Below are positions 1-64,000 of a DNA stretch of 64,000 nucleotides, piece after piece. How positions within the stretch are numbered: the first letter of the stretch is position 1; the number at the start of each line of letters is the position of its first letter. Under the pieces are notes generated by a model that saw nothing but the letters and a program-made list of their open reading frames with translations, was not told the DNA's origin and made no database searches. This DNA is from Streptomyces roseoverticillatus (lineage in GTDB: Bacteria > Actinomycetota > Actinomycetes > Streptomycetales > Streptomycetaceae), in NCBI RefSeq assembly GCF_000719265.1, contig NZ_JOFL01000016.1:248001-312000 (forward strand). Direction: 5' to 3'. The position numbers and the translations under genes were made by a program.

Positions 1-782
1 TGCACAGCTACACCAGCCAGGTCTCCTACCTGACCGGCGACGGCGGCGGCGACCGGACGGGCGAGCGCGGCGCGGGCGCGTACACCGGCACGCTCTCCAC
101 CTGGCCGCTGCTGACGGGCGTGGACGTGGAAGGCGGCCCGGGGTCCGTGGTGACGCTGGGCGACTCCATCACCGACGGCGAGCGGTCGACGCCCGGCGCC
201 AACGGCCGCTGGCCCGACCTGCTGGCGCGGCGGCTGCAGGCCCAGCACTCCCTGCCGCAGTTCGGGATCCTCAACCACGGCATCTCCGGCAACCGCGTGG
301 TGACCGACCGCTATCCGGGCGACGGCACCAGCACCATCATGAGCGGCGTCAGCGCGCAGCACCGCCTGGAGCGGGACGTGCTGGCGCAGACCTCGGCCCG
401 TACGGTCATCGTCTTCGAGGGCGTCAACGACATCCGGGCCGGGACCTCGGCCGCGCAGGTCATCGCGGGCCTGGAGGCGATCGCCGAGCGCGCCCATGAG
501 CGCGGGATGCGGGTCATCGCCGCGACCATCGCGCCCTGCGGCGGCTTCTACGACTGCACGGCGGACGCCGAGGCCCGGCGCGCCACCATCAACCGGCACA
601 TCCGGATGGGCGGCAGCACGGGGCGCGCCTACGACGCCGTGTTCGACTTCGACGCGGCGATCCGGGACCCGCAGCAGCCGGACCGGATGCTGCCGGCGTA
701 CGACGGCGGCGACCACCTGCACCCCAACGACGCGGGGATGAAGGCCTTCAGCGACGCGATCGACCTGCGTCGGCTGGTCTGA
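1..782 (+). CDS. SGNH/GDSL-family hydrolase, 3' part
   Basis: This is the C-terminal part of an SGNH-fold esterase/lipase-like hydrolase; the frame is open from base 3, so the true start lies before the window. Four family blocks are readable: GDSITDG (nucleophile Ser), GISGNRV (block II Gly), GVNDI (block III Asn) and DHLHP near the end (Asp/His of the triad). Upstream of GDSITDG the frame reads a short Ser/Thr/Gly-rich stretch, as in secreted Streptomyces SGNH proteins with an N-terminal accessory region. The substrate cannot be told. It is convergent with the xthA-like gene 50 bases downstream. Confidence 0.9.
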   Translation, partial: HSYTSQVSYLTGDGGGDRTGERGAGAYTGTLSTWPLLTGVDVEGGPGSVVTLGDSITDGERSTPGANGRWPDLLARRLQAQHSLPQFGILNHGISGNRVVTDRYPGDGTSTIMSGVSAQHRLERDVLAQTSARTVIVFEGVNDIRAGTSAAQVIAGLEAIAERAHERGMRVIAATIAPCGGFYDCTADAEARRATINRHIRMGGSTGRAYDAVFDFDAAIRDPQQPDRMLPAYDGGDHLHPNDAGMKAFSDAIDLRRLV

Positions 783-832
783 CCGCGCCGCCCGTCGCTC
801 CGGGGCGTCCGTCACTCCGGGGCGCCCCGGGC

Positions 833-1612
833 TCACACGTCCAGGTCGACGACGACCGGGGCGTGGTCCGAGGCGCCCTTGCCCTTGCGCTCCTCACGGT
901 CCACGTACGCGTCCTGCTTCGCCTTCACGAACGGGGCGTTGCCGTAGACGAGGTCGATGCGCATGCCCCGGTTCTTGGGGAAGCACAGCTGGCGGTAGTC
1001 CCAGTACGTGTACGGGTGGTCGTACTTCAGCGGGCGCGGCACGACGTCGGACAGGCCGAGGTCGCGCAGGGCGCCGAGCGCCGCCCGCTCGGCCGGGGTG
1101 ACGTGCGTCGCGCCCTCGAAGACGGCCGGGTCGTAGACGTCGTCGTCGGTCGGCGCGATGTTGTAGTCACCGAGGACCGCGAACGGGCGCTCGCCCTCCG
1201 CGTCCGCCGCGACGGCATCCCGCAGGGCCTCCAGCCAGCGGAGCTTGTACGCGTAGTGGTCGTGGCCGACCTCCCGGCCGTTGGGCACGTAGACCGACCA
1301 GACGCGGACGCCGCCGCACGTCGCCGAGATCGCGCGGGGCTCCTGCCCGCCGTCGTAGTCCGGCCCGCCCGGCAGGCCGCTCACCACATCCGCCAGGCCC
1401 ACCCGGGAGATCACCGCCACGCCGTTCCACCTGCCGGTGGCGTTCACCGCGGCCTCGTAGCCCAGCTCGCGCAGCTCCGCGTACGGGAAGGCGTCGTCGG
1501 CGCACTTCGTCTCCTGTATGCAGAGCACGTCCGTGCCGCTGCTCTCCAGCCAGGCCAGCAGCCGCGGGAGACGGGCGGTGATCGAGTTCACGTTCCAGGT
1601 GGCGATGCGCAT
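833..1612 (-). CDS. xthA: exodeoxyribonuclease III
   Basis: A 259-residue member of the ExoIII/AP-endonuclease family, which removes nucleotides from 3' ends and cuts at abasic sites in base-excision repair. Readable motifs are RIATWNVNS at the N-terminus (metal/phosphate-binding Asn), CIQETK (metal-binding Glu), GDYNIAPTDDD (catalytic Asp/Asn) and SDHAPV near the C-terminus (Asp-His pair). The length is full for the family. The ATG start opens directly with the conserved beta strand. It may be expressed together with the next minus-strand gene upstream, 38 bases away. Confidence 0.95.
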   Translation of the reverse strand: MRIATWNVNSITARLPRLLAWLESSGTDVLCIQETKCADDAFPYAELRELGYEAAVNATGRWNGVAVISRVGLADVVSGLPGGPDYDGGQEPRAISATCGGVRVWSVYVPNGREVGHDHYAYKLRWLEALRDAVAADAEGERPFAVLGDYNIAPTDDDVYDPAVFEGATHVTPAERAALGALRDLGLSDVVPRPLKYDHPYTYWDYRQLCFPKNRGMRIDLVYGNAPFVKAKQDAYVDREERKGKGASDHAPVVVDLDV

Positions 1613-1650
1613 GCAGCAACCCTAACGGCCGGGTCTGACAATCCCGGCGT

Positions 1651-2298
1651 TCAGAGGGTGACGGCCTCCCCGGGCGCCAGCCGGGCGTGCTCCGCGCCGA
1701 CCCGGGCCGGCGTCAGCATCCGGTCGTAGACCGGACGGGCGAGGTCGGTGAGCAGCGCGTCGTGGACGTCGATCGCCAGGCGCGGCGCGAGCTCCCGCAC
1801 GTAGTCGATGACCTCCGAGATCTTGTTCCAGGGCGCCATGACCGGCAGCATCAGCGTGTCCACCGGCACGCCCGGCAGCGTCAGCGCGTCGCCCGGGTGG
1901 AAGACCGAACCGTCCACGAGATAGCCCACGTTCGTAATCCGCGGGATGTCCGGGTGGATCACGGCGTGCAACTGCCCGTGCACCTGCACGTCGAAGCCCG
2001 CCGCCGTGAACGTGTCCCCCTCCCCCACGATGTGCACCCGGCCCGGGAAGGCCGGGGCGATCTGCTCGGCCACGCTGCGCAGCGTCCACAGCTCCGCGGC
2101 CGGGTTCGCGTCGAGGGCCGCCCGCAGACGGTCCTCCGCGAAGTGGTCCGGGTGCTCGTGGGTCACGAGGATCGCGTCGGCGCCGACGGCCGCGTCCTCC
2201 TCGCTGAAGGCGCCCGGGTCGATGGCGAGCGTGCGGCCGTCCTTCTCCAGGAGGACGCACGCGTGGCTCTTCTTGGTCAGCTTCAGGTTCAGCTCCAT
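1651..2298 (-). CDS. MBL-fold metallo-hydrolase
   Basis: A 215-residue metallo-beta-lactamase-fold protein. It has the metal motif THEHPDHF at about residues 45-52, a second ligand His in the VHGQLHAV stretch and a later Asp in the HPGDALTLPG stretch. It is shorter than glyoxalase II and has no beta-lactamase signal peptide, so it is likely a cytoplasmic hydrolase of the UlaG/YycJ-like type with unknown substrate. It sits 12 bases downstream of the pcaDC-like gene in the same direction and could be cotranscribed. Confidence 0.9.
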   Translation of the reverse strand: MELNLKLTKKSHACVLLEKDGRTLAIDPGAFSEEDAAVGADAILVTHEHPDHFAEDRLRAALDANPAAELWTLRSVAEQIAPAFPGRVHIVGEGDTFTAAGFDVQVHGQLHAVIHPDIPRITNVGYLVDGSVFHPGDALTLPGVPVDTLMLPVMAPWNKISEVIDYVRELAPRLAIDVHDALLTDLARPVYDRMLTPARVGAEHARLAPGEAVTL

Positions 2299-2310
2299 GG
2301 CCCCATACTG

Positions 2311-4509
2311 CTACGCCCCCGGGCCCGCCTCCTCGGCGATGACACGCTGCGCGACGGCGAAGGCGGCGCCCGCGGCGGGCAGGCCGCAGTAGACCGCCGC
2401 GTGCAGCAGCGTCTCCTTGATCTCGTCCGGGCCGGCGCCGCTGCGGAGGGCCGCGCGGGTATACGGGGCGATGTCGTCGTAATGGCCGCGGGCCGTGAGG
2501 GCGGTCAGGGTGAGCAGGGCCCGCGTGCGGCGGTCCAGCCCGGGGCGGGCCCAGGTCTCGCCCCACGCGGAGCGGGCGACGAGGTCGTGGAAGTCGCCGG
2601 TGAACGCGTCCCGGTCCGCTTCGGCCCGGTCCGCGGCCTCGTCGCCGAGCACGTCGCGCCGGATGCGCTTGCCGCGGTCGAGCGCGTCGAAGCCGGCGTG
2701 ACCGCCCCCCATTTCCGCGGGCGGCGGCCCGAAGCCGCCGAACGACCCGGCTGCGCCGGGCTCTGCCGCGGCCGGTTCCGCCGCCGGCAGCCCGGCGGCT
2801 CCGAAGCCGTGCGCTCCGGAGGCGGGCGGCGGCCCGGGAGTGATCCGCACCGTGTCCGGCACGCCGGGGCCGGAGGGGATCCGCGCGGCGTCCGGGGTTC
2901 CTGTACCGGGGGTGATCCGGACGGTGTCCGAGCCTCCGGCGCCGGGACCGGTGGTGCCGGCGGAACCGCCGGGCGCGGTTCCGAAGGCAGCGCCCCCGGC
3001 ACTGCCCGGGCCGGGTGTGCCGGACCCCGGAGCAGCGGAGTCCGATGGGGCCGGGCCCGGGCTCGCGGGGCCGGGTGCGCCGGGTCCGTAGCCCGGGCCC
3101 CCGAACGCCTGCGGCCCCGCGGGGCCGGGCGCGCCGGGCGCGCCGGAGCCCGGGGCGAAGACACCGAAGCCGTCGCCGGTACGGCCGGTTGCCGGTCCGG
3201 TGACCGCGGGGCCGCCCGTCCCGGCAGAGCCGGATCCCGGGGCCCCGAAGCCGCCGCCGGACGCCGCGCCCGGGGTGCCGAAGCCGGCGCTGTCAGAGCC
3301 CGGGGCCGGGGTGCCGACCGGGCCGGGTATGCCGGAGCCGGGTGTCGTGGAGGAGACGGAGCCGGCGCCCGGGGCCGGTCCGGAGGCCGGCCCGCCGGTG
3401 CCGCCCGGCGGGGTACTGAAATCCAGTCCCGGCATGCCGGATCCCGGCGCCCCGAAGCCCGCGCCGGGCGCGCCGAAGCTGCCCCGGGCCGGACCGGCGG
3501 CGGCCGGGTGCGCGACACCGCCCGCCCCGGCAGCGGCTCCGGAGGAGGTCGCTCCGGGGCCGGCCGCGCCGGGCCCGTCGGCCCCGAAGCCCGCACCGGC
3601 AGCGCCCGGGCCGTCCGCCCCGGCAGGGGGCGTCGCACCCGGCGCCGCCGGACCGCTCCGGCTCCCGCCCTTCCCCTGGCCGGAGGCAGAGGCTCCGGGG
3701 AGCACCGACAGCCCCTGCTGCGTCGACAGCTGCCAGGCCGTCGTGAAGTGGCGGACCAGCAGGTCCGTCACCGCCGCCGGCTGTTCGACCGGGGTCAGGT
3801 GGGACGCGCCCGGGACGACGGCCAGCTTCGCGTCGTGGATGCCCGCGACGAGGACCCGTGCGTCCGCGGGCGGCGTGGTCGTGTCCTCGGCGCCGACGAT
3901 GACCAGCGTCGGGACGCTGATCCGGGTCAGCTCGGCACGGACGTCGAACGCGGCGAGCGCGTCGCACGCGGCGACGTACGCGTACGTGTCGGTGGTGCCG
4001 ACCATCTGGACGGCCCAGTCCACGATGGCCGGCTGGGCGCCGGAGAAGTTCGCGGTGAACCAGCGCTCGGGCGCGGAGCGGGCGACCGGGTCGAGGCCCT
4101 CCCGGCGGACGGTTTCGCCGCGCTGCCGCCAGGAGTCGGGCGTGCCGTAGCGGGGAGAGGCGGCGACGAGGGCGAGGGAGGCGAGCCGGTGCGGGTGGCG
4201 GAGGGCGATGTCGATGCCGACGGCGGCGCTGAGGGAGCAGCCGACGTAGCCGAAGCGGTCGACGCCGAGCGAGTCGAGGGTGGCGACGAGCCGGTCACCG
4301 AGGTCGTCGACGGCGGCGGCGGGCGCGGCGGGGGCGCCGCCGTGTCCGGGCAGGTCGAAGCGGACCACCCGCCAGTGCCGGGTCAGCTCGGGGATCTGGC
4401 GGTCCCACATGTGCCATGTGGTACCCAGCGCGGGCCCCAGGACCAGGACCGGGGCGTCTTCTGGCCCGTCAGAGCGGTATTGGAGGGTGTTCGCCGGTGT
4501 CTCACTCAC
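2311..4509 (-). CDS. pcaDC: 3-oxoadipate enol-lactonase / 4-carboxymuconolactone decarboxylase fusion with long linker
   Basis: A 732-residue fusion. Residues 1-265 are an alpha/beta hydrolase with nucleophile Ser92 in GCSLSA, Asp209 in GAEDTTTP and His237 in GASHLTP. Residues 604-732 are a carboxymuconolactone-decarboxylase domain (ALLTLTALTARGH; KETLLHAAVYCGLPAA). The two fused activities are the last lactone steps of the beta-ketoadipate pathway. Between them lie about 334 residues of Gly/Pro/Ala-rich sequence with collagen-like GAPG/GPGA units, far longer than I expect for this family. The nucleophile elbow ends in Ser rather than Gly, so lactonase activity is not certain. The GTG start (VSETP) was chosen because the frame upstream is low-complexity and overlaps transposase debris. 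No other pca genes are nearby. Confidence 0.82.
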   Translation of the reverse strand: MSETPANTLQYRSDGPEDAPVLVLGPALGTTWHMWDRQIPELTRHWRVVRFDLPGHGGAPAAPAAAVDDLGDRLVATLDSLGVDRFGYVGCSLSAAVGIDIALRHPHRLASLALVAASPRYGTPDSWRQRGETVRREGLDPVARSAPERWFTANFSGAQPAIVDWAVQMVGTTDTYAYVAACDALAAFDVRAELTRISVPTLVIVGAEDTTTPPADARVLVAGIHDAKLAVVPGASHLTPVEQPAAVTDLLVRHFTTAWQLSTQQGLSVLPGASASGQGKGGSRSGPAAPGATPPAGADGPGAAGAGFGADGPGAAGPGATSSGAAAGAGGVAHPAAAGPARGSFGAPGAGFGAPGSGMPGLDFSTPPGGTGGPASGPAPGAGSVSSTTPGSGIPGPVGTPAPGSDSAGFGTPGAASGGGFGAPGSGSAGTGGPAVTGPATGRTGDGFGVFAPGSGAPGAPGPAGPQAFGGPGYGPGAPGPASPGPAPSDSAAPGSGTPGPGSAGGAAFGTAPGGSAGTTGPGAGGSDTVRITPGTGTPDAARIPSGPGVPDTVRITPGPPPASGAHGFGAAGLPAAEPAAAEPGAAGSFGGFGPPPAEMGGGHAGFDALDRGKRIRRDVLGDEAADRAEADRDAFTGDFHDLVARSAWGETWARPGLDRRTRALLTLTALTARGHYDDIAPYTRAALRSGAGPDEIKETLLHAAVYCGLPAAGAAFAVAQRVIAEEAGPGA

Positions 4510-4541
4510 CCGCCAGACCCTCTCATGTATCACGGCTGCCC

Positions 4542-4898
4542 CTATGACGGGGGCCCTAACAGTGCGGGTCTGACCAGGTGGAAGGCCTCCCGTGCAGCGT
4601 AGCGTTTGAGGCATCGGACGATTTCGCGTCGGGTCTTGCCCTCCTTGGTGCGGCGTTCGTAGTTGTCCTGGGTGCGTGGGTCGACGCGCAGGCGAGTGTG
4701 CACGCTCCGGTGCAGGGCGGCGTCGTCCTTGGCGAGTTTGTACATCCGGGCGATCTGCACCGGTCCGTCGCCTGACTTGGCGTGGGCGCGGGCCCGCCCG
4801 CTCAGCAGCGCCCGGGCCGCGTTCTGGGCGTCGAGTGGGGCCGAATAGCGCACGCATTCCTGCTCCAGTCTCACGTTGTGGCCGAACTCGCCTTCCAC
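4542..4898 (-). pseudogene. IS110-family transposase, C-terminal remnant
   Basis: The last third of this 118-codon frame reads DPRTQDNYERRTKEGKTRRE followed by IVRCLKRYAAREAF, matching the conserved tail of IS110/IS116/IS902 transposases. The RuvC-like DEDD domain and the Ser active site are absent and the first half is not recognisable, so it cannot be functional. A second decayed copy of the same tail lies at 22043-22115. It separates the pcaDC-like gene from the radical SAM gene and marks the start of the rearranged region. Confidence 0.7.
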
Positions 4899-4972
4899 AA
4901 GGCTTTCGTGGAGATCGGCTTCTTCCGGTGTGAGCGCGCCGAGTTGTCGTTCGTGTGCGATGCGCGGCGGGC

Positions 4973-5812
4973 TCAGGGCGTGCGCAGGCTGTTGATGTAG
5001 TCCTGCCAGCGGGGGATGCCGTGGTGGGCCGCGCGGGCGTGGATGTGGTCGGTCACCTGCTGGACGTAGTGCGGGGGCATTGATCGGCGGCTGCCCGCGT
5101 AGGAAGCGGCCAGGCGCTGGTGGAGGCGGGGCGGGAGGTGTGCTGCGGCCTGGGCTAGGAACCAGGTGCGGGCGCCGGGGCTCAGGCGCATGACGTCGGG
5201 GAAGACGGTGACGGCTCCTGCTTCGGCACAGGCGTCGACGAGTGCGTCGAGAGCGCGGGGATGGTCGGCGGCGTGGGGGATGACGGGGGCGATGAGGACG
5301 CCGGCGGGGACCCCGGCGTCGCGCAGGGCCGCGATGGTGTCCAGGCGGGCGCGGGGTGGGGAGGCGGCCGGTTCGAAGGCGCGCCGGACGCGGTCGTCGA
5401 GGGAGCCGAGGGAGGTCATCACCAGGATGTTCGCCGCCTGGGCGGCTTCGGCGTAGAGGGGGATGTCGCGGCGCAGGAGGGCTGATTTGGTGGTCGTGGT
5501 GAAGGGGACGCGGTAGTCGGTGAGGGCGCGCAGGATGCCGGGCATGAGCTGGTAGCGGCCTTCGGCGCGTTGGTAGCAGTCAGTGGAGGTGCCGACCATC
5601 ACCCACTGGTCGCCGGTCTTGCCGGTGCGCAGTTCGCGGCGCAGGACGGTGGCGGCGTTGGTCTTGACGTAGAGGTGGGTCTGGAAGTCCTCGCCGGTGT
5701 CGTGGCCGAGGTGGTGGTGGCCGTCGCGGGCGAAGCAGTAGGTGCAGGCGTGAGTGCAGCCGCGGTAGGGGTTGAGGGTGAAGCCCATGGGGCCGGGTGT
5801 GGCGCCGGGCAT
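4973..5812 (-). CDS. Rv2578c/SPL-type radical SAM protein, probably frameshifted at its start
   Basis: A radical SAM enzyme of the spore-photoproduct-lyase-like/Rv2578c family. The 4Fe-4S motif is CTHACTYC, just after NPYRG, followed by a TIM-barrel region with GTSTDCYQ and a C-terminal segment rich in His/Arg. The ATG at 5812 cuts off the usual N-terminal segment. The same frame still reads GVTFHEIQARTILNR upstream of it, as in family members, but there is no start codon before an in-frame TGA. The expected start, GTG at 5939, overlaps the upstream gene's stop (GTGA) and is in another frame. The gene is thus probably broken by a one- or two-base change around 5865-5895, or the sequence has an error there. 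Function in the cell is unknown. Confidence 0.75.
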   Translation of the reverse strand: MPGATPGPMGFTLNPYRGCTHACTYCFARDGHHHLGHDTGEDFQTHLYVKTNAATVLRRELRTGKTGDQWVMVGTSTDCYQRAEGRYQLMPGILRALTDYRVPFTTTTKSALLRRDIPLYAEAAQAANILVMTSLGSLDDRVRRAFEPAASPPRARLDTIAALRDAGVPAGVLIAPVIPHAADHPRALDALVDACAEAGAVTVFPDVMRLSPGARTWFLAQAAAHLPPRLHQRLAASYAGSRRSMPPHYVQQVTDHIHARAAHHGIPRWQDYINSLRTP

Positions 5813-5935
5813 GCGGTTGAGGATCGTACGGGCCTGGATCTCGTGGAAGGTGACACCGCGGGAAGTCGGGGGCCGGGGGCGGTTCGGGGGTCACGGCGGA
5901 GGCAGGAAAGAGGGTGGGGTGCGGGTCGGTGGCGT

Positions 5936-6736
5936 TCACCGGCCCGCCTCGTCGGTGTCGTTCGCCTGCGGGGTGAGGGCGCGGGCCGCTTGCAGGAGCT
6001 GGTGGCCCATCTGCGCGAGGTGCGGGGCGAGTTCGGGGTCGCCGTGGAGGGTGGCTTCGGGGCCCAGGGCGAGGAGTCGTACGGCGATGTGCAGGGGGTC
6101 GTCGGCGGAGAGGTCGATGGTGCAGGTGTGGTCGTCGAGGGGGTGGACGCGGGAGGGGAAGGCCCCGCTGCGAGTGCGGGCCGTCGCGGCGTCGTACGGG
6201 ACGGTGGCCCGGGCGGGGTAGCGGGTGGGCGCGGCGGTAAGGGATGCGGTCAGGTACGTGGACGCGTCGGGGGCGGGGAGCCGGCGGGACGGGGCGCGGC
6301 GGCCGGTCGGGGCGGGACCGGTGAGGCGGTCGACGCGGAAGGTGCGCCAGGCGTCGCGGTCCAGGTCGTAGGCGAGCAGGTACCAGCGGCCGTGGGAGGC
6401 GAGGAGGGTGTGCGGTTCCACGTGGCGCGAGCTGGGGGTGCCGTCGCGGGACTCGTAGGCGAAGGTGACCGTCCCGTGGTCGCGGCAGGCGGTGGCGAGG
6501 GCGGCCAGTGCGGCGAGGTCCGCCTTTGGTGCGCCGCTGAACGGCAGTGATGTGGTGGCCTGTTGGACGGCGGCGATCTGGTCGCGCTGGCGGGCGGGCA
6601 GGAGCCGGGCGAGCTTGTCCAGGGCTCGGGTGGCGGTCTCCTCGATGCCGGTGACGCCCGCTGCGGCGGCGCGCAGGGCGACGGCGAGGGCGACGGCTTC
6701 GTCGTCGGGGAAGAGGGGCGGCAGGTCGGTGGTCAT
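5936..6736 (-). CDS. WYL-domain regulator lacking its helix-turn-helix domain
   Basis: The 266-residue protein starts MTTDLPPLFPDDEAVALAV, which aligns with residue 80 onward of the full-length WYL regulator at 13757-14797 (PPLLLDDDEAVAIAIG). The WYL core is intact (SHGRWYLLAYDLDRDAWRTFRVDRL), followed by the WCX extension. The N-terminal winged helix-turn-helix of about 75 residues is missing: upstream frames give no HTH and run into the divergent MFS promoter 60 bases away. It could sense a ligand without binding DNA, or be a decaying repressor. It overlaps the original start of the radical SAM gene by four bases, indicating former translational coupling. Confidence 0.85.
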   Translation of the reverse strand: MTTDLPPLFPDDEAVALAVALRAAAAGVTGIEETATRALDKLARLLPARQRDQIAAVQQATTSLPFSGAPKADLAALAALATACRDHGTVTFAYESRDGTPSSRHVEPHTLLASHGRWYLLAYDLDRDAWRTFRVDRLTGPAPTGRRAPSRRLPAPDASTYLTASLTAAPTRYPARATVPYDAATARTRSGAFPSRVHPLDDHTCTIDLSADDPLHIAVRLLALGPEATLHGDPELAPHLAQMGHQLLQAARALTPQANDTDEAGR

Positions 6737-6773
6737 GCCGTTCAGGCTGCCCGCCATCGAGGTCGTTGGGTGT

Positions 6774-6793
6774 CCTATTGGGCTTCTACCGTC
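6774..6793 (+). promoter_or_regulatory. shared promoter/operator motif, copy 1 (MFS gene)
   Basis: CCTATTG-GGCTTC-TACCGTC, seven bases before the ATG of the MFS gene. The same CCTATTS-N6-TASCGT arrangement occurs at 8564, 14835 and, on the minus strand, at 16824-16843. TACCGT could be the -10 box, giving a leaderless MFS transcript. CCTATTG may be the regulator contact. The site lies between the MFS gene and the divergent WYL gene. Confidence 0.6.
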
Positions 6794-6799
6794 GGAGGC

Positions 6800-8398
6800 A
6801 TGTCCGAGAACGAAACCCCTCAAACCGATGCGAAAGTATCCGCGAAGGCATCGGAAGCATCTGCGAAGGCATCGGTTGCCGATGCGCAGGTCGCTCCCTC
6901 ACCGGCGGCGGTGGATCCCCGCCGGTGGGTGGCGCTGATCGTCCTCCTCGTCGCGACCTTCATGGACGCGGTGGACGTGACCGTCGTCAATATCGCCATC
7001 CCCCACATCCAGGAGGACACGGGCGCCTCGACCTCCCAGATCCAGTGGGTGGTCGGCGGCTATGCCCTGGCCTTCGCGCTGGGCCTGATCACCGGCGGGC
7101 GCCTGGGCGACCTGTACGGGCGGAAGAAGGTCTTTCTCGCCGGGGTCGCCGGTTTCACCCTCACCTCGCTGGTCTGCGGCATCGCCGGCGCCCCCGAGAT
7201 GCTGCTGGCCGGCCGGATCGCGCAGGGCGCGGCGGCCGCGCTGATGGTGCCCCAGGTGCTGTCGATCATCCATGTCTCCTTTCCGAAGGAGGAGCGCGGC
7301 AAGGTCTTCGGCATTTTCGGAGCGGTCAGCTCGCTGGGTGTGCTGGCCGGGCCACTGGTCGGCGCGCTGCTGGTCGAGGGGGATCTGTTCGGGATGGGCT
7401 GGCGGCCGATCTTCCTGGTCAACCTGCCGCTGGGCGTGATCGGTCTGATCGCGGGCGCGGTGCTGATCCGCGAGTCCAAGGCAGAGCGGGCGGCCCGGCT
7501 GGACGTGGGTGGCATGGTGCTGTCCACCGGCGGCCTGCTCTGCCTCGTCCTGCCGCTGATCCAGGGCCGCGAGCTGGGCTGGCCGGTGTGGACGTACGTG
7601 ATGATGGCGGCCTCTGTGCCGGTGCTCGCGCTGTTCGTCGCGTACGAGAGAAGGGTGATCGCCCGCGGCGGCTCCCCGCTGGTGGTGCTCTCCCTGTTCA
7701 CCCGCAAGAGCTTCTCGGGCGGCCTGGGCGTCCAGCTGATGTTCGGCCTGGCGTCCGGGGTGTTCTTCCTGGCCTGGGCGCTCTACCTCCAGCTGGGGCT
7801 GGGCTTCTCGCCCCTGAAGGCGGGCCTGTCCGGGCTGCCGCTGTCGCTGCTGCTCATGGTGGGCGCCGGCGTTTCGATGCAGGTGCTGGTGCCGCGCTTC
7901 GGCCGCCGGGTGCTCCAGGCGGGCGCGCTGACCGCCGCGGCCGGGATGGTGCTCTTCGCGTGGCTGACCGGCCACTACGGCGCGGACATCACGCTGTGGC
8001 AGACGATGCTGCCGCTGGCGCCGATGGGTATCGGCATGGGCCTGATCGTCGCGCCGCTCACGGACATCATCCTCTCCGAGGTGCCGCACGAGCACGCCGG
8101 CTCGGCCTCCGGCCTGAACAACACCACGGTCCAGCTCGGCCAGGCCGTCGGCACCGCCCTCTCCTCGCTGATCTTCTTCAATCAGCTGGGTGACAACCCC
8201 GTCACCCAGGGAGCGAAGATGCCGGACGCCTTCGCCCACACCCTGCCGTACGTCGCCGCCGCCTTCCTCACCTCGTTCGCGCTGCTGTATGCGATCCCGA
8301 AGCGGGCCGGGCACAAGAGCGGGGACGCCGGCGGAAACCCGGAGGGCGACAAGACCGGGACGCCGGCTGAGGCCGCGGGCCCCGCGCTCACCCGGTGA
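6800..8398 (+). CDS. MFS multidrug efflux transporter (DHA2 / 14-TM type)
   Basis: A 532-residue membrane transporter of the EmrB/QacA drug:proton antiporter group. The first helix carries the signature FMDAVDVTVVNIAIPHIQ. The loop motif GGRLGDLYGRKK (motif A) and the antiporter motif GPLVGALL (motif C type) follow, with about fourteen hydrophobic segments in all. The first 35 residues are an odd hydrophilic stretch with the repeat SAKASEASAKAS, also visible as a DNA repeat. The ATG lies only about seven bases after the putative -10 box TACCGT, so the message may be leaderless. It is divergent from the truncated WYL regulator; drug or metabolite efflux under WYL control is the likely role. 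Confidence 0.92.
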   Translation: MSENETPQTDAKVSAKASEASAKASVADAQVAPSPAAVDPRRWVALIVLLVATFMDAVDVTVVNIAIPHIQEDTGASTSQIQWVVGGYALAFALGLITGGRLGDLYGRKKVFLAGVAGFTLTSLVCGIAGAPEMLLAGRIAQGAAAALMVPQVLSIIHVSFPKEERGKVFGIFGAVSSLGVLAGPLVGALLVEGDLFGMGWRPIFLVNLPLGVIGLIAGAVLIRESKAERAARLDVGGMVLSTGGLLCLVLPLIQGRELGWPVWTYVMMAASVPVLALFVAYERRVIARGGSPLVVLSLFTRKSFSGGLGVQLMFGLASGVFFLAWALYLQLGLGFSPLKAGLSGLPLSLLLMVGAGVSMQVLVPRFGRRVLQAGALTAAAGMVLFAWLTGHYGADITLWQTMLPLAPMGIGMGLIVAPLTDIILSEVPHEHAGSASGLNNTTVQLGQAVGTALSSLIFFNQLGDNPVTQGAKMPDAFAHTLPYVAAAFLTSFALLYAIPKRAGHKSGDAGGNPEGDKTGTPAEAAGPALTR

Positions 8399-8508
8399 GC
8401 CCGGTGAGCCGGAGGGCGGTGCCGCCACCCCGCGCGGCGCCGCTCCCGTTCCCGGCTCCCGAGCCCCTGTCGTCACCGCGCCGGGAGCGCCCCTCGCCGG
8501 GCGGAGAC

Positions 8509-8556
8509 CCAAGCGGAGATCCAAGCGGAGATCCAAGCGGAGGTCCAAGAGGACAT
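8509..8556 (+). repeat. four tandem 12-bp repeats upstream of the aldo/keto reductase
   Basis: Units CCAAGCGGAGAT (twice), CCAAGCGGAGGT and CCAAGAGGACAT follow one another without gap and end eight bases before the shared CCTATTG motif. The rest of 8399-8820 holds no gene that I can support: it is the MFS 3' flank and a leader of about 240 bases for the reductase. Confidence 0.8.
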
Positions 8557-8563
8557 TGAAGGA

Positions 8564-8583
8564 CCTATTGGGGTCCTACCGTA
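8564..8583 (+). promoter_or_regulatory. shared promoter/operator motif, copy 2 (AKR-UvrA operon)
   Basis: CCTATTG-GGGTCC-TACCGTA, with the same spacing as the copies at 6774, 14835 and 16824 (minus). It is the only promoter-like signal seen ahead of the reductase and may drive the genes from 8821 to 13773. Confidence 0.55.
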
Positions 8584-8820
8584 AGGACTGAGCGCGGTCG
8601 CGGGCTCCGGGGCGGACGGGGACGGTAACCGCCCCGACGGGCCGGAGCGGCGGCCCGGAGCCCGGGCCGCGCCACCTCTGCCGGCCGTGTCACGTGTCTT
8701 CCGTACCGCCGGCACGACACCGTCGGCGGCTGACCTCGCGGCTCCCCGCCCTGTGCGGCGCACCGCTCTTCCCCAAGACCGCTCGGCGTGCGGGGAGAGA
8801 TCACAGAAAGGAGACTGCGG

Positions 8821-9618
8821 ATGACGCAGGGAAACGCCGTGGTGGCCGGTCGGCCGATGATGCCGCCGCTCGGCTTCGGGACGTGGCAGCTCAAGGGCGA
8901 CGACGCCTACCGGGCCGTCTCACTGGCCCTGGAGGCGGGGTACCGGCACCTCGACACCGCCACGCTGTACGGCAACGAGGACGCGGTCGGCAAGGCGCTG
9001 GCCGTCGGCGGGCTGCCGCGCGACGAGGTGTTCGTCACTACCAAGTTCGCCCAGCGCAGCCCCGGCCGCGAGCCGGAGGCACTGGCACGGTCGCTGGACC
9101 GGCTCGGGCTGGAACGGGTCGATCTGTGGCTGCTGCACTACCCGCTCAAGGACCCCGGTGAGAACGCCGCGGTGTGGGACGCGTTCCTGGCCGCCGCCGA
9201 CGAGGGCCTGGCCACCGACGTGGGGGTGAGCAACCACAGTCTGGACCAGCTCGACGCGCTGACCGCCGCGACCGGTCGCACCCCGGCCGTCAACCAGATC
9301 CGGCTCAACCCCCCGCTGTACGACCCGGCCGTGGTGGAGGGACACCACGACCGCCAGGTGGTGCTGGAAGGGCACAGCCCGCTGCGCCCGCGCAAGCCCG
9401 GACTGGCCCACCCCGCCGTCGTCGAGATCGCCGCCGCGCACGGCGCGACGCCGGCGCAGGTCGTTCTCGCCTGGCAGCTGGCACACCGGATCCCGGCCAT
9501 CCCCAGGTCCGGACACCCCGAACGCATCCTCGAGAACTTCCACGCCACCGACCTGGACCTCACACCCGGGGACATCGCCCGCATCGACGCTCTGGGCAAG
9601 GCCCGGACCAGGCCATGA
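8821..9618 (+). CDS. aldo/keto reductase
   Basis: A 265-residue NADPH-dependent aldo/keto reductase with a TIM-barrel fold. Readable are LGFGTWQL near the N-terminus, the catalytic Asp and Tyr in DTATLYGNE, Lys in FVTTKFAQ and His in LWLLHYPL. The nucleotide-binding end IPRSGHPERILENF is also present. The ATG at 8821 follows AAAGGAG at a good distance; an upstream GTG in frame lacks a ribosome site. It probably reduces reactive carbonyls or a xenobiotic. It is first in a run of four same-strand genes (AKR, UvrA-like, VOC, Gfo/Idh/MocA). Confidence 0.93.
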   Translation: MTQGNAVVAGRPMMPPLGFGTWQLKGDDAYRAVSLALEAGYRHLDTATLYGNEDAVGKALAVGGLPRDEVFVTTKFAQRSPGREPEALARSLDRLGLERVDLWLLHYPLKDPGENAAVWDAFLAAADEGLATDVGVSNHSLDQLDALTAATGRTPAVNQIRLNPPLYDPAVVEGHHDRQVVLEGHSPLRPRKPGLAHPAVVEIAAAHGATPAQVVLAWQLAHRIPAIPRSGHPERILENFHATDLDLTPGDIARIDALGKARTRP

Positions 9619-9639
9619 CCGTGCCGCAACGCCCTTATG

Positions 9640-9694
9640 AACTTTGGACTTTGGAATTTGGAATTGAATTTGGCCTTGGACTTGGACTTTGGAA
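9640..9694 (+). repeat. AT-rich TTGGA-type repeat leader before the UvrA-like gene
   Basis: About 55 bases made almost only of variations on CTTTGGA, ATTTGGA and CTTGGA, with a base composition unlike the GC-rich surroundings. It ends directly before the weak ribosome site of the gene starting at 9700. It contains an in-frame ATG at 9637 that would add a Leu/Asn/Gly-rich N-terminal tail, which I consider unlikely to be real. Confidence 0.75.
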
Positions 9695-9699
9695 CGATC

Positions 9700-11958
9700 A
9701 TGAATGACGAAATCCTCATCGAGGGCGCCCGCGAGCACAATCTCCGGGGCGTCTCGCTGCGCATCCCCAAGAACAAGATCACGGTGTTCACCGGTGTGTC
9801 GGGCTCGGGCAAGTCGTCACTGGTGTTCTCCACCCTCGCGGTCGAAGCACAGCGCCAGCTGAACGAGACCTTCACGACCTTCGTCCGCAACCGGCTGCCG
9901 CGCTACGAGAAGCCCGACGCCGACCGGATCGACCACCTGTCCACCGCGGTGGTCGTGGACCAGAAGCCGATCGGCGCCAACGCCCGCTCCACCGTCGGTA
10001 CCGCCACCGACATCGCCTCGATCATCCGGCTGCTGTTCTCGCGGGCAGGGGAGCCGTCGGCGGGCATGGCGACGGCGTACTCCTTCAACACCCCCGAGGG
10101 CGCCTGCCCGACCTGTGCCGGGCTCGGCCGCACCGTCCAGCCCGACCTGGACATGTTCTTCGACACCGCCAAGTCGCTGAACCAAGGGGCGCTGCTTTTC
10201 CCGATGTTCAACGTCGGTGGTGTGCAGTGGAACCTGTTCACCCGCACCGGCCGCTTCGACCTCGACAAGCCCCTCAAGGACTACTCACCACGGGAGTGGG
10301 AGCGCCTGCTGCACGGCGAGCCCGGCTCCTCCGCGGCCTCCGACGAGGGACTCGTCCCGCGTTTCGAACGGCTCTACCTGGGCCGGGACATCTCCACCCT
10401 CGCCTCCCGCACCCGCAAGGCGGTCGAGGAGTTCACGGTCCAGGGCACCTGCCCGGCCTGCGAGGGGGCGCGGCTGAACGAGGCGGCCCTCAAGACCCGC
10501 GTCAACGGGCACGGCATCACCGACCACATGGCGATGGAGGTCACCGAGCTCATCGGCGTCCTCGGGAAGATCGACCACCCGCTGGGCACCCCGCTCGCCG
10601 AGCAGGCCACCGCCGGGCTGCGGCGCCTGGAGGACATCGGGCTCGGCTACCTCAATCTGGGCCGCGAGACCTCCACCCTCTCCGGCGGTGAGGCACAGCG
10701 CCTGAAGATGGTGCGCTTCCTCGGCTCGTCGCTGACCGGGATGACGTACATCTTCGACGAGCCGTCCACCGGCCTGCACCCCCGCGACGTGGGCCGCATG
10801 AACACGCTGCTGCGCGAGCTGCGCGACCGGGGCAACACCGTCCTCGTCGTCGAGCACGACCGCGACGTCATCGCCGCCGCCGACCACATCATCGACATGG
10901 GCCCCGGCGCAGGCGTCCACGGCGGCCGCGCCGTCTACCAGGGCACCCCCGCCGGCCTCCGGGACGCCGACACCCCCACCGGCCGCTGCCTGCGCCGCAC
11001 CCCCGGGCTGAAGGAACGGACCCGCACCCCGACCGGCCGGCTGACCGTCGCAGGCGCCGGCCTGCACAACCTCAAGAACATCACCGTGGACATCCCCACC
11101 GGCGTGCTGACCGTGTTCACCGGCGTCGCGGGATCGGGCAAGTCCACCCTGGTCTCCAAGGTGCTCACCGCCCAGCACCCCGAGGTCGTCATGGTCAGCC
11201 AGAGCGGCATCGGCATCTCCTCGCGCTCCACCCCGCTCAGCCACCTCGGCATCATGGACACCATCCGCAAGGCGTTCGCCAAGGCCGGCGGTGTCGACGC
11301 CGGATACTTCAGCTTCAACTCGCGCGGCGCCTGCCCCGTCTGCCAGGGCAAGGGCGAGATCACCGCCGACATGGCCTTCATGGACCCGGTCACCACCCTG
11401 TGTGAACGCTGCGACGGCACCCGCTACGACCCCGACGTGCTTGCCCACACCCTGCGCGGCAAGAACATTGTCGACGTCCTCCGCCTCTCCGCAGAGGAAG
11501 CCGCCGGCTTCTTCACCGACCGCACCGTCACGCGCAAGATCAGCCTGCTGAACGAGGTCGGGCTCGGCTACCTCACCCTCGGCCAGCCCCTGTCCACCCT
11601 CTCCGGCGGCGAACGCCAACGCCTCAAACTCGCGGGCGAACTCCACAAGACAGGTGGCATCTACGTCCTGGACGAGCCCACCACCGGCCTGCACATGTCC
11701 GACACCCGGACCCTCCTGGCCCTCCTGGACCGCATGGTCGACGCGGGCAACACCATCCTGGCCATCGAACACGACCTCGACGTCATCGAGCACGCCGACT
11801 GGGTCATCGACCTGGGGCCCGACGGCGGCCGCCACGGCGGGGAAATCCTCTTCACCGGTGCCCCCGCCCAGCTCCTCCAGCACCCCACGTCCCACACCGC
11901 CGGCGCGCTACGCAGCGATCTGGGCGTGCAGGCGACGGCCCATCAACCCAACCGATAG
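9700..11958 (+). CDS. UvrA-like ABC ATPase without UvrB-interaction insert (DrrC/UvrA2 type)
   Basis: A 752-residue protein with two ABC ATPase modules. Walker A motifs are GVSGSGKSS and GVAGSGKST, signatures LSGGEAQR and LSGGERQR, and Walker B motifs FDEPSTGLHP and LDEPTTGLHM. Zinc-finger Cys pairs are CPTC/CPAC in the first half and CPVC/CERC in the second. It is about 200 residues shorter than housekeeping UvrA (about 950), as in the DrrC/Mcr/UvrA2 group linked to resistance against DNA-binding drugs. The ATG (MNDEILIEGAREHNLRG) begins exactly at the conserved N-terminus. Its neighbours suggest a role in chemical-stress defence rather than general excision repair. Confidence 0.93.
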   Translation: MNDEILIEGAREHNLRGVSLRIPKNKITVFTGVSGSGKSSLVFSTLAVEAQRQLNETFTTFVRNRLPRYEKPDADRIDHLSTAVVVDQKPIGANARSTVGTATDIASIIRLLFSRAGEPSAGMATAYSFNTPEGACPTCAGLGRTVQPDLDMFFDTAKSLNQGALLFPMFNVGGVQWNLFTRTGRFDLDKPLKDYSPREWERLLHGEPGSSAASDEGLVPRFERLYLGRDISTLASRTRKAVEEFTVQGTCPACEGARLNEAALKTRVNGHGITDHMAMEVTELIGVLGKIDHPLGTPLAEQATAGLRRLEDIGLGYLNLGRETSTLSGGEAQRLKMVRFLGSSLTGMTYIFDEPSTGLHPRDVGRMNTLLRELRDRGNTVLVVEHDRDVIAAADHIIDMGPGAGVHGGRAVYQGTPAGLRDADTPTGRCLRRTPGLKERTRTPTGRLTVAGAGLHNLKNITVDIPTGVLTVFTGVAGSGKSTLVSKVLTAQHPEVVMVSQSGIGISSRSTPLSHLGIMDTIRKAFAKAGGVDAGYFSFNSRGACPVCQGKGEITADMAFMDPVTTLCERCDGTRYDPDVLAHTLRGKNIVDVLRLSAEEAAGFFTDRTVTRKISLLNEVGLGYLTLGQPLSTLSGGERQRLKLAGELHKTGGIYVLDEPTTGLHMSDTRTLLALLDRMVDAGNTILAIEHDLDVIEHADWVIDLGPDGGRHGGEILFTGAPAQLLQHPTSHTAGALRSDLGVQATAHQPNR

Positions 11959-11968
11959 GAGATCTGCC

Positions 11969-12826
11969 ATGAGCATCATGTCCCCCGGAAACGTCGTCTG
12001 GTTCGAGTTCGAGACCGCTGAACCCCAGGCAGTGCAGGACTTCTACGGCCCGCTGCTGGGCTGGTCCTTCGAGAAGGACCCGGACTCCTCCATCGACGGC
12101 AACCTCTACATCCGTGTCATCGCCCCCGGCATGGCCTGGCCCATGGGCGCCATCCTGAGCCGGGAAGGAGGGACCGGCATGGGCGAGGTCTGCAACCTGA
12201 CGGTGCTGTCCACGGACGTGCCCGCCGACGTCGAGCGGCTGCGCGCGCTGGGCGCGAGCGTGGAGCTGCCGCCCACCCAGGTCAGCGATGTCACCGTCTT
12301 CGCCCGGCTGCGCGACCCGCAGGGCAATGTCTTCTCGCTCTTCTCCCAGAGCACCGCGGCCCGCTTCGAGGACCGCATGGAGGCCACCCACGAACAGATG
12401 GAACAGGTCGCCTTCGAACCGCGGCCCGGCACGTTCGCCTGGTTCGAGATCGGCACCACCAACCCCCGGGCCACCCGTGACTTCTACTCGCGGGCCTTCG
12501 GCTGGCGGTTCGAGGGCGAGGGCCCCTACCAGTCCATCCTCACCGGCGGCCCGTACCCGGTCGGCGGTCTGTACGACCACAGCGGGCGCGAGGGCGGCGC
12601 CGACTACGCCATGCCGTGCTTCCTCGCCGAGGACGTCACGGCCCTGACCGGCAAGGCCGTCGCGGCAGGCGCCCACGCCGAGCAGGGGCCCGAGCTCGCG
12701 GCCGACGGCTGCCGCTTCGCCCGCCTGCTGGACCCGCGCGGCAACCGCTTCGGCCTGTTCGACAACAACAGCGACAACAACAGCGAGGGCAGCGGCCGGC
12801 ACGACAGCGGGGAGGGCTCACGATGA
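11969..12826 (+). CDS. tandem VOC (glyoxalase/bleomycin-resistance fold) protein
   Basis: A 285-residue protein of two VOC domains, each opening with a similar strand (NVVWFEFET...DFYGPLLGW and TFAWFEIGT...DFYSRAFGW) and closing with DPQGNVFSLF or DPRGNRFGLF. The end is a hydrophilic tail with DNNSDNNSE. Such proteins often occur beside F420- or NAD-dependent oxidoreductases, and some bind drugs or carbonyl adducts. It starts ten bases after the UvrA-like stop and shares ATGA with the next gene. The ligand is unknown. Confidence 0.92.
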   Translation: MSIMSPGNVVWFEFETAEPQAVQDFYGPLLGWSFEKDPDSSIDGNLYIRVIAPGMAWPMGAILSREGGTGMGEVCNLTVLSTDVPADVERLRALGASVELPPTQVSDVTVFARLRDPQGNVFSLFSQSTAARFEDRMEATHEQMEQVAFEPRPGTFAWFEIGTTNPRATRDFYSRAFGWRFEGEGPYQSILTGGPYPVGGLYDHSGREGGADYAMPCFLAEDVTALTGKAVAAGAHAEQGPELAADGCRFARLLDPRGNRFGLFDNNSDNNSEGSGRHDSGEGSR

Positions 12827-13773
12827 AGATCGGCCTGCTGGGTACGGGCTTCGGGCGGGCGCACGCAGCCGTCTACGCCGCCCGCCCCGATGTCGAGAGG
12901 GTCGTCGTCTTCGGCCGCACCCCGGCCGGACTCCGGCCGCTGGCAGAGCAGTTCGGATTCGACACCACCACCGACCTCGACGCGGTCTACGCCGACCCGG
13001 ACATCGGCCTCATCGACGTCTGCCTGCCCACCCCTCTCCACGCCGACCACGCGGTACGGGCGATGGAGGCGGGCAAGGACGTGCTGTGCGAGCTGCCGCT
13101 GGCCGCCACGATGCAGGACGCGCGCCGCATCGTCGAGGCCCAGCACGTCACCGGGCGGCAGGCGTTCGTGGATCTCTTCGCCCGCTTCAGCCCCGTCAAC
13201 GAGTACATCCTCAAGGCCATCGCCGAGAGCACGTACGGGCCGCTGCGCACCTGGGAGACCGAGGTCCGCACCGCGCTGTTGTGGGAGGGCTACGACCTGC
13301 GTCTGGACTCCCTGGTCATGGACACCATGCACGGCGAGCTCGACCTCTTCGCCACCGCCCTGGGACGCCCCGAGTCCGTCACCGCCCTCGGCAGCGAGGG
13401 CGCGTGGCACGGCTCGGCGGGTGAGGCTCTGCTGACCTACCCCGGCGGCGTGCTGGTGCGCTGTGCCGCTTCCGCCCTCAAGCCCAAGTCCTACGGCATG
13501 GGCGGGGGATCACGGGCCGTCTTCGCCGACGGCGTCCTGGAGACGGAGTTCACGGGAGGCGCCGAGGGGCAGGGAGGCACCCGCCTCGTGGAGTACACCG
13601 AGGCCGGGCGGCGCCCCGTCGACCTGCCCGAGCGCGACGCCTACGCGGCCGTCATCGACCACGTACTGGCCTGCCTGGCCGGGAAGGAGACTTCCCGGAT
13701 CACGCCCGAGAGCGCGCTGGACGGCCTCCAGCTCACGCTCGACGTCCGCCGGCGGATCAACGAGCAGGCGTAG
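12823..13773 (+). CDS. Gfo/Idh/MocA-family oxidoreductase
   Basis: A 316-residue NAD(P)-dependent dehydrogenase. The N-terminal Rossmann fold shows GLLGTGFGRAHA and VCLPTPLHADHA. The EXP-type motif is altered to CELPLAATMQDAR (CEKP is usual), so the conserved active-site Lys is replaced by Leu. The C-terminal alpha/beta domain contains the HGELDL stretch. Because that Lys is missing, its activity may differ from typical sugar dehydrogenases. It overlaps the preceding VOC stop by four bases and, at its 3' end, the convergent WYL gene by 17 bases. Confidence 0.9.
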   Translation: MKIGLLGTGFGRAHAAVYAARPDVERVVVFGRTPAGLRPLAEQFGFDTTTDLDAVYADPDIGLIDVCLPTPLHADHAVRAMEAGKDVLCELPLAATMQDARRIVEAQHVTGRQAFVDLFARFSPVNEYILKAIAESTYGPLRTWETEVRTALLWEGYDLRLDSLVMDTMHGELDLFATALGRPESVTALGSEGAWHGSAGEALLTYPGGVLVRCAASALKPKSYGMGGGSRAVFADGVLETEFTGGAEGQGGTRLVEYTEAGRRPVDLPERDAYAAVIDHVLACLAGKETSRITPESALDGLQLTLDVRRRINEQA

Positions 13774-14797
13774 CAGCACCTCCTCGCTTCACCTCTTCAG
13801 GGCCCTGGGCCGCCTCGATGGCGCCCAGGGCCCGTTCGGCGATCTTGCGCAGGTGCGGTACGAGCTCGGGCGGCCCGATCAGGGTGTAGTCCACGCGCAG
13901 GGCGGCGATGCGGAAGGCGAGGTATTCGGCGGAGTCCACGGCCGTACGCAGCCGGCAGCTCTGCCCGTCGATCTGTTCCAGGACACCGAGTGAGGCCGGT
14001 ACGCCCTGGGCCGCCCGCTCGATCGGAGCGTGCAGGATCAGTTCGGCGCGGCAGCTGCCCGGCCCGGCGCCCAGGACGCCCGCCACGTACGCGGCGGCGT
14101 CCTGGCCGTCGGGCAGCTCGCGTTCGGGGACGCGGGCGCCGGTGCGGTGCAGTGCGTCGATCCGGTCGACGCGGAAGGTGCGCCAGTCGGCCCGGTCGAG
14201 GTCGTACCCGACCAGATACCAGCGCCGCCCCGCGGCCACCAGCCGCACCGGTTCGGCCAGCCGCCGCGAGGGCTCGCCGTGGGCCGGTGCGTAGCTGAAG
14301 CGGATCTTCTCGTGGGCCACGCAGGCGGCGGCGAGGGCGGCCAGCAGCTCGGCGGCGGGGCCGCCGGTGGGCTGGGAGACGTAGGTGGCGGCCTCGGCGA
14401 AGTGGGACACCCGGTGCCGCAGACGCGAGGGCAGCACCTGCTCCAGCTTCGCCAGGGCCCGCAGCGAGGTCTCCTCGATGCCGCTGACGGCGGCGGTGGC
14501 GGCGGTGCGCAGGCCGATCGCGATGGCCACGGCCTCGTCGTCGTCCAGCAGGAGCGGCGGCATGGCGGTACCGGCGACGAGGCGATAGCCGCCGATGTTG
14601 CCCTGGCTGGCTTCGACGGGGTAACCGAGCTCGCGCAGGTGATCGATATCGCGGCGGATGGTGCGGGGCGTGACGCCCAGCCGCTCGGCCAGCTCGGCAC
14701 CCGTCCAGTCGCGCGGGGCCTGGAGCAGCGACAGCAGCTGGAGCAGACGGGCCGCGGGGTCTCGTACGCCCCGGGTCACCACGGAATCGGCGCTCAT
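13757..14797 (-). CDS. WYL-domain transcriptional regulator (full length)
   Basis: A 346-residue regulator with an N-terminal HTH_11/DeoR-like winged helix (WTGAELAERLGVTPRTIRRD), a linker ending GGYRLVAGTAMPP, and a WYL domain with AGRRWYLVGYDLDRADWRTF. WYL proteins bind small ligands or nucleic acids and control stress operons. ATG 14797 is preferred over the in-frame GTG at 14812. It is divergent from the VOC gene at 14971. Between them are CAATAGG and CCTATTG in inverted orientation, plausible binding sites. By proximity it is the best candidate for controlling all four copies of the shared motif. Confidence 0.92.
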   Translation of the reverse strand: MSADSVVTRGVRDPAARLLQLLSLLQAPRDWTGAELAERLGVTPRTIRRDIDHLRELGYPVEASQGNIGGYRLVAGTAMPPLLLDDDEAVAIAIGLRTAATAAVSGIEETSLRALAKLEQVLPSRLRHRVSHFAEAATYVSQPTGGPAAELLAALAAACVAHEKIRFSYAPAHGEPSRRLAEPVRLVAAGRRWYLVGYDLDRADWRTFRVDRIDALHRTGARVPERELPDGQDAAAYVAGVLGAGPGSCRAELILHAPIERAAQGVPASLGVLEQIDGQSCRLRTAVDSAEYLAFRIAALRVDYTLIGPPELVPHLRKIAERALGAIEAAQGPEEVKRGGAATPAR

Positions 14798-14816
14798 ACC
14801 GCTCACCCTCACCGAT

Positions 14817-14854
14817 CAATAGGACGTGCGATGACCTATTGAACGCCTACCGTC
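14817..14854 (+). promoter_or_regulatory. shared motif, copy 3, with inverted CAATAGG half
   Basis: CAATAGG at 14817-14823 and CCTATTG at 14835-14841 form a perfect 7-base inverted repeat with an 11-base spacer. CCTATTG is followed by AACGCC and TACCGTC, the arrangement found at the other copies. The site lies in the gap between the WYL gene and the VOC gene, so it could serve autoregulation as well as control of the VOC gene. Confidence 0.6.
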
Positions 14855-14970
14855 GAAGACATCGGATGAAACACACCGTTTCTTCTGAATTGCCCCGGAG
14901 TCGCAGGCTGCCGGCCCACCCGCCCGGGGAACCCCACAGCCCCACAAACCCACCAAGAGAGGAGCCCGCC

Positions 14971-15459
14971 ATGACCGCGACGGGAACCAAGGAAACCCTC
15001 CAGCTCTTCACGCCGATGCTGTACGTGCGCGACAGCCTGGAGGCCATTGCCTTCTACACCGATGTCTTCGGCGTCGAGGAGATCAGCGAGCGCACCATGC
15101 TGCTGTCCCAGGTGCCCGGCATGGACAAGACCCCGGGCGCGGACCGGACGGTCGTCTACTCCAAGCTCCAGTTCGGCGACGGCAGCGCGCTGTCCGTCGC
15201 CGAGCTGTACGGCACACCGCAGGGCAGCGGCGACCATGTCATCGGCAACAACATCCACATCGGCCTCCAGTACACCGACCCCGGCGAGCAGCGGACGGCC
15301 TTCGACAAGCTCGCCGAGGGCGGGAAGGTCCTGGAAACGCTGGAGACGAAGTTCTGGGGTGTCGCCTACGGCATCGTCCAGGACAAGTACGGCGTCATCT
15401 GGGAATCCAACTGCTACCTCACCCAGGGCGACGGCGACGAGGCCGCCGCGCCCGCCTGA
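14971..15459 (+). CDS. VOC-family protein (PhnB-like)
   Basis: A 162-residue single VOC-domain protein: FTPMLYVRDSLEAIAFYTDVFG at the start, a central SKLQFGDGSALSVAELYG strand, and the closing strand VQDKYGVIWESNCYL. The metal His/Glu pattern of glyoxalase I is not complete, and the family role (demethylmenaquinone-methyltransferase-like/PhnB fold) is unclear. The ATG follows GAGAGGAG closely. A decayed partial copy lies at 17016-17170. It is divergent from the WYL regulator with the shared operator between them. Confidence 0.9.
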   Translation: MTATGTKETLQLFTPMLYVRDSLEAIAFYTDVFGVEEISERTMLLSQVPGMDKTPGADRTVVYSKLQFGDGSALSVAELYGTPQGSGDHVIGNNIHIGLQYTDPGEQRTAFDKLAEGGKVLETLETKFWGVAYGIVQDKYGVIWESNCYLTQGDGDEAAAPA

Positions 15460-15488
15460 GGCTCCCGCCCCCAGTGCCGTCCGCGCTT

Positions 15489-16754
15489 TTACCAGGTGAC
15501 CGGCAGCTCGGTGACCCCTTGGAAGGAGGCGTCCCCCGGCGTGCACACCGGCGACTGCGCAGAATCGGCCAACCGCAGGCCGGGGACGCGGGCCAGCAGC
15601 GTCCGCAGAGCGACCTCCAGCTCCAGGCGGGCCAGATGCTGCCCCAGGCACTGGTGGACGCCGTAGCCGAAGGACAGGTGACTGCGGTCGGCGCGGTGCA
15701 CGTCCAAGTCGTCGGGGCGGGGGTGGACCGAGGGGTCGCGGTTGAGCACCGCCGTGGGGAACACCACCCCCTCCCCGGCCCGGATGACGCCCCCGTCCAC
15801 CGCCACATCCTCGAGGGCCACCCGGACCAGACTGTCCAGTGTGGACAGGTAGCGCAGCAGTTCCTCCACCGCGGACGGGATCAACGACGGGTCCGCGCGC
15901 AGCGCCGCGAGCTGCAGCGGGTGGTCCAGCAGTGCCAGCACGCCGGTGGCGATGGTGTGGGCGGTGGACTCGTGCCCGGCGATGAGCAGCAGCATTGCCA
16001 CCGCCGCCAGCTCCTCCCGGTCCGAGCCGCCTTCCCGCCCGCTGTCTTCCATCAGCTCGTCCAGCAGCCCGCGATGCGCGTCTCCCGCTTCCCCACCGGA
16101 ACCCTTGCCGGGCTCGTTGCCGGACTCCTTGCGGTCCACCAACTCCCGCAAATACGACATGAGCCCGGCGTACCCCTCCCGGGTCTCCCGGGCCGTCGCC
16201 CCGCGCATCAGCCGCCGCGTCCGCTCCTCGAAGAAGGCATGGTCGGCATACGGCACGCCCAGCAGTTCGCAGATGACCGTGGACGGCACGGGCAGCGCGA
16301 ACGCGGCGACCAGATCGGCCGTCGGGCCCTGTACGAGCATGGCGTCCAGGTGGCGGTCGACCGCCCGCTGGACCATCGGGCGCAGCGCGGCGATGCGCCG
16401 GACGCCGAAGTGCGGGATCAGCCCGCGCCGTTGCCGCCGGTGCTCGGGACCATCGACGCTCAACAGCGGCAGAACGAGCCCCTGCAGCTCCTCGAAGCGG
16501 GCGACGAGAACGGGGAAGCGAGGATGGGCGGAATCGGACGACAGACGCGCGTCCGCCAGCAGCCGGCGGGCCTCAACCTGCCTCGTCACCGCCCACACCA
16601 CCCGCCCGTCGTACAGGACCACCCGCGCCAACGGCCCCTGCTCCCCCAGCCGGGCATAGCCCTCCGGCGGCCGGTAGGGACACGTACGGTCCTGCGGGAA
16701 CACGGGGAATGTGGGGAATGCAGGGAATTCGGGGAACGCGCTGACGTCGGGCAT
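15489..16754 (-). CDS. cytochrome P450
   Basis: A 421-residue soluble bacterial P450. The haem-binding loop is FGYGVHQCLG, the I-helix oxygen motif AGHEST and the K-helix ExxR is EELLR. The N-terminus has a curious run of Phe-Pro dipeptides (FPEFPAFPTFPVFP), encoded by a GGGGAAT-type DNA repeat at about 16700-16740. There is a Gly/Glu-rich loop insert around residue 210 (ESGNEPGKGSGGEAG). ATG 16754 follows AGGGAGG. A copy of the shared CCTATTS motif lies about 70 bases upstream. No ferredoxin gene is adjacent; the substrate is unknown. Confidence 0.94.
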   Translation of the reverse strand: MPDVSAFPEFPAFPTFPVFPQDRTCPYRPPEGYARLGEQGPLARVVLYDGRVVWAVTRQVEARRLLADARLSSDSAHPRFPVLVARFEELQGLVLPLLSVDGPEHRRQRRGLIPHFGVRRIAALRPMVQRAVDRHLDAMLVQGPTADLVAAFALPVPSTVICELLGVPYADHAFFEERTRRLMRGATARETREGYAGLMSYLRELVDRKESGNEPGKGSGGEAGDAHRGLLDELMEDSGREGGSDREELAAVAMLLLIAGHESTAHTIATGVLALLDHPLQLAALRADPSLIPSAVEELLRYLSTLDSLVRVALEDVAVDGGVIRAGEGVVFPTAVLNRDPSVHPRPDDLDVHRADRSHLSFGYGVHQCLGQHLARLELEVALRTLLARVPGLRLADSAQSPVCTPGDASFQGVTELPVTW

Positions 16755-16823
16755 GGCACAGCCTCCCTGCCGAAGAACGTGGCGTACGTGGGGTACGTGG
16801 GTCCGGAATGGACGAACGGCGCC

Positions 16824-16843
16824 GACGCTATGCCCCGAATAGG
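16824..16843 (-). promoter_or_regulatory. shared promoter/operator motif, copy 4 (P450)
   Basis: Read on the minus strand: CCTATTC-GGGGCA-TAGCGTC, preceded by TGT as in copy 1 and followed by GG. It differs from the other copies at two positions but keeps the 6-base spacer. It lies 70 bases ahead of the P450 ATG. Confidence 0.5.
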
Positions 16844-16891
16844 ACACCGAGAGACCTACCGAGCCTCTTCCCGGCCACACATCTTCCGTCC

Positions 16892-16950
16892 TTAGGAGGC
16901 GAGTTCACACTCCGGCGGGGTGCGGTAGGCGAGAGCGAAGCGTGCTCCCC
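16892..16950 (-). pseudogene. tail fragment of a winged-helix (AlkZ-like) gene
   Basis: The reading RFALAYRTPPECELAS ends in TAA and matches the C-terminus RFTPAYRTPLERELAVVDYSH of the gene at 17829-19013. Nothing of the remaining gene is present. It is debris of a duplication. Confidence 0.55.
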
Positions 16951-17015
16951 GAGGACAGCCGCCGCACCCTGCACCGCCAGCCTCGATGGCCGTACCGGCT
17001 TTCGTCGAGGAGTCG

Positions 17016-17170
17016 CGAGTCGGCGTCGAGGGCTCACCGAACGCACCATGCTGCTCTCCCAGTACCCGACATGGACACACCCCGGGCGCAGACAAGATGG
17101 TCGTCCACTCCAAGCTCCAGTTCTCCGACAGCGGCGTCCTTAACGTCGCCGGGCTGGCCGCCGAAGCCAC
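17016..17170 (+). pseudogene. internal fragment of a VOC gene related to 14971-15459
   Basis: The DNA runs closely parallel to the middle of the VOC gene at 14971: GGCGTCGAG, then CGCACCATGCTGCT, then GTCCACTCCAAGCTCCAGTT, with small indels that break the frame. Both ends of the gene are missing. The 16755-17190 stretch holds no intact gene. Confidence 0.7.
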
Positions 17171-17190
17171 CACCGACGGCTTCGCCCAGG

Positions 17191-17677
17191 TCAGAGGGAC
17201 AGATTCAGCCCGAGGCTATTGCCCCAGACAACGACAGCTGCTCCGTCCCTGCCCGGTGTCCCGGGTTCTCCACCCCGGGTGCCGCCGTTACCCCCGGCTC
17301 CGGTCTGTGGGGGGCTCAGCAGAGCGAGGGAATGGCCCCGGGCGCCTCGTCCGCCGGACGTGCTGGTCCCGTTGCCACCGTTGGCGCCGTTGGACCGCTG
17401 CGGGACCGCGCCCAGGCACTCGCCTCTGCCGCCCCCGCCGTTGGTGTTTCCTTCGGTGGCGGGACCTCCGCCACCGCCACCCGCGCCGATAAGCCTGACG
17501 AACGCTGTGTCCACTCCGGCCGGGACGGGGAGCAGGTAGATTCCCGGCTGGCTGTATTCCTCCCTTGGCGGGATGTAGCGGTGTAGCGGTAGCCGACGGA
17601 GCAACGAAGGCCACCATCGACGCGATGGCGGCACAAAGCCCGACCGCCCCACCTGCGGTTCGCCCGAAGACCGACAC
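17191..17677 (-). pseudogene. secreted glycine-rich protein, frameshifted
   Basis: From GTG 17677 (after GGGGAGG) one frame reads a good signal peptide (GGAVGLCAAIASMVAFVAP, then SATA). A second frame, about 100 bases on, continues with PGIYLLPVPAGVDTAFVRLIGAGGGGGG, Gly/Asn repeats and GRDGAAVVVWG. This looks like a secreted glycine-rich beta-structured surface protein split by one frameshift near 17560-17610. Either a mutation or a sequence error could explain it. Confidence 0.55.
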
Positions 17678-17828
17678 GAGAATCCTCCCCCTGGGCTGCC
17701 GACCCGATGTATGAGCACAACGGATCTGGCATGACCGTCCCCCGGATCGGATGGCCGTATCCCCGTCTTTCAAGGGAAGGCGGGACGCGTGTGCGACAGG
17801 GCAACCGAAGGCTCTGATGGTGAGTCGC

Positions 17829-19013
17829 TCAGTGGCTGTAGTCGACAACAGCGAGTTCGCGCTCCAGCGGCGTGCGGTAGGCGGGGGTGAAGCGCCGGTT
17901 CCCTAGATAGGCACTCAGACGGTTCACCTCTGCGGCAATCGCGGTGCGCGGCTGCCGGCCGGGCGCGGTGAATAGGCGATGGGCGATGGTGCCGTCCTCG
18001 CGCTGTGCCCAGCCGCCCACGATGCGGCCGTTCCACCACACGGTGGGGCCGATGTTGCCCATGCGGTCGAAGAGGGCCGGGGTGTGGGCGGGGTCGAGGT
18101 AGAAGCCGCGGTCGCGCCAGCCCATCGGGGTGGGGTCGAGGGCCGGCAGGAGTGCGGCGGAGGGCTCGGGGGCCTCGACCGGATCGATGTCCTCGGGGAG
18201 GGCGTAGCCGGGGCCGTCGTCGAGGCGGACTTCGACGGCTTCGGTGGCGGCGAGGGCTTTTCGGGTTTCGGTGAGGGTCCAGCCGGTCCACCATTTGAGG
18301 TCGGCGAGGGTGCCGGGGCCGAAGGCGGTCAGCCAGTGGCGGACGAGCTCCGCGCGGGCCTGGGGAACCGGGATATCGGGGAGTTCCGGTGCCGGGGTCC
18401 AGGCGTGCTGGTTGCTGGTCCAGCCGCCGCGGCGGGTGCCGCGGGTGAGGTGGCCGTCGGCGGCGAGGGCGAAGAGCAGGTCGGTGGCGATGCTGCGGCG
18501 CGACTCGTACGGCCTTCCTGGGGAGATCACCAGTTGCCGGTCCAGGCCCGGCACTGTGGCGGCGAGCTCCGCAGTCGTGGCCTCGCCGCGCTCCCGCGCC
18601 GCCGCCAGCGTGGCGTGGGTGACCTTCTCCAGCCAGGCGGCGTCGCCGTAGCCGTTCTGCTCCAGCTGGCGCAGCAGTCCCTTGGTGCGGGCTGCTGCGT
18701 TGGGGCGACCGCACGCCGCCAGCATCACCGGCGCGCGACTGGTGGGGACGACGAAGAGGGTGCAGCGCATCGCCGTCATCCGCAACAGCTCACCCCGGTC
18801 GTACAGTTCCCGCTCGATCGTCTCGTGCCGGGGGTCGGCCAGGCGGGCTGCGGCGGAGAGGTGGACGGTGGCGGCGTCGGTGGCGTGCAGGGCCAGGACC
18901 GATTCGGCCGCCTCCCGCACCGAGGCGGCTCGGTGGCCGGGGCCGGGCAGGTGGCGGCGGGCCAGCCGGGCGCGGCGCTGTGCGTGGGTGATGTGCGGGA
19001 CGGCGGGGCTCAT
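17829..19013 (-). CDS. winged-helix DNA-binding-domain protein (AlkZ/YcaQ-like)
   Basis: A 394-residue protein of the HTH_42 family, whose characterised members AlkZ/YcaQ unhook interstrand crosslinks as DNA glycosylases. It shows ARLARRHLPG near the start, LHATDAATVHLSAAAR, the central MTAMRCTLFVVP, and the C-terminal NIGPTVWWNGRIVGGW and RRFTPAYRTPLERELA. The catalytic QxQ/QxD signature of azinomycin-type AlkZ is not evident (LHATDAAT aligns there), so enzyme activity is unproven. It starts within the stop of the TetR gene (ATGA), so the two are translationally coupled. Confidence 0.85.
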   Translation of the reverse strand: MSPAVPHITHAQRRARLARRHLPGPGHRAASVREAAESVLALHATDAATVHLSAAARLADPRHETIERELYDRGELLRMTAMRCTLFVVPTSRAPVMLAACGRPNAAARTKGLLRQLEQNGYGDAAWLEKVTHATLAAARERGEATTAELAATVPGLDRQLVISPGRPYESRRSIATDLLFALAADGHLTRGTRRGGWTSNQHAWTPAPELPDIPVPQARAELVRHWLTAFGPGTLADLKWWTGWTLTETRKALAATEAVEVRLDDGPGYALPEDIDPVEAPEPSAALLPALDPTPMGWRDRGFYLDPAHTPALFDRMGNIGPTVWWNGRIVGGWAQREDGTIAHRLFTAPGRQPRTAIAAEVNRLSAYLGNRRFTPAYRTPLERELAVVDYSH

Positions 19014-19630
19014 GCGGGGGCCTGCCGGGCGCCCGGGCCTGTCGTGGTGGCGGGCAGGGCGGGGTTGGGGGTGAGGACGCGGCGCAGGATGGCCTCGACC
19101 TCGGCGCGGGTGGGGGGTGTGGTGCCGGCCAGTCCCCGCAGGGCCAGGCCGTTGGTGGTCATGGCCGCGGTGCGGGCGGTGAGCTCGTCGACGTAGGGCA
19201 GGAGGGCCTCCGCGCTCAGGTCGGTGAACCGGTCGGCGATCGGGCGCAGGGCGGGGCGGCGCAGGGCGGCGAGGTAGAGCTCGAACTCCATGACCTGCTG
19301 GTCGCGCTGGGGGCCGAAGCAGCCCATGATCGCGTCGGTGAGGAGCACGGTGAGCTGTTCGGGGGTGAGCTCGGGGCGCTGGGCGACCCAGTCGGAGAGG
19401 TAGGCGGCATAGCGGTCCACGGACCGCTGGAGGGCGGCCTGGATGAGGTCGTCCTTGGTCGCGAAGTGGTAGGTCGTGGCGCCGAGCGGGACACCCGCCT
19501 TCTCGGCGACGGCGCGGTGGGTCAGCCCCTCTATGCCGCGCTCGGCGATCACCTGCTCGGTGGCCGTGGCGATCTCCTCGACCCGCCGCTTGGGGTCGTA
19601 CCGCCGCTTCACGGCACCTTGCCCAGCCAT
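19010..19630 (-). CDS. TetR-family transcriptional regulator
   Basis: A 206-residue repressor-type protein. The N-terminal HTH reads EEIATATEQVIAERGIEGLT, then HRAVAEKAGVPLGATTYHF. The C-terminal half is a helical ligand-binding domain. ATG 19630 (MAGQGAVKRRYDP) follows GAAGGGAT; longer upstream starts lack support. A perfect inverted repeat CAGAAGT-TG-ACTTCTG lies 35 bases upstream and is the likely autoregulatory operator. It is coupled to the AlkZ-like gene and may also control the VOC genes on the other side. Confidence 0.92.
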   Translation of the reverse strand: MAGQGAVKRRYDPKRRVEEIATATEQVIAERGIEGLTHRAVAEKAGVPLGATTYHFATKDDLIQAALQRSVDRYAAYLSDWVAQRPELTPEQLTVLLTDAIMGCFGPQRDQQVMEFELYLAALRRPALRPIADRFTDLSAEALLPYVDELTARTAAMTTNGLALRGLAGTTPPTRAEVEAILRRVLTPNPALPATTTGPGARQAPA

Positions 19631-19663
19631 GACCGCATCCCTTCCAGGGGTCTCGCACACTGC

Positions 19664-19705
19664 CAGAAGTTGACTTCTGTACGAAGGTATCAAATTTTCA
19701 GAAGT
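19664..19705 (-). promoter_or_regulatory. putative TetR operator
   Basis: CAGAAGT-TG-ACTTCTG at 19664-19679 is a perfect inverted repeat. A third CAGAAGT follows at 19699-19705, so two overlapping palindromic arrangements are possible. The site sits in the promoter region of the TetR gene. Confidence 0.7.
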
Positions 19706-20045
19706 GGGGCGCCGTGAGCCTGAATCCTCGACCATCCAAGGCCACAGGCTCGTGTTTGCTTGATTACTTCCTGTCGTTGCAGCAGGTGGCGAGGGTGGCA
19801 TGCGCCCCACTATGCCCCGTTTAGCTGCTAGGGCTCGACAAGAATGCTGCACGGATGTACTAATTGAGAGGCGGAGGCTGAAAGCTCCCGCCGGCCCGGG
19901 GACACCGAGGCCCTCCCAGCCGCTTGCGCGCTACGGCCGACCGACCGGCCATCACCGGCGGCGCACGGCACCGCGGCCTCAGGACGCAGGTCCGCCCCCG
20001 CCCCGCCCTATTACCCAGCACGCCCTTTCAGGAGGGAAGCCCGTC
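19706..20045. other. intergenic region without recognised gene
   Basis: About 340 bases between the TetR operator and the VOC gene at 20046. No open frame with support, RNA gene or clear hairpin was seen. AGGAGG at 20030-20035 is the ribosome site of the following gene. Confidence 0.5.
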
Positions 20046-20459
20046 ATGATGAACATCGCCCCCTGCCTCGCCGTGAGCGACCCCCTGGCCACCGCGGACT
20101 TCTACAAGCGGCTCGGCTTCGGGGTCCTGGACACCGGTCCCCTCGACCCCGGGCACCCGCTGCTGATCATCACCCACGACGGCAAACCCGCCCTGATGAT
20201 CCAGGGCCAGGAGAGCCTGCGGGCCCTGCTGCCTTCCATGCAGCCCGCCATCGGCTGTTCGGGCATTCACTACTTCACCGTCGCCGACTTCGACGACACC
20301 GTGGAGCGCATCCGCCCCCTCGTCGATGTCGTCAAGGACACCGTCCCCAACCACGACCGCACCGGGCAGGAGTTCTTCTTCCGCGACCCCGACGGCTACA
20401 TCCTCGGCATCTTCGGCCCCGACGACTTCGGCGCCTTCCAGCGGCAGACCGAAGCCTGA
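20046..20459 (+). CDS. VOC-family protein
   Basis: A 137-residue single-domain VOC protein: PCLAVSDPLATADFYKRLGF, a central GIHYFTVADFDDTVERI strand-helix, and the closing strand EFFFRDPDGYILGIFGPDDF. The start is a double ATG after AGGAGG. It shares layout with the next gene, suggesting duplication. With the F420-type reductase-like gene downstream, a role in detoxifying or modifying a small molecule is possible but unproven. Confidence 0.9.
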   Translation: MMNIAPCLAVSDPLATADFYKRLGFGVLDTGPLDPGHPLLIITHDGKPALMIQGQESLRALLPSMQPAIGCSGIHYFTVADFDDTVERIRPLVDVVKDTVPNHDRTGQEFFFRDPDGYILGIFGPDDFGAFQRQTEA

Positions 20460-20487
20460 ACCGGAACACCTGAGAGCGCACTCCCCC

Positions 20488-20868
20488 ATGCACACCCCCG
20501 CCATTTCCGCCTGCCTCGGCGTGGGCGACCTCGACGCCACCGTCGCCTACTACGAGAAGCTCGGCTTCACCGCCCAGCCCGCCCCCGCGAACGCCTGCAT
20601 CCGCGTCCTGACCTACGACGGCGAATTCGCCTTCATGCTCCAGCAGCAGAAGCTGCTCGGCATCTGGCTGCCGCCCCTGAAGGACACCCCGACCGGCTGC
20701 TGCGGCATGCACTACCTCGCCGTCGACGACTTCGACGCCTGGGTCGCCCAGCACGCATCCAAGGTCGACGTTGTCAAGGGCCCTGTCGACGCCGGCGGTC
20801 ACCGGGCCCTCTACTTCCGCGACCTCAACGGCTACGTCATCGGCGTCACCCAGAAAACCCGGCACTGA
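20488..20868 (+). CDS. VOC-family protein, second of pair
   Basis: A 126-residue VOC protein (AISACLGVGDLDATVAYYEK; CGMHYLAVDDFDAWV; ALYFRDLNGYVIGVTQ). It is 28 bases behind the previous VOC gene with the same domain layout, so the pair probably arose by duplication and may act as a heterodimer. No strong ribosome site is seen; GAGAG precedes the ATG. Confidence 0.88.
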   Translation: MHTPAISACLGVGDLDATVAYYEKLGFTAQPAPANACIRVLTYDGEFAFMLQQQKLLGIWLPPLKDTPTGCCGMHYLAVDDFDAWVAQHASKVDVVKGPVDAGGHRALYFRDLNGYVIGVTQKTRH

Positions 20869-20926
20869 CCACCGGGACACCCCCGGAAACCACACCAACC
20901 CCCCACGCATCGCAAGGAGTCACATC

Positions 20927-21640
20927 ATGAAGATCGCCGTTCTCGGCACCGGTGGTGGCGGCCGCGCCCACGCCGCCAAGCTCCTCGACCTCGGCCACGA
21001 CGTCTACGTCGGCACTCGCGACGTCGAGGCCACCCTGGCCCGCACTGAGCCCGACATGATGGGCAACCCGCCCTACAAGGAGTTCCTCGCCGCCCACCCC
21101 GGCATCACCCTGCTGCCCTTCGCCGACGCCGCGGCCGCAGCCGACCTCGTCATCAACGGCATCGACGGCGCCAGCGCCGTCAAGGCCCTGACCGCCATCG
21201 GCAAGCAGCTCGCCGGCAAGACGCTCATCGACTACGCCGTCCCCTACCTCTACGGCGCCGAGATGGAACACCCCTGGCCCACGCCCTTCGGGACCATGCC
21301 CAAGCTCGACCCCTGCGACACCGACAGCCTCGCCGAGCAGATCCAGCGCTCCCTGCCCCAGGCCAAGGTCGTCAAGTCCTTCGTCACCCAGGAACAGGAC
21401 ACCGTCGTCAACCCCCGGGCCACCGGCGGCGGCGATCACACCATGTTCGTCGCCGGCGACGACCCGGAGGCAAAGAAGGCCGTCACCGCGCTCCTGGAGT
21501 CCTACGGCTGGAGCGACATCCTCGACCTCGGCCCCCTCGTCGCCGCCCGCGGCATGGAGATGTACGCCCACATGCACGCCGCCATCGGCATGGCCCTCGG
21601 CATGGGCACCCCCTTCGGCGTCAAGGTTGTCCGCCCCTGA
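20927..21640 (+). CDS. NADPH-dependent F420 reductase-like / NAD(P)-binding oxidoreductase
   Basis: A 237-residue protein with an N-terminal Rossmann motif MKIAVLGTGGGGRAHAAKLL and the GTRD turn typical of F420H2:NADP oxidoreductase (Fno)-like and ProC-like proteins. It continues with LVINGIDGASAVKAL, KTLIDYAVPYL, then VKSFVTQEQDTVVNP and a helical C-terminus. AAGGAG precedes the ATG. It is probably cotranscribed with the two VOC genes. The insert GGGG in place of GxGxxG-type spacing is slightly unusual. Confidence 0.85.
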   Translation: MKIAVLGTGGGGRAHAAKLLDLGHDVYVGTRDVEATLARTEPDMMGNPPYKEFLAAHPGITLLPFADAAAAADLVINGIDGASAVKALTAIGKQLAGKTLIDYAVPYLYGAEMEHPWPTPFGTMPKLDPCDTDSLAEQIQRSLPQAKVVKSFVTQEQDTVVNPRATGGGDHTMFVAGDDPEAKKAVTALLESYGWSDILDLGPLVAARGMEMYAHMHAAIGMALGMGTPFGVKVVRP

Positions 21641-21666
21641 CCCGCCCCCCCCCCGCAGCATGGCGG

Positions 21667-21703
21667 TGCCGGGAGCAACCGGCTCTCCCGACCGCTCCCG
21701 GCA
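21667..21703 (+). terminator. hairpin terminator after the VOC-oxidoreductase operon
   Basis: TGCCGGGAGC and GCTCCCGGCA form a perfect 10-base stem with a 17-base loop, 26 bases after the stop. No T-run follows, as is common in Streptomyces. Confidence 0.6.
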
Positions 21704-22042
21704 TCCCGAAGGTCATGCCTTCCGCGCGGCCTCTAGGGAACCGGGGGCGTGGGAATGGGAAGGGGAGGAAGAGGAACGGGAAGACTACCGACGAGCCCTG
21801 ATGCCAAGTTGCTGAGAATTTCCAGCCCAGCGTTGAGAAGTGCTACGAGGGAATCCACAGTCCGCTCCTTCGACGCGTTCAGTTTCGGCTGGCTGCACTC
21901 TGCCCAGCGAAGGCGGCTTCCCTCCGCTGCGGTTCGGGCGCGCGGGAGCGCGCGCCCCGCTCACGGGCGGCTGTGGAATGCGCTCTTCCCGTCGCGCGGG
22001 AAGGGAACAGCCTGCCGACACAACCGCTATCAGCGCGTTCAT

Positions 22043-22115
22043 GGCTGCAGTGGTTTGACCAGGTGAAAGACACCCGGGCCGCGTAGCGCTTGAGGCAGCG
22101 GACGATCGTGGCCGC
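22043..22115 (-). pseudogene. IS110-type transposase tail, second remnant
   Basis: The minus strand reads IVRCLKRYAAR and, after a frameshift, VFHLVKP, aligning with the tail at 4542-4700 (IVRCLKRYAAREAFHLVRP). Only about 70 bases survive. The surrounding 21704-22330 contains no intact gene. Confidence 0.6.
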
Positions 22116-22154
22116 ACAGCAGCCTTGTCTGGCCGTGGGGGGGCGACGCCCGGC

Positions 22155-22280
22155 ACGCTCTTCCTGACCGTGTCGCCCGGGCTGGGCACGGGCAACGCGA
22201 TGGTGGTGACGCTGCTGGTGCAGCTCGGGGTGGTGGTGACGCGGCTGCTGAATCTGCCGGTGCCCCAGGTGGTCGGCTGA
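22155..22280 (+). pseudogene. C-terminal fragment of an unknown membrane protein
   Basis: A 41-residue open end reads TLFLTVSPGLGTGNAMVVTL, then LVQLGVVVTRLLNLPVPQVVG, and stops in TGA. It is hydrophobic with no start or ribosome site, and begins just after the transposase remnant. The parent family is not recognised. Confidence 0.4.
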
Positions 22281-22333
22281 GACGCGGGTGCGCGGCCTCG
22301 AGCTGAGCGGGATCGGCCGCGCCCGGTACGGCA

Positions 22334-22370
22334 GCAGGGCCCGGACCGCGCGTCGCGGTCCGGGCCCTGC
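22334..22370. terminator. strong bidirectional-looking hairpin
   Basis: GCAGGGCCCGGACCGCG and CGCGGTCCGGGCCCTGC pair perfectly over 17 bases with a 3-base loop. It lies 33 bases beyond the stop of the DUF6243-like gene on the minus strand and after the membrane fragment on the plus strand. Confidence 0.8.
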
Positions 22371-22402
22371 CCCGTGCGGTGCCGCCCTGCGGCGGCGGTA
22401 CG

Positions 22403-22618
22403 TCAGCTCTGTGCGGTGCCGTCGCCCGTCTGCCCGGCACCCCCGGCTGCGCCTGTCTTCTCGCGCATCTTGCGCACCAGCTCCGCCTTCTGGTCGGCGG
22501 CACCCTGACGGTCGAGGTTGCGGTGCGGACCGTTGTTCTGCCGTTCGGCGCGGGACAGCTTCTTGCGCTGGCCGCCGCCCTGGCCCACGGGGTTGTTGAT
22601 GTTCTTGCTCACGGTCAC
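22403..22618 (-). CDS. small conserved actinomycete protein, DUF6243-like
   Basis: A 71-residue hydrophilic protein (SKNINNPVGQGGGQRKKLSR; KAELVRKMREKTGAA). This KNINNPVGQGG opening is typical of a small Streptomyces family of unknown function. The GTG start follows GGGAG at five bases. It is the only intact gene between 21.6 and 24.5 kb apart from the tRNA. Confidence 0.8.
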   Translation of the reverse strand: MTVSKNINNPVGQGGGQRKKLSRAERQNNGPHRNLDRQGAADQKAELVRKMREKTGAAGGAGQTGDGTAQS

Positions 22619-22924
22619 AGGTTCTCCCGGAATGAGGTGAAATAATCTACGGATTCATCGGTGGGGGACGGGCGCGGCGACATCGAAGGACGTCAGCAGG
22701 GGCCCATCACGCGCTCACTCGTAAATCGGCGTCTGGAAGAACATGACCACGACGTTACCCGGTTCCGTCGGCCCCGCACACCAAGTTTTTCGCTGTCCCG
22801 GCGTCGGCCGGGCCTTCGGCGAGGACCCGAGGTCAGTCGTTTCAGCATCGACACTCCTGGACCACAAGGCCCTGACCTGCACGTACGCCGCTGACCCGGA
22901 CTCCCTGGACCACGCAGGACGCCT

Positions 22925-23000
22925 TCGCCCACCTGTGCCAGGTGGTACCAGGGCGGGCCCCAGGACCAGGACCGGGGCGCCTTCACACACCACTCTGGAC
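22925..23000 (-). pseudogene. fragment of an alpha/beta-hydrolase gene start
   Basis: On the minus strand, GAPVLVLGPAL is followed after a one-base shift by TTWHRW, aligning to residues 19-35 of the pcaDC-like protein (APVLVLGPALGTTWHMW). The DNA match to 4417-4470 is close. Only this small piece remains. Confidence 0.6.
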
Positions 23001-23079
23001 CGGGAGTCCTGGAACCGCCTGATCGACGTCCTCATCGAGCACAGCCCGGGCGGCCCGGACACCTCGGCGCCTGTCCTAC

Positions 23080-23337
23080 TGCAACCCGATGGCGATGCGC
23101 ACCATCGAGTATGACTCCCGTCACGTGCTCACCGGCCGGCTCGGGGATGCGCGAGCCCTCACCGACCTCGACGATCTTGATTTCAGCCCCTCCAACTTCT
23201 GGCCGGAGGACCGCTCCTGGGTCGTCTGCACCGACTACGACCTGTGGGGCACCAAGGCCGTCGGCCCCGCAACCCTGGTCAAGGCCTTGATCAATGACAC
23301 AGGGATCGAAGCCGTTCGCCTACCGCGGGCAAGCTGA
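23080..23337 (+). pseudogene. 3' fragment of an uncharacterised Streptomyces gene
   Basis: The frame reads NPMAMRTIEYDSRHVLTGRL, then LDFSPSNFWPEDRSWVVCTDYDLWGTK and ALVKALI-type residues before a stop. This resembles the end of a conserved hypothetical protein. Upstream coding (ESWNRLIDVLIEH) continues only in another frame, so the gene appears truncated and frameshifted. Confidence 0.5.
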
Positions 23338-23427
23338 CCACCAGCCCCTCGGCGGGGCCGCCGGCCTCCGGTCCCTGGTAGTCGGTTCGGCTCAGCCCTG
23401 TCGATGCCGTAGTGTTCACCGTACCGA

Positions 23428-23500
23428 CGCGGGGTGGAGCAGCTCGGTAGCTCGCTGGGCTCATAACCCAGAGGTCGCAGGTTCAAATCCTGTCCCCGCT
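23428..23500 (+). tRNA. initiator tRNA-Met (CAT)
   Basis: A complete cloverleaf: acceptor CGCGGGG/CCCCGCT with the unpaired first base expected of initiators, D-arm GAGC/GCTC, anticodon stem CTGGG/CCCAG around CTCATAA, and T-arm GCAGG-TTCAAAT-CCTGT. Three G:C pairs in the anticodon stem and the 1:72 mismatch mark tRNA-fMet. CCA is not encoded. Confidence 0.95.
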
Positions 23501-23508
23501 ACTCACAG

Positions 23509-23542
23509 GTGAAGGCCCGGCATTGATTTGCCGGGCCTTCAC
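23509..23542 (+). terminator. tRNA terminator hairpin
   Basis: GTGAAGGCCCGGCA and TGCCGGGCCTTCAC form a perfect 14-base stem with loop TTGATT, eight bases after the tRNA, followed by a weakly T-rich CTGTTT. Confidence 0.85.
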
Positions 23543-23660
23543 TGTTTCCTGGACAGGGCCCTCGTCAGCGGATCCGGTCCAGATCCTCGTGGTTGCCCTC
23601 TTCGACCGTCTCGCCGCCGTCGAGGACGCCGCCGGCGCGGTCATGGGCTGATGGCGGCAC

Positions 23661-24269
23661 GGATGCGTTCGCGGGTATCGGCTCTACGAGTCCGCGGCCC
23701 GGGCCGATGAGGTGCTGTGCCTGAACGTGGAAGACCTCTACCCGCAGGACAAGCACGGGAAGAGCACCGCCAAGGGCGGGGCGACGGAGTGCACTCACCG
23801 GCAGTCCGGCGCCGCCCAACTTCTGCCCCGCCTGATCGGCCGCCGCACCCGCGGCCCGCTGATTCTCACCGGCCGGAAGGCCCCGGCCCGGACGCTCCGG
23901 CCCAGACGCTCCGGCCCGGACGCCCCGGCCGGGACGCTGTCGCTGGACGTGTGCCCGGAGACGGGCCGGGCCCGGCTCTCCTACCGGCGGGCTGAGGAGA
24001 TCTTCGAGGAGAACACCCGGCTGTCGGCCAACCCACTCACCTCGCCCGAGGACATCGAGGACCTGGACGGCTGGACCCTGCGCCGGCTCCGCCACAGCGC
24101 CCTGACCCACGACGCCGAGGGCGGCACCACCTCCTCCCCTCCCCCGATGCTGCTGGCCCGCTCCCGTCACGCCTCCGTCCGCTCCCTGGAGCGGTACGCC
24201 CGCCCCGGCGTCGACGCAGTCGCCCGACACGTCGCCGAACGCGACCCCGCCGCCCGGCGGCAGCGCTGA
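23661..24269 (+). pseudogene. tyrosine recombinase (phage-type integrase), C-terminal half
   Basis: The frame reads LYESAARADEVLCLNVEDLY, later ARLSYRRAEEIFEE, then TLRRLRHSALTHDAE and ARSRHASVRSLERYARPG. These give the box-II RHS, HxxR-like SRHAS and the nucleophilic Tyr of tyrosine recombinases. The N-terminal core-binding domain and box I Arg region are missing or scrambled, and no start codon fits. It follows tRNA-fMet by 160 bases and is probably the relic of an integrated element. Confidence 0.7.
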
Positions 24270-24286
24270 CGTTCAAGATCAATATT

Positions 24287-24320
24287 GGCGGGTTTGGCGC
24301 TTATCCCGGCGAAACCCGCC
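24287..24320 (+). terminator. possible terminator after the integrase remnant
   Basis: GGCGGGTTT and AAACCCGCC pair perfectly over nine bases with a 16-base loop. The next 190 bases contain no supported gene. Confidence 0.45.
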
Positions 24321-24514
24321 TCCCGCCCCGCGACCTGAAACCCCCGGCTGGGGAGCGGCCCTGACGCCGGGTCCTTACCGGACCTGATGCACTCGGCAGG
24401 GCGTGACGATTCGTCGGTGCGCGCCGACGAGCGGGCGACGGTGGTCACCTCGCGGACCCCTGGGCGCAGGGCGGACAGCGTCGCGGCGGTCGCGTCCGCC
24501 CCGCACGTCGCCGG

Positions 24515-24958
24515 CTACGCGGCGCGGGTGAGTTCGGCGCGGCCGAACAGCAGGGCGTAGCCGGTGGGGAGCCGGCCCAGGATGCGGGTGATGAGGTCGG
24601 GGCCGGCGTGGGCGGCGACGGCGGAGAAGACGGATCCGGTGTCCCAGCGGGTGGTGGCCGGGGAGGCGCCGGTGCGGGCGGCGAGGTCCTTGACGAAGGC
24701 CCAGCCGGTCAGGGGCCGGGTGTCGGGGATCTGCGCAGTCAGCACGCGTGCGGCCTCCACGGGCAGACAGGCGGCGAGATCGACGCGTTCGTCGCCGGTC
24801 AGCCGGCGTCCGAGCCCCGCGAGGACCAGGCGGACGGCTTCGTCGGCCTTCTCGCGGGTGGGGTAGGCGCCCTCGTAGCGGACCCTCTCCAGCATCTGCT
24901 CATACGCCGTCCCGTACGGCTGCTGGCGCTCAAGCGGTACGCGCGCGTCGGAGATCAC
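24515..24958 (-). CDS. DUF2267 domain protein
   Basis: A 147-residue protein with the DUF2267 fold: YEQMLERVRYEGAYPTREKA, VLAGLGRRLTGDERVDLAAC, FSAVAAHAGPDLITRILGRL, then the ending LPTGYALLFGR. GTG 24958 follows GAAAGG; an earlier GTG gives a Pro-rich extension and is less likely. The function of DUF2267 is unknown; it often sits near stress proteins, as here with Hsp18. It is a tandem relative of the next gene. Confidence 0.88.
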   Translation of the reverse strand: MISDARVPLERQQPYGTAYEQMLERVRYEGAYPTREKADEAVRLVLAGLGRRLTGDERVDLAACLPVEAARVLTAQIPDTRPLTGWAFVKDLAARTGASPATTRWDTGSVFSAVAAHAGPDLITRILGRLPTGYALLFGRAELTRAA

Positions 24959-25027
24959 TGCAGTGCATGCCTTTCGTGGAGCCGGGATGGGTGGGGTGGT
25001 GCCGGGGTGCGGCACCACCGGTCATGG

Positions 25028-25423
25028 TCAGGTGGACCGGGGGCGGCCGAAGAGGAGGTCGTAGCCGGTGGGGAGCTGGAGCAGGATCTGCCCCAGCAGG
25101 TCATCGCCGGCGGCGTCGGCGACGGTGGACAGCACGGCGCTGACGTCCCAGGCCGCGGTCTGCTCGGTGGCGCCCTCGATCCAGGCGGCGGTCGCCCGGA
25201 CGAACCGCTCCGGGGTCAGCGGTTCGGCGCTCTGCAGCGGGTTGAGCAGGATCAGGGCGAAGCCCTCCGGCAGGCGCGCCGCGAGCTGGGCCCGGACCTC
25301 GCCGACCAGGTGCGCGCCGAGCAGGGCGAGCACCACGCGGGCCGCGCGCTCCGCTTCCTCCGCAGTGCCGTATTCGCCGCGTTCCTTCACGTGGTCGAGG
25401 AACGCTTCGCGTCGCAGAGTCAT
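25028..25423 (-). CDS. DUF2267 domain protein
   Basis: A 131-residue DUF2267 protein (FLDHVKERGEYGTAEEAERA; VLALLGAHLVGEVRAQLAAR; LPTGYDLLFGRPRS). It shares the GYxLLFGR ending with its neighbour at 24515 and is probably in one unit with it and perhaps with hsp18, 100 bases upstream. Function unknown. Confidence 0.9.
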   Translation of the reverse strand: MTLRREAFLDHVKERGEYGTAEEAERAARVVLALLGAHLVGEVRAQLAARLPEGFALILLNPLQSAEPLTPERFVRATAAWIEGATEQTAAWDVSAVLSTVADAAGDDLLGQILLQLPTGYDLLFGRPRST

Positions 25424-25522
25424 CTCGCCGCCGCCCCTTCTTCTTCGGACTGCCCACGGGGGTGCGGAGGCGGGGTGAGGGGGGAGACCAGGTGCCCGTC
25501 CTCCGCACCGGTCCGGCCGGTG

Positions 25523-25954
25523 TCAGCCGGAGATCTCCTTGCGGCCGGAGCCGACGCCGATGGAGATCTTGCGGGGCTTGGCGCGCTCGGCGATCGGGAT
25601 GCGCAGGGTGAGCACGCCCGCGTCGTAGTCGGCCTGGATGTGCTCGGTGTCGAGGGTGTCGGCGAGCACGATCTGGCGGGAGAAGACGCCCAGCGGCCGC
25701 TCGGACAGCTCCATCTGCACGTCGTCGGCCTTCGTCACCGGCCGGCGCTCGGCCTTGACGGTGAGCATGTTCCGCTCGACGTCGATGTCGATCGCGTCCG
25801 CGGTGACACCGGGAAGGTCGAAGGCCACCACGTACTCGTCGCCCTCGCGGTAGGCGTCCATCGGCATCGCCGACGGCCTCGACCAGGTGCCCGGACCCAT
25901 CAGCTGCTGCGTCAGCCGGTCCAGCTCACGGAAGGGGTCAGTGCGCATCAACAT
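25523..25954 (-). CDS. hsp18: small heat-shock protein Hsp18/Hsp20
   Basis: A 143-residue alpha-crystallin-family chaperone. It has [18 protein letters not shown] at the N-terminus, the alpha-crystallin domain with [15 protein letters not shown] and [12 protein letters not shown], and the C-terminal I-x-I-type tail RKISIGV. It binds unfolded proteins without ATP. TGGAGG precedes the ATG. Two RheA-type operators lie 66-110 bases upstream, between it and the divergent regulator, so heat induction by derepression is expected. Confidence 0.95.
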
Positions 25955-26019
25955 CGTGAAAACACCTCCAGCAGGTTCAGGCAGTTGCTGCCAATGCGCT
26001 CACTGACACCGTTGTAACA

Positions 26020-26064
26020 TGTCATCCAATGGATGACAAACATGATGTCGTCTACATGATGACA
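26020..26064. promoter_or_regulatory. two RheA-type operators
   Basis: TGTCATC-CAATG-GATGACA at 26020-26038 matches exactly the published RheA operator form TGTCATC-N5-GATGACA. TGTCGTC-TACAT-GATGACA at 26046-26064 is a second copy with one mismatch. Both lie in the gap between divergent hsp18 and rheA; centre-to-centre distance is 26 bases. Confidence 0.85.
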
Positions 26065-26081
26065 ACCCGAGGGAGGTGTCC

Positions 26082-26714
26082 GTGAGCGCAGCCGACCAGC
26101 CGTCCACGACCAGCACGAACGCCCACAGCCCGGCGTCGTTCCTCGCCGCCGCGGCGGCTCTGCACGCCATAGACGACGCCCTGCGCGATGCCCAGCGGGA
26201 CTCTCCGGACATGCCCGGCGGTCCCGGTCCCGGGCCGGAGCAGGCGCTGGCCTCCCTGATGCTGCTGCGGCAGGTGCGCGAGCTGCTCGCCGGATGGGAG
26301 ACCGGCCTGATCGAAACCGCCCGTGACGCGGGCGCCAGCTGGGCCGACCTCGCCCATCCCCTCGGCGTCGCCAGCCGCCAGGCAGCCGAACGCCGCTATC
26401 TACGCGGCCGCCCCGGCCCCGCCGGGACCACCGGCGAGCAGCGCGTGACGGCCACCCGCCGGGCCCGGGCCGCCGAACGCACCACCGCCGCCTGGGCCCG
26501 CGCCAACGCCGCCGACCTGCGCCGCATCGCGGGCCAGATCACCGCCCTCACCGACCTGCCCGCCGCCGCCCGCCGCCCGCTCAACAAGCTCCACGCGGCC
26601 CTCGCCCACGACGACCCCGCCGACCTCATCGCCCCCCTGACCGCCACCCGCCCCTACCTGGCCGCCGCCCACCCCGACCTCGCCGCCCGGCTCGACACCC
26701 TCACACCCCCCTGA
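26082..26714 (+). CDS. rheA: RheA-like repressor of hsp18
   Basis: A 210-residue protein annotated in relatives as HSP18 transcriptional regulator. Its middle region ELLAGWETGLIETARDAGAS, WADLAHPLGVASRQAAERRY gives a helix-turn-helix. The rest is Ala/Arg-rich and helical. GTG 26082 is six bases after GGGAGG; the in-frame GTG at 26076 is too close. RheA of S. albus acts as a temperature-sensing repressor of hsp18 and of itself, and the operators in the divergent promoter fit this. Confidence 0.85.
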   Translation: MSAADQPSTTSTNAHSPASFLAAAAALHAIDDALRDAQRDSPDMPGGPGPGPEQALASLMLLRQVRELLAGWETGLIETARDAGASWADLAHPLGVASRQAAERRYLRGRPGPAGTTGEQRVTATRRARAAERTTAAWARANAADLRRIAGQITALTDLPAAARRPLNKLHAALAHDDPADLIAPLTATRPYLAAAHPDLAARLDTLTPP

Positions 26715-26759
26715 ACCCACCCGTCGCCCCAAGGCATGCGCGAGATCCCCCTGCCGTCA

Positions 26760-27100
26760 CGTGACACAACTCTGCGCTTCTTCAAATCTTCAAAGCGAGG
26801 AACAGCGCAGGCCCTTCGGCCACTTCACCGAGGACCCGGACGAGGGACAGCTCGCCGGGTCCTTCCTGTTGGAGTCCCGCTGGGATCACCAGGAGCAGAT
26901 CGCGAGGGCTACGGATACACCAAGTTCGAGTTCGACCAGTGGTTCGCGCTCGCCCGCCGGCTCTACCAGCGGGCCTGGATCGGCAACGAACGCCCCACCC
27001 TGTCTTCGCGCGCGAGGTGGGCAAGGCCCTGGAACGCTACGAGTCGCTGCGCGCCTTCGGCAGACGGTGCAGCTGCGCGAGCATGACACTCACCTGCGGG
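26760..27100 (+). pseudogene. decayed gene fragments
   Basis: Short coding-like pieces are spread over several frames: FGHFTEDPDEGQLAGSFLLE, GYTKFEFDQWFALARRLYQ, and REVGKALERYESLRAFG-like residues with frame changes between them. No family is recognised and no complete frame exists. The region separates rheA from the end of the lanthipeptide cluster. Confidence 0.4.
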
Positions 27101-27167
27101 CGGACTGTGGCCGGCAGGGTCAAGGCCCCAGCGCCGTCCAGCCGACTCTGGCACCTCGCCCGTGACG

Positions 27168-28271
27168 TCAGGAGCAGTCGGCGACCGCGTTGTCGTGGGT
27201 GAGAGCGCACACGATCCGGTTGCCCTCCTTTACGCCGTAGGCGCCCTTCAGCTGCTGCTGGAAGTCGTGCCACTGCCGCCGGGTCTCCGTGATGGCGCCG
27301 TGGACCGCGCGGTCGAAGTTGCCGGCGGCCTTGCCGCGCGGGGTCGTGGGGTCGGAGGCCGCCCCGGTCCGCTGGTCGATGAGGCCGTTGTCCTTGTTCA
27401 TGTCGTCGCTGTGAGCGATGCGGCCTGTGCAGCTGCCGCTGCCGGGCAGGTAGAAGCAGCCGGTCGACAGGTCCACGGGGATGTCCGCCGGCGGCCTGGA
27501 CGCCGTCAGGTCGAGCAGCGGGGACGGCGCCGGGCGGTTCAGGCCCGGAGGGTTGTGGATGCCCGGCGGCTTGCCGGTGCCGGCCTTGTCGGTCCAGTTG
27601 CTGTGCGCGTAGAAGTCCTGGATGCCGTGCAGGGACTCGCCGAAGGCCTTGAACGCCTTACACTTGGCGCGCCGCTCGTCGGCGCTCTGGATGACGTTGC
27701 AGTCGTCGGCGAGACCGACCTGGTCCGGGGCGACCGCACCAGAGCCGTTGAGTATGCGACCGGCAGCGCCGGCGCCGTCCTTGAAGCGCATCTGCAGGTT
27801 CGCGATGCAGCTCTGAAGCGCCTTGGTGGCGGCGGCACGGCTGACGGGGTACGACGGGGCGTCGAAGTAGTCCGCGTTGTCGCAGTGCGCGTTGGCCTGA
27901 GCGAGCTGGGTGCGGTCCGGGGCGCCGACGGCACCGAGGCCCTTGCCGGAGAGGAGCTGGGCGTCGTGCCCCGAGACCTGGTCCATCGACCGGGGCTGGA
28001 AACAGCTGCCCTTGTCCGCGAGGTCCGAGTCGCAGGACAGCGCTGCGCGGGTGATCCGCTCGTGTTCGTGGTTCTGGCCCAGGGAGCCGTAGGTGCCGAA
28101 GGCGTGGGCGGACGTGGCCGGGACGGCCAGCAGCGCGGAGGCCGTGATGCCCAGCGCCGCGACCAGCCGGCCCGGCCGCCGGGCCCCGCGCGAAGCGCTC
28201 CCGCGGAGTTTCCGCGTGTGCAAGGTGCCCGGCGTGGTGCGTGAGGTGCCTGAGGTGAAGGTGCCTGGCAT
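27168..28271 (-). CDS. cinY: CinY-like secreted protein of the lanthipeptide cluster
   Basis: A 367-residue exported protein. The N-terminus has a long basic region and a hydrophobic stretch (LVAALGITASALLAV) ending in a type I cleavage site AHA around residue 57. The mature part starts FGTYGSLGQNHEHERITRAA and contains GIQDFYAHSNW, a pair of His/Glu-rich motifs like those in Het-C/zinc-dependent phospholipase-C-fold proteins; this resemblance is by eye. CinY in the cinnamycin cluster has no assigned function as far as I know. It is the last gene of the minus-strand operon. Confidence 0.8.
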   Translation of the reverse strand: MPGTFTSGTSRTTPGTLHTRKLRGSASRGARRPGRLVAALGITASALLAVPATSAHAFGTYGSLGQNHEHERITRAALSCDSDLADKGSCFQPRSMDQVSGHDAQLLSGKGLGAVGAPDRTQLAQANAHCDNADYFDAPSYPVSRAAATKALQSCIANLQMRFKDGAGAAGRILNGSGAVAPDQVGLADDCNVIQSADERRAKCKAFKAFGESLHGIQDFYAHSNWTDKAGTGKPPGIHNPPGLNRPAPSPLLDLTASRPPADIPVDLSTGCFYLPGSGSCTGRIAHSDDMNKDNGLIDQRTGAASDPTTPRGKAAGNFDRAVHGAITETRRQWHDFQQQLKGAYGVKEGNRIVCALTHDNAVADCS

Positions 28272-28318
28272 AGGTGAACTCCCGGATGAGGGAAGAGAAT
28301 GGCGGCGGAGCACTGCGG

Positions 28319-29209
28319 TCACTCCGCCCTGGAGAAGCGGCGGCCTGCCACGACCACTCCCACCAGCGTGGCGACGGCCACGAGGGTGAACTCGGCTGCT
28401 GCCGTCACCTGCCATCCGCCCCATGTGACGCGGTCGAAGTAGTCGGAGAGGGGCCCGTGGTGGAAGGTCATGACCGTCTGCCGCATGCCGTCGACCGCGT
28501 ACGTCAGCGGGTCGATCAGGGAGAGCGCCGCCATCCAGTCCGGCATGGCGCTCACGGGGAACATCATCCCGGACAGGAAGGTCAGGGGGAGAAGCAGGAC
28601 GCTCAGCGCCACGTTGAAGGTCTGCACCCGCCTGACGCTGACCGCGAGCGCGGCGGCCAGGACCGTCAGGGACAGAGAGACCAGCAGCAGCTCGGCCAGC
28701 AGGGCCGCGAACAGATCGACGCGGTAGGGCACTCCGGCGAGCCCGGCACTGGCCAGGACCACGAGGGCCTGGCAGGTGGCGACGGTGGCGCCGCCGAGGC
28801 ACTTGCCGAGCAGCAGCGTGATCCGCCCGACCGGGGCCACGAGCATCTCCCGCAGGAAGCCGCTCTCCCGGTCCCAGACGATCGAGGCGCCGACCGCGAT
28901 CGCGGGCTGCTGCACGGTCATCACCAGGACGCCGGGGAAGAGGAACAGCAGGTAATCGTCCGAGGTGTGGGAGCCGGCGACGAGCCGGCCCAGGCCGATG
29001 CCCAGGATGTAGAGGAACAGCAGCGGCTGGGCCAGGGCGGACGCCACCCTCGGCAGATCCCGCCAGAAGTGCATCATCTCCCGGCGCCAGACCATGCGGC
29101 CCGCGCGCAGTTCGGCGGTGAGACGGCGGGAGCGCCGACCCGGACCCGCCGGGCCGGCGGGCACCGACGGGCTCCGGTCCGTGCCGCGGCCGGTGGTGGC
29201 ATGGCTCAT
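28319..29209 (-). CDS. cinH: ABC-2 type permease, CinH-like
   Basis: A 296-residue membrane protein with six hydrophobic segments and the ABC-2 signature region (ASIVWDRESGFLREMLVAPV; FLSGMMFPVSAMPDWMAAL). It is the membrane half of the DrrAB-like exporter with the ATPase just upstream; the two share ATGA. The substrate is expected to be the lanthipeptide. A 50-base gap separates it from the CinY-like gene. Confidence 0.88.
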   Translation of the reverse strand: MSHATTGRGTDRSPSVPAGPAGPGRRSRRLTAELRAGRMVWRREMMHFWRDLPRVASALAQPLLFLYILGIGLGRLVAGSHTSDDYLLFLFPGVLVMTVQQPAIAVGASIVWDRESGFLREMLVAPVGRITLLLGKCLGGATVATCQALVVLASAGLAGVPYRVDLFAALLAELLLVSLSLTVLAAALAVSVRRVQTFNVALSVLLLPLTFLSGMMFPVSAMPDWMAALSLIDPLTYAVDGMRQTVMTFHHGPLSDYFDRVTWGGWQVTAAAEFTLVAVATLVGVVVAGRRFSRAE

Positions 29210-30183
29210 CGGGGATCTCCCGCTCCGTCGCCGCCCCGGGGCGGCGCGTCGTCGCGGAGGCCGCGACCGGTGTGGTGGAGGAACACATCGTCCAGGGTGG
29301 GCCGGATGACGGTGACCTCCTGGACGAGGACGCCGAGCCCTGCGCACAGGGCCGGCACGGCCCGCGCCCCGTCCTCGGCCCGGACCCGCAGACCGCCCGG
29401 GAACGCCGTCGCCTCCAGACCGAAGCGGGTCCGCAGCGCCTGCGCCGCCGCGGTGTCGTCCTCGGTGCGCAGCTCGATGCGGTCCGCGCCGACCACGGAC
29501 TTCAGCTCGGCAGGGGTCCCCTGGGCCACGATCCGCCCGCCGTCGATGATGGCGATCCGGTCACACGTCTCGGCCTCTTCGAGATAGTGGGTGGTGAGGA
29601 AGATCGTGGTGTCCTCGCGCGCCCGGATCTCCGAGAGATACGTCCACAGGTGCGCCCGGGTCTGCGGATCGAGCCCGATGGTCGGTTCGTCCAGGAACAG
29701 CAGCCGGGGACGGTGCAGCAGCCCCCGGGCGATCTCCAGCCTGCGCCGCATCCCGCCCGAGAACGTCCGCACCAGGCTGCCGCGCCGCTCGGTCAGTCCG
29801 ACCAGGCCGAGCATGGCGTCGACGCGGGCCGGGAGCGAGGCCGTGGGCATGTCGTAGAGGTCGGCGTGGAACCGCAGGTTCTCGGCCGCGGTCAGATCGC
29901 CGTCGAGCGTGGTCTCCTGGAAGACCAGGCCGATGGCGCGGCGCACCTCGTGCGGTTCCCTGCGGGTGTCGTGACCGGCGATCTCGATGTGCCCGGCGGT
30001 GGGCGTGGCCAGGGTGCACAGCATGGCGATCGTGGTGGACTTGCCCGCGCCGTTCGGGCCGAGGAAGCCGAAGGTCTCGCCCTGGGCCACGGTCAGGTCG
30101 ATACCGCGTACGGCCCGTACGTGTCCGTAGGTCTTGGTCACCCCGCGCGCGTGGATGGCGGTCGGTCCGGATCCTGCCGGCAC
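29206..30183 (-). CDS. cinT: ABC transporter ATP-binding protein, CinT-like
   Basis: A 325-residue DrrA-type ATPase: Walker A GPNGAGKST, Q-loop VFQETTLD, signature FSGGMRRRLE, Walker B LLFLDEPTIGLD and H-loop TTHYLEEAE. The C-terminal 100 residues are the DrrA-family extension. The GTG start follows GAGGAG. It forms an exporter with the permease at 28319, probably for the cinnamycin-like peptide. Confidence 0.9.
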   Translation of the reverse strand: MPAGSGPTAIHARGVTKTYGHVRAVRGIDLTVAQGETFGFLGPNGAGKSTTIAMLCTLATPTAGHIEIAGHDTRREPHEVRRAIGLVFQETTLDGDLTAAENLRFHADLYDMPTASLPARVDAMLGLVGLTERRGSLVRTFSGGMRRRLEIARGLLHRPRLLFLDEPTIGLDPQTRAHLWTYLSEIRAREDTTIFLTTHYLEEAETCDRIAIIDGGRIVAQGTPAELKSVVGADRIELRTEDDTAAAQALRTRFGLEATAFPGGLRVRAEDGARAVPALCAGLGVLVQEVTVIRPTLDDVFLHHTGRGLRDDAPPRGGDGAGDPR

Positions 30184-30234
30184 CTGTTCTCCTCGTCTCG
30201 TTCGCGGACAGGTCTCTCTGGTCGGCAGGTCGCA

Positions 30235-31140
30235 TCAGGCGGCCGGTCGCAGGCGGTCCATCCAGCCTTCGGGGACGGCGAAGCCGAAGCTCCAGCGGTG
30301 GCGGTCCGTGGGGTTGACGATGCAGTGCCAGAAGAGCTTCTCCGGATCCTGCTCGATCTTGAAGAAGCGGACGGTGCGGGGGCTTTCGGGGAGCGTGACG
30401 ATTTCCTGCGTCCGTGGGTTCATGTAGCGGAAGAACGAGGACTTCTCCGGGGTCTCGAACGGCCGGTCCGTGTCGATGACGTACATCCGCCAGCCGGGCT
30501 GGTCCTCGTTGGTGTGCCACAGCCGGTAGCCGGCCGGCGGGTACCACAACGCCCCGGAGAAGCGCACCTCGCCGCCGAAGAGGCCTTCCAGGGCGGTGAC
30601 GACCCGGCTCTTGGCGGCGAGGTAGTCCCCGTAACCCGGGTGTGTCACGTGCTCGTCCAGGTTGATGAGGTGGAAGCCATGGGTCGCGGGCAGGCCGGCG
30701 GCGCCCCGCCGGAGCGGCTCCGCCGCGGCCTTGCGGTACCAGGCGCGGAAGCGGGGATCGGCGGGGGAGAGCGAGGTGGACCGCATGTCCTCCTCCCGGA
30801 AGCCCGCGGCGAGCTCCGCGAGGTCCGCCGAGGGCGGCCGGATCTTCAGGCGGGGCAGCTCCGCGGCGACCGGCTCGAACCCCGGCAGGTCGTCGATCGC
30901 GTACTCGTAGTGGTAGAAGGCGGTGTCCGCCGGAGGCGGGCTCGCGCGCCGCGCGGCGTCGGGGGAGCCGCCGGGCAGCGATGCCGATGCCGCCACCAGC
31001 TCCTCGGCGCTGAAGGAGTATCCGCTGCGCCGGCCGAGCAGGACGATCTCCTCCAGCCCGGTCATCGCCTTCATCTGCTGCGCCAGGTCCCCCGGGTCCC
31101 GGGCCGAGAGGAGGAATTCCGTACAGGATTCGACGGACAT
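30235..31140 (-). CDS. cinX: CinX-like peptidyl-aspartate hydroxylase
   Basis: A 301-residue protein in the position of CinX, the iron/2-oxoglutarate-dependent enzyme that hydroxylates Asp15 of cinnamycin. Residues 1-50 (CTEFLLSARDPGDLAQQMKA; SGYSFSAEELV) resemble a Nif11-type leader-like domain. The catalytic part contains LWHTNEDQPGW (His209 and nearby acids), FWHCIVNP (His272) and RHRWSFGF (Arg282) as candidate iron and 2-oxoglutarate ligands. Asp15 is retained in the precursor core, so the enzyme has its expected substrate. 52 bases separate it from cinM. Confidence 0.82.
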   Translation of the reverse strand: MSVESCTEFLLSARDPGDLAQQMKAMTGLEEIVLLGRRSGYSFSAEELVAASASLPGGSPDAARRASPPPADTAFYHYEYAIDDLPGFEPVAAELPRLKIRPPSADLAELAAGFREEDMRSTSLSPADPRFRAWYRKAAAEPLRRGAAGLPATHGFHLINLDEHVTHPGYGDYLAAKSRVVTALEGLFGGEVRFSGALWYPPAGYRLWHTNEDQPGWRMYVIDTDRPFETPEKSSFFRYMNPRTQEIVTLPESPRTVRFFKIEQDPEKLFWHCIVNPTDRHRWSFGFAVPEGWMDRLRPAA

Positions 31141-31192
31141 GCGGTCTCTCTCTTTCTGTCTGCCCCGGTGGTGAAAGGGGGCGGGGGAGGAA

Positions 31193-34100
31193 TCAGGGCG
31201 CGGCCGGGGGATCGAGGAGCAGGACGGAGGGGACCCGCTGCGGTGCGGCGAGGCGCAGGCAGTGCATGCCGAACCCGGAGATCCCCAGCATCAGTCCGGG
31301 GAAGAAGTTGGCGCTGCCCTCCGCCGCGCCGTCCCGCGGGTCGTCGAAGTCGCGCCAGAGAGCCTGCGCCTGGATGTTGGCCTCCATCCGGAAGGTCGGG
31401 TCGCCGCAGAGGGCGGCCACTCGCAGGAGCAGTTCGGCGTTGCCCGACCTGCCGTGGCACAAGGTGTGGTTCCGCAGCCGGGGAAAGTTGCGGACCGTGG
31501 TTCTGAGCGCCGCGTAGGCGTCCCGCAGCATGGTGTCGTCGGCGGAGCCGAGCGCCGCCCAGCTCGCGATCCGGCTCAGCCCGATGCCCGCCGCTCCGTT
31601 GCACCAGGCGTTGGCGTAGTGGCGGCCGTTCTTGGCCACCCCTCCGGCGCTGGTCCGCAGGTCGTACCAGTCCTGTTCGACGCCGTCGAAGTGCCGGGAC
31701 TCGTACGCGAACGCCTTGAGCCCGGCCGTGACGCAGTCCTCGCGGCCGGTGCGCCGCCCCAGGGCGATCAGTGCCCAGCCGATGCCGCCCGCGCCGTGGG
31801 CGAACCCGGTGAGGTTGGCGTGCGCGACCCCGGCGGGGAAGGGCGGCCAGCTCAGGCCGGCACCGTCGGCCTCGGCGTGCCGCAGCACATGGTCGGCACA
31901 GCGGTGCGCCAGCTCGATGCCGTGTCCGCCGGTCGCGTCCGCGAGGCCGAGCAGTACGGGGATGAGCCCGGCCGCGCCCTGGAAGACGTCCAGGTGGCGG
32001 TCCGCCTCGATCAGCGCGGGCAGTTCGCCGGTCAGCCGCACGGCCTGGTCGAGCAGCCGCTCGTCCTTCCACAGGTGGTGCAGGTGGGTCAGGAGGTAGA
32101 TGGTGCCGCCGATGCCGCCGAACGCCCCCGGACGCTTGCGGTCGCAGTGGACGACCGCGTGCTCGGCTGCCCGTTCGGCGGCCGCCCGGAACTCCTCGCG
32201 GGGCACCGCGTCGTCGAGGTAGGCCAGGAACAGGGCGATGCCCGCGGTGCCGAGGTAGAGGTCGGCCTCGATGTCGACCACGGTCACGGACCCGTCCGCG
32301 AGTTCGTAGGAGGTCCACGGCGAGGCGGCGCCGGGCGGGCGCAGCTCCCCGAGGAGCCGGTCGCCGGTCCTGGCCGCGTAGTCCGTGGCCGCGCGGACGA
32401 ACGACTCGTCGGCCACCCCGTCGGCGACCAGGCTTGCGGTGATGTAGTGCGTCTGCTGCACACGGTTGTGGTCGGTGAGCCGGCCGATGCGCCCGATCGC
32501 CTCGTCGAGCGGGGAGAGTTCGAGGGGGGAGGTCAGCTCGTCGGTGTGGTCGTGCACGAGGCGCGTGCCCCGGGCCCGCGCGGAGAACAGGGGGATGTCC
32601 AGCTGCCACAGGGACCGGCTCTCCCGCTCCGCCAGGACGTTGGTGTGGTCCCATGTGCGGGGGAAGGTCCGGACGGTGTTGGCCAGCAGGTCGACCTCCA
32701 GCGGCTCGGCCAGGCACTTCGGATGCCGGGCGGCCACCAGCAGCTGCTGGTAGATCTGGGTGCTCCAGTTCACGAAACGCACCGGAATATCCCCAAGGGC
32801 CTCCGCCACCCGCCGGGCCGCCTCCTCGGGGCTCCGCTGGAACCAGGCGTAGACGCGCTCGAAGCCTTCGGTGACGGCGTCGGCGTGGTCCTCGGGCCGC
32901 ACCAGCTCCCCGCCCAGGACGACCCGGTTGGCCGGGTCGACCGGGACCCGGGCGCCGGTGACATGGGCCACGGACGCCTGGAAGCTGAGCCGGTCCCCGC
33001 CGATCCGGGGCACCGGCATCGGCACTTCGTAGTCCTCACCGCCCGCGTAGCCGCTGATCCTCATGGTGTCCGGGCCCGCGGGCAGGACGGCGTCGCGGGG
33101 GCGTTCGAGCAGCCCGGTCTTGAACACCGAGTCGATCAGCGTGCCGTCGGGCTGCCCCTGCCCCCGCGGGGTGATCCCGAGGACGGTCTCGGCGTCGCAG
33201 ACGAAGGCGTGCCCGTCGGCGACCATGATGTTCTCGTGGTGGAGGTCGCTGCCGCCCAGCACGTAGAAGACGCCGAGGTATCCGCCCAGTTCGCGGTAGA
33301 CGGCGGCCGCCTGCTCCACCGTCGCCACCTCATTGCGTCCCGAGGGGATCAGCGCCTCGTAGCCGTATCCGCCCATCGGGAGCACGGCGCGGGGAGCGAA
33401 ACCGAGCACCCCGTCGTCCGCCAGGGCGCGCAGCAGTTCCTGCAGGCCGGCCTCGGCCCGGACGCTGCGCGGCTTGTAGCAGAACGTCTCCGTGGAGCCG
33501 TCGCCGAGTTCGGCCCGCACGCGCGCGACGCTGCGGGCGCCCGCATGGTAGTCGCCGCCGCCCGGCTCGAAGGAGGTGAAGGCACTGATCGTCCGCCGCC
33601 CGAAGAAGGCCTCGCCGATCCGGCCGGCATCCGTGGCGAGGTGGTGGAAGACCTCCTCGCCGTACGCTCCCAGCAGGGCCGTCACATGGGCCAGCCAGCG
33701 TCCCAGTACCGGGTACTTGAGATAGAACGCGTGGTACGAGGCGGGATCGGCGAACGTCAGGTCCAGATAGCCGATGTACTCCTCGCGCGTGGCGCCGGCG
33801 GCGTCGATGCCCTGCAGTTCGCAGTGGACCTTGGCGTCGGCTTCCACGGCCCACGCCAGCGCCATCTCGAAGCGCTGCAGCAGGTGCCGCTGGAAGTCCT
33901 CGACCAGCCGCTCGCTCAGCAGGGCGCGCCGCCGCCCCGGCAGGTTCGCGCGCGTCCTGCGCAGCCTGCGGCCGAGCTCCGCCAGGAACGGTGCACAGGC
34001 TATGGCCAGCTTGCCGTAGTACACCCCGGGGTCGCGCCGGAACGCCTCGGCCTCGCCGTCCGGCCTGCCGCCGGCGGCGTCGAGCGCCGCCCGGTAGGTG

Positions 34101-34429
34101 GGCAGCCAGGAAGCGTGGACCTCCGCGAGCGTGTCGCGCACGCTGCCCGGGGCGTCCCCGAGGCCGAGTTCGATGCGCCGGTAGGCGGACAGCACCACGA
34201 CGAGTTCGTCCTTGGAGTACTGCGGCGGCACCGACCGGTGCGCCGCCTCCTGCGCGAACTTGTCCGCCAGCTTTGCCGCGAGCCGCCCGGTCCGCCAGGT
34301 GTCGAAGGCGTCCGGGCCGCCCGGCGGCAAGGGGCCGGGCGGCGGGTCGCAGGCGTTCACGACCCGTATGCGCTCGGCGAGGTTGCTCGCCCTCGCGGCG
34401 AGGTCCATGGGATAGGCGGCAGTGGCCAT
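31193..34429 (-). CDS. cinM: class II lanthionine synthetase LanM (CinM-like)
   Basis: A 1078-residue bifunctional LanM. The N-terminal two thirds are the dehydratase, which phosphorylates and eliminates Ser/Thr of the precursor (GGSDLHHENIMVADGHAFVCDAE and KPRSVRAEAGLQELL are recognisable). The C-terminal third is a LanC-like cyclase with zinc ligands Cys943 (WCNGAAG), Cys991 and His992 (LCHGRSGN). ATG 34429 (MATAAYPMDLAAR) has AGGAG about ten bases upstream. It is predicted to make the three (methyl)lanthionine rings 1-18, 4-14 and 5-11. Confidence 0.95.
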   Translation of the reverse strand: MATAAYPMDLAARASNLAERIRVVNACDPPPGPLPPGGPDAFDTWRTGRLAAKLADKFAQEAAHRSVPPQYSKDELVVVLSAYRRIELGLGDAPGSVRDTLAEVHASWLPTYRAALDAAGGRPDGEAEAFRRDPGVYYGKLAIACAPFLAELGRRLRRTRANLPGRRRALLSERLVEDFQRHLLQRFEMALAWAVEADAKVHCELQGIDAAGATREEYIGYLDLTFADPASYHAFYLKYPVLGRWLAHVTALLGAYGEEVFHHLATDAGRIGEAFFGRRTISAFTSFEPGGGDYHAGARSVARVRAELGDGSTETFCYKPRSVRAEAGLQELLRALADDGVLGFAPRAVLPMGGYGYEALIPSGRNEVATVEQAAAVYRELGGYLGVFYVLGGSDLHHENIMVADGHAFVCDAETVLGITPRGQGQPDGTLIDSVFKTGLLERPRDAVLPAGPDTMRISGYAGGEDYEVPMPVPRIGGDRLSFQASVAHVTGARVPVDPANRVVLGGELVRPEDHADAVTEGFERVYAWFQRSPEEAARRVAEALGDIPVRFVNWSTQIYQQLLVAARHPKCLAEPLEVDLLANTVRTFPRTWDHTNVLAERESRSLWQLDIPLFSARARGTRLVHDHTDELTSPLELSPLDEAIGRIGRLTDHNRVQQTHYITASLVADGVADESFVRAATDYAARTGDRLLGELRPPGAASPWTSYELADGSVTVVDIEADLYLGTAGIALFLAYLDDAVPREEFRAAAERAAEHAVVHCDRKRPGAFGGIGGTIYLLTHLHHLWKDERLLDQAVRLTGELPALIEADRHLDVFQGAAGLIPVLLGLADATGGHGIELAHRCADHVLRHAEADGAGLSWPPFPAGVAHANLTGFAHGAGGIGWALIALGRRTGREDCVTAGLKAFAYESRHFDGVEQDWYDLRTSAGGVAKNGRHYANAWCNGAAGIGLSRIASWAALGSADDTMLRDAYAALRTTVRNFPRLRNHTLCHGRSGNAELLLRVAALCGDPTFRMEANIQAQALWRDFDDPRDGAAEGSANFFPGLMLGISGFGMHCLRLAAPQRVPSVLLLDPPAAP

Positions 34430-34480
34430 GCGGCACGTACTCCTGGAGTCGGCGGGTCGGTCGGATGCACGCAGGATGCG

Positions 34481-34517
34481 CGGTGCGGTGGGGCGGACGG
34501 ACCGCCCCACCGCACCG
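34481..34517 (-). terminator. stem-loop between precursor and LanM genes (attenuator-like)
   Basis: Sixteen perfectly paired bases (CGGTGCGGTGGGGCGG with CCGCCCCACCGCACCG) around a 5-base loop, 56 bases beyond the cinA stop and 51 before the cinM start. A partial terminator here would give more precursor message than enzyme message, as in other lantibiotic operons. Confidence 0.75.
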
Positions 34518-34573
34518 CCGGGACCCCGGAAGGTCAGGGCCCCGGTTCATTCACCGGAGCGACGTACGGGTCA

Positions 34574-34810
34574 CTACTTGGTGCCGCCGTCGCAGATGAT
34601 GGTGAAGCGGCCGGAGCTGCAGGAGCTGGTGCACTCGACGGCGTTCATGGCCACGGCGCCCTCGGTCCAGAAGTCCAGCGACTCCTGGTCGAAGTCCTCG
34701 ACCGCGGCCGGCAGGGACGTGGCCGACAGGCCGAACGCGGCCGGGTCGGCGAGCACGGCGGCGCGGAACTCCGCGTCCACTACGGTCTGGCGGAGCATGG
34801 TTGCAGTCAT
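34574..34810 (-). CDS. cinA: cinnamycin-like lanthipeptide precursor
   Basis: A 78-residue precursor: 59-residue leader and 19-residue core, the same lengths as CinA. The leader shows the family pattern (MTATMLRQTVVDAEFRAAVL, AAFGLSA, SLDFWT). The core, coded by 34577-34633, is CTSSCSSGRFTIICDGGTK. Compared with cinnamycin (CRQSCSFGPFTFVCDGNTK) it keeps Cys1, Ser4, Cys5, Ser6, Gly8, Phe10, Thr11, Cys14, Asp15, Gly16, Thr18 and Lys19, so rings 1-18, 4-14, 5-11, the 6-19 lysinoalanine and Asp15 hydroxylation are all possible. Positions 7, 9, 12 and 13 differ. The last three leader residues are AVE instead of AFA. AAGGAG precedes the ATG. Confidence 0.95.
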   Translation of the reverse strand: MTATMLRQTVVDAEFRAAVLADPAAFGLSATSLPAAVEDFDQESLDFWTEGAVAMNAVECTSSCSSGRFTIICDGGTK

Positions 34811-34853
34811 GCTGTTCTCCTTGGTGTGTGAGTGATCGGTGTGCGAGTGGAGA

Positions 34854-35267
34854 TCACTCGGACGGCTGGACCACCCGGCCCTGCCCGGCGTTCAAGTGGT
34901 GCAGGTCCTTCTGCAGCTCCTGGGCGATCAGCACGAGGCCGGTCCGCTCCTCGGCATCCTGGAGCTCGTGCAGGGCCGCATTCATGTTGTCGCCGACGTT
35001 CTGCCAGGCGACCAGTTCCCTCCCCTCGGGGGAGAGGTCACCGTGGATCCACAGGGATTCGAGCCAGGCCTTGACCTCGAACGGATGCAGCCCGGCCGGC
35101 CGGGCGGTCCGCGCGAGCAAGGGCTCCTCGTGCAGGGCGAGCGCCTTCTCCAGGACCTCCCGCAGTTTCCCGTCGGGCGGCAGCAGCATGCACAGGACCA
35201 TGAGCTCCTGCACACGCCGGATGGTGTCGACTCCCGGGTAGATCGTGTCTTCCTTCGCGCTTTTCAT
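34854..35267 (-). CDS. cinorf7: Cinorf7/DurN-like lysinoalanine-forming protein
   Basis: A 137-residue protein (MKSAKEDTIYPGVDTIRRVQ; ELMVLCMLLPPDGKLREVLE; then DLHHLNAGQGRVVQ). It holds the place of cinorf7/durN directly upstream of the precursor gene. DurN catalyses the Lys19-to-dehydroalanine6 crosslink of duramycin. Both residues are present in the core here. ATG 35267 has GGGGTGG before it. The identification rests on position and general resemblance. It is first in the minus-strand operon, behind the 11-bp repeat array. Confidence 0.8.
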   Translation of the reverse strand: MKSAKEDTIYPGVDTIRRVQELMVLCMLLPPDGKLREVLEKALALHEEPLLARTARPAGLHPFEVKAWLESLWIHGDLSPEGRELVAWQNVGDNMNAALHELQDAEERTGLVLIAQELQKDLHHLNAGQGRVVQPSE

Positions 35268-35348
35268 GGACCACCCCAATTCCGTTCGACGTCCCGGCAG
35301 AACGACGTTAGACGGGGGGACTTGCCGATCGGTCACACCGGGGATTCA

Positions 35349-35469
35349 CGGTGCCTTCGCATTGCTCTCCACACACTTTTAGTACGCATTCAGCGCACTT
35401 TCATTGCGCTTTCGTCACGCTTTCAGCGCGCTCTCCATGCGCTTTCACGGTGCTTTCGCGGCGCCTTCA
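35349..35469 (-). repeat. eleven 11-bp direct repeats, putative SARP-binding array
   Basis: Read on the minus strand the 121 bases divide without remainder into 11 units of form TGAAAGC-GNNN (for example TGAAGGCGCCG, CGAAAGCACCG, TGAAAGCGCAT, GGAGAGCGCGC, TGAAAGCGTGA). A twelfth partial unit, TGAATCC, follows downstream. A heptamer plus four bases, one helical turn, is the spacing SARP regulators recognise. The array ends about 80 bases before the cinorf7 start; its first unit covers the stop codon of cinR. A possible promoter (TGACCG, 18 bases, TAACGT) lies at 35305-35334. Confidence 0.8.
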
Positions 35470-36117
35470 GCCGGTGAGCCCGGCGTCGCGTGCGTAGAGG
35501 GCGGCCTGGACCCGGTTGCCGACTTCCAAGGCGGCCAGGATGCGGCTGACATGGGCTTTCACCGTACTTTCCCGCATACCGAGCCCCGCGGCGATTTCGG
35601 CGTTGGAGGCGCCTTCGGCGAGGAGCCTCAGCACGTCGGCCTCCCGTGGTGTCAGCCGGTCCAGGCGTGAGCGGGCTGCGGAGGTCCGGGCGCGGGTGGT
35701 GCGGTGGCAGTGTTCGATGAGGCGCCGCGCGGCGGAGGGGTGGAGCATGGCCTGGCCGTCCGCGACGACTTCCACGGCCCGGATGATCTCTGCGGGGTCG
35801 CTGTCCTTGAGCAGGAAGCCGACCGCCCCGGCGGCGAGGGCGTCGTACACGTACTGGTCGAGGTCGAAGGTCGTCAGCATCACGACCTTGGGCGGATCGG
35901 GCAGGGCGAGCAGCCGCGCGGTGGCCTCGATCCCGTCCATGCGGGGCATGCGGACGTCCATCAGGACGACGTCCACGTGCTGCGTACCGGCCCGTGCCAC
36001 GGCCTCGGCGCCGTCGGGCGCTTGCGCCGCGACGGTGATGCCGGGTGCGTCGCTGAGGATGTCCACGAGCGCCAGGCGCACCAGGCTGTCATCGTCAACG
36101 ATCATCGTGCGGATCAC
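35467..36117 (-). CDS. cinR: NarL/LuxR-type response regulator, CinR-like
   Basis: A 216-residue two-component regulator. The receiver domain shows VDDDSLVRLALVDIL, phosphorylation Asp in VVLMDVRMPRMDG and the conserved Lys in FLLKDSDP. The C-terminal LuxR HTH reads LTPREADVLRLLAEGASNAE and STVKAHVSRIL. It overlaps the stop of the kinase gene by GTGA, so kinase and regulator are coupled. In the cinnamycin cluster CinRK responds to the peptide at the cell surface and turns on immunity, which may apply here. Confidence 0.9.
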   Translation of the reverse strand: MIRTMIVDDDSLVRLALVDILSDAPGITVAAQAPDGAEAVARAGTQHVDVVLMDVRMPRMDGIEATARLLALPDPPKVVMLTTFDLDQYVYDALAAGAVGFLLKDSDPAEIIRAVEVVADGQAMLHPSAARRLIEHCHRTTRARTSAARSRLDRLTPREADVLRLLAEGASNAEIAAGLGMRESTVKAHVSRILAALEVGNRVQAALYARDAGLTG

Positions 36118-37274
36118 GCCGCTCCCTCGCTTCGCCGGCTGTCCTGCGGGATGCCGGCGGTGACTTCCCAGCCACCCGCTCCCGTGGGTCCGTATGCCAG
36201 GCGGCCACCGAGCGCGTCCACCCGCTCGGCCAGCCCCACCAGGCCGTAGCCGGATCCCGCTGCCGCGACCTCGGACCGCTCGCCGTCCGGGTTACGGACC
36301 ACCACGGTGGACTCCGGCGGTCCGTAGTGCACCTCTACCCGGACCCGCGCTCCTGCGGCATGTTTACGGGCGTTGGTCAGGGCCTCCTGAACCAGGCGGT
36401 GCACGGCGAGGCGGTGGCTGGCCGGCACGGCCTCGGCGTCGCCCTCGACGAGCGTGTCGACTTCCTGACCGGCTGCCCGCGCCTCGTCCAGCAGCGTCGA
36501 CAGCGCCCGCAGGCCCGGCTCCCGCGCGTCCGTGGCCTCGGCGGGGCCGTGGCGGCGCAGTGCCCCGAGGACGTCCCGCAGGTCGTCCAAGGCTTCCGTC
36601 GAGGCGGTGCGCAGCAGGCTTATGCGGTCGGCCACCGGGCCGGGCAGGGCGGCGCCGCGCCGCTGGAGGGCGCCGGTGTGCAGGGCAATGACTGTCAGGC
36701 GGTGTGCGAGGACGTCGTGCATCTCGGCGGCTATCCGGGTGCGCTCTTCCAGCCGGGCTCCCTCCGCGCGCAGTTCGCGCTCCACGCGCAGGTGGTCCAC
36801 CTGGCCGGCGAGCGAGGAGACCAGTCTGCGGCGGCTGTCGGCCCACAGTCCGAAGGCGAGGGCGACCAGCAGCACTGCCAGGGGCCCGTAGGAGCGGGTC
36901 GCCCACAGGCTCTGCTGCGGGTGGGTGAACGCGCCGGCCGCCATCGCGGCGGCCGCGCTCGCCGCCCCGAGAACGAGCCGGCCACGGGAGGCGAGGTGGA
37001 AGACCACGATCAGCAAGGGGAACAGCGACCCGAGCCCTGCCGCTCCGGCCGTCGCGCAGACGGCGGCCGGCACGGGCCACCGGTAGCGCAGCGCGACCGA
37101 CAGGCCCAGCACCGCCGCCGGCACCACGCGCGGGCTGGCCAGCGTGCCGCCGGCCGCCACGTAGGCCTCCTGCACGGCGCTCCAGGTGACCATGCCGACC
37201 AGCAGCGCCTCCGCCCACCACGGCCACGCACGGCCCGCCGCCTTGCCCGACACCCGGCCCGCTGACTTGTTCAC
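36114..37274 (-). CDS. cinK: sensor histidine kinase, CinK-like
   Basis: A 386-residue membrane kinase of the HisKA_3 (NarX/DesK-like) group. About five membrane segments fill the first 140 residues. The dimerisation helix has RTRIAAEMHDVLAHRLTVIA with the phospho-acceptor His. The ATPase domain has ALTNARKHA (N box) and GSGYGLVGLAERV (G box). The GTG start is accepted because it begins just before the first basic/hydrophobic segment. It is divergent from the methyltransferase gene with a palindrome between them. Confidence 0.9.
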   Translation of the reverse strand: MNKSAGRVSGKAAGRAWPWWAEALLVGMVTWSAVQEAYVAAGGTLASPRVVPAAVLGLSVALRYRWPVPAAVCATAGAAGLGSLFPLLIVVFHLASRGRLVLGAASAAAAMAAGAFTHPQQSLWATRSYGPLAVLLVALAFGLWADSRRRLVSSLAGQVDHLRVERELRAEGARLEERTRIAAEMHDVLAHRLTVIALHTGALQRRGAALPGPVADRISLLRTASTEALDDLRDVLGALRRHGPAEATDAREPGLRALSTLLDEARAAGQEVDTLVEGDAEAVPASHRLAVHRLVQEALTNARKHAAGARVRVEVHYGPPESTVVVRNPDGERSEVAAAGSGYGLVGLAERVDALGGRLAYGPTGAGGWEVTAGIPQDSRRSEGAA

Positions 37275-37330
37275 CCGATCATCCTAGGCAGGCAATCGCC
37301 CTGCCATCCACGACAGTTGTCGGCCACCGA

Positions 37331-37348
37331 CCCCTACTTTCGTAGGGG
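37331..37348. promoter_or_regulatory. palindrome between cinK and methyltransferase genes
   Basis: CCCCTAC-TTTC-GTAGGGG, a perfect 7-base inverted repeat 57 bases from the cinK start and 58 from the methyltransferase start. Central placement between divergent genes suggests the binding site of the CinR-like regulator. Confidence 0.65.
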
Positions 37349-37405
37349 TACACCGTCGCAGGAAGGCCGAGGGCGGCCGGTCGCCGGCTTCCTAGCGTTG
37401 CCGCC

Positions 37406-38218
37406 ATGACGAGCAATCAGGCCAAGTCTTCCGCTGCCTTCTCCGCTTCTTCTCAGGCCTCTCTTCCGGATTCCCTCGAACCATCCGGCGCCGGCGGCCG
37501 GGAGCCGGGCATGATGGCGTTCCTGCGCGAGGCCTGGCGCAGCATGCGTACGACCGGCGCGATCGCGCCCAGCAGCATCCACCTCGGCAACGGACTGGCC
37601 GCGCCGCTGCTCGCCCCCGGGAGCCGCGGACCCGTCCGGGTCCTGGAAGTGGGCGCCGGCACCGGCACCGTCACCCGTGCGATCGCCTCCCGGCTCGGGC
37701 CGGGCGACCGGCTGGAGGCCGTCGAGTTCAACCCCGCCTTCGTCCGGCTGCTCACCCGCGCGCTGCGCCGGGACGCGGTGCTGTCCGCCGTCTCCGGACA
37801 GATCCGCATCATCCCGGAGTCGATCACTGAGCTGCCACTGGCCGAGCGCGCCTACGACGTCATCGTCTCCTGCCTGCCGTTCACCAACTTCACACCGGAA
37901 ACCGTCCGTTCTCTCCTGGAGCGCTTTCTGACCGCGCTCGTGCCCGGCGGCCACCTCACCTACTTCGGCTACCTCGGCACTCAACCGGCCCGCAACCTGA
38001 TCAGCAGCCGGGCCGAGGCCGCCCGGCACCGCTCGGTCGGCGCCGTGCTCACCGAGTTCTCCGCCCACTACGGCAGCGGCGGCAGCGGCGGCATCGTCTG
38101 GCGCAACCTCCCGCCCGCCCGCGTCATCCACCTGCGCGCGCCCGAGCGGTGCGCTGTCCCGGCCGGCACCGCGGCCGCGCTCGCGGCCGCCCCGGACCGC
38201 CCCTGGCTGCGCCGGTGA
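37406..38218 (+). CDS. cinorf10: phospholipid (PE) N-methyltransferase-like, Cinorf10-like immunity protein
   Basis: A 270-residue SAM-dependent methyltransferase of the PmtA type: FLREAWRSMRTTGAIAPSS, motif I VLEVGAGTGTVTRAIA, EFNPAFVRLL, and SCLPFTNFTPETV. PmtA-like enzymes methylate phosphatidylethanolamine. In the cinnamycin producer a cluster-encoded PE methyltransferase gives immunity by making monomethyl-PE, which cinnamycin cannot bind. The Ser-rich first 35 residues are unusual and a later ATG at about 37510 is possible. It overlaps the DedA-like gene by GTGA. Confidence 0.82.
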   Translation: MTSNQAKSSAAFSASSQASLPDSLEPSGAGGREPGMMAFLREAWRSMRTTGAIAPSSIHLGNGLAAPLLAPGSRGPVRVLEVGAGTGTVTRAIASRLGPGDRLEAVEFNPAFVRLLTRALRRDAVLSAVSGQIRIIPESITELPLAERAYDVIVSCLPFTNFTPETVRSLLERFLTALVPGGHLTYFGYLGTQPARNLISSRAEAARHRSVGAVLTEFSAHYGSGGSGGIVWRNLPPARVIHLRAPERCAVPAGTAAALAAAPDRPWLRR

Positions 38219-38901
38219 TCCTGCCCGCCGGACTACTGGCGGACATACCGCCCGCCGCCGCCTATCCAGTGATCACCGGTGTCGTGGCCCTGGAATCAGT
38301 GCTGCTGCTCGGCCCCTTCGTTCCCACGCTCACCCTGCTGCTGGTCGCGGGCGGCCTCGCGCACGCCGGCACACTGGCCCTGCCCGCCGTGATCGTCTGC
38401 GCGGCGGCCGGCGCCGTCGCGGGGGACCTGCAGGCCCACCGGATGGGAAGCAGGCTCGGCGGAGGGCTGCGCACCGGACGCCTGGGGCACAGGGTCCCGG
38501 CCCCGGCGTGGGACCGTGCCTGCGCGGTGGTGCGCCGGAGAGGCCGGGCGGCTGTCCTGATCTGCCGCTTCTTGCCGCTGGCCCGCACACTCGCCCCGCA
38601 CGCGGCGGGGGCGGCCGGGCTGCCCTACCGCAGTCTGGCCCCGTACAGCGCTGCGGCGGGCACGGCGTGGGCGGGCGCGGAGGCCGGGGCCGGCTACGCG
38701 GGCGCGGCCTCCCTGCGCCGGCTGATCCCGGCGCACCTGCACGGGGGAGCGGGCGTGCTGCTGGTGGTGGCGGTCGTCGCGGGTGCGGTGCTGGTCGTCC
38801 TGACCGTACGGGTGGTACGGGTCGTACGGACGAGGCGGCGGCGGAACCGGCGCCTGCGTGTGCGAGCCGGCCGCCCGGGCGGCTATGAGGCGCGTTGCTG
38901 A
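38215..38901 (+). CDS. DedA/VTT-family membrane protein
   Basis: A 228-residue protein with about five hydrophobic segments and DedA features: VVALESVLLLGPFVPTLTLL near the N-terminus and FLPLARTLAPHAAGAAGLPY (the F-x-P-x-x-R motif of the family). DedA proteins act as lipid flippases/scramblases, some for PE. It is translationally coupled to the PE methyltransferase-like gene, so it may move methylated or unmethylated PE across the membrane as part of immunity. The end is very Arg-rich. Its last 19 bases overlap the convergent SARP gene. Confidence 0.82.
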   Translation: MILPAGLLADIPPAAAYPVITGVVALESVLLLGPFVPTLTLLLVAGGLAHAGTLALPAVIVCAAAGAVAGDLQAHRMGSRLGGGLRTGRLGHRVPAPAWDRACAVVRRRGRAAVLICRFLPLARTLAPHAAGAAGLPYRSLAPYSAAAGTAWAGAEAGAGYAGAASLRRLIPAHLHGGAGVLLVVAVVAGAVLVVLTVRVVRVVRTRRRRNRRLRVRAGRPGGYEARC

Positions 38902-39701
38902 TACTGCTCCCGCGGGAGCGGCCCCCGCACCGGCAGGAGTTCCTCGTCCGCGTGCAGCATCGCCAGGTGCAGTCGCCGCGCTTCCTCCCCCGGCTCCACA
39001 CCCAGCTCGTCACGGAAGGACGTGCGCATCGCCGCGTAGGCCTCCAGGGCCTCACCGCGGCGGCCGCAGCGGTACAGCGCGGTCATCAGCTGGGTCCAGC
39101 GGCGCTCGTGAAAGGGGTACTTGAACGTGAGCGCGCGCAGCTCTCCCACGATCTGGTCGTGTCGGCCCAGGGCCAGGCACACGTCGTGGTAGCGCTCGCT
39201 CGTGGTGAGCCAGCCCTCCCGGAGCCTGGGCGCAACTTCGCGGTGCAGCGATTCGGATTCGATGTCCGCGAGCGGCTGACCACGCCACAGCGCCAGCGCC
39301 TCGGTCAGCAGATCGGCCTCCCCGGCCAGGTCGCCGCGGTCCCCGGCGGCGCGGGCGAGTCGGGTGAGCCAGTCGAAGCGCCTGAGGTCGAGGCAGCATG
39401 GAGCGACCTCGATGGTGTAGCCGCCCGGGGCGGTGCGGATGCGCCGGCCCAGCCCGGCGCCGTCCGCCTCCAGGCTCTGGCGCAGCCGGGTCAGCATGGT
39501 GTGCAGGGCACGGCGGGGCCGGGACGGCAGCCCGTCGCCCCACAGCCGGTCGACCAGCTCACTGACCGGGACCACCTCATTCGCGTTCACCAGCAGCGCG
39601 GCGAGCAACGCTCGCTGCTTGCCCGCGGGAATGAAAATCGCCCGGCCTCCAGCCGACACTTGCAATGGGCCCAGCACACAGAAGCATTCGCTGTCGTCCA
39701 C
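38883..39701 (-). CDS. cinR1: SARP-family transcriptional activator, CinR1-like
   Basis: A 272-residue Streptomyces antibiotic regulatory protein. It has an OmpR-like winged helix at the N-terminus (FCVLGPLQVSAGGRAIFIPA; KQRALLAALLVNANEVVPV; then RTAPGGYTIEV) and a BTAD domain (ALALWRGQPLADIESES; ALYRCGRRGEALEAYAAMR; DELGVEPGEEARRL). GTG follows AAAGGAG. SARPs bind direct heptamer repeats with 11-bp spacing, and such an array lies at 35349-35469, ahead of the biosynthetic operon. It is the most likely pathway-specific activator. Confidence 0.93.
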   Translation of the reverse strand: MDDSECFCVLGPLQVSAGGRAIFIPAGKQRALLAALLVNANEVVPVSELVDRLWGDGLPSRPRRALHTMLTRLRQSLEADGAGLGRRIRTAPGGYTIEVAPCCLDLRRFDWLTRLARAAGDRGDLAGEADLLTEALALWRGQPLADIESESLHREVAPRLREGWLTTSERYHDVCLALGRHDQIVGELRALTFKYPFHERRWTQLMTALYRCGRRGEALEAYAAMRTSFRDELGVEPGEEARRLHLAMLHADEELLPVRGPLPREQYQQRAS

Positions 39702-39729
39702 AGGACTCCTTTCCCCAGCCCCCTGTCAG

Positions 39730-39766
39730 TGACTCAACTACGGGGAGAATGCGGATAGTTGGGTCA
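39730..39766. promoter_or_regulatory. inverted repeat upstream of the SARP gene
   Basis: TGACTCAACTA and TAGTTGGGTCA are inverted over 11 bases with one mismatch and a 15-base spacer, 29 bases ahead of the SARP start. It may be a binding site for the SARP gene's own control. Confidence 0.5.
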
Positions 39767-39902
39767 CATGAGGGATGCTACACCGGCCCATGGACTATTT
39801 CCTGAGTGTGTCTGGTGTATGCATGTATAGCGGCGCGCATAGATCAATGACACATGCATGAAAAGTGCGGCCGAAAATACCCCGTGCGGTGCGGCCTCTA
39901 CG

Positions 39903-40021
39903 ACCTGTGCCAGGTGGTGCCGAGGGCGGGGCCGACGACGAGGACGGAGCCGTCCTCGGGGCCGTCGGTCCGGTGCTGGAGGGGCTACGGCTACGGCTAC
40001 GGGGGCTGCTTCTCGCTCACG
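39903..40021 (-). pseudogene. start fragment of a pcaD-like alpha/beta hydrolase
   Basis: Minus-strand reading begins VSEKQPP, hits a stop, and resumes LQHRTDGPEDGSVLVVGPAL followed by GTTWH, aligning with residues 1-33 of the pcaDC-like protein (VSETPANTLQYRSDGPEDAP, VLVLGPALGTTWH). The region is cut off after that. It is the third copy of this gene start in the window and lies at the edge of the lanthipeptide cluster. Confidence 0.7.
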
Positions 40022-40053
40022 CGCGCCACGCTGTCCGGCTGCGTGGCACACCC

Positions 40054-40626
40054 TCAGGGCGTGGTCGTGGACACCATAAAGACCCGGGGGTACTTCGGGT
40101 CGTCGAGGTTGGCGGTGATCTCCAGGGAGGGCTTGGGCTTGTCCTGCTCGACGGTGGTGCCCGCCCAGTGGTGGCCCTCGCCCAGGTCCCAGCCGACCTC
40201 GGCGGCCTCGTCCTCGTCGATGGTGACCTCGCCGGCCTCCAGTTCGGCGGGGCTGGAGCCGACGTCGGAGAGCCACTTGTCGAACTTCTCGCGCGTGGTG
40301 GTGAACTGCAGGAAGAGCGAGCTCGCCTTCCACGCGTTGGTCTCGTAGGAGGCGACGTCCTCCGCGTAGGGCGGGACGGTCACCTCGTAGAGGCGGCGCT
40401 GGAGCCGGGTCGGCCAGCCCTCCTCCAGGCCGGAGGCGGCGGCCTGCTCCTTCTTGGACTCGCTGCCGCCGCGGCTCTGCATCGCGGAGATGTAGAGGTA
40501 GCCGGCGGGGATGGCGATGAGCAGGAAGATGATGACGGTCTTCAGGCAGCGGCGGCTGAAGCCGCCGCCGGGCGGGGGGCCGGGCGGCAGCGCCGTGCGC
40601 TCTGCGGGGTGCTCCGTGGTGGTCAT
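40054..40626 (-). CDS. single-pass membrane protein of unknown function
   Basis: A 190-residue protein: Pro-rich cytoplasmic start (ALPPGPPPGGGFSRRCLK), one transmembrane helix (TVIIFLLIAIPAGYLYISAM), then an extracytoplasmic region ending DDPKYPRVFMVSTTTP. No family is recognised. Its ATG overlaps the ROK gene's stop by one base (TGATG), so it is probably translated with the kinase. Its link to sugar metabolism is not evident. Confidence 0.8.
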   Translation of the reverse strand: MTTTEHPAERTALPPGPPPGGGFSRRCLKTVIIFLLIAIPAGYLYISAMQSRGGSESKKEQAAASGLEEGWPTRLQRRLYEVTVPPYAEDVASYETNAWKASSLFLQFTTTREKFDKWLSDVGSSPAELEAGEVTIDEDEAAEVGWDLGEGHHWAGTTVEQDKPKPSLEITANLDDPKYPRVFMVSTTTP

Positions 40627-41744
40627 CAAGCGCGGCCCGCCCTCGCGTAGCGCTCGTAGCGCTCGACGCGGCGCCGGTTGGCGCGGCGGAAGCGGCGGGC
40701 GACGAGCCGGGCCAGGTCCGCGGCGCCGACCATGCCGGCCTCGGGGCCGAGCTGGGCCTTGACGATGCGGGCCTCGGGGCGGTAGCCGCGGCCGGTGAGG
40801 TGGCGGCGGAAGGCGTCCCGGGCGGGGGCGATCAGCAGGTCGTCGGCGGCGCTGACGCCGCCGCCGATGACGAAGCAGGAGGGGTCGAGGGCGGCCGCGA
40901 GGTTGGCGATGCCGACGCCGAGCCACTGGCCGATGTCCTGCAACAGCTCGACGCACATGGCGTCGCCGGAGCGGGCCAGCTCGGTGATGAGGGGGCCGGT
41001 GATCTCGTGGATGTTGCCACCGACGCGGTCGATGATCCCGTACGCGACGGGGGACTCGGCGGCGGCCAGCTCGCGGGCCTCGCGCACGAGGGCGTTGCCG
41101 GAGCTGTACTGCTCCCAGCAGCCGCGGTTGCCGCAGGGGCAGCGGTGGCCGCCGGGCACGACCTGCATGTGGCCGAACTCGCCGGCGACGCCGAACTTGC
41201 CGCGCTTGACCTGGCCGTCCTCCAGGATCGCGCCGCCGATGCCCGTACCGAGGGTGATCATCACGAGGTGGTCCTCGCCGCGGCCGGCGCCGAAGCGCCA
41301 CTCCGCCCAGGCGGCGGTGTTGGCGTCGTTGTCGACCATGACGGGGACGGCGAGGCGGCCGGCGAGGCGGTCGCGCAGCGGCTCGTTGCGCCAGGACAGG
41401 TGCGGGGCGAACAGGACGCGGTTGCGGTCGGCGTCGACCCAGCCGGCCGCGCCGATGCCCACGGCGTGCACGTCGTGCCGGTCGGAGAGGTCGAGAACCA
41501 GCTCGACGATGGTGTCCTCGACGACCTTGGGGCTCTTGGACTTGTCCGGAGTCTCCGTGCGGAGCTTCTCCAGGATGTTGCCGTCGGCGTCCACGACGCC
41601 CGCCATCACCTTGGTGCCGCCGATGTCGATGCCGACGGTGGGGACGCGCGGGGCGGTCAGGTGCGAGCGGCGCTCGCGCGTGCCGACGGTGCGCAGCACA
41701 GTGGCTCTCGCGGCGCCCCGGTGGAGCTCGCGGTACATGCTCAT
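40626..41744 (-). CDS. ROK-family sugar kinase (glucokinase type)
   Basis: A 372-residue ROK kinase. The ATP motif is VGIDIGGTKVMAGVVD, the catalytic Asp lies in VMVDNDANTAAWAEW, the phosphate region is LGTGIGGAI, and the zinc motif is GHRCPCGNRGCWEQY. There is no N-terminal HTH, so it is an enzyme and not a NagC/XylR-type regulator. The first 35 residues and an Arg-rich tail extend it beyond the usual 315-residue glucokinase. It lies 200 bases from the sugar transporter ATPase and probably phosphorylates the imported sugar or glucose. Confidence 0.92.
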   Translation of the reverse strand: MSMYRELHRGAARATVLRTVGTRERRSHLTAPRVPTVGIDIGGTKVMAGVVDADGNILEKLRTETPDKSKSPKVVEDTIVELVLDLSDRHDVHAVGIGAAGWVDADRNRVLFAPHLSWRNEPLRDRLAGRLAVPVMVDNDANTAAWAEWRFGAGRGEDHLVMITLGTGIGGAILEDGQVKRGKFGVAGEFGHMQVVPGGHRCPCGNRGCWEQYSSGNALVREARELAAAESPVAYGIIDRVGGNIHEITGPLITELARSGDAMCVELLQDIGQWLGVGIANLAAALDPSCFVIGGGVSAADDLLIAPARDAFRRHLTGRGYRPEARIVKAQLGPEAGMVGAADLARLVARRFRRANRRRVERYERYARAGRA

Positions 41745-41946
41745 GACGCCACCGCCACGGCGTGGAGCTGGGCGGATGTACGGTCGCTCCGGCTGCGTGC
41801 TCGCAAGAGTCGTCGTCCCTGCGGTGGTCTCGGGAGGCGGCTGCCTCGTGGATACGGTCGTGGCCGATTGTGCCTCAAGGAAGCGTTCCGTACCGCATCG
41901 CCGGGGGCGGGCCCGCCCCCGGCGGGCCCGCCTGTTGAGAGCTCCG

Positions 41947-42810
41947 TCACTCCCCGCCGGAGCCGACGTGCCTGCCGCCGATCACGTCCGGGGCGGGGGC
42001 CCGCTCCAGCTCGTGGCTGAGCTGGTCGAGCTCGCTGCCGCCCGCCATCTGGCGGGTGAGCTCGTCCAGGGCGATCTCCGACTTGGCGTGGCTGCCGGCC
42101 ATCGCGCCGCGCTTCAGCAGCACGAAGCGGTCACCGACCAGATACGCATGGTGCGGATTGTGGGTGATCAACACCACGCCGAGGCCGGCGTCGCGCGCGG
42201 CCGCCACGTACTTCAGGACGACGCCGGACTGCTTGACGCCGAGCGCCGCGGTCGGCTCGTCGAGGACGAGCACCTTCGCGCCGAAGTGGACGGCCCGGGC
42301 GATGGCGACGCACTGGCGCTCGCCGCCGGAGAGCGTGCCGATGGGCTGGTCGACGTCGCGCAGGTCGATGCCCATGCGCAGCAGCTCGCTGCGCGTGGTC
42401 TCGCGCATCTGCTCCACGTCGAGCCGCTTGAAGGGGCCGGCGCCCTTCGTCGGCTCGGAGCCGAGGAAGAAGTTCCGCCAGACCGGCATCAGGGGGACGA
42501 CCGCGAGGTCCTGGTAGACCGTGGCGATGCCGCGGTCGAGGGCCTCACGGGGGGAGGCCAGCTTCGTCTCCTCGCCCTCGATCTCGAAGCTGCCGGCGTC
42601 GTGCTGGTGCAGCCCGGCGATGATCTTGATGAGGGTGGACTTGCCGGCGCCGTTGTCGCCCAGGACGCAGGTGATCTCGCCCGCGTGGACCTCCAGGGAG
42701 ACTCCTTCGAGGGCGCGGATGTTCCCGTAGAACTTGCTGACGCCGGTCAGCCGGACCAGGGCGGCCGCCTCCTGGCCGGCGTCCTGCCCGGCCTCTGCAC
42801 TCGCACTCAC
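41947..42810 (-). CDS. sugar ABC transporter ATP-binding protein
   Basis: A 287-residue ATPase with a single nucleotide-binding domain, like half of RbsA: Walker [12 protein letters not shown]-loop VYQDLAVV, signature [15 protein letters not shown], Walker [13 protein letters not shown] and H-loop ITHNPHHAY. It overlaps the permease stop (GTGA) and belongs with the permease and binding protein at 42807-44866. The imported sugar is not known; the combination with GntR and ROK occurs in Streptomyces ribose/xylose/inositol-type systems. Confidence 0.92.
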
Positions 42811-43859
42811 TTGCTGGCCTCCGCACGCTTCCGGACCCAGGCGTTGAGCAGCGTCGCGAGCAGCAGCATCGCGCCCAGGAAGAACTTGAACCAGTCCGGG
42901 TTCCACTGCGCGTAGACGATGCCCTTGCTGGCCATGCCGAAGATGAACGCGCCGACCGCGGAGCCGATGGCCGACCCGTAGCCGCCGGTCATCAGGCAGC
43001 CGCCGATGACGGCCGCGATGATGTAGAGGAGCTCGTTGCCGACGCCCTCTCCGGACTGCACCACGTCGTACGACATCAGCAGGTGCTGGCCCGAGATCCA
43101 GGCGCAGAACGCCACGGCCATGTACAGGCCGATCTTGGTGCGCCGGACGGGGACGCCCACGGCGCGGGCCGCGTCCGCGCCGCCGCCGACCGCGAAGATC
43201 CAGTTGCCCACGCGGGTGCGGAGCAGGACCCAGGTCGCCAGGGCCACGAGGCCGAGCCACCACAGGATGGTGACCTGGACGTCCACGCCGCCGATGGTGA
43301 AGTGGGAGGCGAAGACCGCCCGGGCCGACTCGAAGCCCTCCATGTCACCGATCGTCTTGGTGGAGACGGTGCCGCTGATGAGCTTGGTGAAGCCGAGGTT
43401 GAGCCCGGTGAGCATCAGGAACGTGGCGAGCGTGATGATGAAGCTGGGGAGCTTGGTCCGGGTGAAGACGAAGCCGTTGAAGAAGCCGACCGCCAGGGTG
43501 GCCAGGAGCGACACCCCCACGCCGACCCAGACGTTCGCCGTCATCTGGTAGCTGAACATCGACGAGATCAGCGCCGAGGTGGTGACCATGACGCCGGCCG
43601 ACAGGTCGAACTCGCCGCCGATCATCAGCAGCGCCACCGGCACCGCCATGATGCCGATCGTGGAGGACGCGTAGAGCACCGTGGACAGGCTGGAGGCCTG
43701 CAGGAAGCTGTCGGCGACGACCGAGAAGAAGAGGAAGACGGCGGCGGCGCCGACGACCGCGCCCAGCTCGGGACGGCCGAGGAGGCGGCGCAGGTAGGAG
43801 CGGTGCACCAGCCGTTCGTCGGGCGCGTCCTGGACGGGGGCCGTTGCGGGGGCGCTCAT
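42807..43859 (-). CDS. sugar ABC transporter permease (RbsC/XylH type)
   Basis: A 350-residue membrane protein with about ten hydrophobic segments. Family motifs are [20 protein letters not shown] (the GGxxDLS signature), [19 protein letters not shown] and [21 protein letters not shown]. It starts within the stop of the binding-protein gene (ATGA). It forms a homodimeric channel for the sugar importer. Confidence 0.92.
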
Positions 43860-44866
43860 CGGGTGCCCCGCTTGGCGTACTCGGCGAGCGTCTTGGCGTC
43901 GTCCTTGGTGACGATCTGCGGGCCGGTCAGGACCGGGCGGCCGCCGCCGAGCATGTCGCGGTTGTAGCGGTAGAGCCACAGCAGGTCGACGGCCTCGTAG
44001 CCCTGCAGGTACGGGTCCTGGTCGACGGCGAAGCCGAGCTTGCCCGTCTGCAGGTCCTCGGCGACCTTGGCGTTGAGGTCGAACGTGTCGACCTCGGCCT
44101 TGCTGCCGGCCTGCTCGGCGGCCTTGACCGCGGTGGGCGCGAAGGGGGCACCGAGAGTGACGACGGCGTCGATGTCCTTGTCGGACTGCAGCTTCGCCTC
44201 GATCGAGGACTGCACGCCGGGCATGTTGGTGCCCTCGACGTAGAGGTTCTGCACCTCGCCCTTGAAGGACTTCTTCACGCCGTCGCAGCGCTGCTCGTGG
44301 CCGACGTTGCCCTGCTCGTGCAGGACACAGACGGCCTTCTTCTTCCCGCGCTCGTTGAGCTGCTCGCCGACGGCCTCGCCGGCGATGACCTCGTCCTGGC
44401 CGATGTGGGTCAGTGCCCCGAACTCCTTGGACTTGTCGGAGCCCGAGTTCACGGTGATGACCGGGATGCCGGCCTTCGCCGCCTTGGCCACGACGTCCTT
44501 CATGGCGTCGGGCTTGGCGAGCGTGACGATCAGGCCGTCGACCTTCTGGTCGATCATGGCCTGGACGCTCTGCGCCTGCTTGTTGCCCTCGGCGTCGTGC
44601 GCGTAGAGGAAATTGATGTTGTCCTTCACGGCCGCCTGCTTGGCGCCCTTCTGGACGATGTCCCAGAAATTGTCGCCATCGCCCGAGTGGGTGACCATCG
44701 CGAAGGTCCAGCGCGGCGTGTCGACCGCGGCGCGGCCCTGGGCGGCCTTGGCGGCCCGCTCCTCCGCACGCTTGCCGCCCGTAGCGCTGCATCCCGCCAA
44801 GGTGGCGCCGAGCACCGTTGCCAGCACGGCGCTCACCGCACGTACGCCTGTCCGAACCCTTGCCAC
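43856..44866 (-). CDS. sugar ABC transporter substrate-binding lipoprotein
   Basis: A 336-residue periplasmic-binding-protein-like (Peripla_BP_4) lipoprotein. The signal peptide ends in lipobox LAGC with Cys26 as lipid anchor. The mature part reads WTFAMVTHSGDGDNFWDIVQ, IDQKVDGLIVTLAKPDAMKD and GIPVITVNSG, typical of ribose/xylose/inositol binders. It is first in the importer operon. A GntR-type palindrome lies at 45043-45054, about 177 bases upstream. Confidence 0.93.
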   Translation of the reverse strand: MARVRTGVRAVSAVLATVLGATLAGCSATGGKRAEERAAKAAQGRAAVDTPRWTFAMVTHSGDGDNFWDIVQKGAKQAAVKDNINFLYAHDAEGNKQAQSVQAMIDQKVDGLIVTLAKPDAMKDVVAKAAKAGIPVITVNSGSDKSKEFGALTHIGQDEVIAGEAVGEQLNERGKKKAVCVLHEQGNVGHEQRCDGVKKSFKGEVQNLYVEGTNMPGVQSSIEAKLQSDKDIDAVVTLGAPFAPTAVKAAEQAGSKAEVDTFDLNAKVAEDLQTGKLGFAVDQDPYLQGYEAVDLLWLYRYNRDMLGGGRPVLTGPQIVTKDDAKTLAEYAKRGTR

Positions 44867-45042
44867 GAGGAGTTGCCCTTCTCACTGTCTGTCACGGTGC
44901 GGCCGGACCCGTCCCACGGGCCCAGCCGCCCAAGTATCCGTCACCATCCGTCACCGCCGACCGCGGGGGCTTCAGGGGTCCTGCCGAGGGCTGCTGCATG
45001 TGGGTGGAGTTCTAATGGCGGGCGCCCCACCCCGTCAAGACT

Positions 45043-45054
45043 TTGTCCGAACAT
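45043..45054. promoter_or_regulatory. candidate GntR operator at the transporter operon
   Basis: TTGTCCGAACAT. Apart from one base, it repeats TTGTCCGGACAT at 45906-45917 on the other side of the GntR gene. The core TGTCCGAACA is a near-palindrome. Confidence 0.6.
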
Positions 45055-45065
45055 TCTGACGGCCT

Positions 45066-45089
45066 GGCGTACGGGCTCGCCCGTACGCC
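45066..45089. terminator. hairpin terminator downstream of GntR gene
   Basis: GGCGTACGGG and CCCGTACGCC form a perfect 10-base stem with loop CTCG, 17 bases past the GntR stop. Confidence 0.75.
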
Positions 45090-45106
45090 ATTCCTACGGG
45101 CTGACC

Positions 45107-45856
45107 CTACGGGCGGACCAGCAGCTGGAACTCGAAGGAGTAGCGCGACGCCCGGTAGACGTGCGAGCCGAACTCGACGGCGCGCCCCGTGTCGTCGTAC
45201 GTCGTCCGCTCCATCGTCAGCAGCGGCGCGCCCTCGGGCTCGGCCAGCCGCGCGCCCTCCTCGGCGGTGGCGGCGCGGGCGCCGACCGTCTGGCGGGCGC
45301 TGTGCAGGGTGATGCCCGCGGCGCGGATGAGCCGGTAGAGGCCGGTCTCCTCGAGCCGTGCCGGGCCGGCGTCGATGAGGCCGACGGGGAGGTGGTTGCG
45401 CAGGTGGGCCATGGGCTCGCCGTGCGCGAGGCGCAGCCGCTCGACGAGCAGCACGTCACTGCCCTCGGGGACGCCGAGGGCGGCGGCGACACGGGCCGTG
45501 GCGGGCTCGGTCTCGTGGCGCAGCACCCGGGTGGCGGGGTGCTGGCCGGCCGCTTCGAGGTCGTCGTAGAGGCTGCTGAGCTCCAGGGGGCGCCTGACCT
45601 GGCTGTGCAGCACCTGGGTACCGACGCCGCGGCGGCGGATGAGCAGGCCCTTGTCCACCAGCGACTGGATGGCCTGCCGGACGGTGGGCCGGGACAGACC
45701 GAGCCGCGCGGCGAGGTCGATCTCGTTGCCGAGGAGGCTGCCGGGGGCGAGCGCGCCCTGTTCGATCGCCGCTTCGAGCTGCTGGGACAGCTGGTAGTAG
45801 AGGGGAACGGGGCTGCTGCGGTCCAGGCTGAACTGGAGGGGTGGATGGTTCGCCAC
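45107..45856 (-). CDS. GntR-family (HutC/UTRA type) regulator
   Basis: A 249-residue regulator: winged helix with PVPLYYQLSQQLEAAIEQGA, GNEIDLAARLGLSRPTVRQA and GLLIRRRGVGTQV, followed by a UTRA ligand domain (LLVERLRLAHGEPMAHLRNH; the ending FEFQLLVRP). The GTG start begins shortly before the family helix. Matching palindromes stand before its own gene and before the sugar transporter operon. It therefore probably represses both until the sugar or its phosphate is present. Confidence 0.93.
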   Translation of the reverse strand: MANHPPLQFSLDRSSPVPLYYQLSQQLEAAIEQGALAPGSLLGNEIDLAARLGLSRPTVRQAIQSLVDKGLLIRRRGVGTQVLHSQVRRPLELSSLYDDLEAAGQHPATRVLRHETEPATARVAAALGVPEGSDVLLVERLRLAHGEPMAHLRNHLPVGLIDAGPARLEETGLYRLIRAAGITLHSARQTVGARAATAEEGARLAEPEGAPLLTMERTTYDDTGRAVEFGSHVYRASRYSFEFQLLVRP

Positions 45857-45905
45857 GCAGGGAGCCTAGCCCCGGGACCGGATGACGGGAAGTTCGTAGG
45901 TCAGG

Positions 45906-45917
45906 TTGTCCGGACAT
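45906..45917. promoter_or_regulatory. candidate GntR operator at its own promoter
   Basis: TTGTCCGGACAT, containing the perfect palindrome TGTCCGGACA, 50 bases ahead of the GntR start. Confidence 0.65.
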
Positions 45918-46070
45918 GCGACGGTGTGTATCCGGCGTTACCGATACGAGTGACCGCACCGTCAACCCGATGCTCCTAGCATGCGTCTTGCGCAATACAG
46001 GTGGCAGGACTGAAATCTCAACATATCTACTGTTTTCACCCATGCCTCGTGTGCAGGCGGGTGAGGGGAG

Positions 46071-46712
46071 ATGGGCGGCGCCGTGGAAGAGCTGGCTCTG
46101 GGGGTGGCGCTCGGCTTCAGCGCGGGGATCAGCCCGGGCCCGCTGCTCGCGCTGGTGCTGTCCGGGACCCTGCGCGGGGGGCTCGGCGTCGGGCTGCGGG
46201 TGGCGGCCGTCCCGCTGCTCACCGACCTGCCCGTGATCGTGCTGTCGGTGACCGTACTCGCCGTGCTGCCCGAGCGGGCGATCGCGGCGGGCGGCGTGCT
46301 GGGCGGGCTCTTCCTCGTCTGGCTGGCCGTTACGACGCTGCGCGAGGCCCGGACGGCCGAGGTGCCCGAGGCGCACGACAGCACGGAGGCCCGGCTCCGA
46401 GCACGGCGGACGCTGTGGCAGGGCGCGCTGGTCAACCTGCTCAGCCCGCATCCGTGGATGTTCTGGCTGACGACGGGGGCGCCCCTGCTCGTGGCCGCCT
46501 GGCGCGACGGCCCGCCCGGCGCCGGCGGCTTCCTCTTCGGCTTCTACGGGCTGCTGGTCGGCAGCAAGGCCGCGCTGGCGGTCGTGGTCTCCCGGGCCCG
46601 GCACCGGATCAGCACCCGCGGCTACCGGATGCTGCTCGGCGGCGCCGGCGTACTGCTGCTGGCGGCCTCCGCCCTCCTCCTGGCGGAGTTCGGCTCGGCA
46701 CTGATGGCGTAG
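46071..46712 (+). CDS. LysE-family exporter
   Basis: A 213-residue membrane protein with six hydrophobic segments and the LysE/RhtB start GVALGFSAGISPGPLLALVL. NLLSPHPWMFWLTTGAP and the final YRMLLGGAGVLLLAASALLL fit the family. It probably exports an amino acid or small amphipathic solute. The ribosome site GGGGAG touches the ATG at 46071, so the in-frame GTG at 46083 may be the true start. It stands alone. Confidence 0.88.
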   Translation: MGGAVEELALGVALGFSAGISPGPLLALVLSGTLRGGLGVGLRVAAVPLLTDLPVIVLSVTVLAVLPERAIAAGGVLGGLFLVWLAVTTLREARTAEVPEAHDSTEARLRARRTLWQGALVNLLSPHPWMFWLTTGAPLLVAAWRDGPPGAGGFLFGFYGLLVGSKAALAVVVSRARHRISTRGYRMLLGGAGVLLLAASALLLAEFGSALMA

Positions 46713-46837
46713 TCGTTCCGGTCACGACGACTGTCCGGTAACGCCACAATCAAGGTACTTCGCCTATTTTTCTCAACCTCGCTCGTGCTCCCGCGGTTCT
46801 TCCGGTCATCAGACACCGTGACCGGGGGGAACCACCC

Positions 46838-47515
46838 ATGAACCACGGAAAGGCAGCGGCGGACCTCGACCGCATCCGGCTGCACGACCGGCAGGAGGCC
46901 ACCGCCCACGAGCTGCTCGGGCCCGTTGCCGACTGGATATCCGGGCACGTCGCCCGGCCCCACCCCGACCTCGGCCGCCGCGGCGCGGTCTGCCCGTTCG
47001 TCCCGCTCGCGCAGCGGCTCGGGCTGGTCCGCTTCGCCCTCGCCGATCCGCCCGTGCGCGACGAGGAGGGGCTCGTGGCCGCCGTCGCCGCGCTCAAGGC
47101 GCACTGGCTGGCCATGGAGCCGCGCAGCGGCCAGCACACCATCGACAAGACCGTCGTCCTCGTCCTGCCGGGGACGGCCGCGGCGAGCGTCGTCCGCATC
47201 CACGACCGCCTCAAGCCGGAATTCGTGGCCGACGGGCTGATGCTCGGGGAGTTCTACCCCGGGCACCCGGGGCCGGGGCTGCACAACCCCGGCTTCCGCC
47301 CGCTGCACAGCGACGTCCCGCTGCTCGTCGCCCGCAGCATGGTCGGCAACGACCTGCCGTTCCTCACCGAGCGACGCTACCCGCCCGCCCGGCGCGCGGG
47401 CTTCGTCGAGTCCTTCCTGCGGCACCAGACGGGCGCGAGCACCGGCACCAGGGAGCGGGCCCGCGCCGAGCTCGAACACGCCCGCGACGAGCTGGGGCAC
47501 CCGTCGCCGGAGTGA
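46838..47515 (+). CDS. DUF6875-like protein of unknown function
   Basis: A 225-residue protein (PVADWISGHVARPHPDLGRR; GAVCPFVPLAQRLGLVRFAL; GLMLGEFYPGHPGPGLHN; VPLLVARSMVGNDLPFL). These Pro/His-rich blocks resemble the DUF6875 group, which is often found near P450 genes, as here (convergent, 55 bases). No catalytic motif is certain. GGGGGGAA precedes the ATG. Confidence 0.65.
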   Translation: MNHGKAAADLDRIRLHDRQEATAHELLGPVADWISGHVARPHPDLGRRGAVCPFVPLAQRLGLVRFALADPPVRDEEGLVAAVAALKAHWLAMEPRSGQHTIDKTVVLVLPGTAAASVVRIHDRLKPEFVADGLMLGEFYPGHPGPGLHNPGFRPLHSDVPLLVARSMVGNDLPFLTERRYPPARRAGFVESFLRHQTGASTGTRERARAELEHARDELGHPSPE

Positions 47516-47570
47516 GCCGGCCCGGAAGGTGCGGGGTCCCCTTCGGGACCGGCCCGGGTCCGGATCCGGC

Positions 47571-48776
47571 TCAGAAGCGGACCGGCAGCCGGTGCGGGCC
47601 CCGGATGAGGAGGCCGTCGCGCCAGGTGAGGGCGTCCGGATGGGCGTCCAGGGCGAGCTCCGGGCAGCGCTCCAGCAGGGAGCTGATGGCGATCCGGGCC
47701 TCCAGCCGGGCCAGCGGCGCGCCGAGGCAGTAGTGGATGCCGTGCCCGAAGGCCACGTGGCCGCGGGCGTCGCGCCGGATGTCGAACCGCCCGGCGTCCG
47801 GGAAGCGGGCCGGATCCCGGTCGGCGTCGGCCAGCACGGGCAGCACGAGCTCGCCCCCGCCGGGTATGAGCGTGCCGCCGATCTCGATCGGCTCGGTGGT
47901 GAAGCGGTACGTGGGGGTCTCCAGCGGCCCGTCGTAGCGCAGCATCTCCTCGACGGCGTTGTCCAGCAGGCCGGGGTCGGCCCGCAGGGCAGCCAGCTGG
48001 TCGGGGTGCTGCAGGAGCGCGAGGACGCCGTTCGAGATCAGATTCACGGTCGTCTCGTGGCCGGCGACGAGAAGCAGCCACGCCGTGCCGAGGAGCTCCT
48101 CGGGCGAGAGCCGGTCGCCTTCCTCGTCCGCGGCGCTGATCAAGGCGCTCATCAGATCGTCACCGGGCTCCTGCCGCTTGGCGGCGATGAGCGCGCTCAG
48201 GTAGGCGGTGACCTCGCGGGAAACGACCGCCTTCTCCTCGGCCGGCCCCGCGCCGAGGGCGGTGTTCGACCAGTGGCGGAAGGCCTCGCGGTCGAGGGAC
48301 GGCACGCCGAGCAGGTCGCAGATGACGCCCATGGGCAGCGGGAAGGACAGGGCCTCCACCAGGTCGGCGCGGCGGCCGGGCGCGGCCAGCATGGCGTCGA
48401 GCAGCTCGTCCGTCATCTGCCGCACGCGGGGCGCCATCTCCTCGACGCGCCGCGGCGTGAACTCCTTGGCGACGAGCTTGCGCAGCCGGGTGTGGTCCGG
48501 TGCGTCCTGGACCAGCATGTTCGGCCCGGCGGAGGCCCGGATCAGGCTGATGTCCGAGGAGGCCTTCGCCCACTCCTTCGTCAGCCGGGGGTCGTTGAGC
48601 GCGGCGCGCACCTCGTCGTAGCCGACGACGAGCCAGGCCTCGGCCCCCTCGGGCATGCGCACCCGGTGCACGGGGCCTCTCACGCGCAGTTCGGCGTAGA
48701 CGCGGTGCGGGTGCCGGGCGAACTCCTCCCCCATTGCCGCGAGATCGACGACTGCCCCTGCTCCGGCCACTGCCAT
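47571..48776 (-). CDS. cytochrome P450 (CYP107-like)
   Basis: A 401-residue soluble P450: haem loop FGHGIHYCLGAPLAR, I-helix VAGHETTVNLI, K-helix EEMLRY and PxxF region DRDPARFPDAGRFD. Length and motifs match Streptomyces CYP107-type hydroxylases. ATG 48776 follows GAGGGGAAA. No ferredoxin or reductase gene is nearby. The substrate is unknown; the gene is 85 kb-scale independent of the lanthipeptide genes by position and direction, with several genes between. Confidence 0.92.
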   Translation of the reverse strand: MAVAGAGAVVDLAAMGEEFARHPHRVYAELRVRGPVHRVRMPEGAEAWLVVGYDEVRAALNDPRLTKEWAKASSDISLIRASAGPNMLVQDAPDHTRLRKLVAKEFTPRRVEEMAPRVRQMTDELLDAMLAAPGRRADLVEALSFPLPMGVICDLLGVPSLDREAFRHWSNTALGAGPAEEKAVVSREVTAYLSALIAAKRQEPGDDLMSALISAADEEGDRLSPEELLGTAWLLLVAGHETTVNLISNGVLALLQHPDQLAALRADPGLLDNAVEEMLRYDGPLETPTYRFTTEPIEIGGTLIPGGGELVLPVLADADRDPARFPDAGRFDIRRDARGHVAFGHGIHYCLGAPLARLEARIAISSLLERCPELALDAHPDALTWRDGLLIRGPHRLPVRF

Positions 48777-48870
48777 GATGTTTCCCCTCGCTCCGGAAAG
48801 ATCATGATGATTGACGGAGAGTGATCGACTCAAGGGCGATTTCCGGACAGCAGTTCGGAACGGATGTCCC

Positions 48871-48962
48871 AGGCGTCGCTGTTCCGGGCATCGCTGTCCT
48901 GGACGTCGCTGTCCTGGACGTCGCGCCCCACCAAGCGTCGCTGTCCCGGACGTCGCGCCCCA
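48871..48962. repeat. 15-bp tandem repeats between the P450 and the beta-helix gene
   Basis: Six degenerate units of the GGACGTCGCTGTCCT type (with variants GGACGTCGCGCCCCA and GGGCATCGCTGTCCT) lie between the P450 start and the stop of the following minus-strand gene. The purpose is not evident. Confidence 0.7.
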
Positions 48963-48970
48963 GCCGTCCC

Positions 48971-50767
48971 TCACGGCCAGGAGCGGAGCGTGGCGACCCT
49001 GGTCCCGGCGTCGGCCGGGCCCCCGCTGCCGCCGGCGACGTGGCGGTAGGCGCAGTCGCCGCCGAGCGAGACGGCGACCATGCTGTGCAGCCGCACGCCG
49101 GGGCGGCGCGGCGCCTCGAAGGCGTGGTCGGTCGCGAGGCCGGTCGCGGAGGTGAAGTGGCAGTAGCTGCCCAGGCCCCAGGCCTCGTGCCGGGTCACGG
49201 ACGGGGCGACCCGGTAGGCGGGCCTGCCCGCGCTGCCGCCCTCGCTCCAGGCGGCGCGGCCGGGCGGGTCGTAGGGCAGCTCGTTCTGGAAGAAGTAGGT
49301 ACGGCCGCCGTCGCCGTTCCAGAGGACCTGGTCCCGTTGGTAGTGCTCCACGAAGAGCCCGTACATGGTGACGTCCCGGCCGTCGACGACGAGCCCCTCG
49401 GCCGCGGGGTTGACGGCCCATCCGACGCCGCTGCCGTGGTCGGCCCGCCACAGCCACAGGTTGTCGCCGATGACGTCCGAGCTGTGCACCACGAGGCTCC
49501 TTACGGCCCGTGCGGGGCCGGCGCCGCCCACGCGGAAGGAGACGTCGTGCAGCGAGACGGGGTCGGCGGCGTGGCGCCGCCGGGCGCCGGGCGGGCCGAT
49601 CTCCATCAGCGCGGGCGAGGCCGCCGGGCCCGCGTCGGCCAGCAGGCCGGCGATGCGCACGCCGTCGACGTCGGCGACGGTCAGGGCGGCGGTGCCGCGG
49701 TCGGGGACGAGCGTGGCGAGCCCGAGGCCGAGGACGACGGTGCCGGGGCGGGTGACGCGCAGCGGCCGGTCCAGGTGGTGCACCCCGGGCGTGATCAGCA
49801 GGTCCTTGCCGGCCGCGAGCGCGTGGTTGATGCGGGCGGCGGCGGTGCCGGGGCGGACGACGAAGAAGCGGCCGAGCGGGCGGGAGCTGCCGGGCGGCAC
49901 GGCCCCGCCGGACCACGTGGTGCCCTGCGCGGCCCTGCGGAGGGCGGGGACGAAGACGCGGTAGCCGCCCGACCGGTCGACGTACAGGAAGGGCTTCTCG
50001 CGCACGACAGGGGTCTGGCCGACGCTGGTGCGGGGCGGGTCGGGGAAGGTCGTCGGCGGGGCGTTGCGGACCCCGGCGAACACCATGTTCCAGGTGGCGC
50101 CCGACCAGCCGCCGCGAAGCTCGCTGTTCCGCGTGAGCCACTGCTGCTGGGTTCCGGAGAGCACCTTCCCGTCGATCAGCGAGTCGGCGATGAAGCCGCC
50201 GCTGGACCAGCCGCCGTCGTCCAGGCGGAGGTCGCCGCGCAGGTGCACGCGGCGGTACGGGGCGGCCTGGGAGACGGCCCAGCGGTCGGTGCCGGAGGCG
50301 GGGGTCACGGAGAGGTTCTCGGCCGCGCGCCAGAAGTTCTGCGTCGCGTTGCCCCGCAGCCAGTCGGCCTCGGCGTGTACCGCGCCCCTGACGGTGACGT
50401 CGTCGGGGCGCAGGCCCAGGCCCGCGACCTGGGTGTAGAAGCCGACGTTGACGTCCGCGTCGTAGGTGCCCGGCTTGAAGAGCAGCGCCTCGCGGCCGCG
50501 GCCGAACTGGGCGCCCTCCTGGCGCCGGAAGACCTCGTCCAGCGTGCGCTGGATCCGCTGCCGGGGCATCGACGGGTCGAAGACGTGGACCCCCGGTCCG
50601 AGGTCGGGGGCGCCGGGCGCGGCAGGTGCGGCGAGCGGTGCGGGCGGTCGCTCCGGGGCGCAGCCGAGGGCGAGGCAGGCGGTGACCGCGGCGGCGAGGG
50701 CGGCGGTGCCGAGGCGGGCTCGGCACCCCGCGGGCCGGGTTCTCGGCAAGGGCCGGGTTCTGGACAA
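48971..50767 (-). CDS. secreted right-handed beta-helix protein
   Basis: A 598-residue exported protein. The signal region is RLGTAALAAAVTACLALGCA, perhaps lipid-anchored at Cys36 though the lipobox is weak. The rest has the short repeating strands of pectate-lyase-like beta helices (TLVPDRGTAALTVADVDGVR; LHDVSFRVGGAGPARAV; NLWLWRADHGSGVGWAV). Relatives are often named adenylyl cyclase without basis. It may be a polysaccharide-binding or -cleaving protein. The start is TTG at 50767, six to nine bases after AGGAG; no better start fits. Confidence 0.75.
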   Translation of the reverse strand: MSRTRPLPRTRPAGCRARLGTAALAAAVTACLALGCAPERPPAPLAAPAAPGAPDLGPGVHVFDPSMPRQRIQRTLDEVFRRQEGAQFGRGREALLFKPGTYDADVNVGFYTQVAGLGLRPDDVTVRGAVHAEADWLRGNATQNFWRAAENLSVTPASGTDRWAVSQAAPYRRVHLRGDLRLDDGGWSSGGFIADSLIDGKVLSGTQQQWLTRNSELRGGWSGATWNMVFAGVRNAPPTTFPDPPRTSVGQTPVVREKPFLYVDRSGGYRVFVPALRRAAQGTTWSGGAVPPGSSRPLGRFFVVRPGTAAARINHALAAGKDLLITPGVHHLDRPLRVTRPGTVVLGLGLATLVPDRGTAALTVADVDGVRIAGLLADAGPAASPALMEIGPPGARRRHAADPVSLHDVSFRVGGAGPARAVRSLVVHSSDVIGDNLWLWRADHGSGVGWAVNPAAEGLVVDGRDVTMYGLFVEHYQRDQVLWNGDGGRTYFFQNELPYDPPGRAAWSEGGSAGRPAYRVAPSVTRHEAWGLGSYCHFTSATGLATDHAFEAPRRPGVRLHSMVAVSLGGDCAYRHVAGGSGGPADAGTRVATLRSWP

Positions 50768-50883
50768 GGGCCGGTCTCCTCACGCGTCGGTCGGCTGCCC
50801 GGTGACCGGGTCAACTCGTTTCCGAGCGTGAGGAGACGCCGTGCGGGCGGATTCCGCCCGGATGGCGCTTGGGTGACGCCTGA

Positions 50884-51330
50884 TCAGCAGGTGAAGTCGA
50901 TCAGGTTGAACGTCGCGTAGTGGTCGCCGGTGTAGTAGTCCTCGTGGTCCCTCTGGCCGGCGACGATGCGGCGGGCGCCGCGGTCGGGCGAGCCGGGGGT
51001 CTTGACCGTGTACTCGTGGTAGTAGCCCGAGGACTGCTTGGGCAGGACGCCCTCGCGGTTGGAGAAGACGGTGCCGTCCTTCGGGTACGGGAAGGGGCCG
51101 CCCGCGTCGATCAGGCGCAGGGTGTCGTCGGCCTGGGAGGGCAGACCGGACTTGCAGACGCTGCCGGTGGCCTTCATGACGGCCGGGGCCTGGACGGTGG
51201 CGGCCGTGGGGGCCGCCTGGGCGGTGAGGGGCGCGGCGACGGCCGTGCCGCCGGCGAACAGGGCCGAGGCCAGTGCGGCGAGAACGGCCGTACGGGCAAA
51301 ACGCGACGTGCGATGGGGGGTTGACTTCAT
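50884..51330 (-). CDS. secreted guanyl-specific ribonuclease (RNase Sa/N1-T1 family)
   Basis: A 148-residue exported RNase. The signal peptide (VLAALASALFAGGTAVA) is followed by a mature domain close to RNase Sa: VCKSGLPSQADDTLRLIDAG, GPFPYPKDGTVFSNREGVLP, GYYHEYTV (catalytic Glu), ARRIVAG (Arg) and TGDHYATFNLIDFTC (catalytic His and the second Cys of the disulfide). No barstar-like inhibitor gene is adjacent. ATG 51330 is chosen because it starts the basic n-region. Confidence 0.93.
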   Translation of the reverse strand: MKSTPHRTSRFARTAVLAALASALFAGGTAVAAPLTAQAAPTAATVQAPAVMKATGSVCKSGLPSQADDTLRLIDAGGPFPYPKDGTVFSNREGVLPKQSSGYYHEYTVKTPGSPDRGARRIVAGQRDHEDYYTGDHYATFNLIDFTC

Positions 51331-51427
51331 GACGCCCAGCATGACGCGCGTAGCGCATGTCATGTCAATGACAATCCGCACTGTTTTCCAGCTGTTAACC
51401 GGAGGCGCCGTCCGGCCCGGCGGAATC

Positions 51428-51497
51428 TTTGCCTCCACGCGACCCCTTTGCCTCATAGGCAAAACTTTTGCCTTTAGGGCAGGGCCGGTCCTATACC
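51428..51497 (+). promoter_or_regulatory. promoter with TTTGCCT boxes for the XRE-cupin gene
   Basis: TTTGCCT at 51428, 51447 and 51467; the second forms the perfect inverted repeat TTTGCCT-CAT-AGGCAAA (51447-51463). A -35 TTGCCT (51468-51473) and -10 TATACC (51492-51497) are 18 bases apart. The ATG is at 51504, so the transcript is likely leaderless and self-regulated through the TTTGCCT boxes. Confidence 0.7.
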
Positions 51498-51503
51498 GGA
51501 AGC

Positions 51504-52130
51504 ATGACACCGCTGCCCGACGAGCCCGCGGCCGACCTGCCCACGGTGGCTCCCCGCCTGCGTGACCTGCGCACGCGCAGCGGGCTGACCCTGGAGGCCG
51601 CCGCCGCCCGCGTCGGCCTGTCCCCCGCCCACCTGTCCCGGCTGGAGACCGGCCGGCGGACGCCGTCGCTGCCGATGCTGCTCGCCCTGGCCCGCACCTA
51701 CGGAACGACGGTATCCGACCTGCTGGGCGAGGCGGCGCCGGAGCGCGACCCCATCGTGCGCGCGAGCCACATGGAGCCGCAGCTCGCCGGGGGCTGGACG
51801 TACTGGCGGGCCGGCGGCTCGGGCCGCGCCATGCAGGCCCTGCGGCTGCACGTGCCGCCGGAGGCGGGCGGCCAGGCCGAGCTGGTCCGCGTCCACCCGG
51901 GCGAGGAGTGGCTGTACGTCACCGGCGGGCGGCTGCGCCTCACGCTGGGCGGGAGCACCCACCTCCTGGACCCCGGCGACGCCGCCCACTTCGACTCGCT
52001 CACCCCGCACCGCATCGCCGCCGCGTCGCGCGGCGGGGCCGACCTGCTGTTCATGCACACGCTGCTGCAGAGCGGCGCGACCGAGCTGTGCCTCGGGGGC
52101 GCAGCACCCACCCGGAGGGGAATGCCGTGA
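51504..52130 (+). CDS. XRE-family regulator with cupin domain
   Basis: A 208-residue protein: N-terminal HTH (LRDLRTRSGLTLEAAAARVG, LSPAHLSRLETGRR) and a C-terminal cupin barrel (ELVRVHPGEEWLYVTGGRLR; LLDPGDAAHFDSLTPHRIAA). Such regulators sense small molecules or metals through the cupin. It shares GTGA with the following small membrane-protein gene, with which it commonly pairs in Streptomyces. Repeats in its promoter indicate autoregulation. Confidence 0.93.
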   Translation: MTPLPDEPAADLPTVAPRLRDLRTRSGLTLEAAAARVGLSPAHLSRLETGRRTPSLPMLLALARTYGTTVSDLLGEAAPERDPIVRASHMEPQLAGGWTYWRAGGSGRAMQALRLHVPPEAGGQAELVRVHPGEEWLYVTGGRLRLTLGGSTHLLDPGDAAHFDSLTPHRIAAASRGGADLLFMHTLLQSGATELCLGGAAPTRRGMP

Positions 52131-52300
52131 ACGACGCCGTGCACCACACCGTGACGGACGCATCCGCACACACCGGAAAGCGTATGGACGAAGAGGACCG
52201 GGCCCCCATGGGGATGACCGTCCGGGTCGTCATCTACCTCGTGGCCGTCCACTTCTTCGCGGCCTTCCTGTTCCTCCTCTTCTTCCTCGCCGGAGGCTGA
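52127..52300 (+). CDS. small single-pass membrane protein, DUF6126-like
   Basis: 57 residues: hydrophilic start (HHTVTDASAHTGKRMDEEDR) and one C-terminal transmembrane helix (VVIYLVAVHFFAAFLFLLFF). The GTG start overlaps the XRE-cupin stop. Proteins of this kind follow XRE-cupin genes in many Streptomyces; the role is unknown. Confidence 0.85.
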   Translation: MNDAVHHTVTDASAHTGKRMDEEDRAPMGMTVRVVIYLVAVHFFAAFLFLLFFLAGG

Positions 52301-52408
52301 CCCTCCGTCCCGCCATGTGCCGATTCCTGCGGAATCCGGGCGTTGTCCGACGCTACGATCGCGGTGGGTGTCGGCACAGGGCCCGTCCCGGGCCGGGAAG
52401 GCGGAGCG

Positions 52409-53080
52409 ATGACCCGTACGGCCCAGGAAGTGCTGGCGGACGCGGTGCGGGGTCTCGCGCCCGCCGAGGGCGCCAACCGGCTCGTCCCGCGGATCGCCGC
52501 CGGCGAGGCCCCGCGGGAGGTGTTCGCCGCCTTCGCGCTGGAGCAGCACCAGGTCATCACGAGCGACCGCCGCAGCTTCGCGCACCTCGCCGGGCGCGCG
52601 GCCGCCTCGGACCCGGCCGTGGCGGGCTTCTTCGAGTCCCTCACCCAAGGCGAGGACCTGGCCCTGAGCCTGCTCGGGCCGCTGACGGCCGCGTGCGGGC
52701 TGGACGAGGAGGCGGTCCGCGCCCACGAGCCCCGCCCCGGCTGCCAGGCCTACCCCTCGTACGCGGCGTGGCTCGCGCTCGGCGCGGAGCCCGTCGACGT
52801 CGTCGTCGCCCTGACCGCCAACTTCGCGGCGTGGGGCGGCTACTGCGCCGCGGTCGGCGCGGCCCTGCGCGAGCACTACGGCTTCGACAACCCCGCGTGC
52901 GGCTTCTTCGACTTCTTCGCGGGCCCCGCGCCCGAGCTGGAGGAGCGGGCCGTCGCGGCCGTGACCGCCGGCCTGGAGGGCGGCCGGCTGTCCGAGCCGC
53001 TGGCCCGTCGCTACGGACGGCTGCTCCAGGCCTACGAGTTGATGTTCTGGGACGCGCTCGGCGGAGACCGCTCGATGTAG
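52409..53080 (+). CDS. TenA/thiaminase-II-like protein
   Basis: A 223-residue all-helical protein of the haem-oxygenase-like/TenA fold (FAALFALEQHQVI-type helix, FFESLTQGEDLALSLLGPL, YPSYAAWLALGAEPVDVVVA, NPACGFFDFFAG). The catalytic Cys of thiaminase II is not clearly in place, so enzymatic activity in thiamine salvage is uncertain; it may be a TenA-related protein with another role. GCGGAG precedes the ATG. Confidence 0.8.
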   Translation: MTRTAQEVLADAVRGLAPAEGANRLVPRIAAGEAPREVFAAFALEQHQVITSDRRSFAHLAGRAAASDPAVAGFFESLTQGEDLALSLLGPLTAACGLDEEAVRAHEPRPGCQAYPSYAAWLALGAEPVDVVVALTANFAAWGGYCAAVGAALREHYGFDNPACGFFDFFAGPAPELEERAVAAVTAGLEGGRLSEPLARRYGRLLQAYELMFWDALGGDRSM

Positions 53081-53089
53081 GTTGAACGC

Positions 53090-53641
53090 ATGCCCGGATC
53101 CGCAGCTGCCGCCGCCGTCGTGTACCGCCCCGCGCTCCCCGGTGAGCGCACCGGGGCCGAGGCGATCGACAACTCCTTCACGACGGCGACCGTCCTCGAC
53201 GTGACCGCGTCGGAGGAGGGGTTCCGGCTCCTGGAGACGCCCGTAGACCCGCCCCTGCGCAAGGTGTACCCGGCCGAGGACGAGGGAGTCGAGGAAGGCG
53301 GCGAGGACGCCCACGTCATCGTGGCCCGCGCCGGTGACGCCCTGTGCGGCGCCATCAGCCTCACCCTCTCGGAGTGGAACCACCGGCTGGTGATCGCCGA
53401 CCTCCGGGTGGCGCCCGGGCACCGCGGCCGCGGCATCGGCCCCGCCCTCATGGAGCGCGGCCTGGCCCACGGCCGGAAGCTCGGCGCCCGTACCGCCTGG
53501 CTGGAGGTCACGAACGTCAACGCACCGGCCGTACGGGTCTACCGCCGCATGGGCTTCGCGCTGTGCGGCCTGGACACGTCCCTCTACCGGGGGACGGCGT
53601 CGGAGGGCGAGACCGCCTTGTTCATGAGCCGTCCGCTCTGA
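53090..53641 (+). CDS. GNAT-family N-acetyltransferase
   Basis: A 183-residue acetyltransferase. The acetyl-CoA loop is VAPGHRGRGIGPALMERGL, followed by AWLEVTNVNAPAVRVYRRMG. The substrate is unknown; similar Streptomyces proteins confer resistance to amino-group-bearing compounds, but this is not shown. It is nine bases behind the TenA-like gene and overlaps the convergent allantoicase gene by 20 bases. Confidence 0.92.
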   Translation: MPGSAAAAAVVYRPALPGERTGAEAIDNSFTTATVLDVTASEEGFRLLETPVDPPLRKVYPAEDEGVEEGGEDAHVIVARAGDALCGAISLTLSEWNHRLVIADLRVAPGHRGRGIGPALMERGLAHGRKLGARTAWLEVTNVNAPAVRVYRRMGFALCGLDTSLYRGTASEGETALFMSRPL

Positions 53642-54827
53642 GGCCCCGCGCGCCGTCCGTCCCGAGGCTCCGTATGTCCGGGCCCGGCGCGTCCAGGCTC
53701 CGTGCTCCCGCCTCCGTCAGCGAGCCGTGCACGCGCAGCCGGGCCACGCCGCCGTCCGGGTGGATGTCGACGCGCACGTGCGTCGCCACCGGGGCGCCCT
53801 CCAGGGGGAAGCGGTGCACGGTGTCGGGCTGGAGGCGGGTGCGGGGCAGGACCACCGTCCAGCCGGCGGCGGGACCGGCCGGGTCGGCGCCGGTGGCGGC
53901 GTCCAGGACGGACACCTCGGCCCAGCCCGCGGCGTTGCCCTTGTAGCAGCCGGTGTCGATCTCCAAGGCGCGCAGGACGGCCTGCCCGGTGAGGCGGTAG
54001 CGGACCCAGTCGTGCCCTTCGTCGCGGCGGCGGCGCGTCTCCCAGCCGTCGTCCATCTTCTGCGACCGCCCCGGCAGGACGCTGTTGAGCGGGGGCGAGT
54101 AGAAGCGGTCCGAGGCGTCCTCGGGGCGGCCGCCGTTCTCCAGCGCGGCGAGGTCGAAGGTGCCGACGGCGGCGAGCCAGGCCGGGTCGGGGCGCACCTC
54201 GCCGTGCACTCTGAGCCGGGCGATGCCCCCGTCGGGGTACTGGCACAGCCTCAGATGGGTGAAGCGCTCCTGGGCGTGCACGGCGAAGCCGTTGGCCGCG
54301 TGGCCGCCGACGGGGGTGCGCGGCACGAGGACCGTCCACGTCACCCCGTCGGCGAGCAGTTCGCCGGGCGAGGGGGTGCCCGGCAGGCAGGCGGCCTCGA
54401 CGGACACGGACTGCGGGTGGTTGCCGCGGAAGTGGGCGGTGTCGACCACGACGCCGCGGATCACCCCGGGGGCGCCGAGGCGGATGAGCGCCCAGTCGTG
54501 GTCGCCGTCGGCCGGATGCGGGTGAGCGGCGTCGGCACCGCGTCTGCGGCGCGTCTCCCAGCCGTCCATGATCTTGCCCTTGTGGCCGAACAGGTGGGGG
54601 TCGAAGTGCGCGGGGGCGGGAGTGAGGAGATTCTCGCGGTCGGCGAAGAACTCGTCGTTGGCGGCGACGACGCTGCCGCCGAGACGGCGGTCGGCGAGGT
54701 CGGGGAGATGGGTGAAGGGGAGGTTTGCGGAGCGGTAGTCGGCATACGGATCACCGCCCGCGTACGGTGCGGCGCCGCCTATGAAGGCGGGTATGCCGCC
54801 GGAGCCGTTGTCCGGGGTGCCGGTCAT
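53622..54827 (-). CDS. alc: allantoicase
   Basis: A 401-residue allantoicase, which cuts allantoate to ureidoglycolate and urea. Two homologous jelly-roll halves are visible, each with the [13 protein letters not shown] or [13 protein letters not shown] motif, D-W-A/V near [10 protein letters not shown] and [10 protein letters not shown], and the G-N-H/A-P turn in [10 protein letters not shown] and [12 protein letters not shown]. It overlaps the allantoinase stop (ATGA), so the two steps are coupled. Expected to be repressed by AllR. Confidence 0.94.
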
Positions 54828-56170
54828 GCGCTGCTCTGCCTTTCGAGGAGGAGGCCGGCGGGCGGCTCGGCGAGGGCGCCGTCGTGGGCGATCCTGCGGC
54901 CGCGTAGCCAGGTGGACCGTACGACGCCGTGGAGGGTGCGGCCGGCGTAGGCGGTGACGTGGTTGCGGTGGTGGAGGGCGGCCGGGTCGACGGTGAAGGC
55001 CGCCTCGGGGTCGAGGACGGTGAAGTCGGCGTCGCGGCCGGGCTCGACGGCGCCCTTGCGGTGCAGGCCCGCGAGGGCGGCGGGGCCGGCGGACATCCAT
55101 CGGGCAACGTCGGCGAGGGTGTGCCCGCGGCGGCGGGCCGCGGTCCAGATCGCTGGGAGACCGAGTTGGAGGGACGAGATGCCGCCCCAGGCGGCGCCGA
55201 AGTCGGGGACCTTGAGGTCGGTGGTGCAGGGCGAGTGGTCGGAGACGACGCAGTCGAGCGTCCCGTCGGCCAGGGCCGCCCACAGGGCGTCCTGGTTCGC
55301 GGCCTCCCGGATCGGTGGGCAGCACTTGAACTCGGTGGCCCCGTCGGGGACTTCCTCGGCGGTCAGCGTCAGGAAGTGCGGGCAGGTCTCCGCGGTGACG
55401 GGCACGCCGTCCGCCTTCGCCGCAGCGATCGCGGGGAGGGCGTCCGAGGACGACAGGTGCAGGATGTGCACGCGGGTGCCCAGGCGCCGCGACACGGAGA
55501 CGAGCCGGTCCACGGCCTCGTTCTCGGCGGCGCGGGGCCGGGAGGCGAGGAAGTCGGCGTAGCGGGGGCCGCCGCGCTGCGGGGCGCGCTCCAGGCGGGC
55601 GGGGTCCTCGGCGTGCACGATCAGCAGGCCGCCCAGCGCGGCGATGCGGGCCGCAGCGGTCTCCAGGCAGGCCGGGGCGAGGGCGGGGAACTCGTCGACG
55701 CCCGACGGCGACAGGAACGCCTTGAAACCGAAGACGCCCGCGTCGTGCAGGGGGCGCAGGTCCGCCGTGTTCGAGGGCAGGGCGCCGCCCCAGAAGCCGA
55801 CGTCGACGTGGGCCGCGGGGCGGGCCACGCCCTGCTTCACCCGCAGGTGGGCGACGGTGGTCGTGGGCGGGATGCTGTTGAGCGGCATGTCGAGGAGCGT
55901 GGTGACGCCGCCGGCCGCGGCGGCGCGCGTCGCCGTGCGGAAGCCCTCCCAGGCGGTGCGGCCGGGGTCGTTCACGTGCACGTGAGTGTCGACCAGACCG
56001 GGGAGCAGGGCGTCGTCACCTAAGTCCGTCACGGCCGCGCCGGGCGGCGGGGCGGCCCCGTACGGGCGGACGGCCGTGATCGTGCCGCCGGTGACGGTGA
56101 CGGCGGCCGGGCGGGTGCCCTCCGGGGTGACGACGCGTGTCGAACGCAGGACCAGCGTTCCCGTGGACAT
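54824..56170 (-). CDS. allB: allantoinase
   Basis: A 448-residue cyclic amidohydrolase converting allantoin to allantoate. Metal ligands lie in [20 protein letters not shown] (HxH), GFKAFL (carboxylated Lys), [16 protein letters not shown] and the Asp in VVSDHSP. The AllR-type operator TTCAAC-N5-GTTGAA lies 25 bases ahead of the ATG. It forms an operon with allantoicase and is divergent from allR. Confidence 0.95.
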
Positions 56171-56194
56171 GCCGGACACGCCCCCTCCCGGAAA

Positions 56195-56211
56195 TTCAAC
56201 GTTCTGTTGAA
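56195..56211. promoter_or_regulatory. AllR-type operator
   Basis: TTCAAC-GTTCT-GTTGAA, a perfect 6-base inverted repeat in the gap between the divergent allantoinase and allR genes. Confidence 0.8.
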
Positions 56212-56324
56212 CAGCGTGGGGGCAGTCTTCTGTCGCTCCCCTCACCCGTCAAGACCTCCGGCGGCGGAGCGGCGCGGTGGGAGCCCGGTAGGCTGCTCCC
56301 ACCCCGTAGCCGAAAGGACCCGCC

Positions 56325-57116
56325 GTGCCCCCGTCCGCCGAGCCCCGCACCCCCTCTCCCAGTGGAGGCGTCCAGTCCCTGGAGCGCGCCTTCGACCTGC
56401 TGGAGCGGATGGCCGACGCGGGCGGCGAGGTCGGGCTGAGCGAGCTCGCCACGAGCAGCGGGCTGCCGCTGCCGACGATCCACCGGCTCATGCGCACGCT
56501 CGTCGCCTGCGGGTACGTCCGCCAGCAGCCCAACCGGCGGTACGCGCTCGGGCCGCGGCTGATCCGGCTCGGCGAGAGCGCCTCCCGGCTGCTGGGCACG
56601 TGGGCCCGGCCGCACCTGGCGCGGCTGGTCGAGGAGACCGGCGAGACGGCGAACATGGCGCTGCTCGACGGCGACGAGGTCGTCTACGTCGCCCAGGTGC
56701 CCTCGCGGCACTCCGTGCGGATGTTCACCGAGGTGGGGCGGCGCGTGCTGCCGCACACCACCGGCGTGGGCAAGGCGCTGCTGGCGCAGAGCCCCGACGA
56801 CGAGGTGCGCTCGATCCTCGCCCGTACGGGCATGCCGGCCGCGACCGAGAAGACCATCACCACGCCCGAGGGCTTCTTGGAGGCGCTGGGGCGCGTGCGC
56901 GAGCACGGCTACGCGGTGGACGACAACGAGCAGGAGATCGGGGTGCGGTGCCTGGCGGTGCCGGTGCCGGACTCCCCCACGGTGGCGGCCATCTCCATCT
57001 CCGGCCCCGCGGGCCGGGTCACCGACGCGGCCACGGAGCGGATCGTCCCCCTCCTGAAGGAGGTCGCCACGGCCCTCTCGGCGGACCTCGCCGGCGCGGC
57101 GGCCGGCTCCGCCTGA
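56325..57116 (+). CDS. allR: IclR-family repressor of allantoin catabolism (AllR-like)
   Basis: A 263-residue IclR regulator: winged helix VQSLERAFDLLERMADAGGE, LSELATSSGLPLPTIHRLMR and a ligand-binding domain with TANMALLDGDEVVYVAQVPS, THGVGK-type stretch HTTGVGKALLAQ and CLAVPVPD. In Streptomyces AllR represses purine/ureide genes and is relieved by allantoate/glyoxylate-type ligands. GTG start after GAAAGGA. It is divergent from the allantoinase operon with the operator between them. Confidence 0.92.
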   Translation: MPPSAEPRTPSPSGGVQSLERAFDLLERMADAGGEVGLSELATSSGLPLPTIHRLMRTLVACGYVRQQPNRRYALGPRLIRLGESASRLLGTWARPHLARLVEETGETANMALLDGDEVVYVAQVPSRHSVRMFTEVGRRVLPHTTGVGKALLAQSPDDEVRSILARTGMPAATEKTITTPEGFLEALGRVREHGYAVDDNEQEIGVRCLAVPVPDSPTVAAISISGPAGRVTDAATERIVPLLKEVATALSADLAGAAAGSA

Positions 57117-57170
57117 GGGTTTCCCGGACGTCCGGAGCCCTGTGGTTCCGGCACCGCCGGACAGGTTGAC

Positions 57171-57660
57171 GGCGGCTGATCGCCGTAGCGGCGGGGGGAA
57201 TGTGCCGGACCGGCACGCTTCTGTGCCGACGGCACCGCGCCCCCTTCTTCCGCCGCCGCGGCGCGCGGCCACAGCGGCGGGCACCGGCGGTGCCTGATCG
57301 CTGGCGCGGCGGAAGGAATGTGCCGGCCTGGCACGTCCCCGTGCACCGGTTCCGACCGGACGGCGGTACGGCACCGCACCCCTCCTCCGCCGCCGCGGCG
57401 CGCCACCACCGCGGCGTAGCCCGGCGGTGGCGCGCCCACGGAAGTACGGCACCGCCGGAACGGCCGACGGCGGCTGATCGCCGTCGCGGCGGAAGGAATA
57501 TGCCAGCCCGGCACGTCCCCGTGCACCGGTTCCGACCGGACGGCGGTACGGCACCGCACCCCTCCTCCGCCACCGCGGCGCGCCACCACCGCGGCATAGC
57601 CCGGCGGTGCCGAACCCACCGCAGTACGGCACCGCCGAAACGGCCGCGGCGGAGGGAACG
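57171..57660. repeat. GC-rich 180-bp direct repeats
   Basis: 57301-57480 and 57481-57660 are two copies of one 180-bp unit, and 57171-57300 is a related copy lacking about 50 bases. Shared blocks include GGCGGAAGGAAT, GCACGTCCCCGTGCACCGGT and GGCACCGCCG. A related piece with CGGCACCGCCGGACA recurs at about 63697-63711. The region 57117-57681 has no supported gene; frames open through it are products of the composition. Confidence 0.85.
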
Positions 57661-57681
57661 GGCCGGCCCGGCGCCGTACCT

Positions 57682-58032
57682 CTACTCGCCCTCCCGCGGG
57701 GGCGGGACACCGTCGTCCGCCGGGGGCGCGAAGTTGTCGACCGCCTGGTGGACGGCTGCCAGGGACGGGGACAGGGCGCTCACCGATCCCACCGCCCCGG
57801 CCACCAGCAGCAAGGACCGCCGCAGGCGCGAGAGCTCGGGGCCGCCCGCGCGGGCCATCGCGTCGAGCGCCGCGAGCTCCTCCTCGGCCGCATCGCGGTC
57901 GGGTAACGGCGCGGGGTGGGCCGCGAGCGCCCGGCGGAGGCGGGAGACCGCTTCCCGCAGCTCGCTCACCCTCGGATCCTCGGCCACGCGGCCCGCCCGC
58001 TGCTCGTCCACCACTACGGCGCCTTCCGCCAC
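57682..58032 (-). CDS. small conserved Streptomyces protein, DUF5955-like
   Basis: A 116-residue helical protein: SELREAVSRLRRALAAHPAP, EEELAALDAMARAG, then LRRSLLLVAGAVGSVSALSP with a moderately hydrophobic helix. It resembles a small Streptomyces family of unknown function. GTG start. Nothing in the context tells its role. Confidence 0.78.
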   Translation of the reverse strand: MAEGAVVVDEQRAGRVAEDPRVSELREAVSRLRRALAAHPAPLPDRDAAEEELAALDAMARAGGPELSRLRRSLLLVAGAVGSVSALSPSLAAVHQAVDNFAPPADDGVPPPREGE

Positions 58033-58186
58033 GGCACTCCCCCTCCCACGCGCTCGCGCGGATCAGTTAACGCCACTTTCCGTACAGAGCGCCATACGCT
58101 CAGCGAAATCAGGTCCGGGCGTCGCACGCACGGGTGATGGGCCGCCGTCCGCCCCACCGCCGTCAACGATGCGATATGCAGGGGCC

Positions 58187-58825
58187 ATGACACCTACCAC
58201 GAACAGCGCGCCCGGCACGCCGGTTCCGCACAGGCCCGTCGCGGGCCTGCTGCTCGCCGCGGGCGGCGGAAGGCGCCTGGGCGGGCGCCCCAAGGCCCTG
58301 CTCGGCTTCCGCGGCCGCCCGCTCGTGGAGCACGCGGCGCGGGCCCTGTCCGACGGCGGCTGCGCGCCGGTGTACGTGGTGCTGGGCGCGGCCGCCGCGG
58401 AGGTGCGCGTACACGCCGATCTCGCCCACTGCACCTTGGTGGACAACCCCCGCTGGCCGGACGGCATGGGTTCGTCCCTGCGCGCGGGCCTCGCGGCGCT
58501 CGCCGCGACGGACGCCGGGGCGGTCCTCGTCTCGCTCGTCGACCAGCCGGGCGTGGGCGCCGCCGCGGCGTCCCGCCTGCTGGCCGCCCACCGCGCGGGC
58601 GCCGGACTGGCCGCGGCCTCGTACGGGGGCGAGCGCGGCCATCCGGTGCTGTTCGCGCGCGAGCACTGGGAGGGCGTGGCCCGCGCGGCCGGCGGTGACC
58701 GCGGCGCCCGCGCGTACCTCCGGGCGCACGCCTCCGCCGTCACGCTCGTGGAGTGTGCGGACGTCGCCGATCCGCAGGACGTCGACGTGCCGGAGGATCT
58801 CGGCCTGCTGAGCCGGCCGCGCTGA
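58187..58825 (+). CDS. MobA-like nucleotidyltransferase (molybdopterin cytidylyl/guanylyltransferase type)
   Basis: A 212-residue NTP-transferase: GLLLAAGGGRRLGGRPKALL (nucleotide-binding), VVLGAAAAEVR, NPRWPDGMGSSLRAGLAAL and VLVSLVDQPGVGAAAASRL. It is closest to MocA/CoxI-associated transferases that add CMP to molybdopterin for xanthine-dehydrogenase-type enzymes, which fits purine catabolism here. The start could be ATG 58187 or ATG 58169 in the same frame; neither has a strong ribosome site. Confidence 0.88.
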   Translation: MTPTTNSAPGTPVPHRPVAGLLLAAGGGRRLGGRPKALLGFRGRPLVEHAARALSDGGCAPVYVVLGAAAAEVRVHADLAHCTLVDNPRWPDGMGSSLRAGLAALAATDAGAVLVSLVDQPGVGAAAASRLLAAHRAGAGLAAASYGGERGHPVLFAREHWEGVARAAGGDRGARAYLRAHASAVTLVECADVADPQDVDVPEDLGLLSRPR

Positions 58826-58933
58826 CACTGCGGGCCCACCCGCCCCATTGAACTTCCGCGATAAGGAAACTACTCTCCGAAAAAGACCATCGTCACGGCA
58901 CCCCGTGCCGTCGTACCGAGGGAGTGACCGCCC

Positions 58934-60553
58934 ATGTCCGCACCCGCTCCGTCCTCGCCGGCCACCGTCGCCGCCCGGCCGCTGGAGCGGCAGGAGGAGG
59001 TCCTCACGCGGCCCGCGCTCGCGTTCGTCGCCGAGCTGCACCGCCGGTTCACCCCCCGCCGCGACGAGCTCCTCGCCCGCCGGGCCGACCGCAGGGCCGG
59101 GATCGCCCGTACGGGCCGGCTGGACTTCCTGCCCGGGACGGCCGCCGTCCGCGAGGACCCGTCCTGGCGCGTCGCGCCCGCCCCGCCCGCCCTGGAGGAC
59201 CGCCGGGTGGAGATCACCGGGCCGACGGACCGCAAGATGACCGTCAACGCCCTCAACTCCGGTGCCCGCGTCTGGCTCGCGGACTTCGAGGACGCCTCGG
59301 CGCCCACCTGGGAGAACGTCGTCCTGGGCCAGCTGAACCTGATCGACGCGTTCGAGCGGCGCATCGACTTCACCGACGCCCGGGGCAAGCACTACGCCCT
59401 GCGGCCCGCCGAGGAGCTCGCGACCGTCGTCGTGCGCCCCCGCGGCTGGCACCTGGACGAGCGCCACGTGACCGTCGACGGCCGTGCCGTGCCCGGCGCG
59501 CTGGTCGACTTCGGCCTGTACTTCTTCCACAACGCCCACCGGCTGCTCGCCCTCGGCAAGGGCCCGTACTTCTACCTCCCCAAGACCGAGTCGCACCTGG
59601 AGGCCCGCCTCTGGAACGACGTCTTCGTCTTCGCGCAGGAGTACGCGGGCCTGCCCCGGGGCACCGTCCGCGCCACCGTGCTGATCGAGACGATCACCGC
59701 CGCGTACGAGATGGAGGAGATCCTCTACGAGCTCCGCGAGCACGCCTCGGGCCTCAACGCCGGCCGCTGGGACTACCTCTTCTCGATCATCAAGAACTTC
59801 CGCGACGGCGGCCCCCGCTTCGTCCTGCCCGACCGCAACGCCGTGACGATGACGGCACCGTTCATGCGCGCCTACACCGAGCTGCTGGTGCGCACGTGCC
59901 ACAAGCGCGGTGCGCACGCGATCGGCGGGATGGCCGCGTTCATCCCCTCCCGCAAGGACCCCGCGGTCAACGAGGCGGCCTTCGAGAAGGTCAAGGCGGA
60001 CAAGGACCGCGAGGCGCGCGACGGCTTCGACGGCTCCTGGGTCGCCCACCCCGACCTCGTGCCCGTCGCCCGCGCCTCCTTCGACGCGGTCCTCGGCGAC
60101 CGCCCGCACCAGAAGGACCGGCTGCGCGAGGACGTCGACGTGACGGCCGATCAGCTCATCGCCGTGGACTCGCTGGAGGCCCGCCCGACCTTCGCGGGCC
60201 TGCGCAACGCCGTGGCCGTCGGCACCCGTTACATCGAGGCGTGGCTGCGCGGCCTCGGCGCGGTCGCCATCTTCAACCTGATGGAGGACGCGGCGACCGC
60301 CGAGATCTCCCGCTCGCAGATCTGGCAGTGGACCGCCGCCGGCGTCGTCCTCGACAACGGCGAGAAGGTCACGGCCGGGCTCGTGCGCGCGGTCGCCGCC
60401 GAGGAACTCGCCGCGATCCGCTCCGAGCTGGGCGAGGAGGCCTACGCGGCGGGCCGCTGGCAGCAGGCCCACGACCTGCTGCTGAAGGTGGCCCTGGACG
60501 AGGACTACGCGGAGTTCCTCACCCTGCCCGCCTACGAGCTGCTGACCGGCTGA
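58934..60553 (+). CDS. aceB: malate synthase A
   Basis: A 539-residue malate synthase, condensing glyoxylate and acetyl-CoA. Recognisable are [76 protein letters not shown] (Mg ligand Glu) and [20 protein letters not shown]. It disposes of glyoxylate from ureide breakdown; in S. coelicolor this gene belongs to the AllR-controlled set. Upstream TTGAAC and CTTCC-N6-AAGGAA-like bases at 58849-58868 may be a degenerate AllR site. Confidence 0.96.
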
Positions 60554-60563
60554 CTGCCGCCTC

Positions 60564-62096
60564 TCACATCAGGGCGCCCAGCGCCACGAAACCGCAGATC
60601 AGCACCGACAGGAGCACCAGCAGCGGCCAGACGAAGCGCAAGTACTTGTCGTAGCCGACCTTCGCCAGCGCCACGCCGCCCATGACGACGGCGGTCGTCG
60701 GCACCCACAGGTTCATCACCCCGCTCGCGGACTGCCAGGCCGTGACCACCACGGCGCGCGAGACACCGGCGAAGTCCGCGAGCGGGGCCAGGACGGGCAT
60801 GGCGAGCGTGGCGTGACCCGAGGTCGAGGGGATCAGGAAGGCCAGCGGCAGGTTGACGACGTAGACGAGGATCGCGAAGACCGCGGCCGGTGTGCCCGAC
60901 ACCGTGCTCTCCACGGCGTGCAGCACCGTGTCGATGATCTTCGCGTTGGTCATGATGACGGTGACGCCACGGGCGAGGACGATCACCAGTGCGGGGGCGA
61001 TGAAGTCCGCCGCGCCCTGCACGAGAGTGGCGCTCAGCCGCTGCTCCCCCAGCCGGGCCAGCAGCCCGATCAGCACGGCGGCGACGATGAACAGCGCCGC
61101 GAGCTGGGCGAAGGACCAGCCCAGCTCCCAGCCGTACGGCGTGGCGTCGGCCTTGCCGGTGAGCGCGCTCGCCCACGGGATGACCGAGAAGATCATGAAG
61201 GCGAAGACCAGGATCACCGCCACGAGCACGAGCTTCTGCAGCCGCGTCAGCTCCGGGGGCTCCGCGGCGGCCTCCGCCGCCAGCTCCCGGTCCCCCGGCA
61301 GGAATCCGGTCAGGGAGCGGTCCGGGGCGGTGCGCACCCGGCGCGCGTACCGCAGGACGTAGCCGATGGTGACGGCCGTGAGGACGATCCACATCGCGAA
61401 GCGCAGCGCGATGCCGTCCCCCAGTGAGATGCCGGCGGCCGCGGAGGCCACGCCCGTGGCGAACGGGTTCACGGTCGAGGCGAGCACGCCGACGCCCGCG
61501 CCGAGGATGATCGCGCCGGTGGCGACCATGCGGTCGTAGCCGAGGGCGAGCATCAGGGGCACGATCAGCCCGTAGAAGCCCAGGGTCTCCTCGGCGAAGC
61601 CCTCGACGGTGCCGAGCAGCGAGAAGACAGCCATGACGCCCGCGATCAGCAGGGCGCCGCGGGTGCGCAGCCGGTGGGCGAGGCGCTCGATGCCGCGGTC
61701 CAGGGCGCCGGTGGCGAAGACGACCGTGATGAACGCGCCGATCGCGAGGACGAAGAGGAAGACGGCGGCAGCGCCGTAGAGCGCGCCGGTCGCGTCGGGC
61801 GCCACCTCGCCGGTGGCCGTGTCGCGCACTCCGTAGAGGCCGTTGACGGGGGCGAGGAACAGGTCGCCGAGCCGGTGCACGAAGCCGCCGGGCGCCGGCT
61901 CCTGGTGATAGGTGCCCTGCAGGGGGCGGCCGTCGGCGCTGCGCTCGTACGCGCCGGAGGGGATGACGAAGGTGAGGATCCAGACGGCGACGGTGACGGC
62001 CGCGAGGACGGTCAGCGCGCTGGGGAAGACGAAGCGGCGGCGCCCGTCCGGCGCTCCGGGGCCGCCGGCTGCTGCGTTCTCGGCTTCGGCGTCCAC
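60564..62096 (-). CDS. YfcC-family membrane carrier
   Basis: A 510-residue integral membrane protein with about twelve hydrophobic segments: VWILTFVIPSGAYERSADGR at the start, AIGAFITVVFATGALDRGI, VEGFAEETLGFYGLIVPLML, VNPFATGVASAAAGI and FLIPSTSGHATLAMPVLAPL. This is the YfcC/DcuC-like (C4-dicarboxylate or basic amino acid) group. In this setting it may import a carboxylate or ureide; the substrate is not proven. GTG start. Convergent with aceB, 10 bases apart. Confidence 0.87.
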   Translation of the reverse strand: MDAEAENAAAGGPGAPDGRRRFVFPSALTVLAAVTVAVWILTFVIPSGAYERSADGRPLQGTYHQEPAPGGFVHRLGDLFLAPVNGLYGVRDTATGEVAPDATGALYGAAAVFLFVLAIGAFITVVFATGALDRGIERLAHRLRTRGALLIAGVMAVFSLLGTVEGFAEETLGFYGLIVPLMLALGYDRMVATGAIILGAGVGVLASTVNPFATGVASAAAGISLGDGIALRFAMWIVLTAVTIGYVLRYARRVRTAPDRSLTGFLPGDRELAAEAAAEPPELTRLQKLVLVAVILVFAFMIFSVIPWASALTGKADATPYGWELGWSFAQLAALFIVAAVLIGLLARLGEQRLSATLVQGAADFIAPALVIVLARGVTVIMTNAKIIDTVLHAVESTVSGTPAAVFAILVYVVNLPLAFLIPSTSGHATLAMPVLAPLADFAGVSRAVVVTAWQSASGVMNLWVPTTAVVMGGVALAKVGYDKYLRFVWPLLVLLSVLICGFVALGALM

Positions 62097-62226
62097 GACG
62101 GGGCCCCTCTCCGCACTGAGGGTGAGTCACTTTGCCCCTATTGTTGCGAAATGCGGGGACACTCCCTAGCCGCCACGCCTCTGACCACCGTGCCGCTGTC
62201 CGCCACGTCTCCGGTGGTGCGGGCCT

Positions 62227-63612
62227 CTAGCTGCCGCGCCGCCGGCCGCCGCGCCTGCCCACGTGGTTGAACGCGAGGTTCAGCAGCACCGCCGTCAGGC
62301 ACCCCGCGCTCACCCCCGAGTCCAGGAGCGTCCGCAGCGTCTCGGGAACGCCCGCGCCGTCGTAGAACGTCCGCGAGACCACCGGGATCATGCCGACGCC
62401 CAGCGAGGCCGCCGCCACCAGCAGGTTGTCGCCCCGGTCCAGGCCCGCCCCCAGCAGCACCTGGATGCCGCTGGCCGCCACCGTCCCGAACAGCACGATG
62501 CCCGCCCCGCCGAGCACCGGCCGCGGCACGACCGCGATGAGGGACGCGAACGCGGGGCTCAGACCGAGCACGACGAACATCGCCCCGCACGCGGCCACCA
62601 CGTAGCGGCTGCGCACCCGGGTGATCGCCACCAGGCCGATGTTCTGCGCGAAGGCGCTGTTGGCGAAGCCGTTGAAGAACGGGCTGACGGCCGTGCCGAG
62701 CGTGTCGGCGCGCAGGCCCGCCGCGATGGTCCGCTCGTCCGCCGGGCGACCGACGACCTGCCCGAGCGCGAGCATGTCGGCGGTGCTCTCCGTCATGCAG
62801 ACCAGCATCAGCACGCACATCGACACGATCGCGGACAGCGTGAAGTGCGGGGCGCCGAAATGGAACGGGGTCGGGAAGCCGACGGGGCCGGCGTGCTCGA
62901 CCGGGCCGAAGTCGACCGCCCCGGCCGGTATCGCGATCAGGGTGCCGGCGACCAGGCCCAGCAGGATCGCGATCTGCCGCAGGAAGCCGCGCAGGACGCG
63001 GCGCAGGACGAGCACGATCGCGAGCGTGGCCGCGGCCAGGCCCAGGCCCGTCGGCGAGGCCGGGCGGTCCGGGGTGCCGCCCTGTATCCAGCCGAACGCC
63101 ACCGGCAGCAGGGTGAGGCCTATCAAGGTGATGACGGTGCCGCTCACCAGCGGCGGGAAGAAACGGACGAGCCTGCAGAACCAGGGCGCGAGGAGGAAGC
63201 CCAGTGCCCCGGCCACCATCACGGCGCCGAAGATGACGGGGAGCGCGTCCCTCTTGTCGGCCTGCGTGCCGACGATCGCGGTCATCGGCGCGACCCCCGC
63301 GAAGGACACACCGTTGACGAACGGCATCCTCGCCCCCACCTTCCAGAACCCGATCGTCTGGAGCAGGGTCGCGATGCCCGCCGTGAAGAGGGCCGCTCCG
63401 ACGAGGAAGGCCGTCTCCGCCGGCGGCAGACCGACGGCCGCGGCGAGGACCAGCGGCGGGGCGACGACGCCGGCGTAGCTCGCGGCGACGTGCTGCAGCC
63501 CACCGGCCAGCAGCCGGCCCGGCCGGAGCACCTCGTCGACGGGGTGCGGGGCGCCTGCGGCGGTGCGTGCGGTACGGGCGGTGCGGGTGGCTTGGACGTC
63601 GTCTGCGGCCAC
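62227..63612 (-). CDS. NCS2-family xanthine/uracil/uric acid permease
   Basis: A 461-residue nucleobase:cation symporter-2: LLAGGLQHVAASYAGVVAPP (QH motif), then TLLQTIGFWKVGARMPFVNG, SFAGVAPMTAIVG, the CMTESTADMLALGQVVGRPA loop (catalytic Glu in TES), FNGFANSAFAQNIGLVAITR and VVPRPVLGGAGIVLFGTVAASG. The NxG/AFAQNxG motif points to purines such as xanthine or urate. GTG 63612 follows AAGGAGG. It supplies purine to the catabolic genes around it. Confidence 0.93.
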   Translation of the reverse strand: MAADDVQATRTARTARTAAGAPHPVDEVLRPGRLLAGGLQHVAASYAGVVAPPLVLAAAVGLPPAETAFLVGAALFTAGIATLLQTIGFWKVGARMPFVNGVSFAGVAPMTAIVGTQADKRDALPVIFGAVMVAGALGFLLAPWFCRLVRFFPPLVSGTVITLIGLTLLPVAFGWIQGGTPDRPASPTGLGLAAATLAIVLVLRRVLRGFLRQIAILLGLVAGTLIAIPAGAVDFGPVEHAGPVGFPTPFHFGAPHFTLSAIVSMCVLMLVCMTESTADMLALGQVVGRPADERTIAAGLRADTLGTAVSPFFNGFANSAFAQNIGLVAITRVRSRYVVAACGAMFVVLGLSPAFASLIAVVPRPVLGGAGIVLFGTVAASGIQVLLGAGLDRGDNLLVAAASLGVGMIPVVSRTFYDGAGVPETLRTLLDSGVSAGCLTAVLLNLAFNHVGRRGGRRRGS

Positions 63613-63785
63613 GGCGTGCCTCCTTCGCTTTGAAACCGCCGCGACGGCGACCAACCCCCGCGGCGGAGCCCAGCGGTACCCGAACCACCTGGGGCGGGCT
63701 CGGCACCGCCGGACAAGTCGCCGGTGGGCGGACCAGGCCCGGCCGAGGGCCGTCCCCCTCGGCCGGGGGCGTGGACCGGGGGACG

Positions 63786-64000
63786 TCAGTCCTCCCCGGC
63801 GATCCGGGCGAGGCGCCGCGCCTCCGCGCGGGCGCCACGGGCGATGTCGTCCTCGTCGGCGGTGAGGAGCCGGCCGTGTTCGACGACCGGGCGGCCGTTC
63901 ACCAGGGAGAGGGTGACGGGCGCGGGCGCGCCCAGGACGAGCGCGGCGACCGGGTCGGCGATGGTCGAGTGGCCGAGGCCGTCGAGCTTCCACAGCACCA
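63786..64000 (-). CDS. 8-oxoguanine deaminase-like amidohydrolase, C-terminal end
   Basis: About 70 residues of a TrzN/SsnA/8-oxoguanine-deaminase-type amidohydrolase: LWKLDGLGHSTIADPVAALV, then the closing strand LSLVNGRPVVEHGRLLT and a helical tail. The frame runs off the window end, so the start and metal site are not seen. It fits the purine catabolism context. Confidence 0.75.
   Translation of the reverse strand, partial: VLWKLDGLGHSTIADPVAALVLGAPAPVTLSLVNGRPVVEHGRLLTADEDDIARGARAEARRLARIAGED

What the first reader, a model, noticed from the sequence alone, without database searches (positions are those of the whole stretch)
27168..39701. A cinnamycin-type lanthipeptide cluster with an undescribed-looking core peptide
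Seen: precursor of 59 + 19 residues with core CTSSCSSGRFTIICDGGTK, followed by LanM, CinX-like hydroxylase, ABC exporter and CinY-like protein, and preceded by a Cinorf7/DurN-like protein, CinRK-like genes, a PE methyltransferase-like gene and a SARP. Known: cinnamycin has rings 1-18, 4-14, 5-11, a lysinoalanine 6-19 and 3-hydroxy-Asp15; all these residues are conserved here. The core differs at 2, 3, 7, 9, 12, 13 and 17 from cinnamycin, and I do not recall it in duramycin, kyamicin, mathermycin or divamide. Inference: a new member with full ring topology but changed surface.
Basis: partly seen in the sequence, partly recalled or inferred. Interest (0 to 1): 0.95.

Follow-up and report, generated by a model that had tools for sequence, protein, structure and literature searches.

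The report
Cinnamycin-type lantibiotic with arginine-9 pocket
This bacterial genome carries a complete gene cluster for a cinnamycin-like peptide that has an arginine where its relatives nearly always have the proline thought to line the lipid-binding pocket, so the peptide is predicted to recognise its membrane lipid, likely phosphatidylethanolamine, in an altered way and would test what sets target choice in this antibiotic family.

Summary
Confirmed: window 27168-39701 holds a complete cinnamycin-type class II lanthipeptide cluster with core CTSSCSSGRFTIICDGGTK (34577-34633, minus). All ring, lysinoalanine and hydroxylation residues are kept. No identical core occurs among 142 listed relatives or in the paper library. 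"Changed surface" misses the main point: position 9, Pro in 134 of 142 relatives and Ile, Val or Tyr in eight, is Arg here. Engineered P9Q cinnamycin is inactive and thought not to bind phosphatidylethanolamine (PE), yet still induces the immunity genes (PMC5408092). The last leader residue, Ala in 127 of 142, is Glu here and in none of the 142. The PE methyltransferase and CinKR-type genes are intact, so I favour a PE-directed lantibiotic with altered headgroup recognition; retargeting or a pure inducer is not excluded. Side finding: the gene at the cinorf11 position, of unknown purpose in print, encodes a DedA/VTT-type membrane protein, which here overlaps the methyltransferase gene by GTGA. 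Product, target and activity are untested.

The parts
34574..34810 (-). cinA-like precursor, 59-residue leader and 19-residue core
   Evidence: NF033431 104.2 bits, PF19398 91.2 bits
34577..34633 (-). core CTSSCSSGRFTIICDGGTK, Arg at position 9, Glu at leader position -1
34480..34518 (-). 17-bp perfect hairpin between cinA and cinM, likely attenuator as known in cin
   Evidence: RNA fold z -5.55 for 34470-34573; attenuator in cin from PMC5408092
31193..34510 (-). LanM lanthionine synthetase; ORF opens at 34510, likely start Met at 34429
   Evidence: TIGR03897 479.6 bits; CNG and CHG motifs conserved in 5 of 5 aligned proteins
30235..31140 (-). CinX-like hydroxylase with N-terminal Nif11 domain
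   Evidence: 58% to the cinnamycin-cluster protein; Nif11
29206..30183 (-). CinT-like ABC ATPase
   Evidence: TIGR01188 321.1 bits; 74% to cin
28319..29212 (-). CinH-like ABC permease
   Evidence: PF01061 106.6 bits; 64% to cin
27168..28241 (-). CinY-like protein, not essential in cin
   Evidence: 52% to cin; not essential per PMC6974636
34854..35336 (-). DurN lysinoalanine maturase; likely start Met at 35267
   Evidence: PF19375 117 bits; PDB 6c0g E 3.1e-44
35339..35470 (-). about 12 tandem 11-bp units like TGAAAGCG upstream of durN, likely SARP operator
35467..36117 (-). CinR-like response regulator
   Evidence: PF00072, PF00196; 80% to cin
36114..37274 (-). CinK-like histidine kinase
   Evidence: PF07730; 62% to cin
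37406..38218 (+). CinL/Cinorf10-like methyltransferase, predicted PE methyltransferase for immunity; likely start Met at 37511
   Evidence: 62% to cin; alignment
38215..38901 (+). DedA/VTT membrane protein at the cinorf11 position; start GTG overlaps the methyltransferase stop
   Evidence: PF09335 42.2 bits; GTGA overlap; 63% to cin
38883..39701 (-). CinR1-like SARP activator
   Evidence: PF03704 127.1 bits; 60% to cin

Best explanation
A complete cinnamycin-type lanthipeptide gene cluster, with arginine at core position 9, encodes a 19-residue peptide that is predicted to be cross-linked, hydroxylated and exported like cinnamycin and likely still acts on phosphatidylethanolamine (PE) membranes, but with altered headgroup recognition. 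Predicted steps: the SARP switches on durN-cinA-cinM-cinX; CinM dehydrates Ser4, Ser6, Thr11 and Thr18 and closes rings 1-18, 4-14 and 5-11; CinX hydroxylates Asp15; DurN joins residue 6 to Lys19; CinTH exports; the leader is cut at a site that lacks the usual Ala; CinKR senses the peptide and turns on the PE methyltransferase, perhaps helped by the DedA protein, for self-protection. HyAsp15 would still hold the PE ammonium while the Arg9 side chain contacts the lipid phosphate or a neighbouring anionic lipid. Shown by sequence: gene content, core letters, conservation pattern. Inferred: every chemical and biological step.
For: Full gene set and family scores. All bridged and hydroxylated positions kept. 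LanM zinc-site motifs kept. CinK, CinR and methyltransferase retained at 62-80% identity to the cinnamycin cluster, which makes sense if PE in the producer is still at risk. Cinnamycin contacts the phosphate, glycerol and tail start as well as the headgroup (PMC10092488 passages), leaving room for an Arg-phosphate contact.
Against: P9Q cinnamycin lacks activity and is thought not to bind PE, so a bulky Arg9 may abolish binding. Arg9 is in none of 142 listed relatives. Glu at -1 may block normal leader removal. Immunity genes could outlive a change of target. The window branch is the longest for the methyltransferase, DedA, DurN, CinM, CinX and CinH trees. No product has been seen.
Confidence: 0.5

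Rival explanations
1. Retargeted lantibiotic: Arg9 replaces PE recognition by recognition of another lipid, most plausibly an anionic one such as phosphatidylglycerol or cardiolipin.
For: Unique charged residue at a pocket position (1 of 143 with the window's own); net charge of the core +1, against 0 in 116 of 142 (16 of 142 are also +1); P9Q loses activity; Arg9 is derived, its nearest relatives in the leader tree keep Pro.
Against: PE methyltransferase and its sensor genes are kept; HyAsp15 position, which would bind an ammonium, is kept.
Confidence: 0.25
2. Signal peptide: the product no longer binds PE or kills, but still triggers CinKR, as P9Q cinnamycin does, and so primes immunity against cinnamycin-like competitors.
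For: P9Q is inactive but induces PE methylation; CinK and CinR are well kept.
Against: The full modification and export machinery is retained, which is costly for a signal; no case of this in nature is known to me.
Confidence: 0.12
3. Cluster in decline: Arg9 and Glu(-1) are mutations in a silent pathway that no longer makes a mature lantibiotic.
For: Two conserved positions changed in one precursor; long window branches for DurN, CinM, CinX and CinH.
Against: The genes are open and full length with family scores and conserved motifs; the bridged residues are kept; the protein is on two contigs in the database, the longer of 645,491 bases, while the window's contig has 384,990, though both may be one strain.
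Confidence: 0.1

Closest known systems
Cinnamycin and its cluster (cin; read here from genome G018, L007 and L008)
   Same: Gene for gene: DurN/CinN, CinA, CinM, CinX, CinT, CinH, CinY, CinR, CinK, methyltransferase, DedA/orf11, SARP; ring, lysinoalanine and hydroxylation residues
   Different: Core differs at 7 of 19 positions including Pro9 to Arg; leader ends in Glu instead of Ala; CinRK lie upstream of durN instead of downstream of CinY; about 12 operator repeats instead of three
Precursors P0002 (Streptomyces olivoreticuli) and P0003 (Streptomyces gamaensis)
   Same: Closest leaders (79% and 71% identity; same clade); Ser7
   Different: Pro9 kept; one extra residue after Lys19
Kyamicin cluster
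   Same: Same compact set with KyaL and Kyaorf11 (PMC6974636)
   Different: Kyamicin sequence not compared here; no CinY in kya
Cinnamycin P9Q (engineered)
   Same: Proline 9 replaced by a bulky polar side chain
   Different: Laboratory variant and uncharged; inactive but still an inducer. Here the change is natural and charged

Membership tests
Cinnamycin-family class II lanthipeptides | Precursor matches the family model with Cys1, Cys5, Cys14, Ser/Thr4, 6, 11, 18, Asp15, Lys19 | tested here: met
   NF033431 104.2 bits over cut-off 35; core letters
Cinnamycin-family class II lanthipeptides | LanM, CinX and DurN genes beside the precursor | tested here: met
Cinnamycin-family class II lanthipeptides | Published common motif CxxxCSxGPFTxxCDGxTK | tested here: not met
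   Broken at Pro9 only (motif from PMC12837462). The motif is descriptive: 8 of 142 relatives also lack Pro9 and 65 of 142 lack Phe10, so it does not exclude membership
Cinnamycin-family class II lanthipeptides | Mature peptide with three (methyl)lanthionines, lysinoalanine and hydroxy-Asp15 | not testable with these tools
   Needs mass spectrometry
Cinnamycin-family class II lanthipeptides | Binds phosphatidylethanolamine | not testable with these tools
   Needs binding assays; Arg9 puts it in doubt
PE methyltransferase immunity (CinL/Cinorf10) | Homologous methyltransferase beside cinK with conserved SAM motif | tested here: met
   62% to cin; VLEVGAGTG kept, one residue after it changed
PE methyltransferase immunity (CinL/Cinorf10) | Methylates PE | not testable with these tools
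   Needs lipid analysis
DedA / VTT membrane proteins | VTT domain over curated cut-off | tested here: met
   PF09335 42.2 bits over 33.9 in the window; 50.0-55.2 bits in L003, L005, L008
DedA / VTT membrane proteins | Moves PE or methyl-PE between leaflets | not testable with these tools
   Analogy only to Bacillus subtilis PetA, cited in PMC12561984

The most novel reading that the evidence does not exclude
A natural cinnamycin whose pocket proline has become arginine has switched its membrane target away from plain PE, towards an anionic lipid or a PE-anionic lipid pair: a natural retargeting in a family known as PE binders.
Probability: 0.25. Interest if true: 0.75.

Novelty: new variant of a known kind. 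Interest (0 to 1): 0.5.

Why it matters
Cinnamycin and duramycin are used as PE probes and studied as drug leads. A natural Arg9 peptide with its whole pathway beside it gives a direct test of whether position 9 sets lipid choice. Reading cinorf11 as a DedA-type gene turns an unexplained gene into a testable partner of PE methylation: a methyltransferase working from the cytoplasm would need lipid exchange between leaflets to convert all PE (inference).

Tried and rejected
Phe7 to Ser as the key change: rejected, Ser or Ala at 7 in 38 of 142 relatives. Thr2, also unseen in the 142, was set aside because position 2 takes 13 other residues.

Nif11 on CinX as new: rejected, present over cut-off in 4 of 4 other CinX-like proteins scanned (the cinnamycin one barely, 24.0 against 23.8 bits), and RumX is already called a Nif11 family protein in print.

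Methyltransferase loss as a sign of retargeting: rejected, the gene is intact.

The 11-bp repeat array as unique: rejected, Streptomyces africanus L003 has one as strong.

Association of non-Pro9 with non-Ala at -1 (6 of 8 against 9 of 134, Fisher p 1.2e-5): not used as evidence, since five of the six fall in one clade.

PDB sequence search with the DedA protein gave nothing useful (best E 0.034, an acetyltransferase); with the methyltransferase, 57 distinct sequences up to E 1, best 7.2e-7, one a PE N-methyltransferase (8ys9, E 0.011). Paper search for Pro9 with duramycin and cinnamycin found none. The sigma-70 scan of 34400-35500 found none and the terminator scan one plus-strand match against 0.6 expected. 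Passages of PMC6509333 and PMC5817074 did not help. Structure prediction was not used.
Full report
What is there. Window 27168-39701 holds a complete cinnamycin-type cluster. On the minus strand: SARP, sensor kinase, response regulator, DurN-type maturase, precursor, LanM, CinX-type hydroxylase, ABC ATPase and permease, CinY-like protein. On the plus strand: a methyltransferase followed by a DedA/VTT protein. The core pattern occurs once and in none of 100 shuffles.

A direct yardstick. Whole-genome search for the precursor family found 2 of 392 same-genus genomes: this one and G018. The G018 precursor ends in the exact cinnamycin core (CRQSCSFGPFTFVCDGNTK; that this is cinnamycin is recalled and agrees with the R2K relation to duramycin in PMC5408092), so I take loci L007 and L008 as the cinnamycin cluster. 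Other, overlapping samples gave 2 of 61, 6 of 394 (class, 5 over cut-off), 3 of 395 (relatives) and 1 of 391 (order). The family is rare.

The core. Three protein searches listed 18 of 18, 120 of 213 and 120 of 188 hits, 144 distinct proteins. Leaving out the window's own protein and P0111, whose core end is lost, 142 relatives remain; hits below the listing caps were not seen. None has this core; the nearest differs at 3 positions (P0083). Cys1, Cys5, Thr11 and Lys19 are in all 142 (columns 14-16 were the anchor used to find the cores, so their constancy is by construction). Position 7 is Phe 63, Trp 33, Ser 20, Ala 18, other 8; position 17 is Gly in 14. Position 9 is Pro 134, Ile 6, Tyr 1, Val 1; Arg and any other charged residue are absent. 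Thr2 is also unseen, at a position with 13 residue types. A published comparison gives CxxxCSxGPFTxxCDGxTK as the common motif (PMC12837462: abstract, one section and passages seen); this core breaks it at Pro9 only. A leader-only tree groups the window with P0002 (support 0.94) and then P0003 (0.82), both Pro9, so Arg9 looks derived. The protein lies on two contigs in the protein database, the longer of 645,491 bases, not the window's contig of 384,990, which argues against a one-off assembly error.

Why position 9 matters. In the cinnamycin immunity paper, read whole (PMC5408092), P9 is said to contribute to the PE pocket and perhaps touch the ethanolamine; P9Q lacks antimicrobial activity and is thought not to bind PE, yet still induces PE methylation through CinKR. 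Passages of a solid-state NMR paper (PMC10092488) describe a shared hydrophobic stretch from residue 7 to 14 and contacts with headgroup, phosphate, glycerol and the start of the tails. An arginine at 9 could plug the pocket against HyAsp15, reach the phosphate, or bind a neighbouring anionic lipid. This is inference.

The leader end. The residue before Cys1 is Ala in 127 of 142 relatives (Asp in 3, Glu in none), and -2 is Tyr in 119; here they are Val-Glu. For cinnamycin the AFA sequence is predicted to be cut by type I signal peptidases (PMC2843593 passages; the same is said of AYA in RumA, PMC6165096 passages). With Glu at -1 the cut may shift or need another protease, so the mature N-terminus and mass are uncertain.

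Immunity is kept. The methyltransferase is 62% identical to its cin counterpart; VLEVGAGTG and SCLPFTNF are kept. Against a simple reading, trees of four or five loci give the window the longest branch for the methyltransferase (0.39 against 0.22-0.34), DedA (0.48 against 0.32-0.38), DurN, CinM, CinX and CinH; for CinK, CinR, SARP and CinT it is not the longest. The samples are small and the DurN values change with the taxa used. I read retention of the methyltransferase and sensor as a sign that PE in the producer is still at risk, which is why the PE-directed reading comes first.

DedA. The methyltransferase stop (38216-38218) overlaps a GTG (38215-38217) in the DedA frame. In the cinnamycin genome a 63% identical VTT gene sits at the same place and its open frame runs on into the SARP gene, which fits the printed description of cinorf11 (frame extends 570 bp into cinR1; PMC6974636; introduction and part of the results read). 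In ten cinnamycin-type loci with flanks (window, G018, L003-L006, L014-L017) tblastn finds DedA in 6 of 10 and the methyltransferase in 4 of 10; each of the four has both side by side, while L014 and L015 have DedA without the methyltransferase in the fetched flank. L018 was dropped because it shows neither precursor nor LanM. Flanks may be too short in L004, L006, L016, L017, and L005 is a contig end. The two papers with the word cinorf11 in the search listing (15 of 334 shown) do not contain DedA or flippase in the main text. A search for DedA with PE and duramycin gave two papers; one says in passing that Bacillus subtilis PetA transports PE and that dedA-family mutation there alters duramycin susceptibility (PMC12561984 passages). 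I propose that cinorf11-type proteins exchange PE and methyl-PE between leaflets so that methylation reaches all PE. Against: deleting the non-overlapping part of cinorf11 had no effect on production.

Regulation. Upstream of durN lie about 12 tandem 11-bp units like TGAAAGCG (35470-35339, minus). Lag-11 identity is 0.60, reached by 0 of 300 shuffles; L003 0.61 (0 of 300), L005 0.45 (2 of 300), L004 0.39 (14 of 300), and L006, L007 and L016 show none; the start of durN was not located in L014, L015 and L017. The cinnamycin promoter has three hexamer repeats in print. A 17-bp hairpin between cinA and cinM (34480-34518; z -5.55 for the stretch) fits the attenuator known in cin.

Verdict. A real new member with an otherwise unseen residue at a functional position: a new variant of a known kind at sequence level. 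Activity, target and mature form are untested.

Noticed in passing
window 38215-38901 (+); L003 6041-6541; L005 6350-6850; L008 4381-4875; L014 12019-12423; L015 7730-8209: The gene at the cinorf11 position is a DedA/VTT membrane protein, beside the methyltransferase in 4 of 10 loci and without it in 2 more.
   Followed up: partly
window 35339-35470 (-); L003 upstream of durN: Long arrays of 11-bp repeats, likely SARP operators, in place of the three repeats described for cinnamycin.
   Followed up: partly
P0093, P0094, P0100, P0104, P0133: A clade of relatives with Ile or Val at core position 9 and Arg or Pro at leader position -1: another natural departure from Pro9.
   Followed up: no
P0053, P0054, P0067, P0071, P0077, P0096, P0105, P0122, P0124: Nine of 142 relatives carry a charged residue between positions 7 and 13 (Glu7, Arg10 or Lys12), none at 9.
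   Followed up: no
27 of 142 listed relatives, for example P0002 and P0003: One or two extra residues follow Lys19, the lysinoalanine residue.
   Followed up: no
L007 6873-7340: A second, weakly similar DedA-type frame (31%) about 4 kb upstream of durN in the cinnamycin genome.
   Followed up: no
window 40626-45856 (-): Beyond the SARP, a likely sugar-uptake operon: ROK-type kinase and ABC ATPase (named by eye), periplasmic binding protein and GntR/UTRA regulator.
   Followed up: no
window 2311-4857 (-), 4973-5812 (-), 15489-16880 (-): A fused alpha/beta hydrolase and carboxymuconolactone decarboxylase, a radical SAM protein and a cytochrome P450 upstream of the cluster.
   Followed up: no
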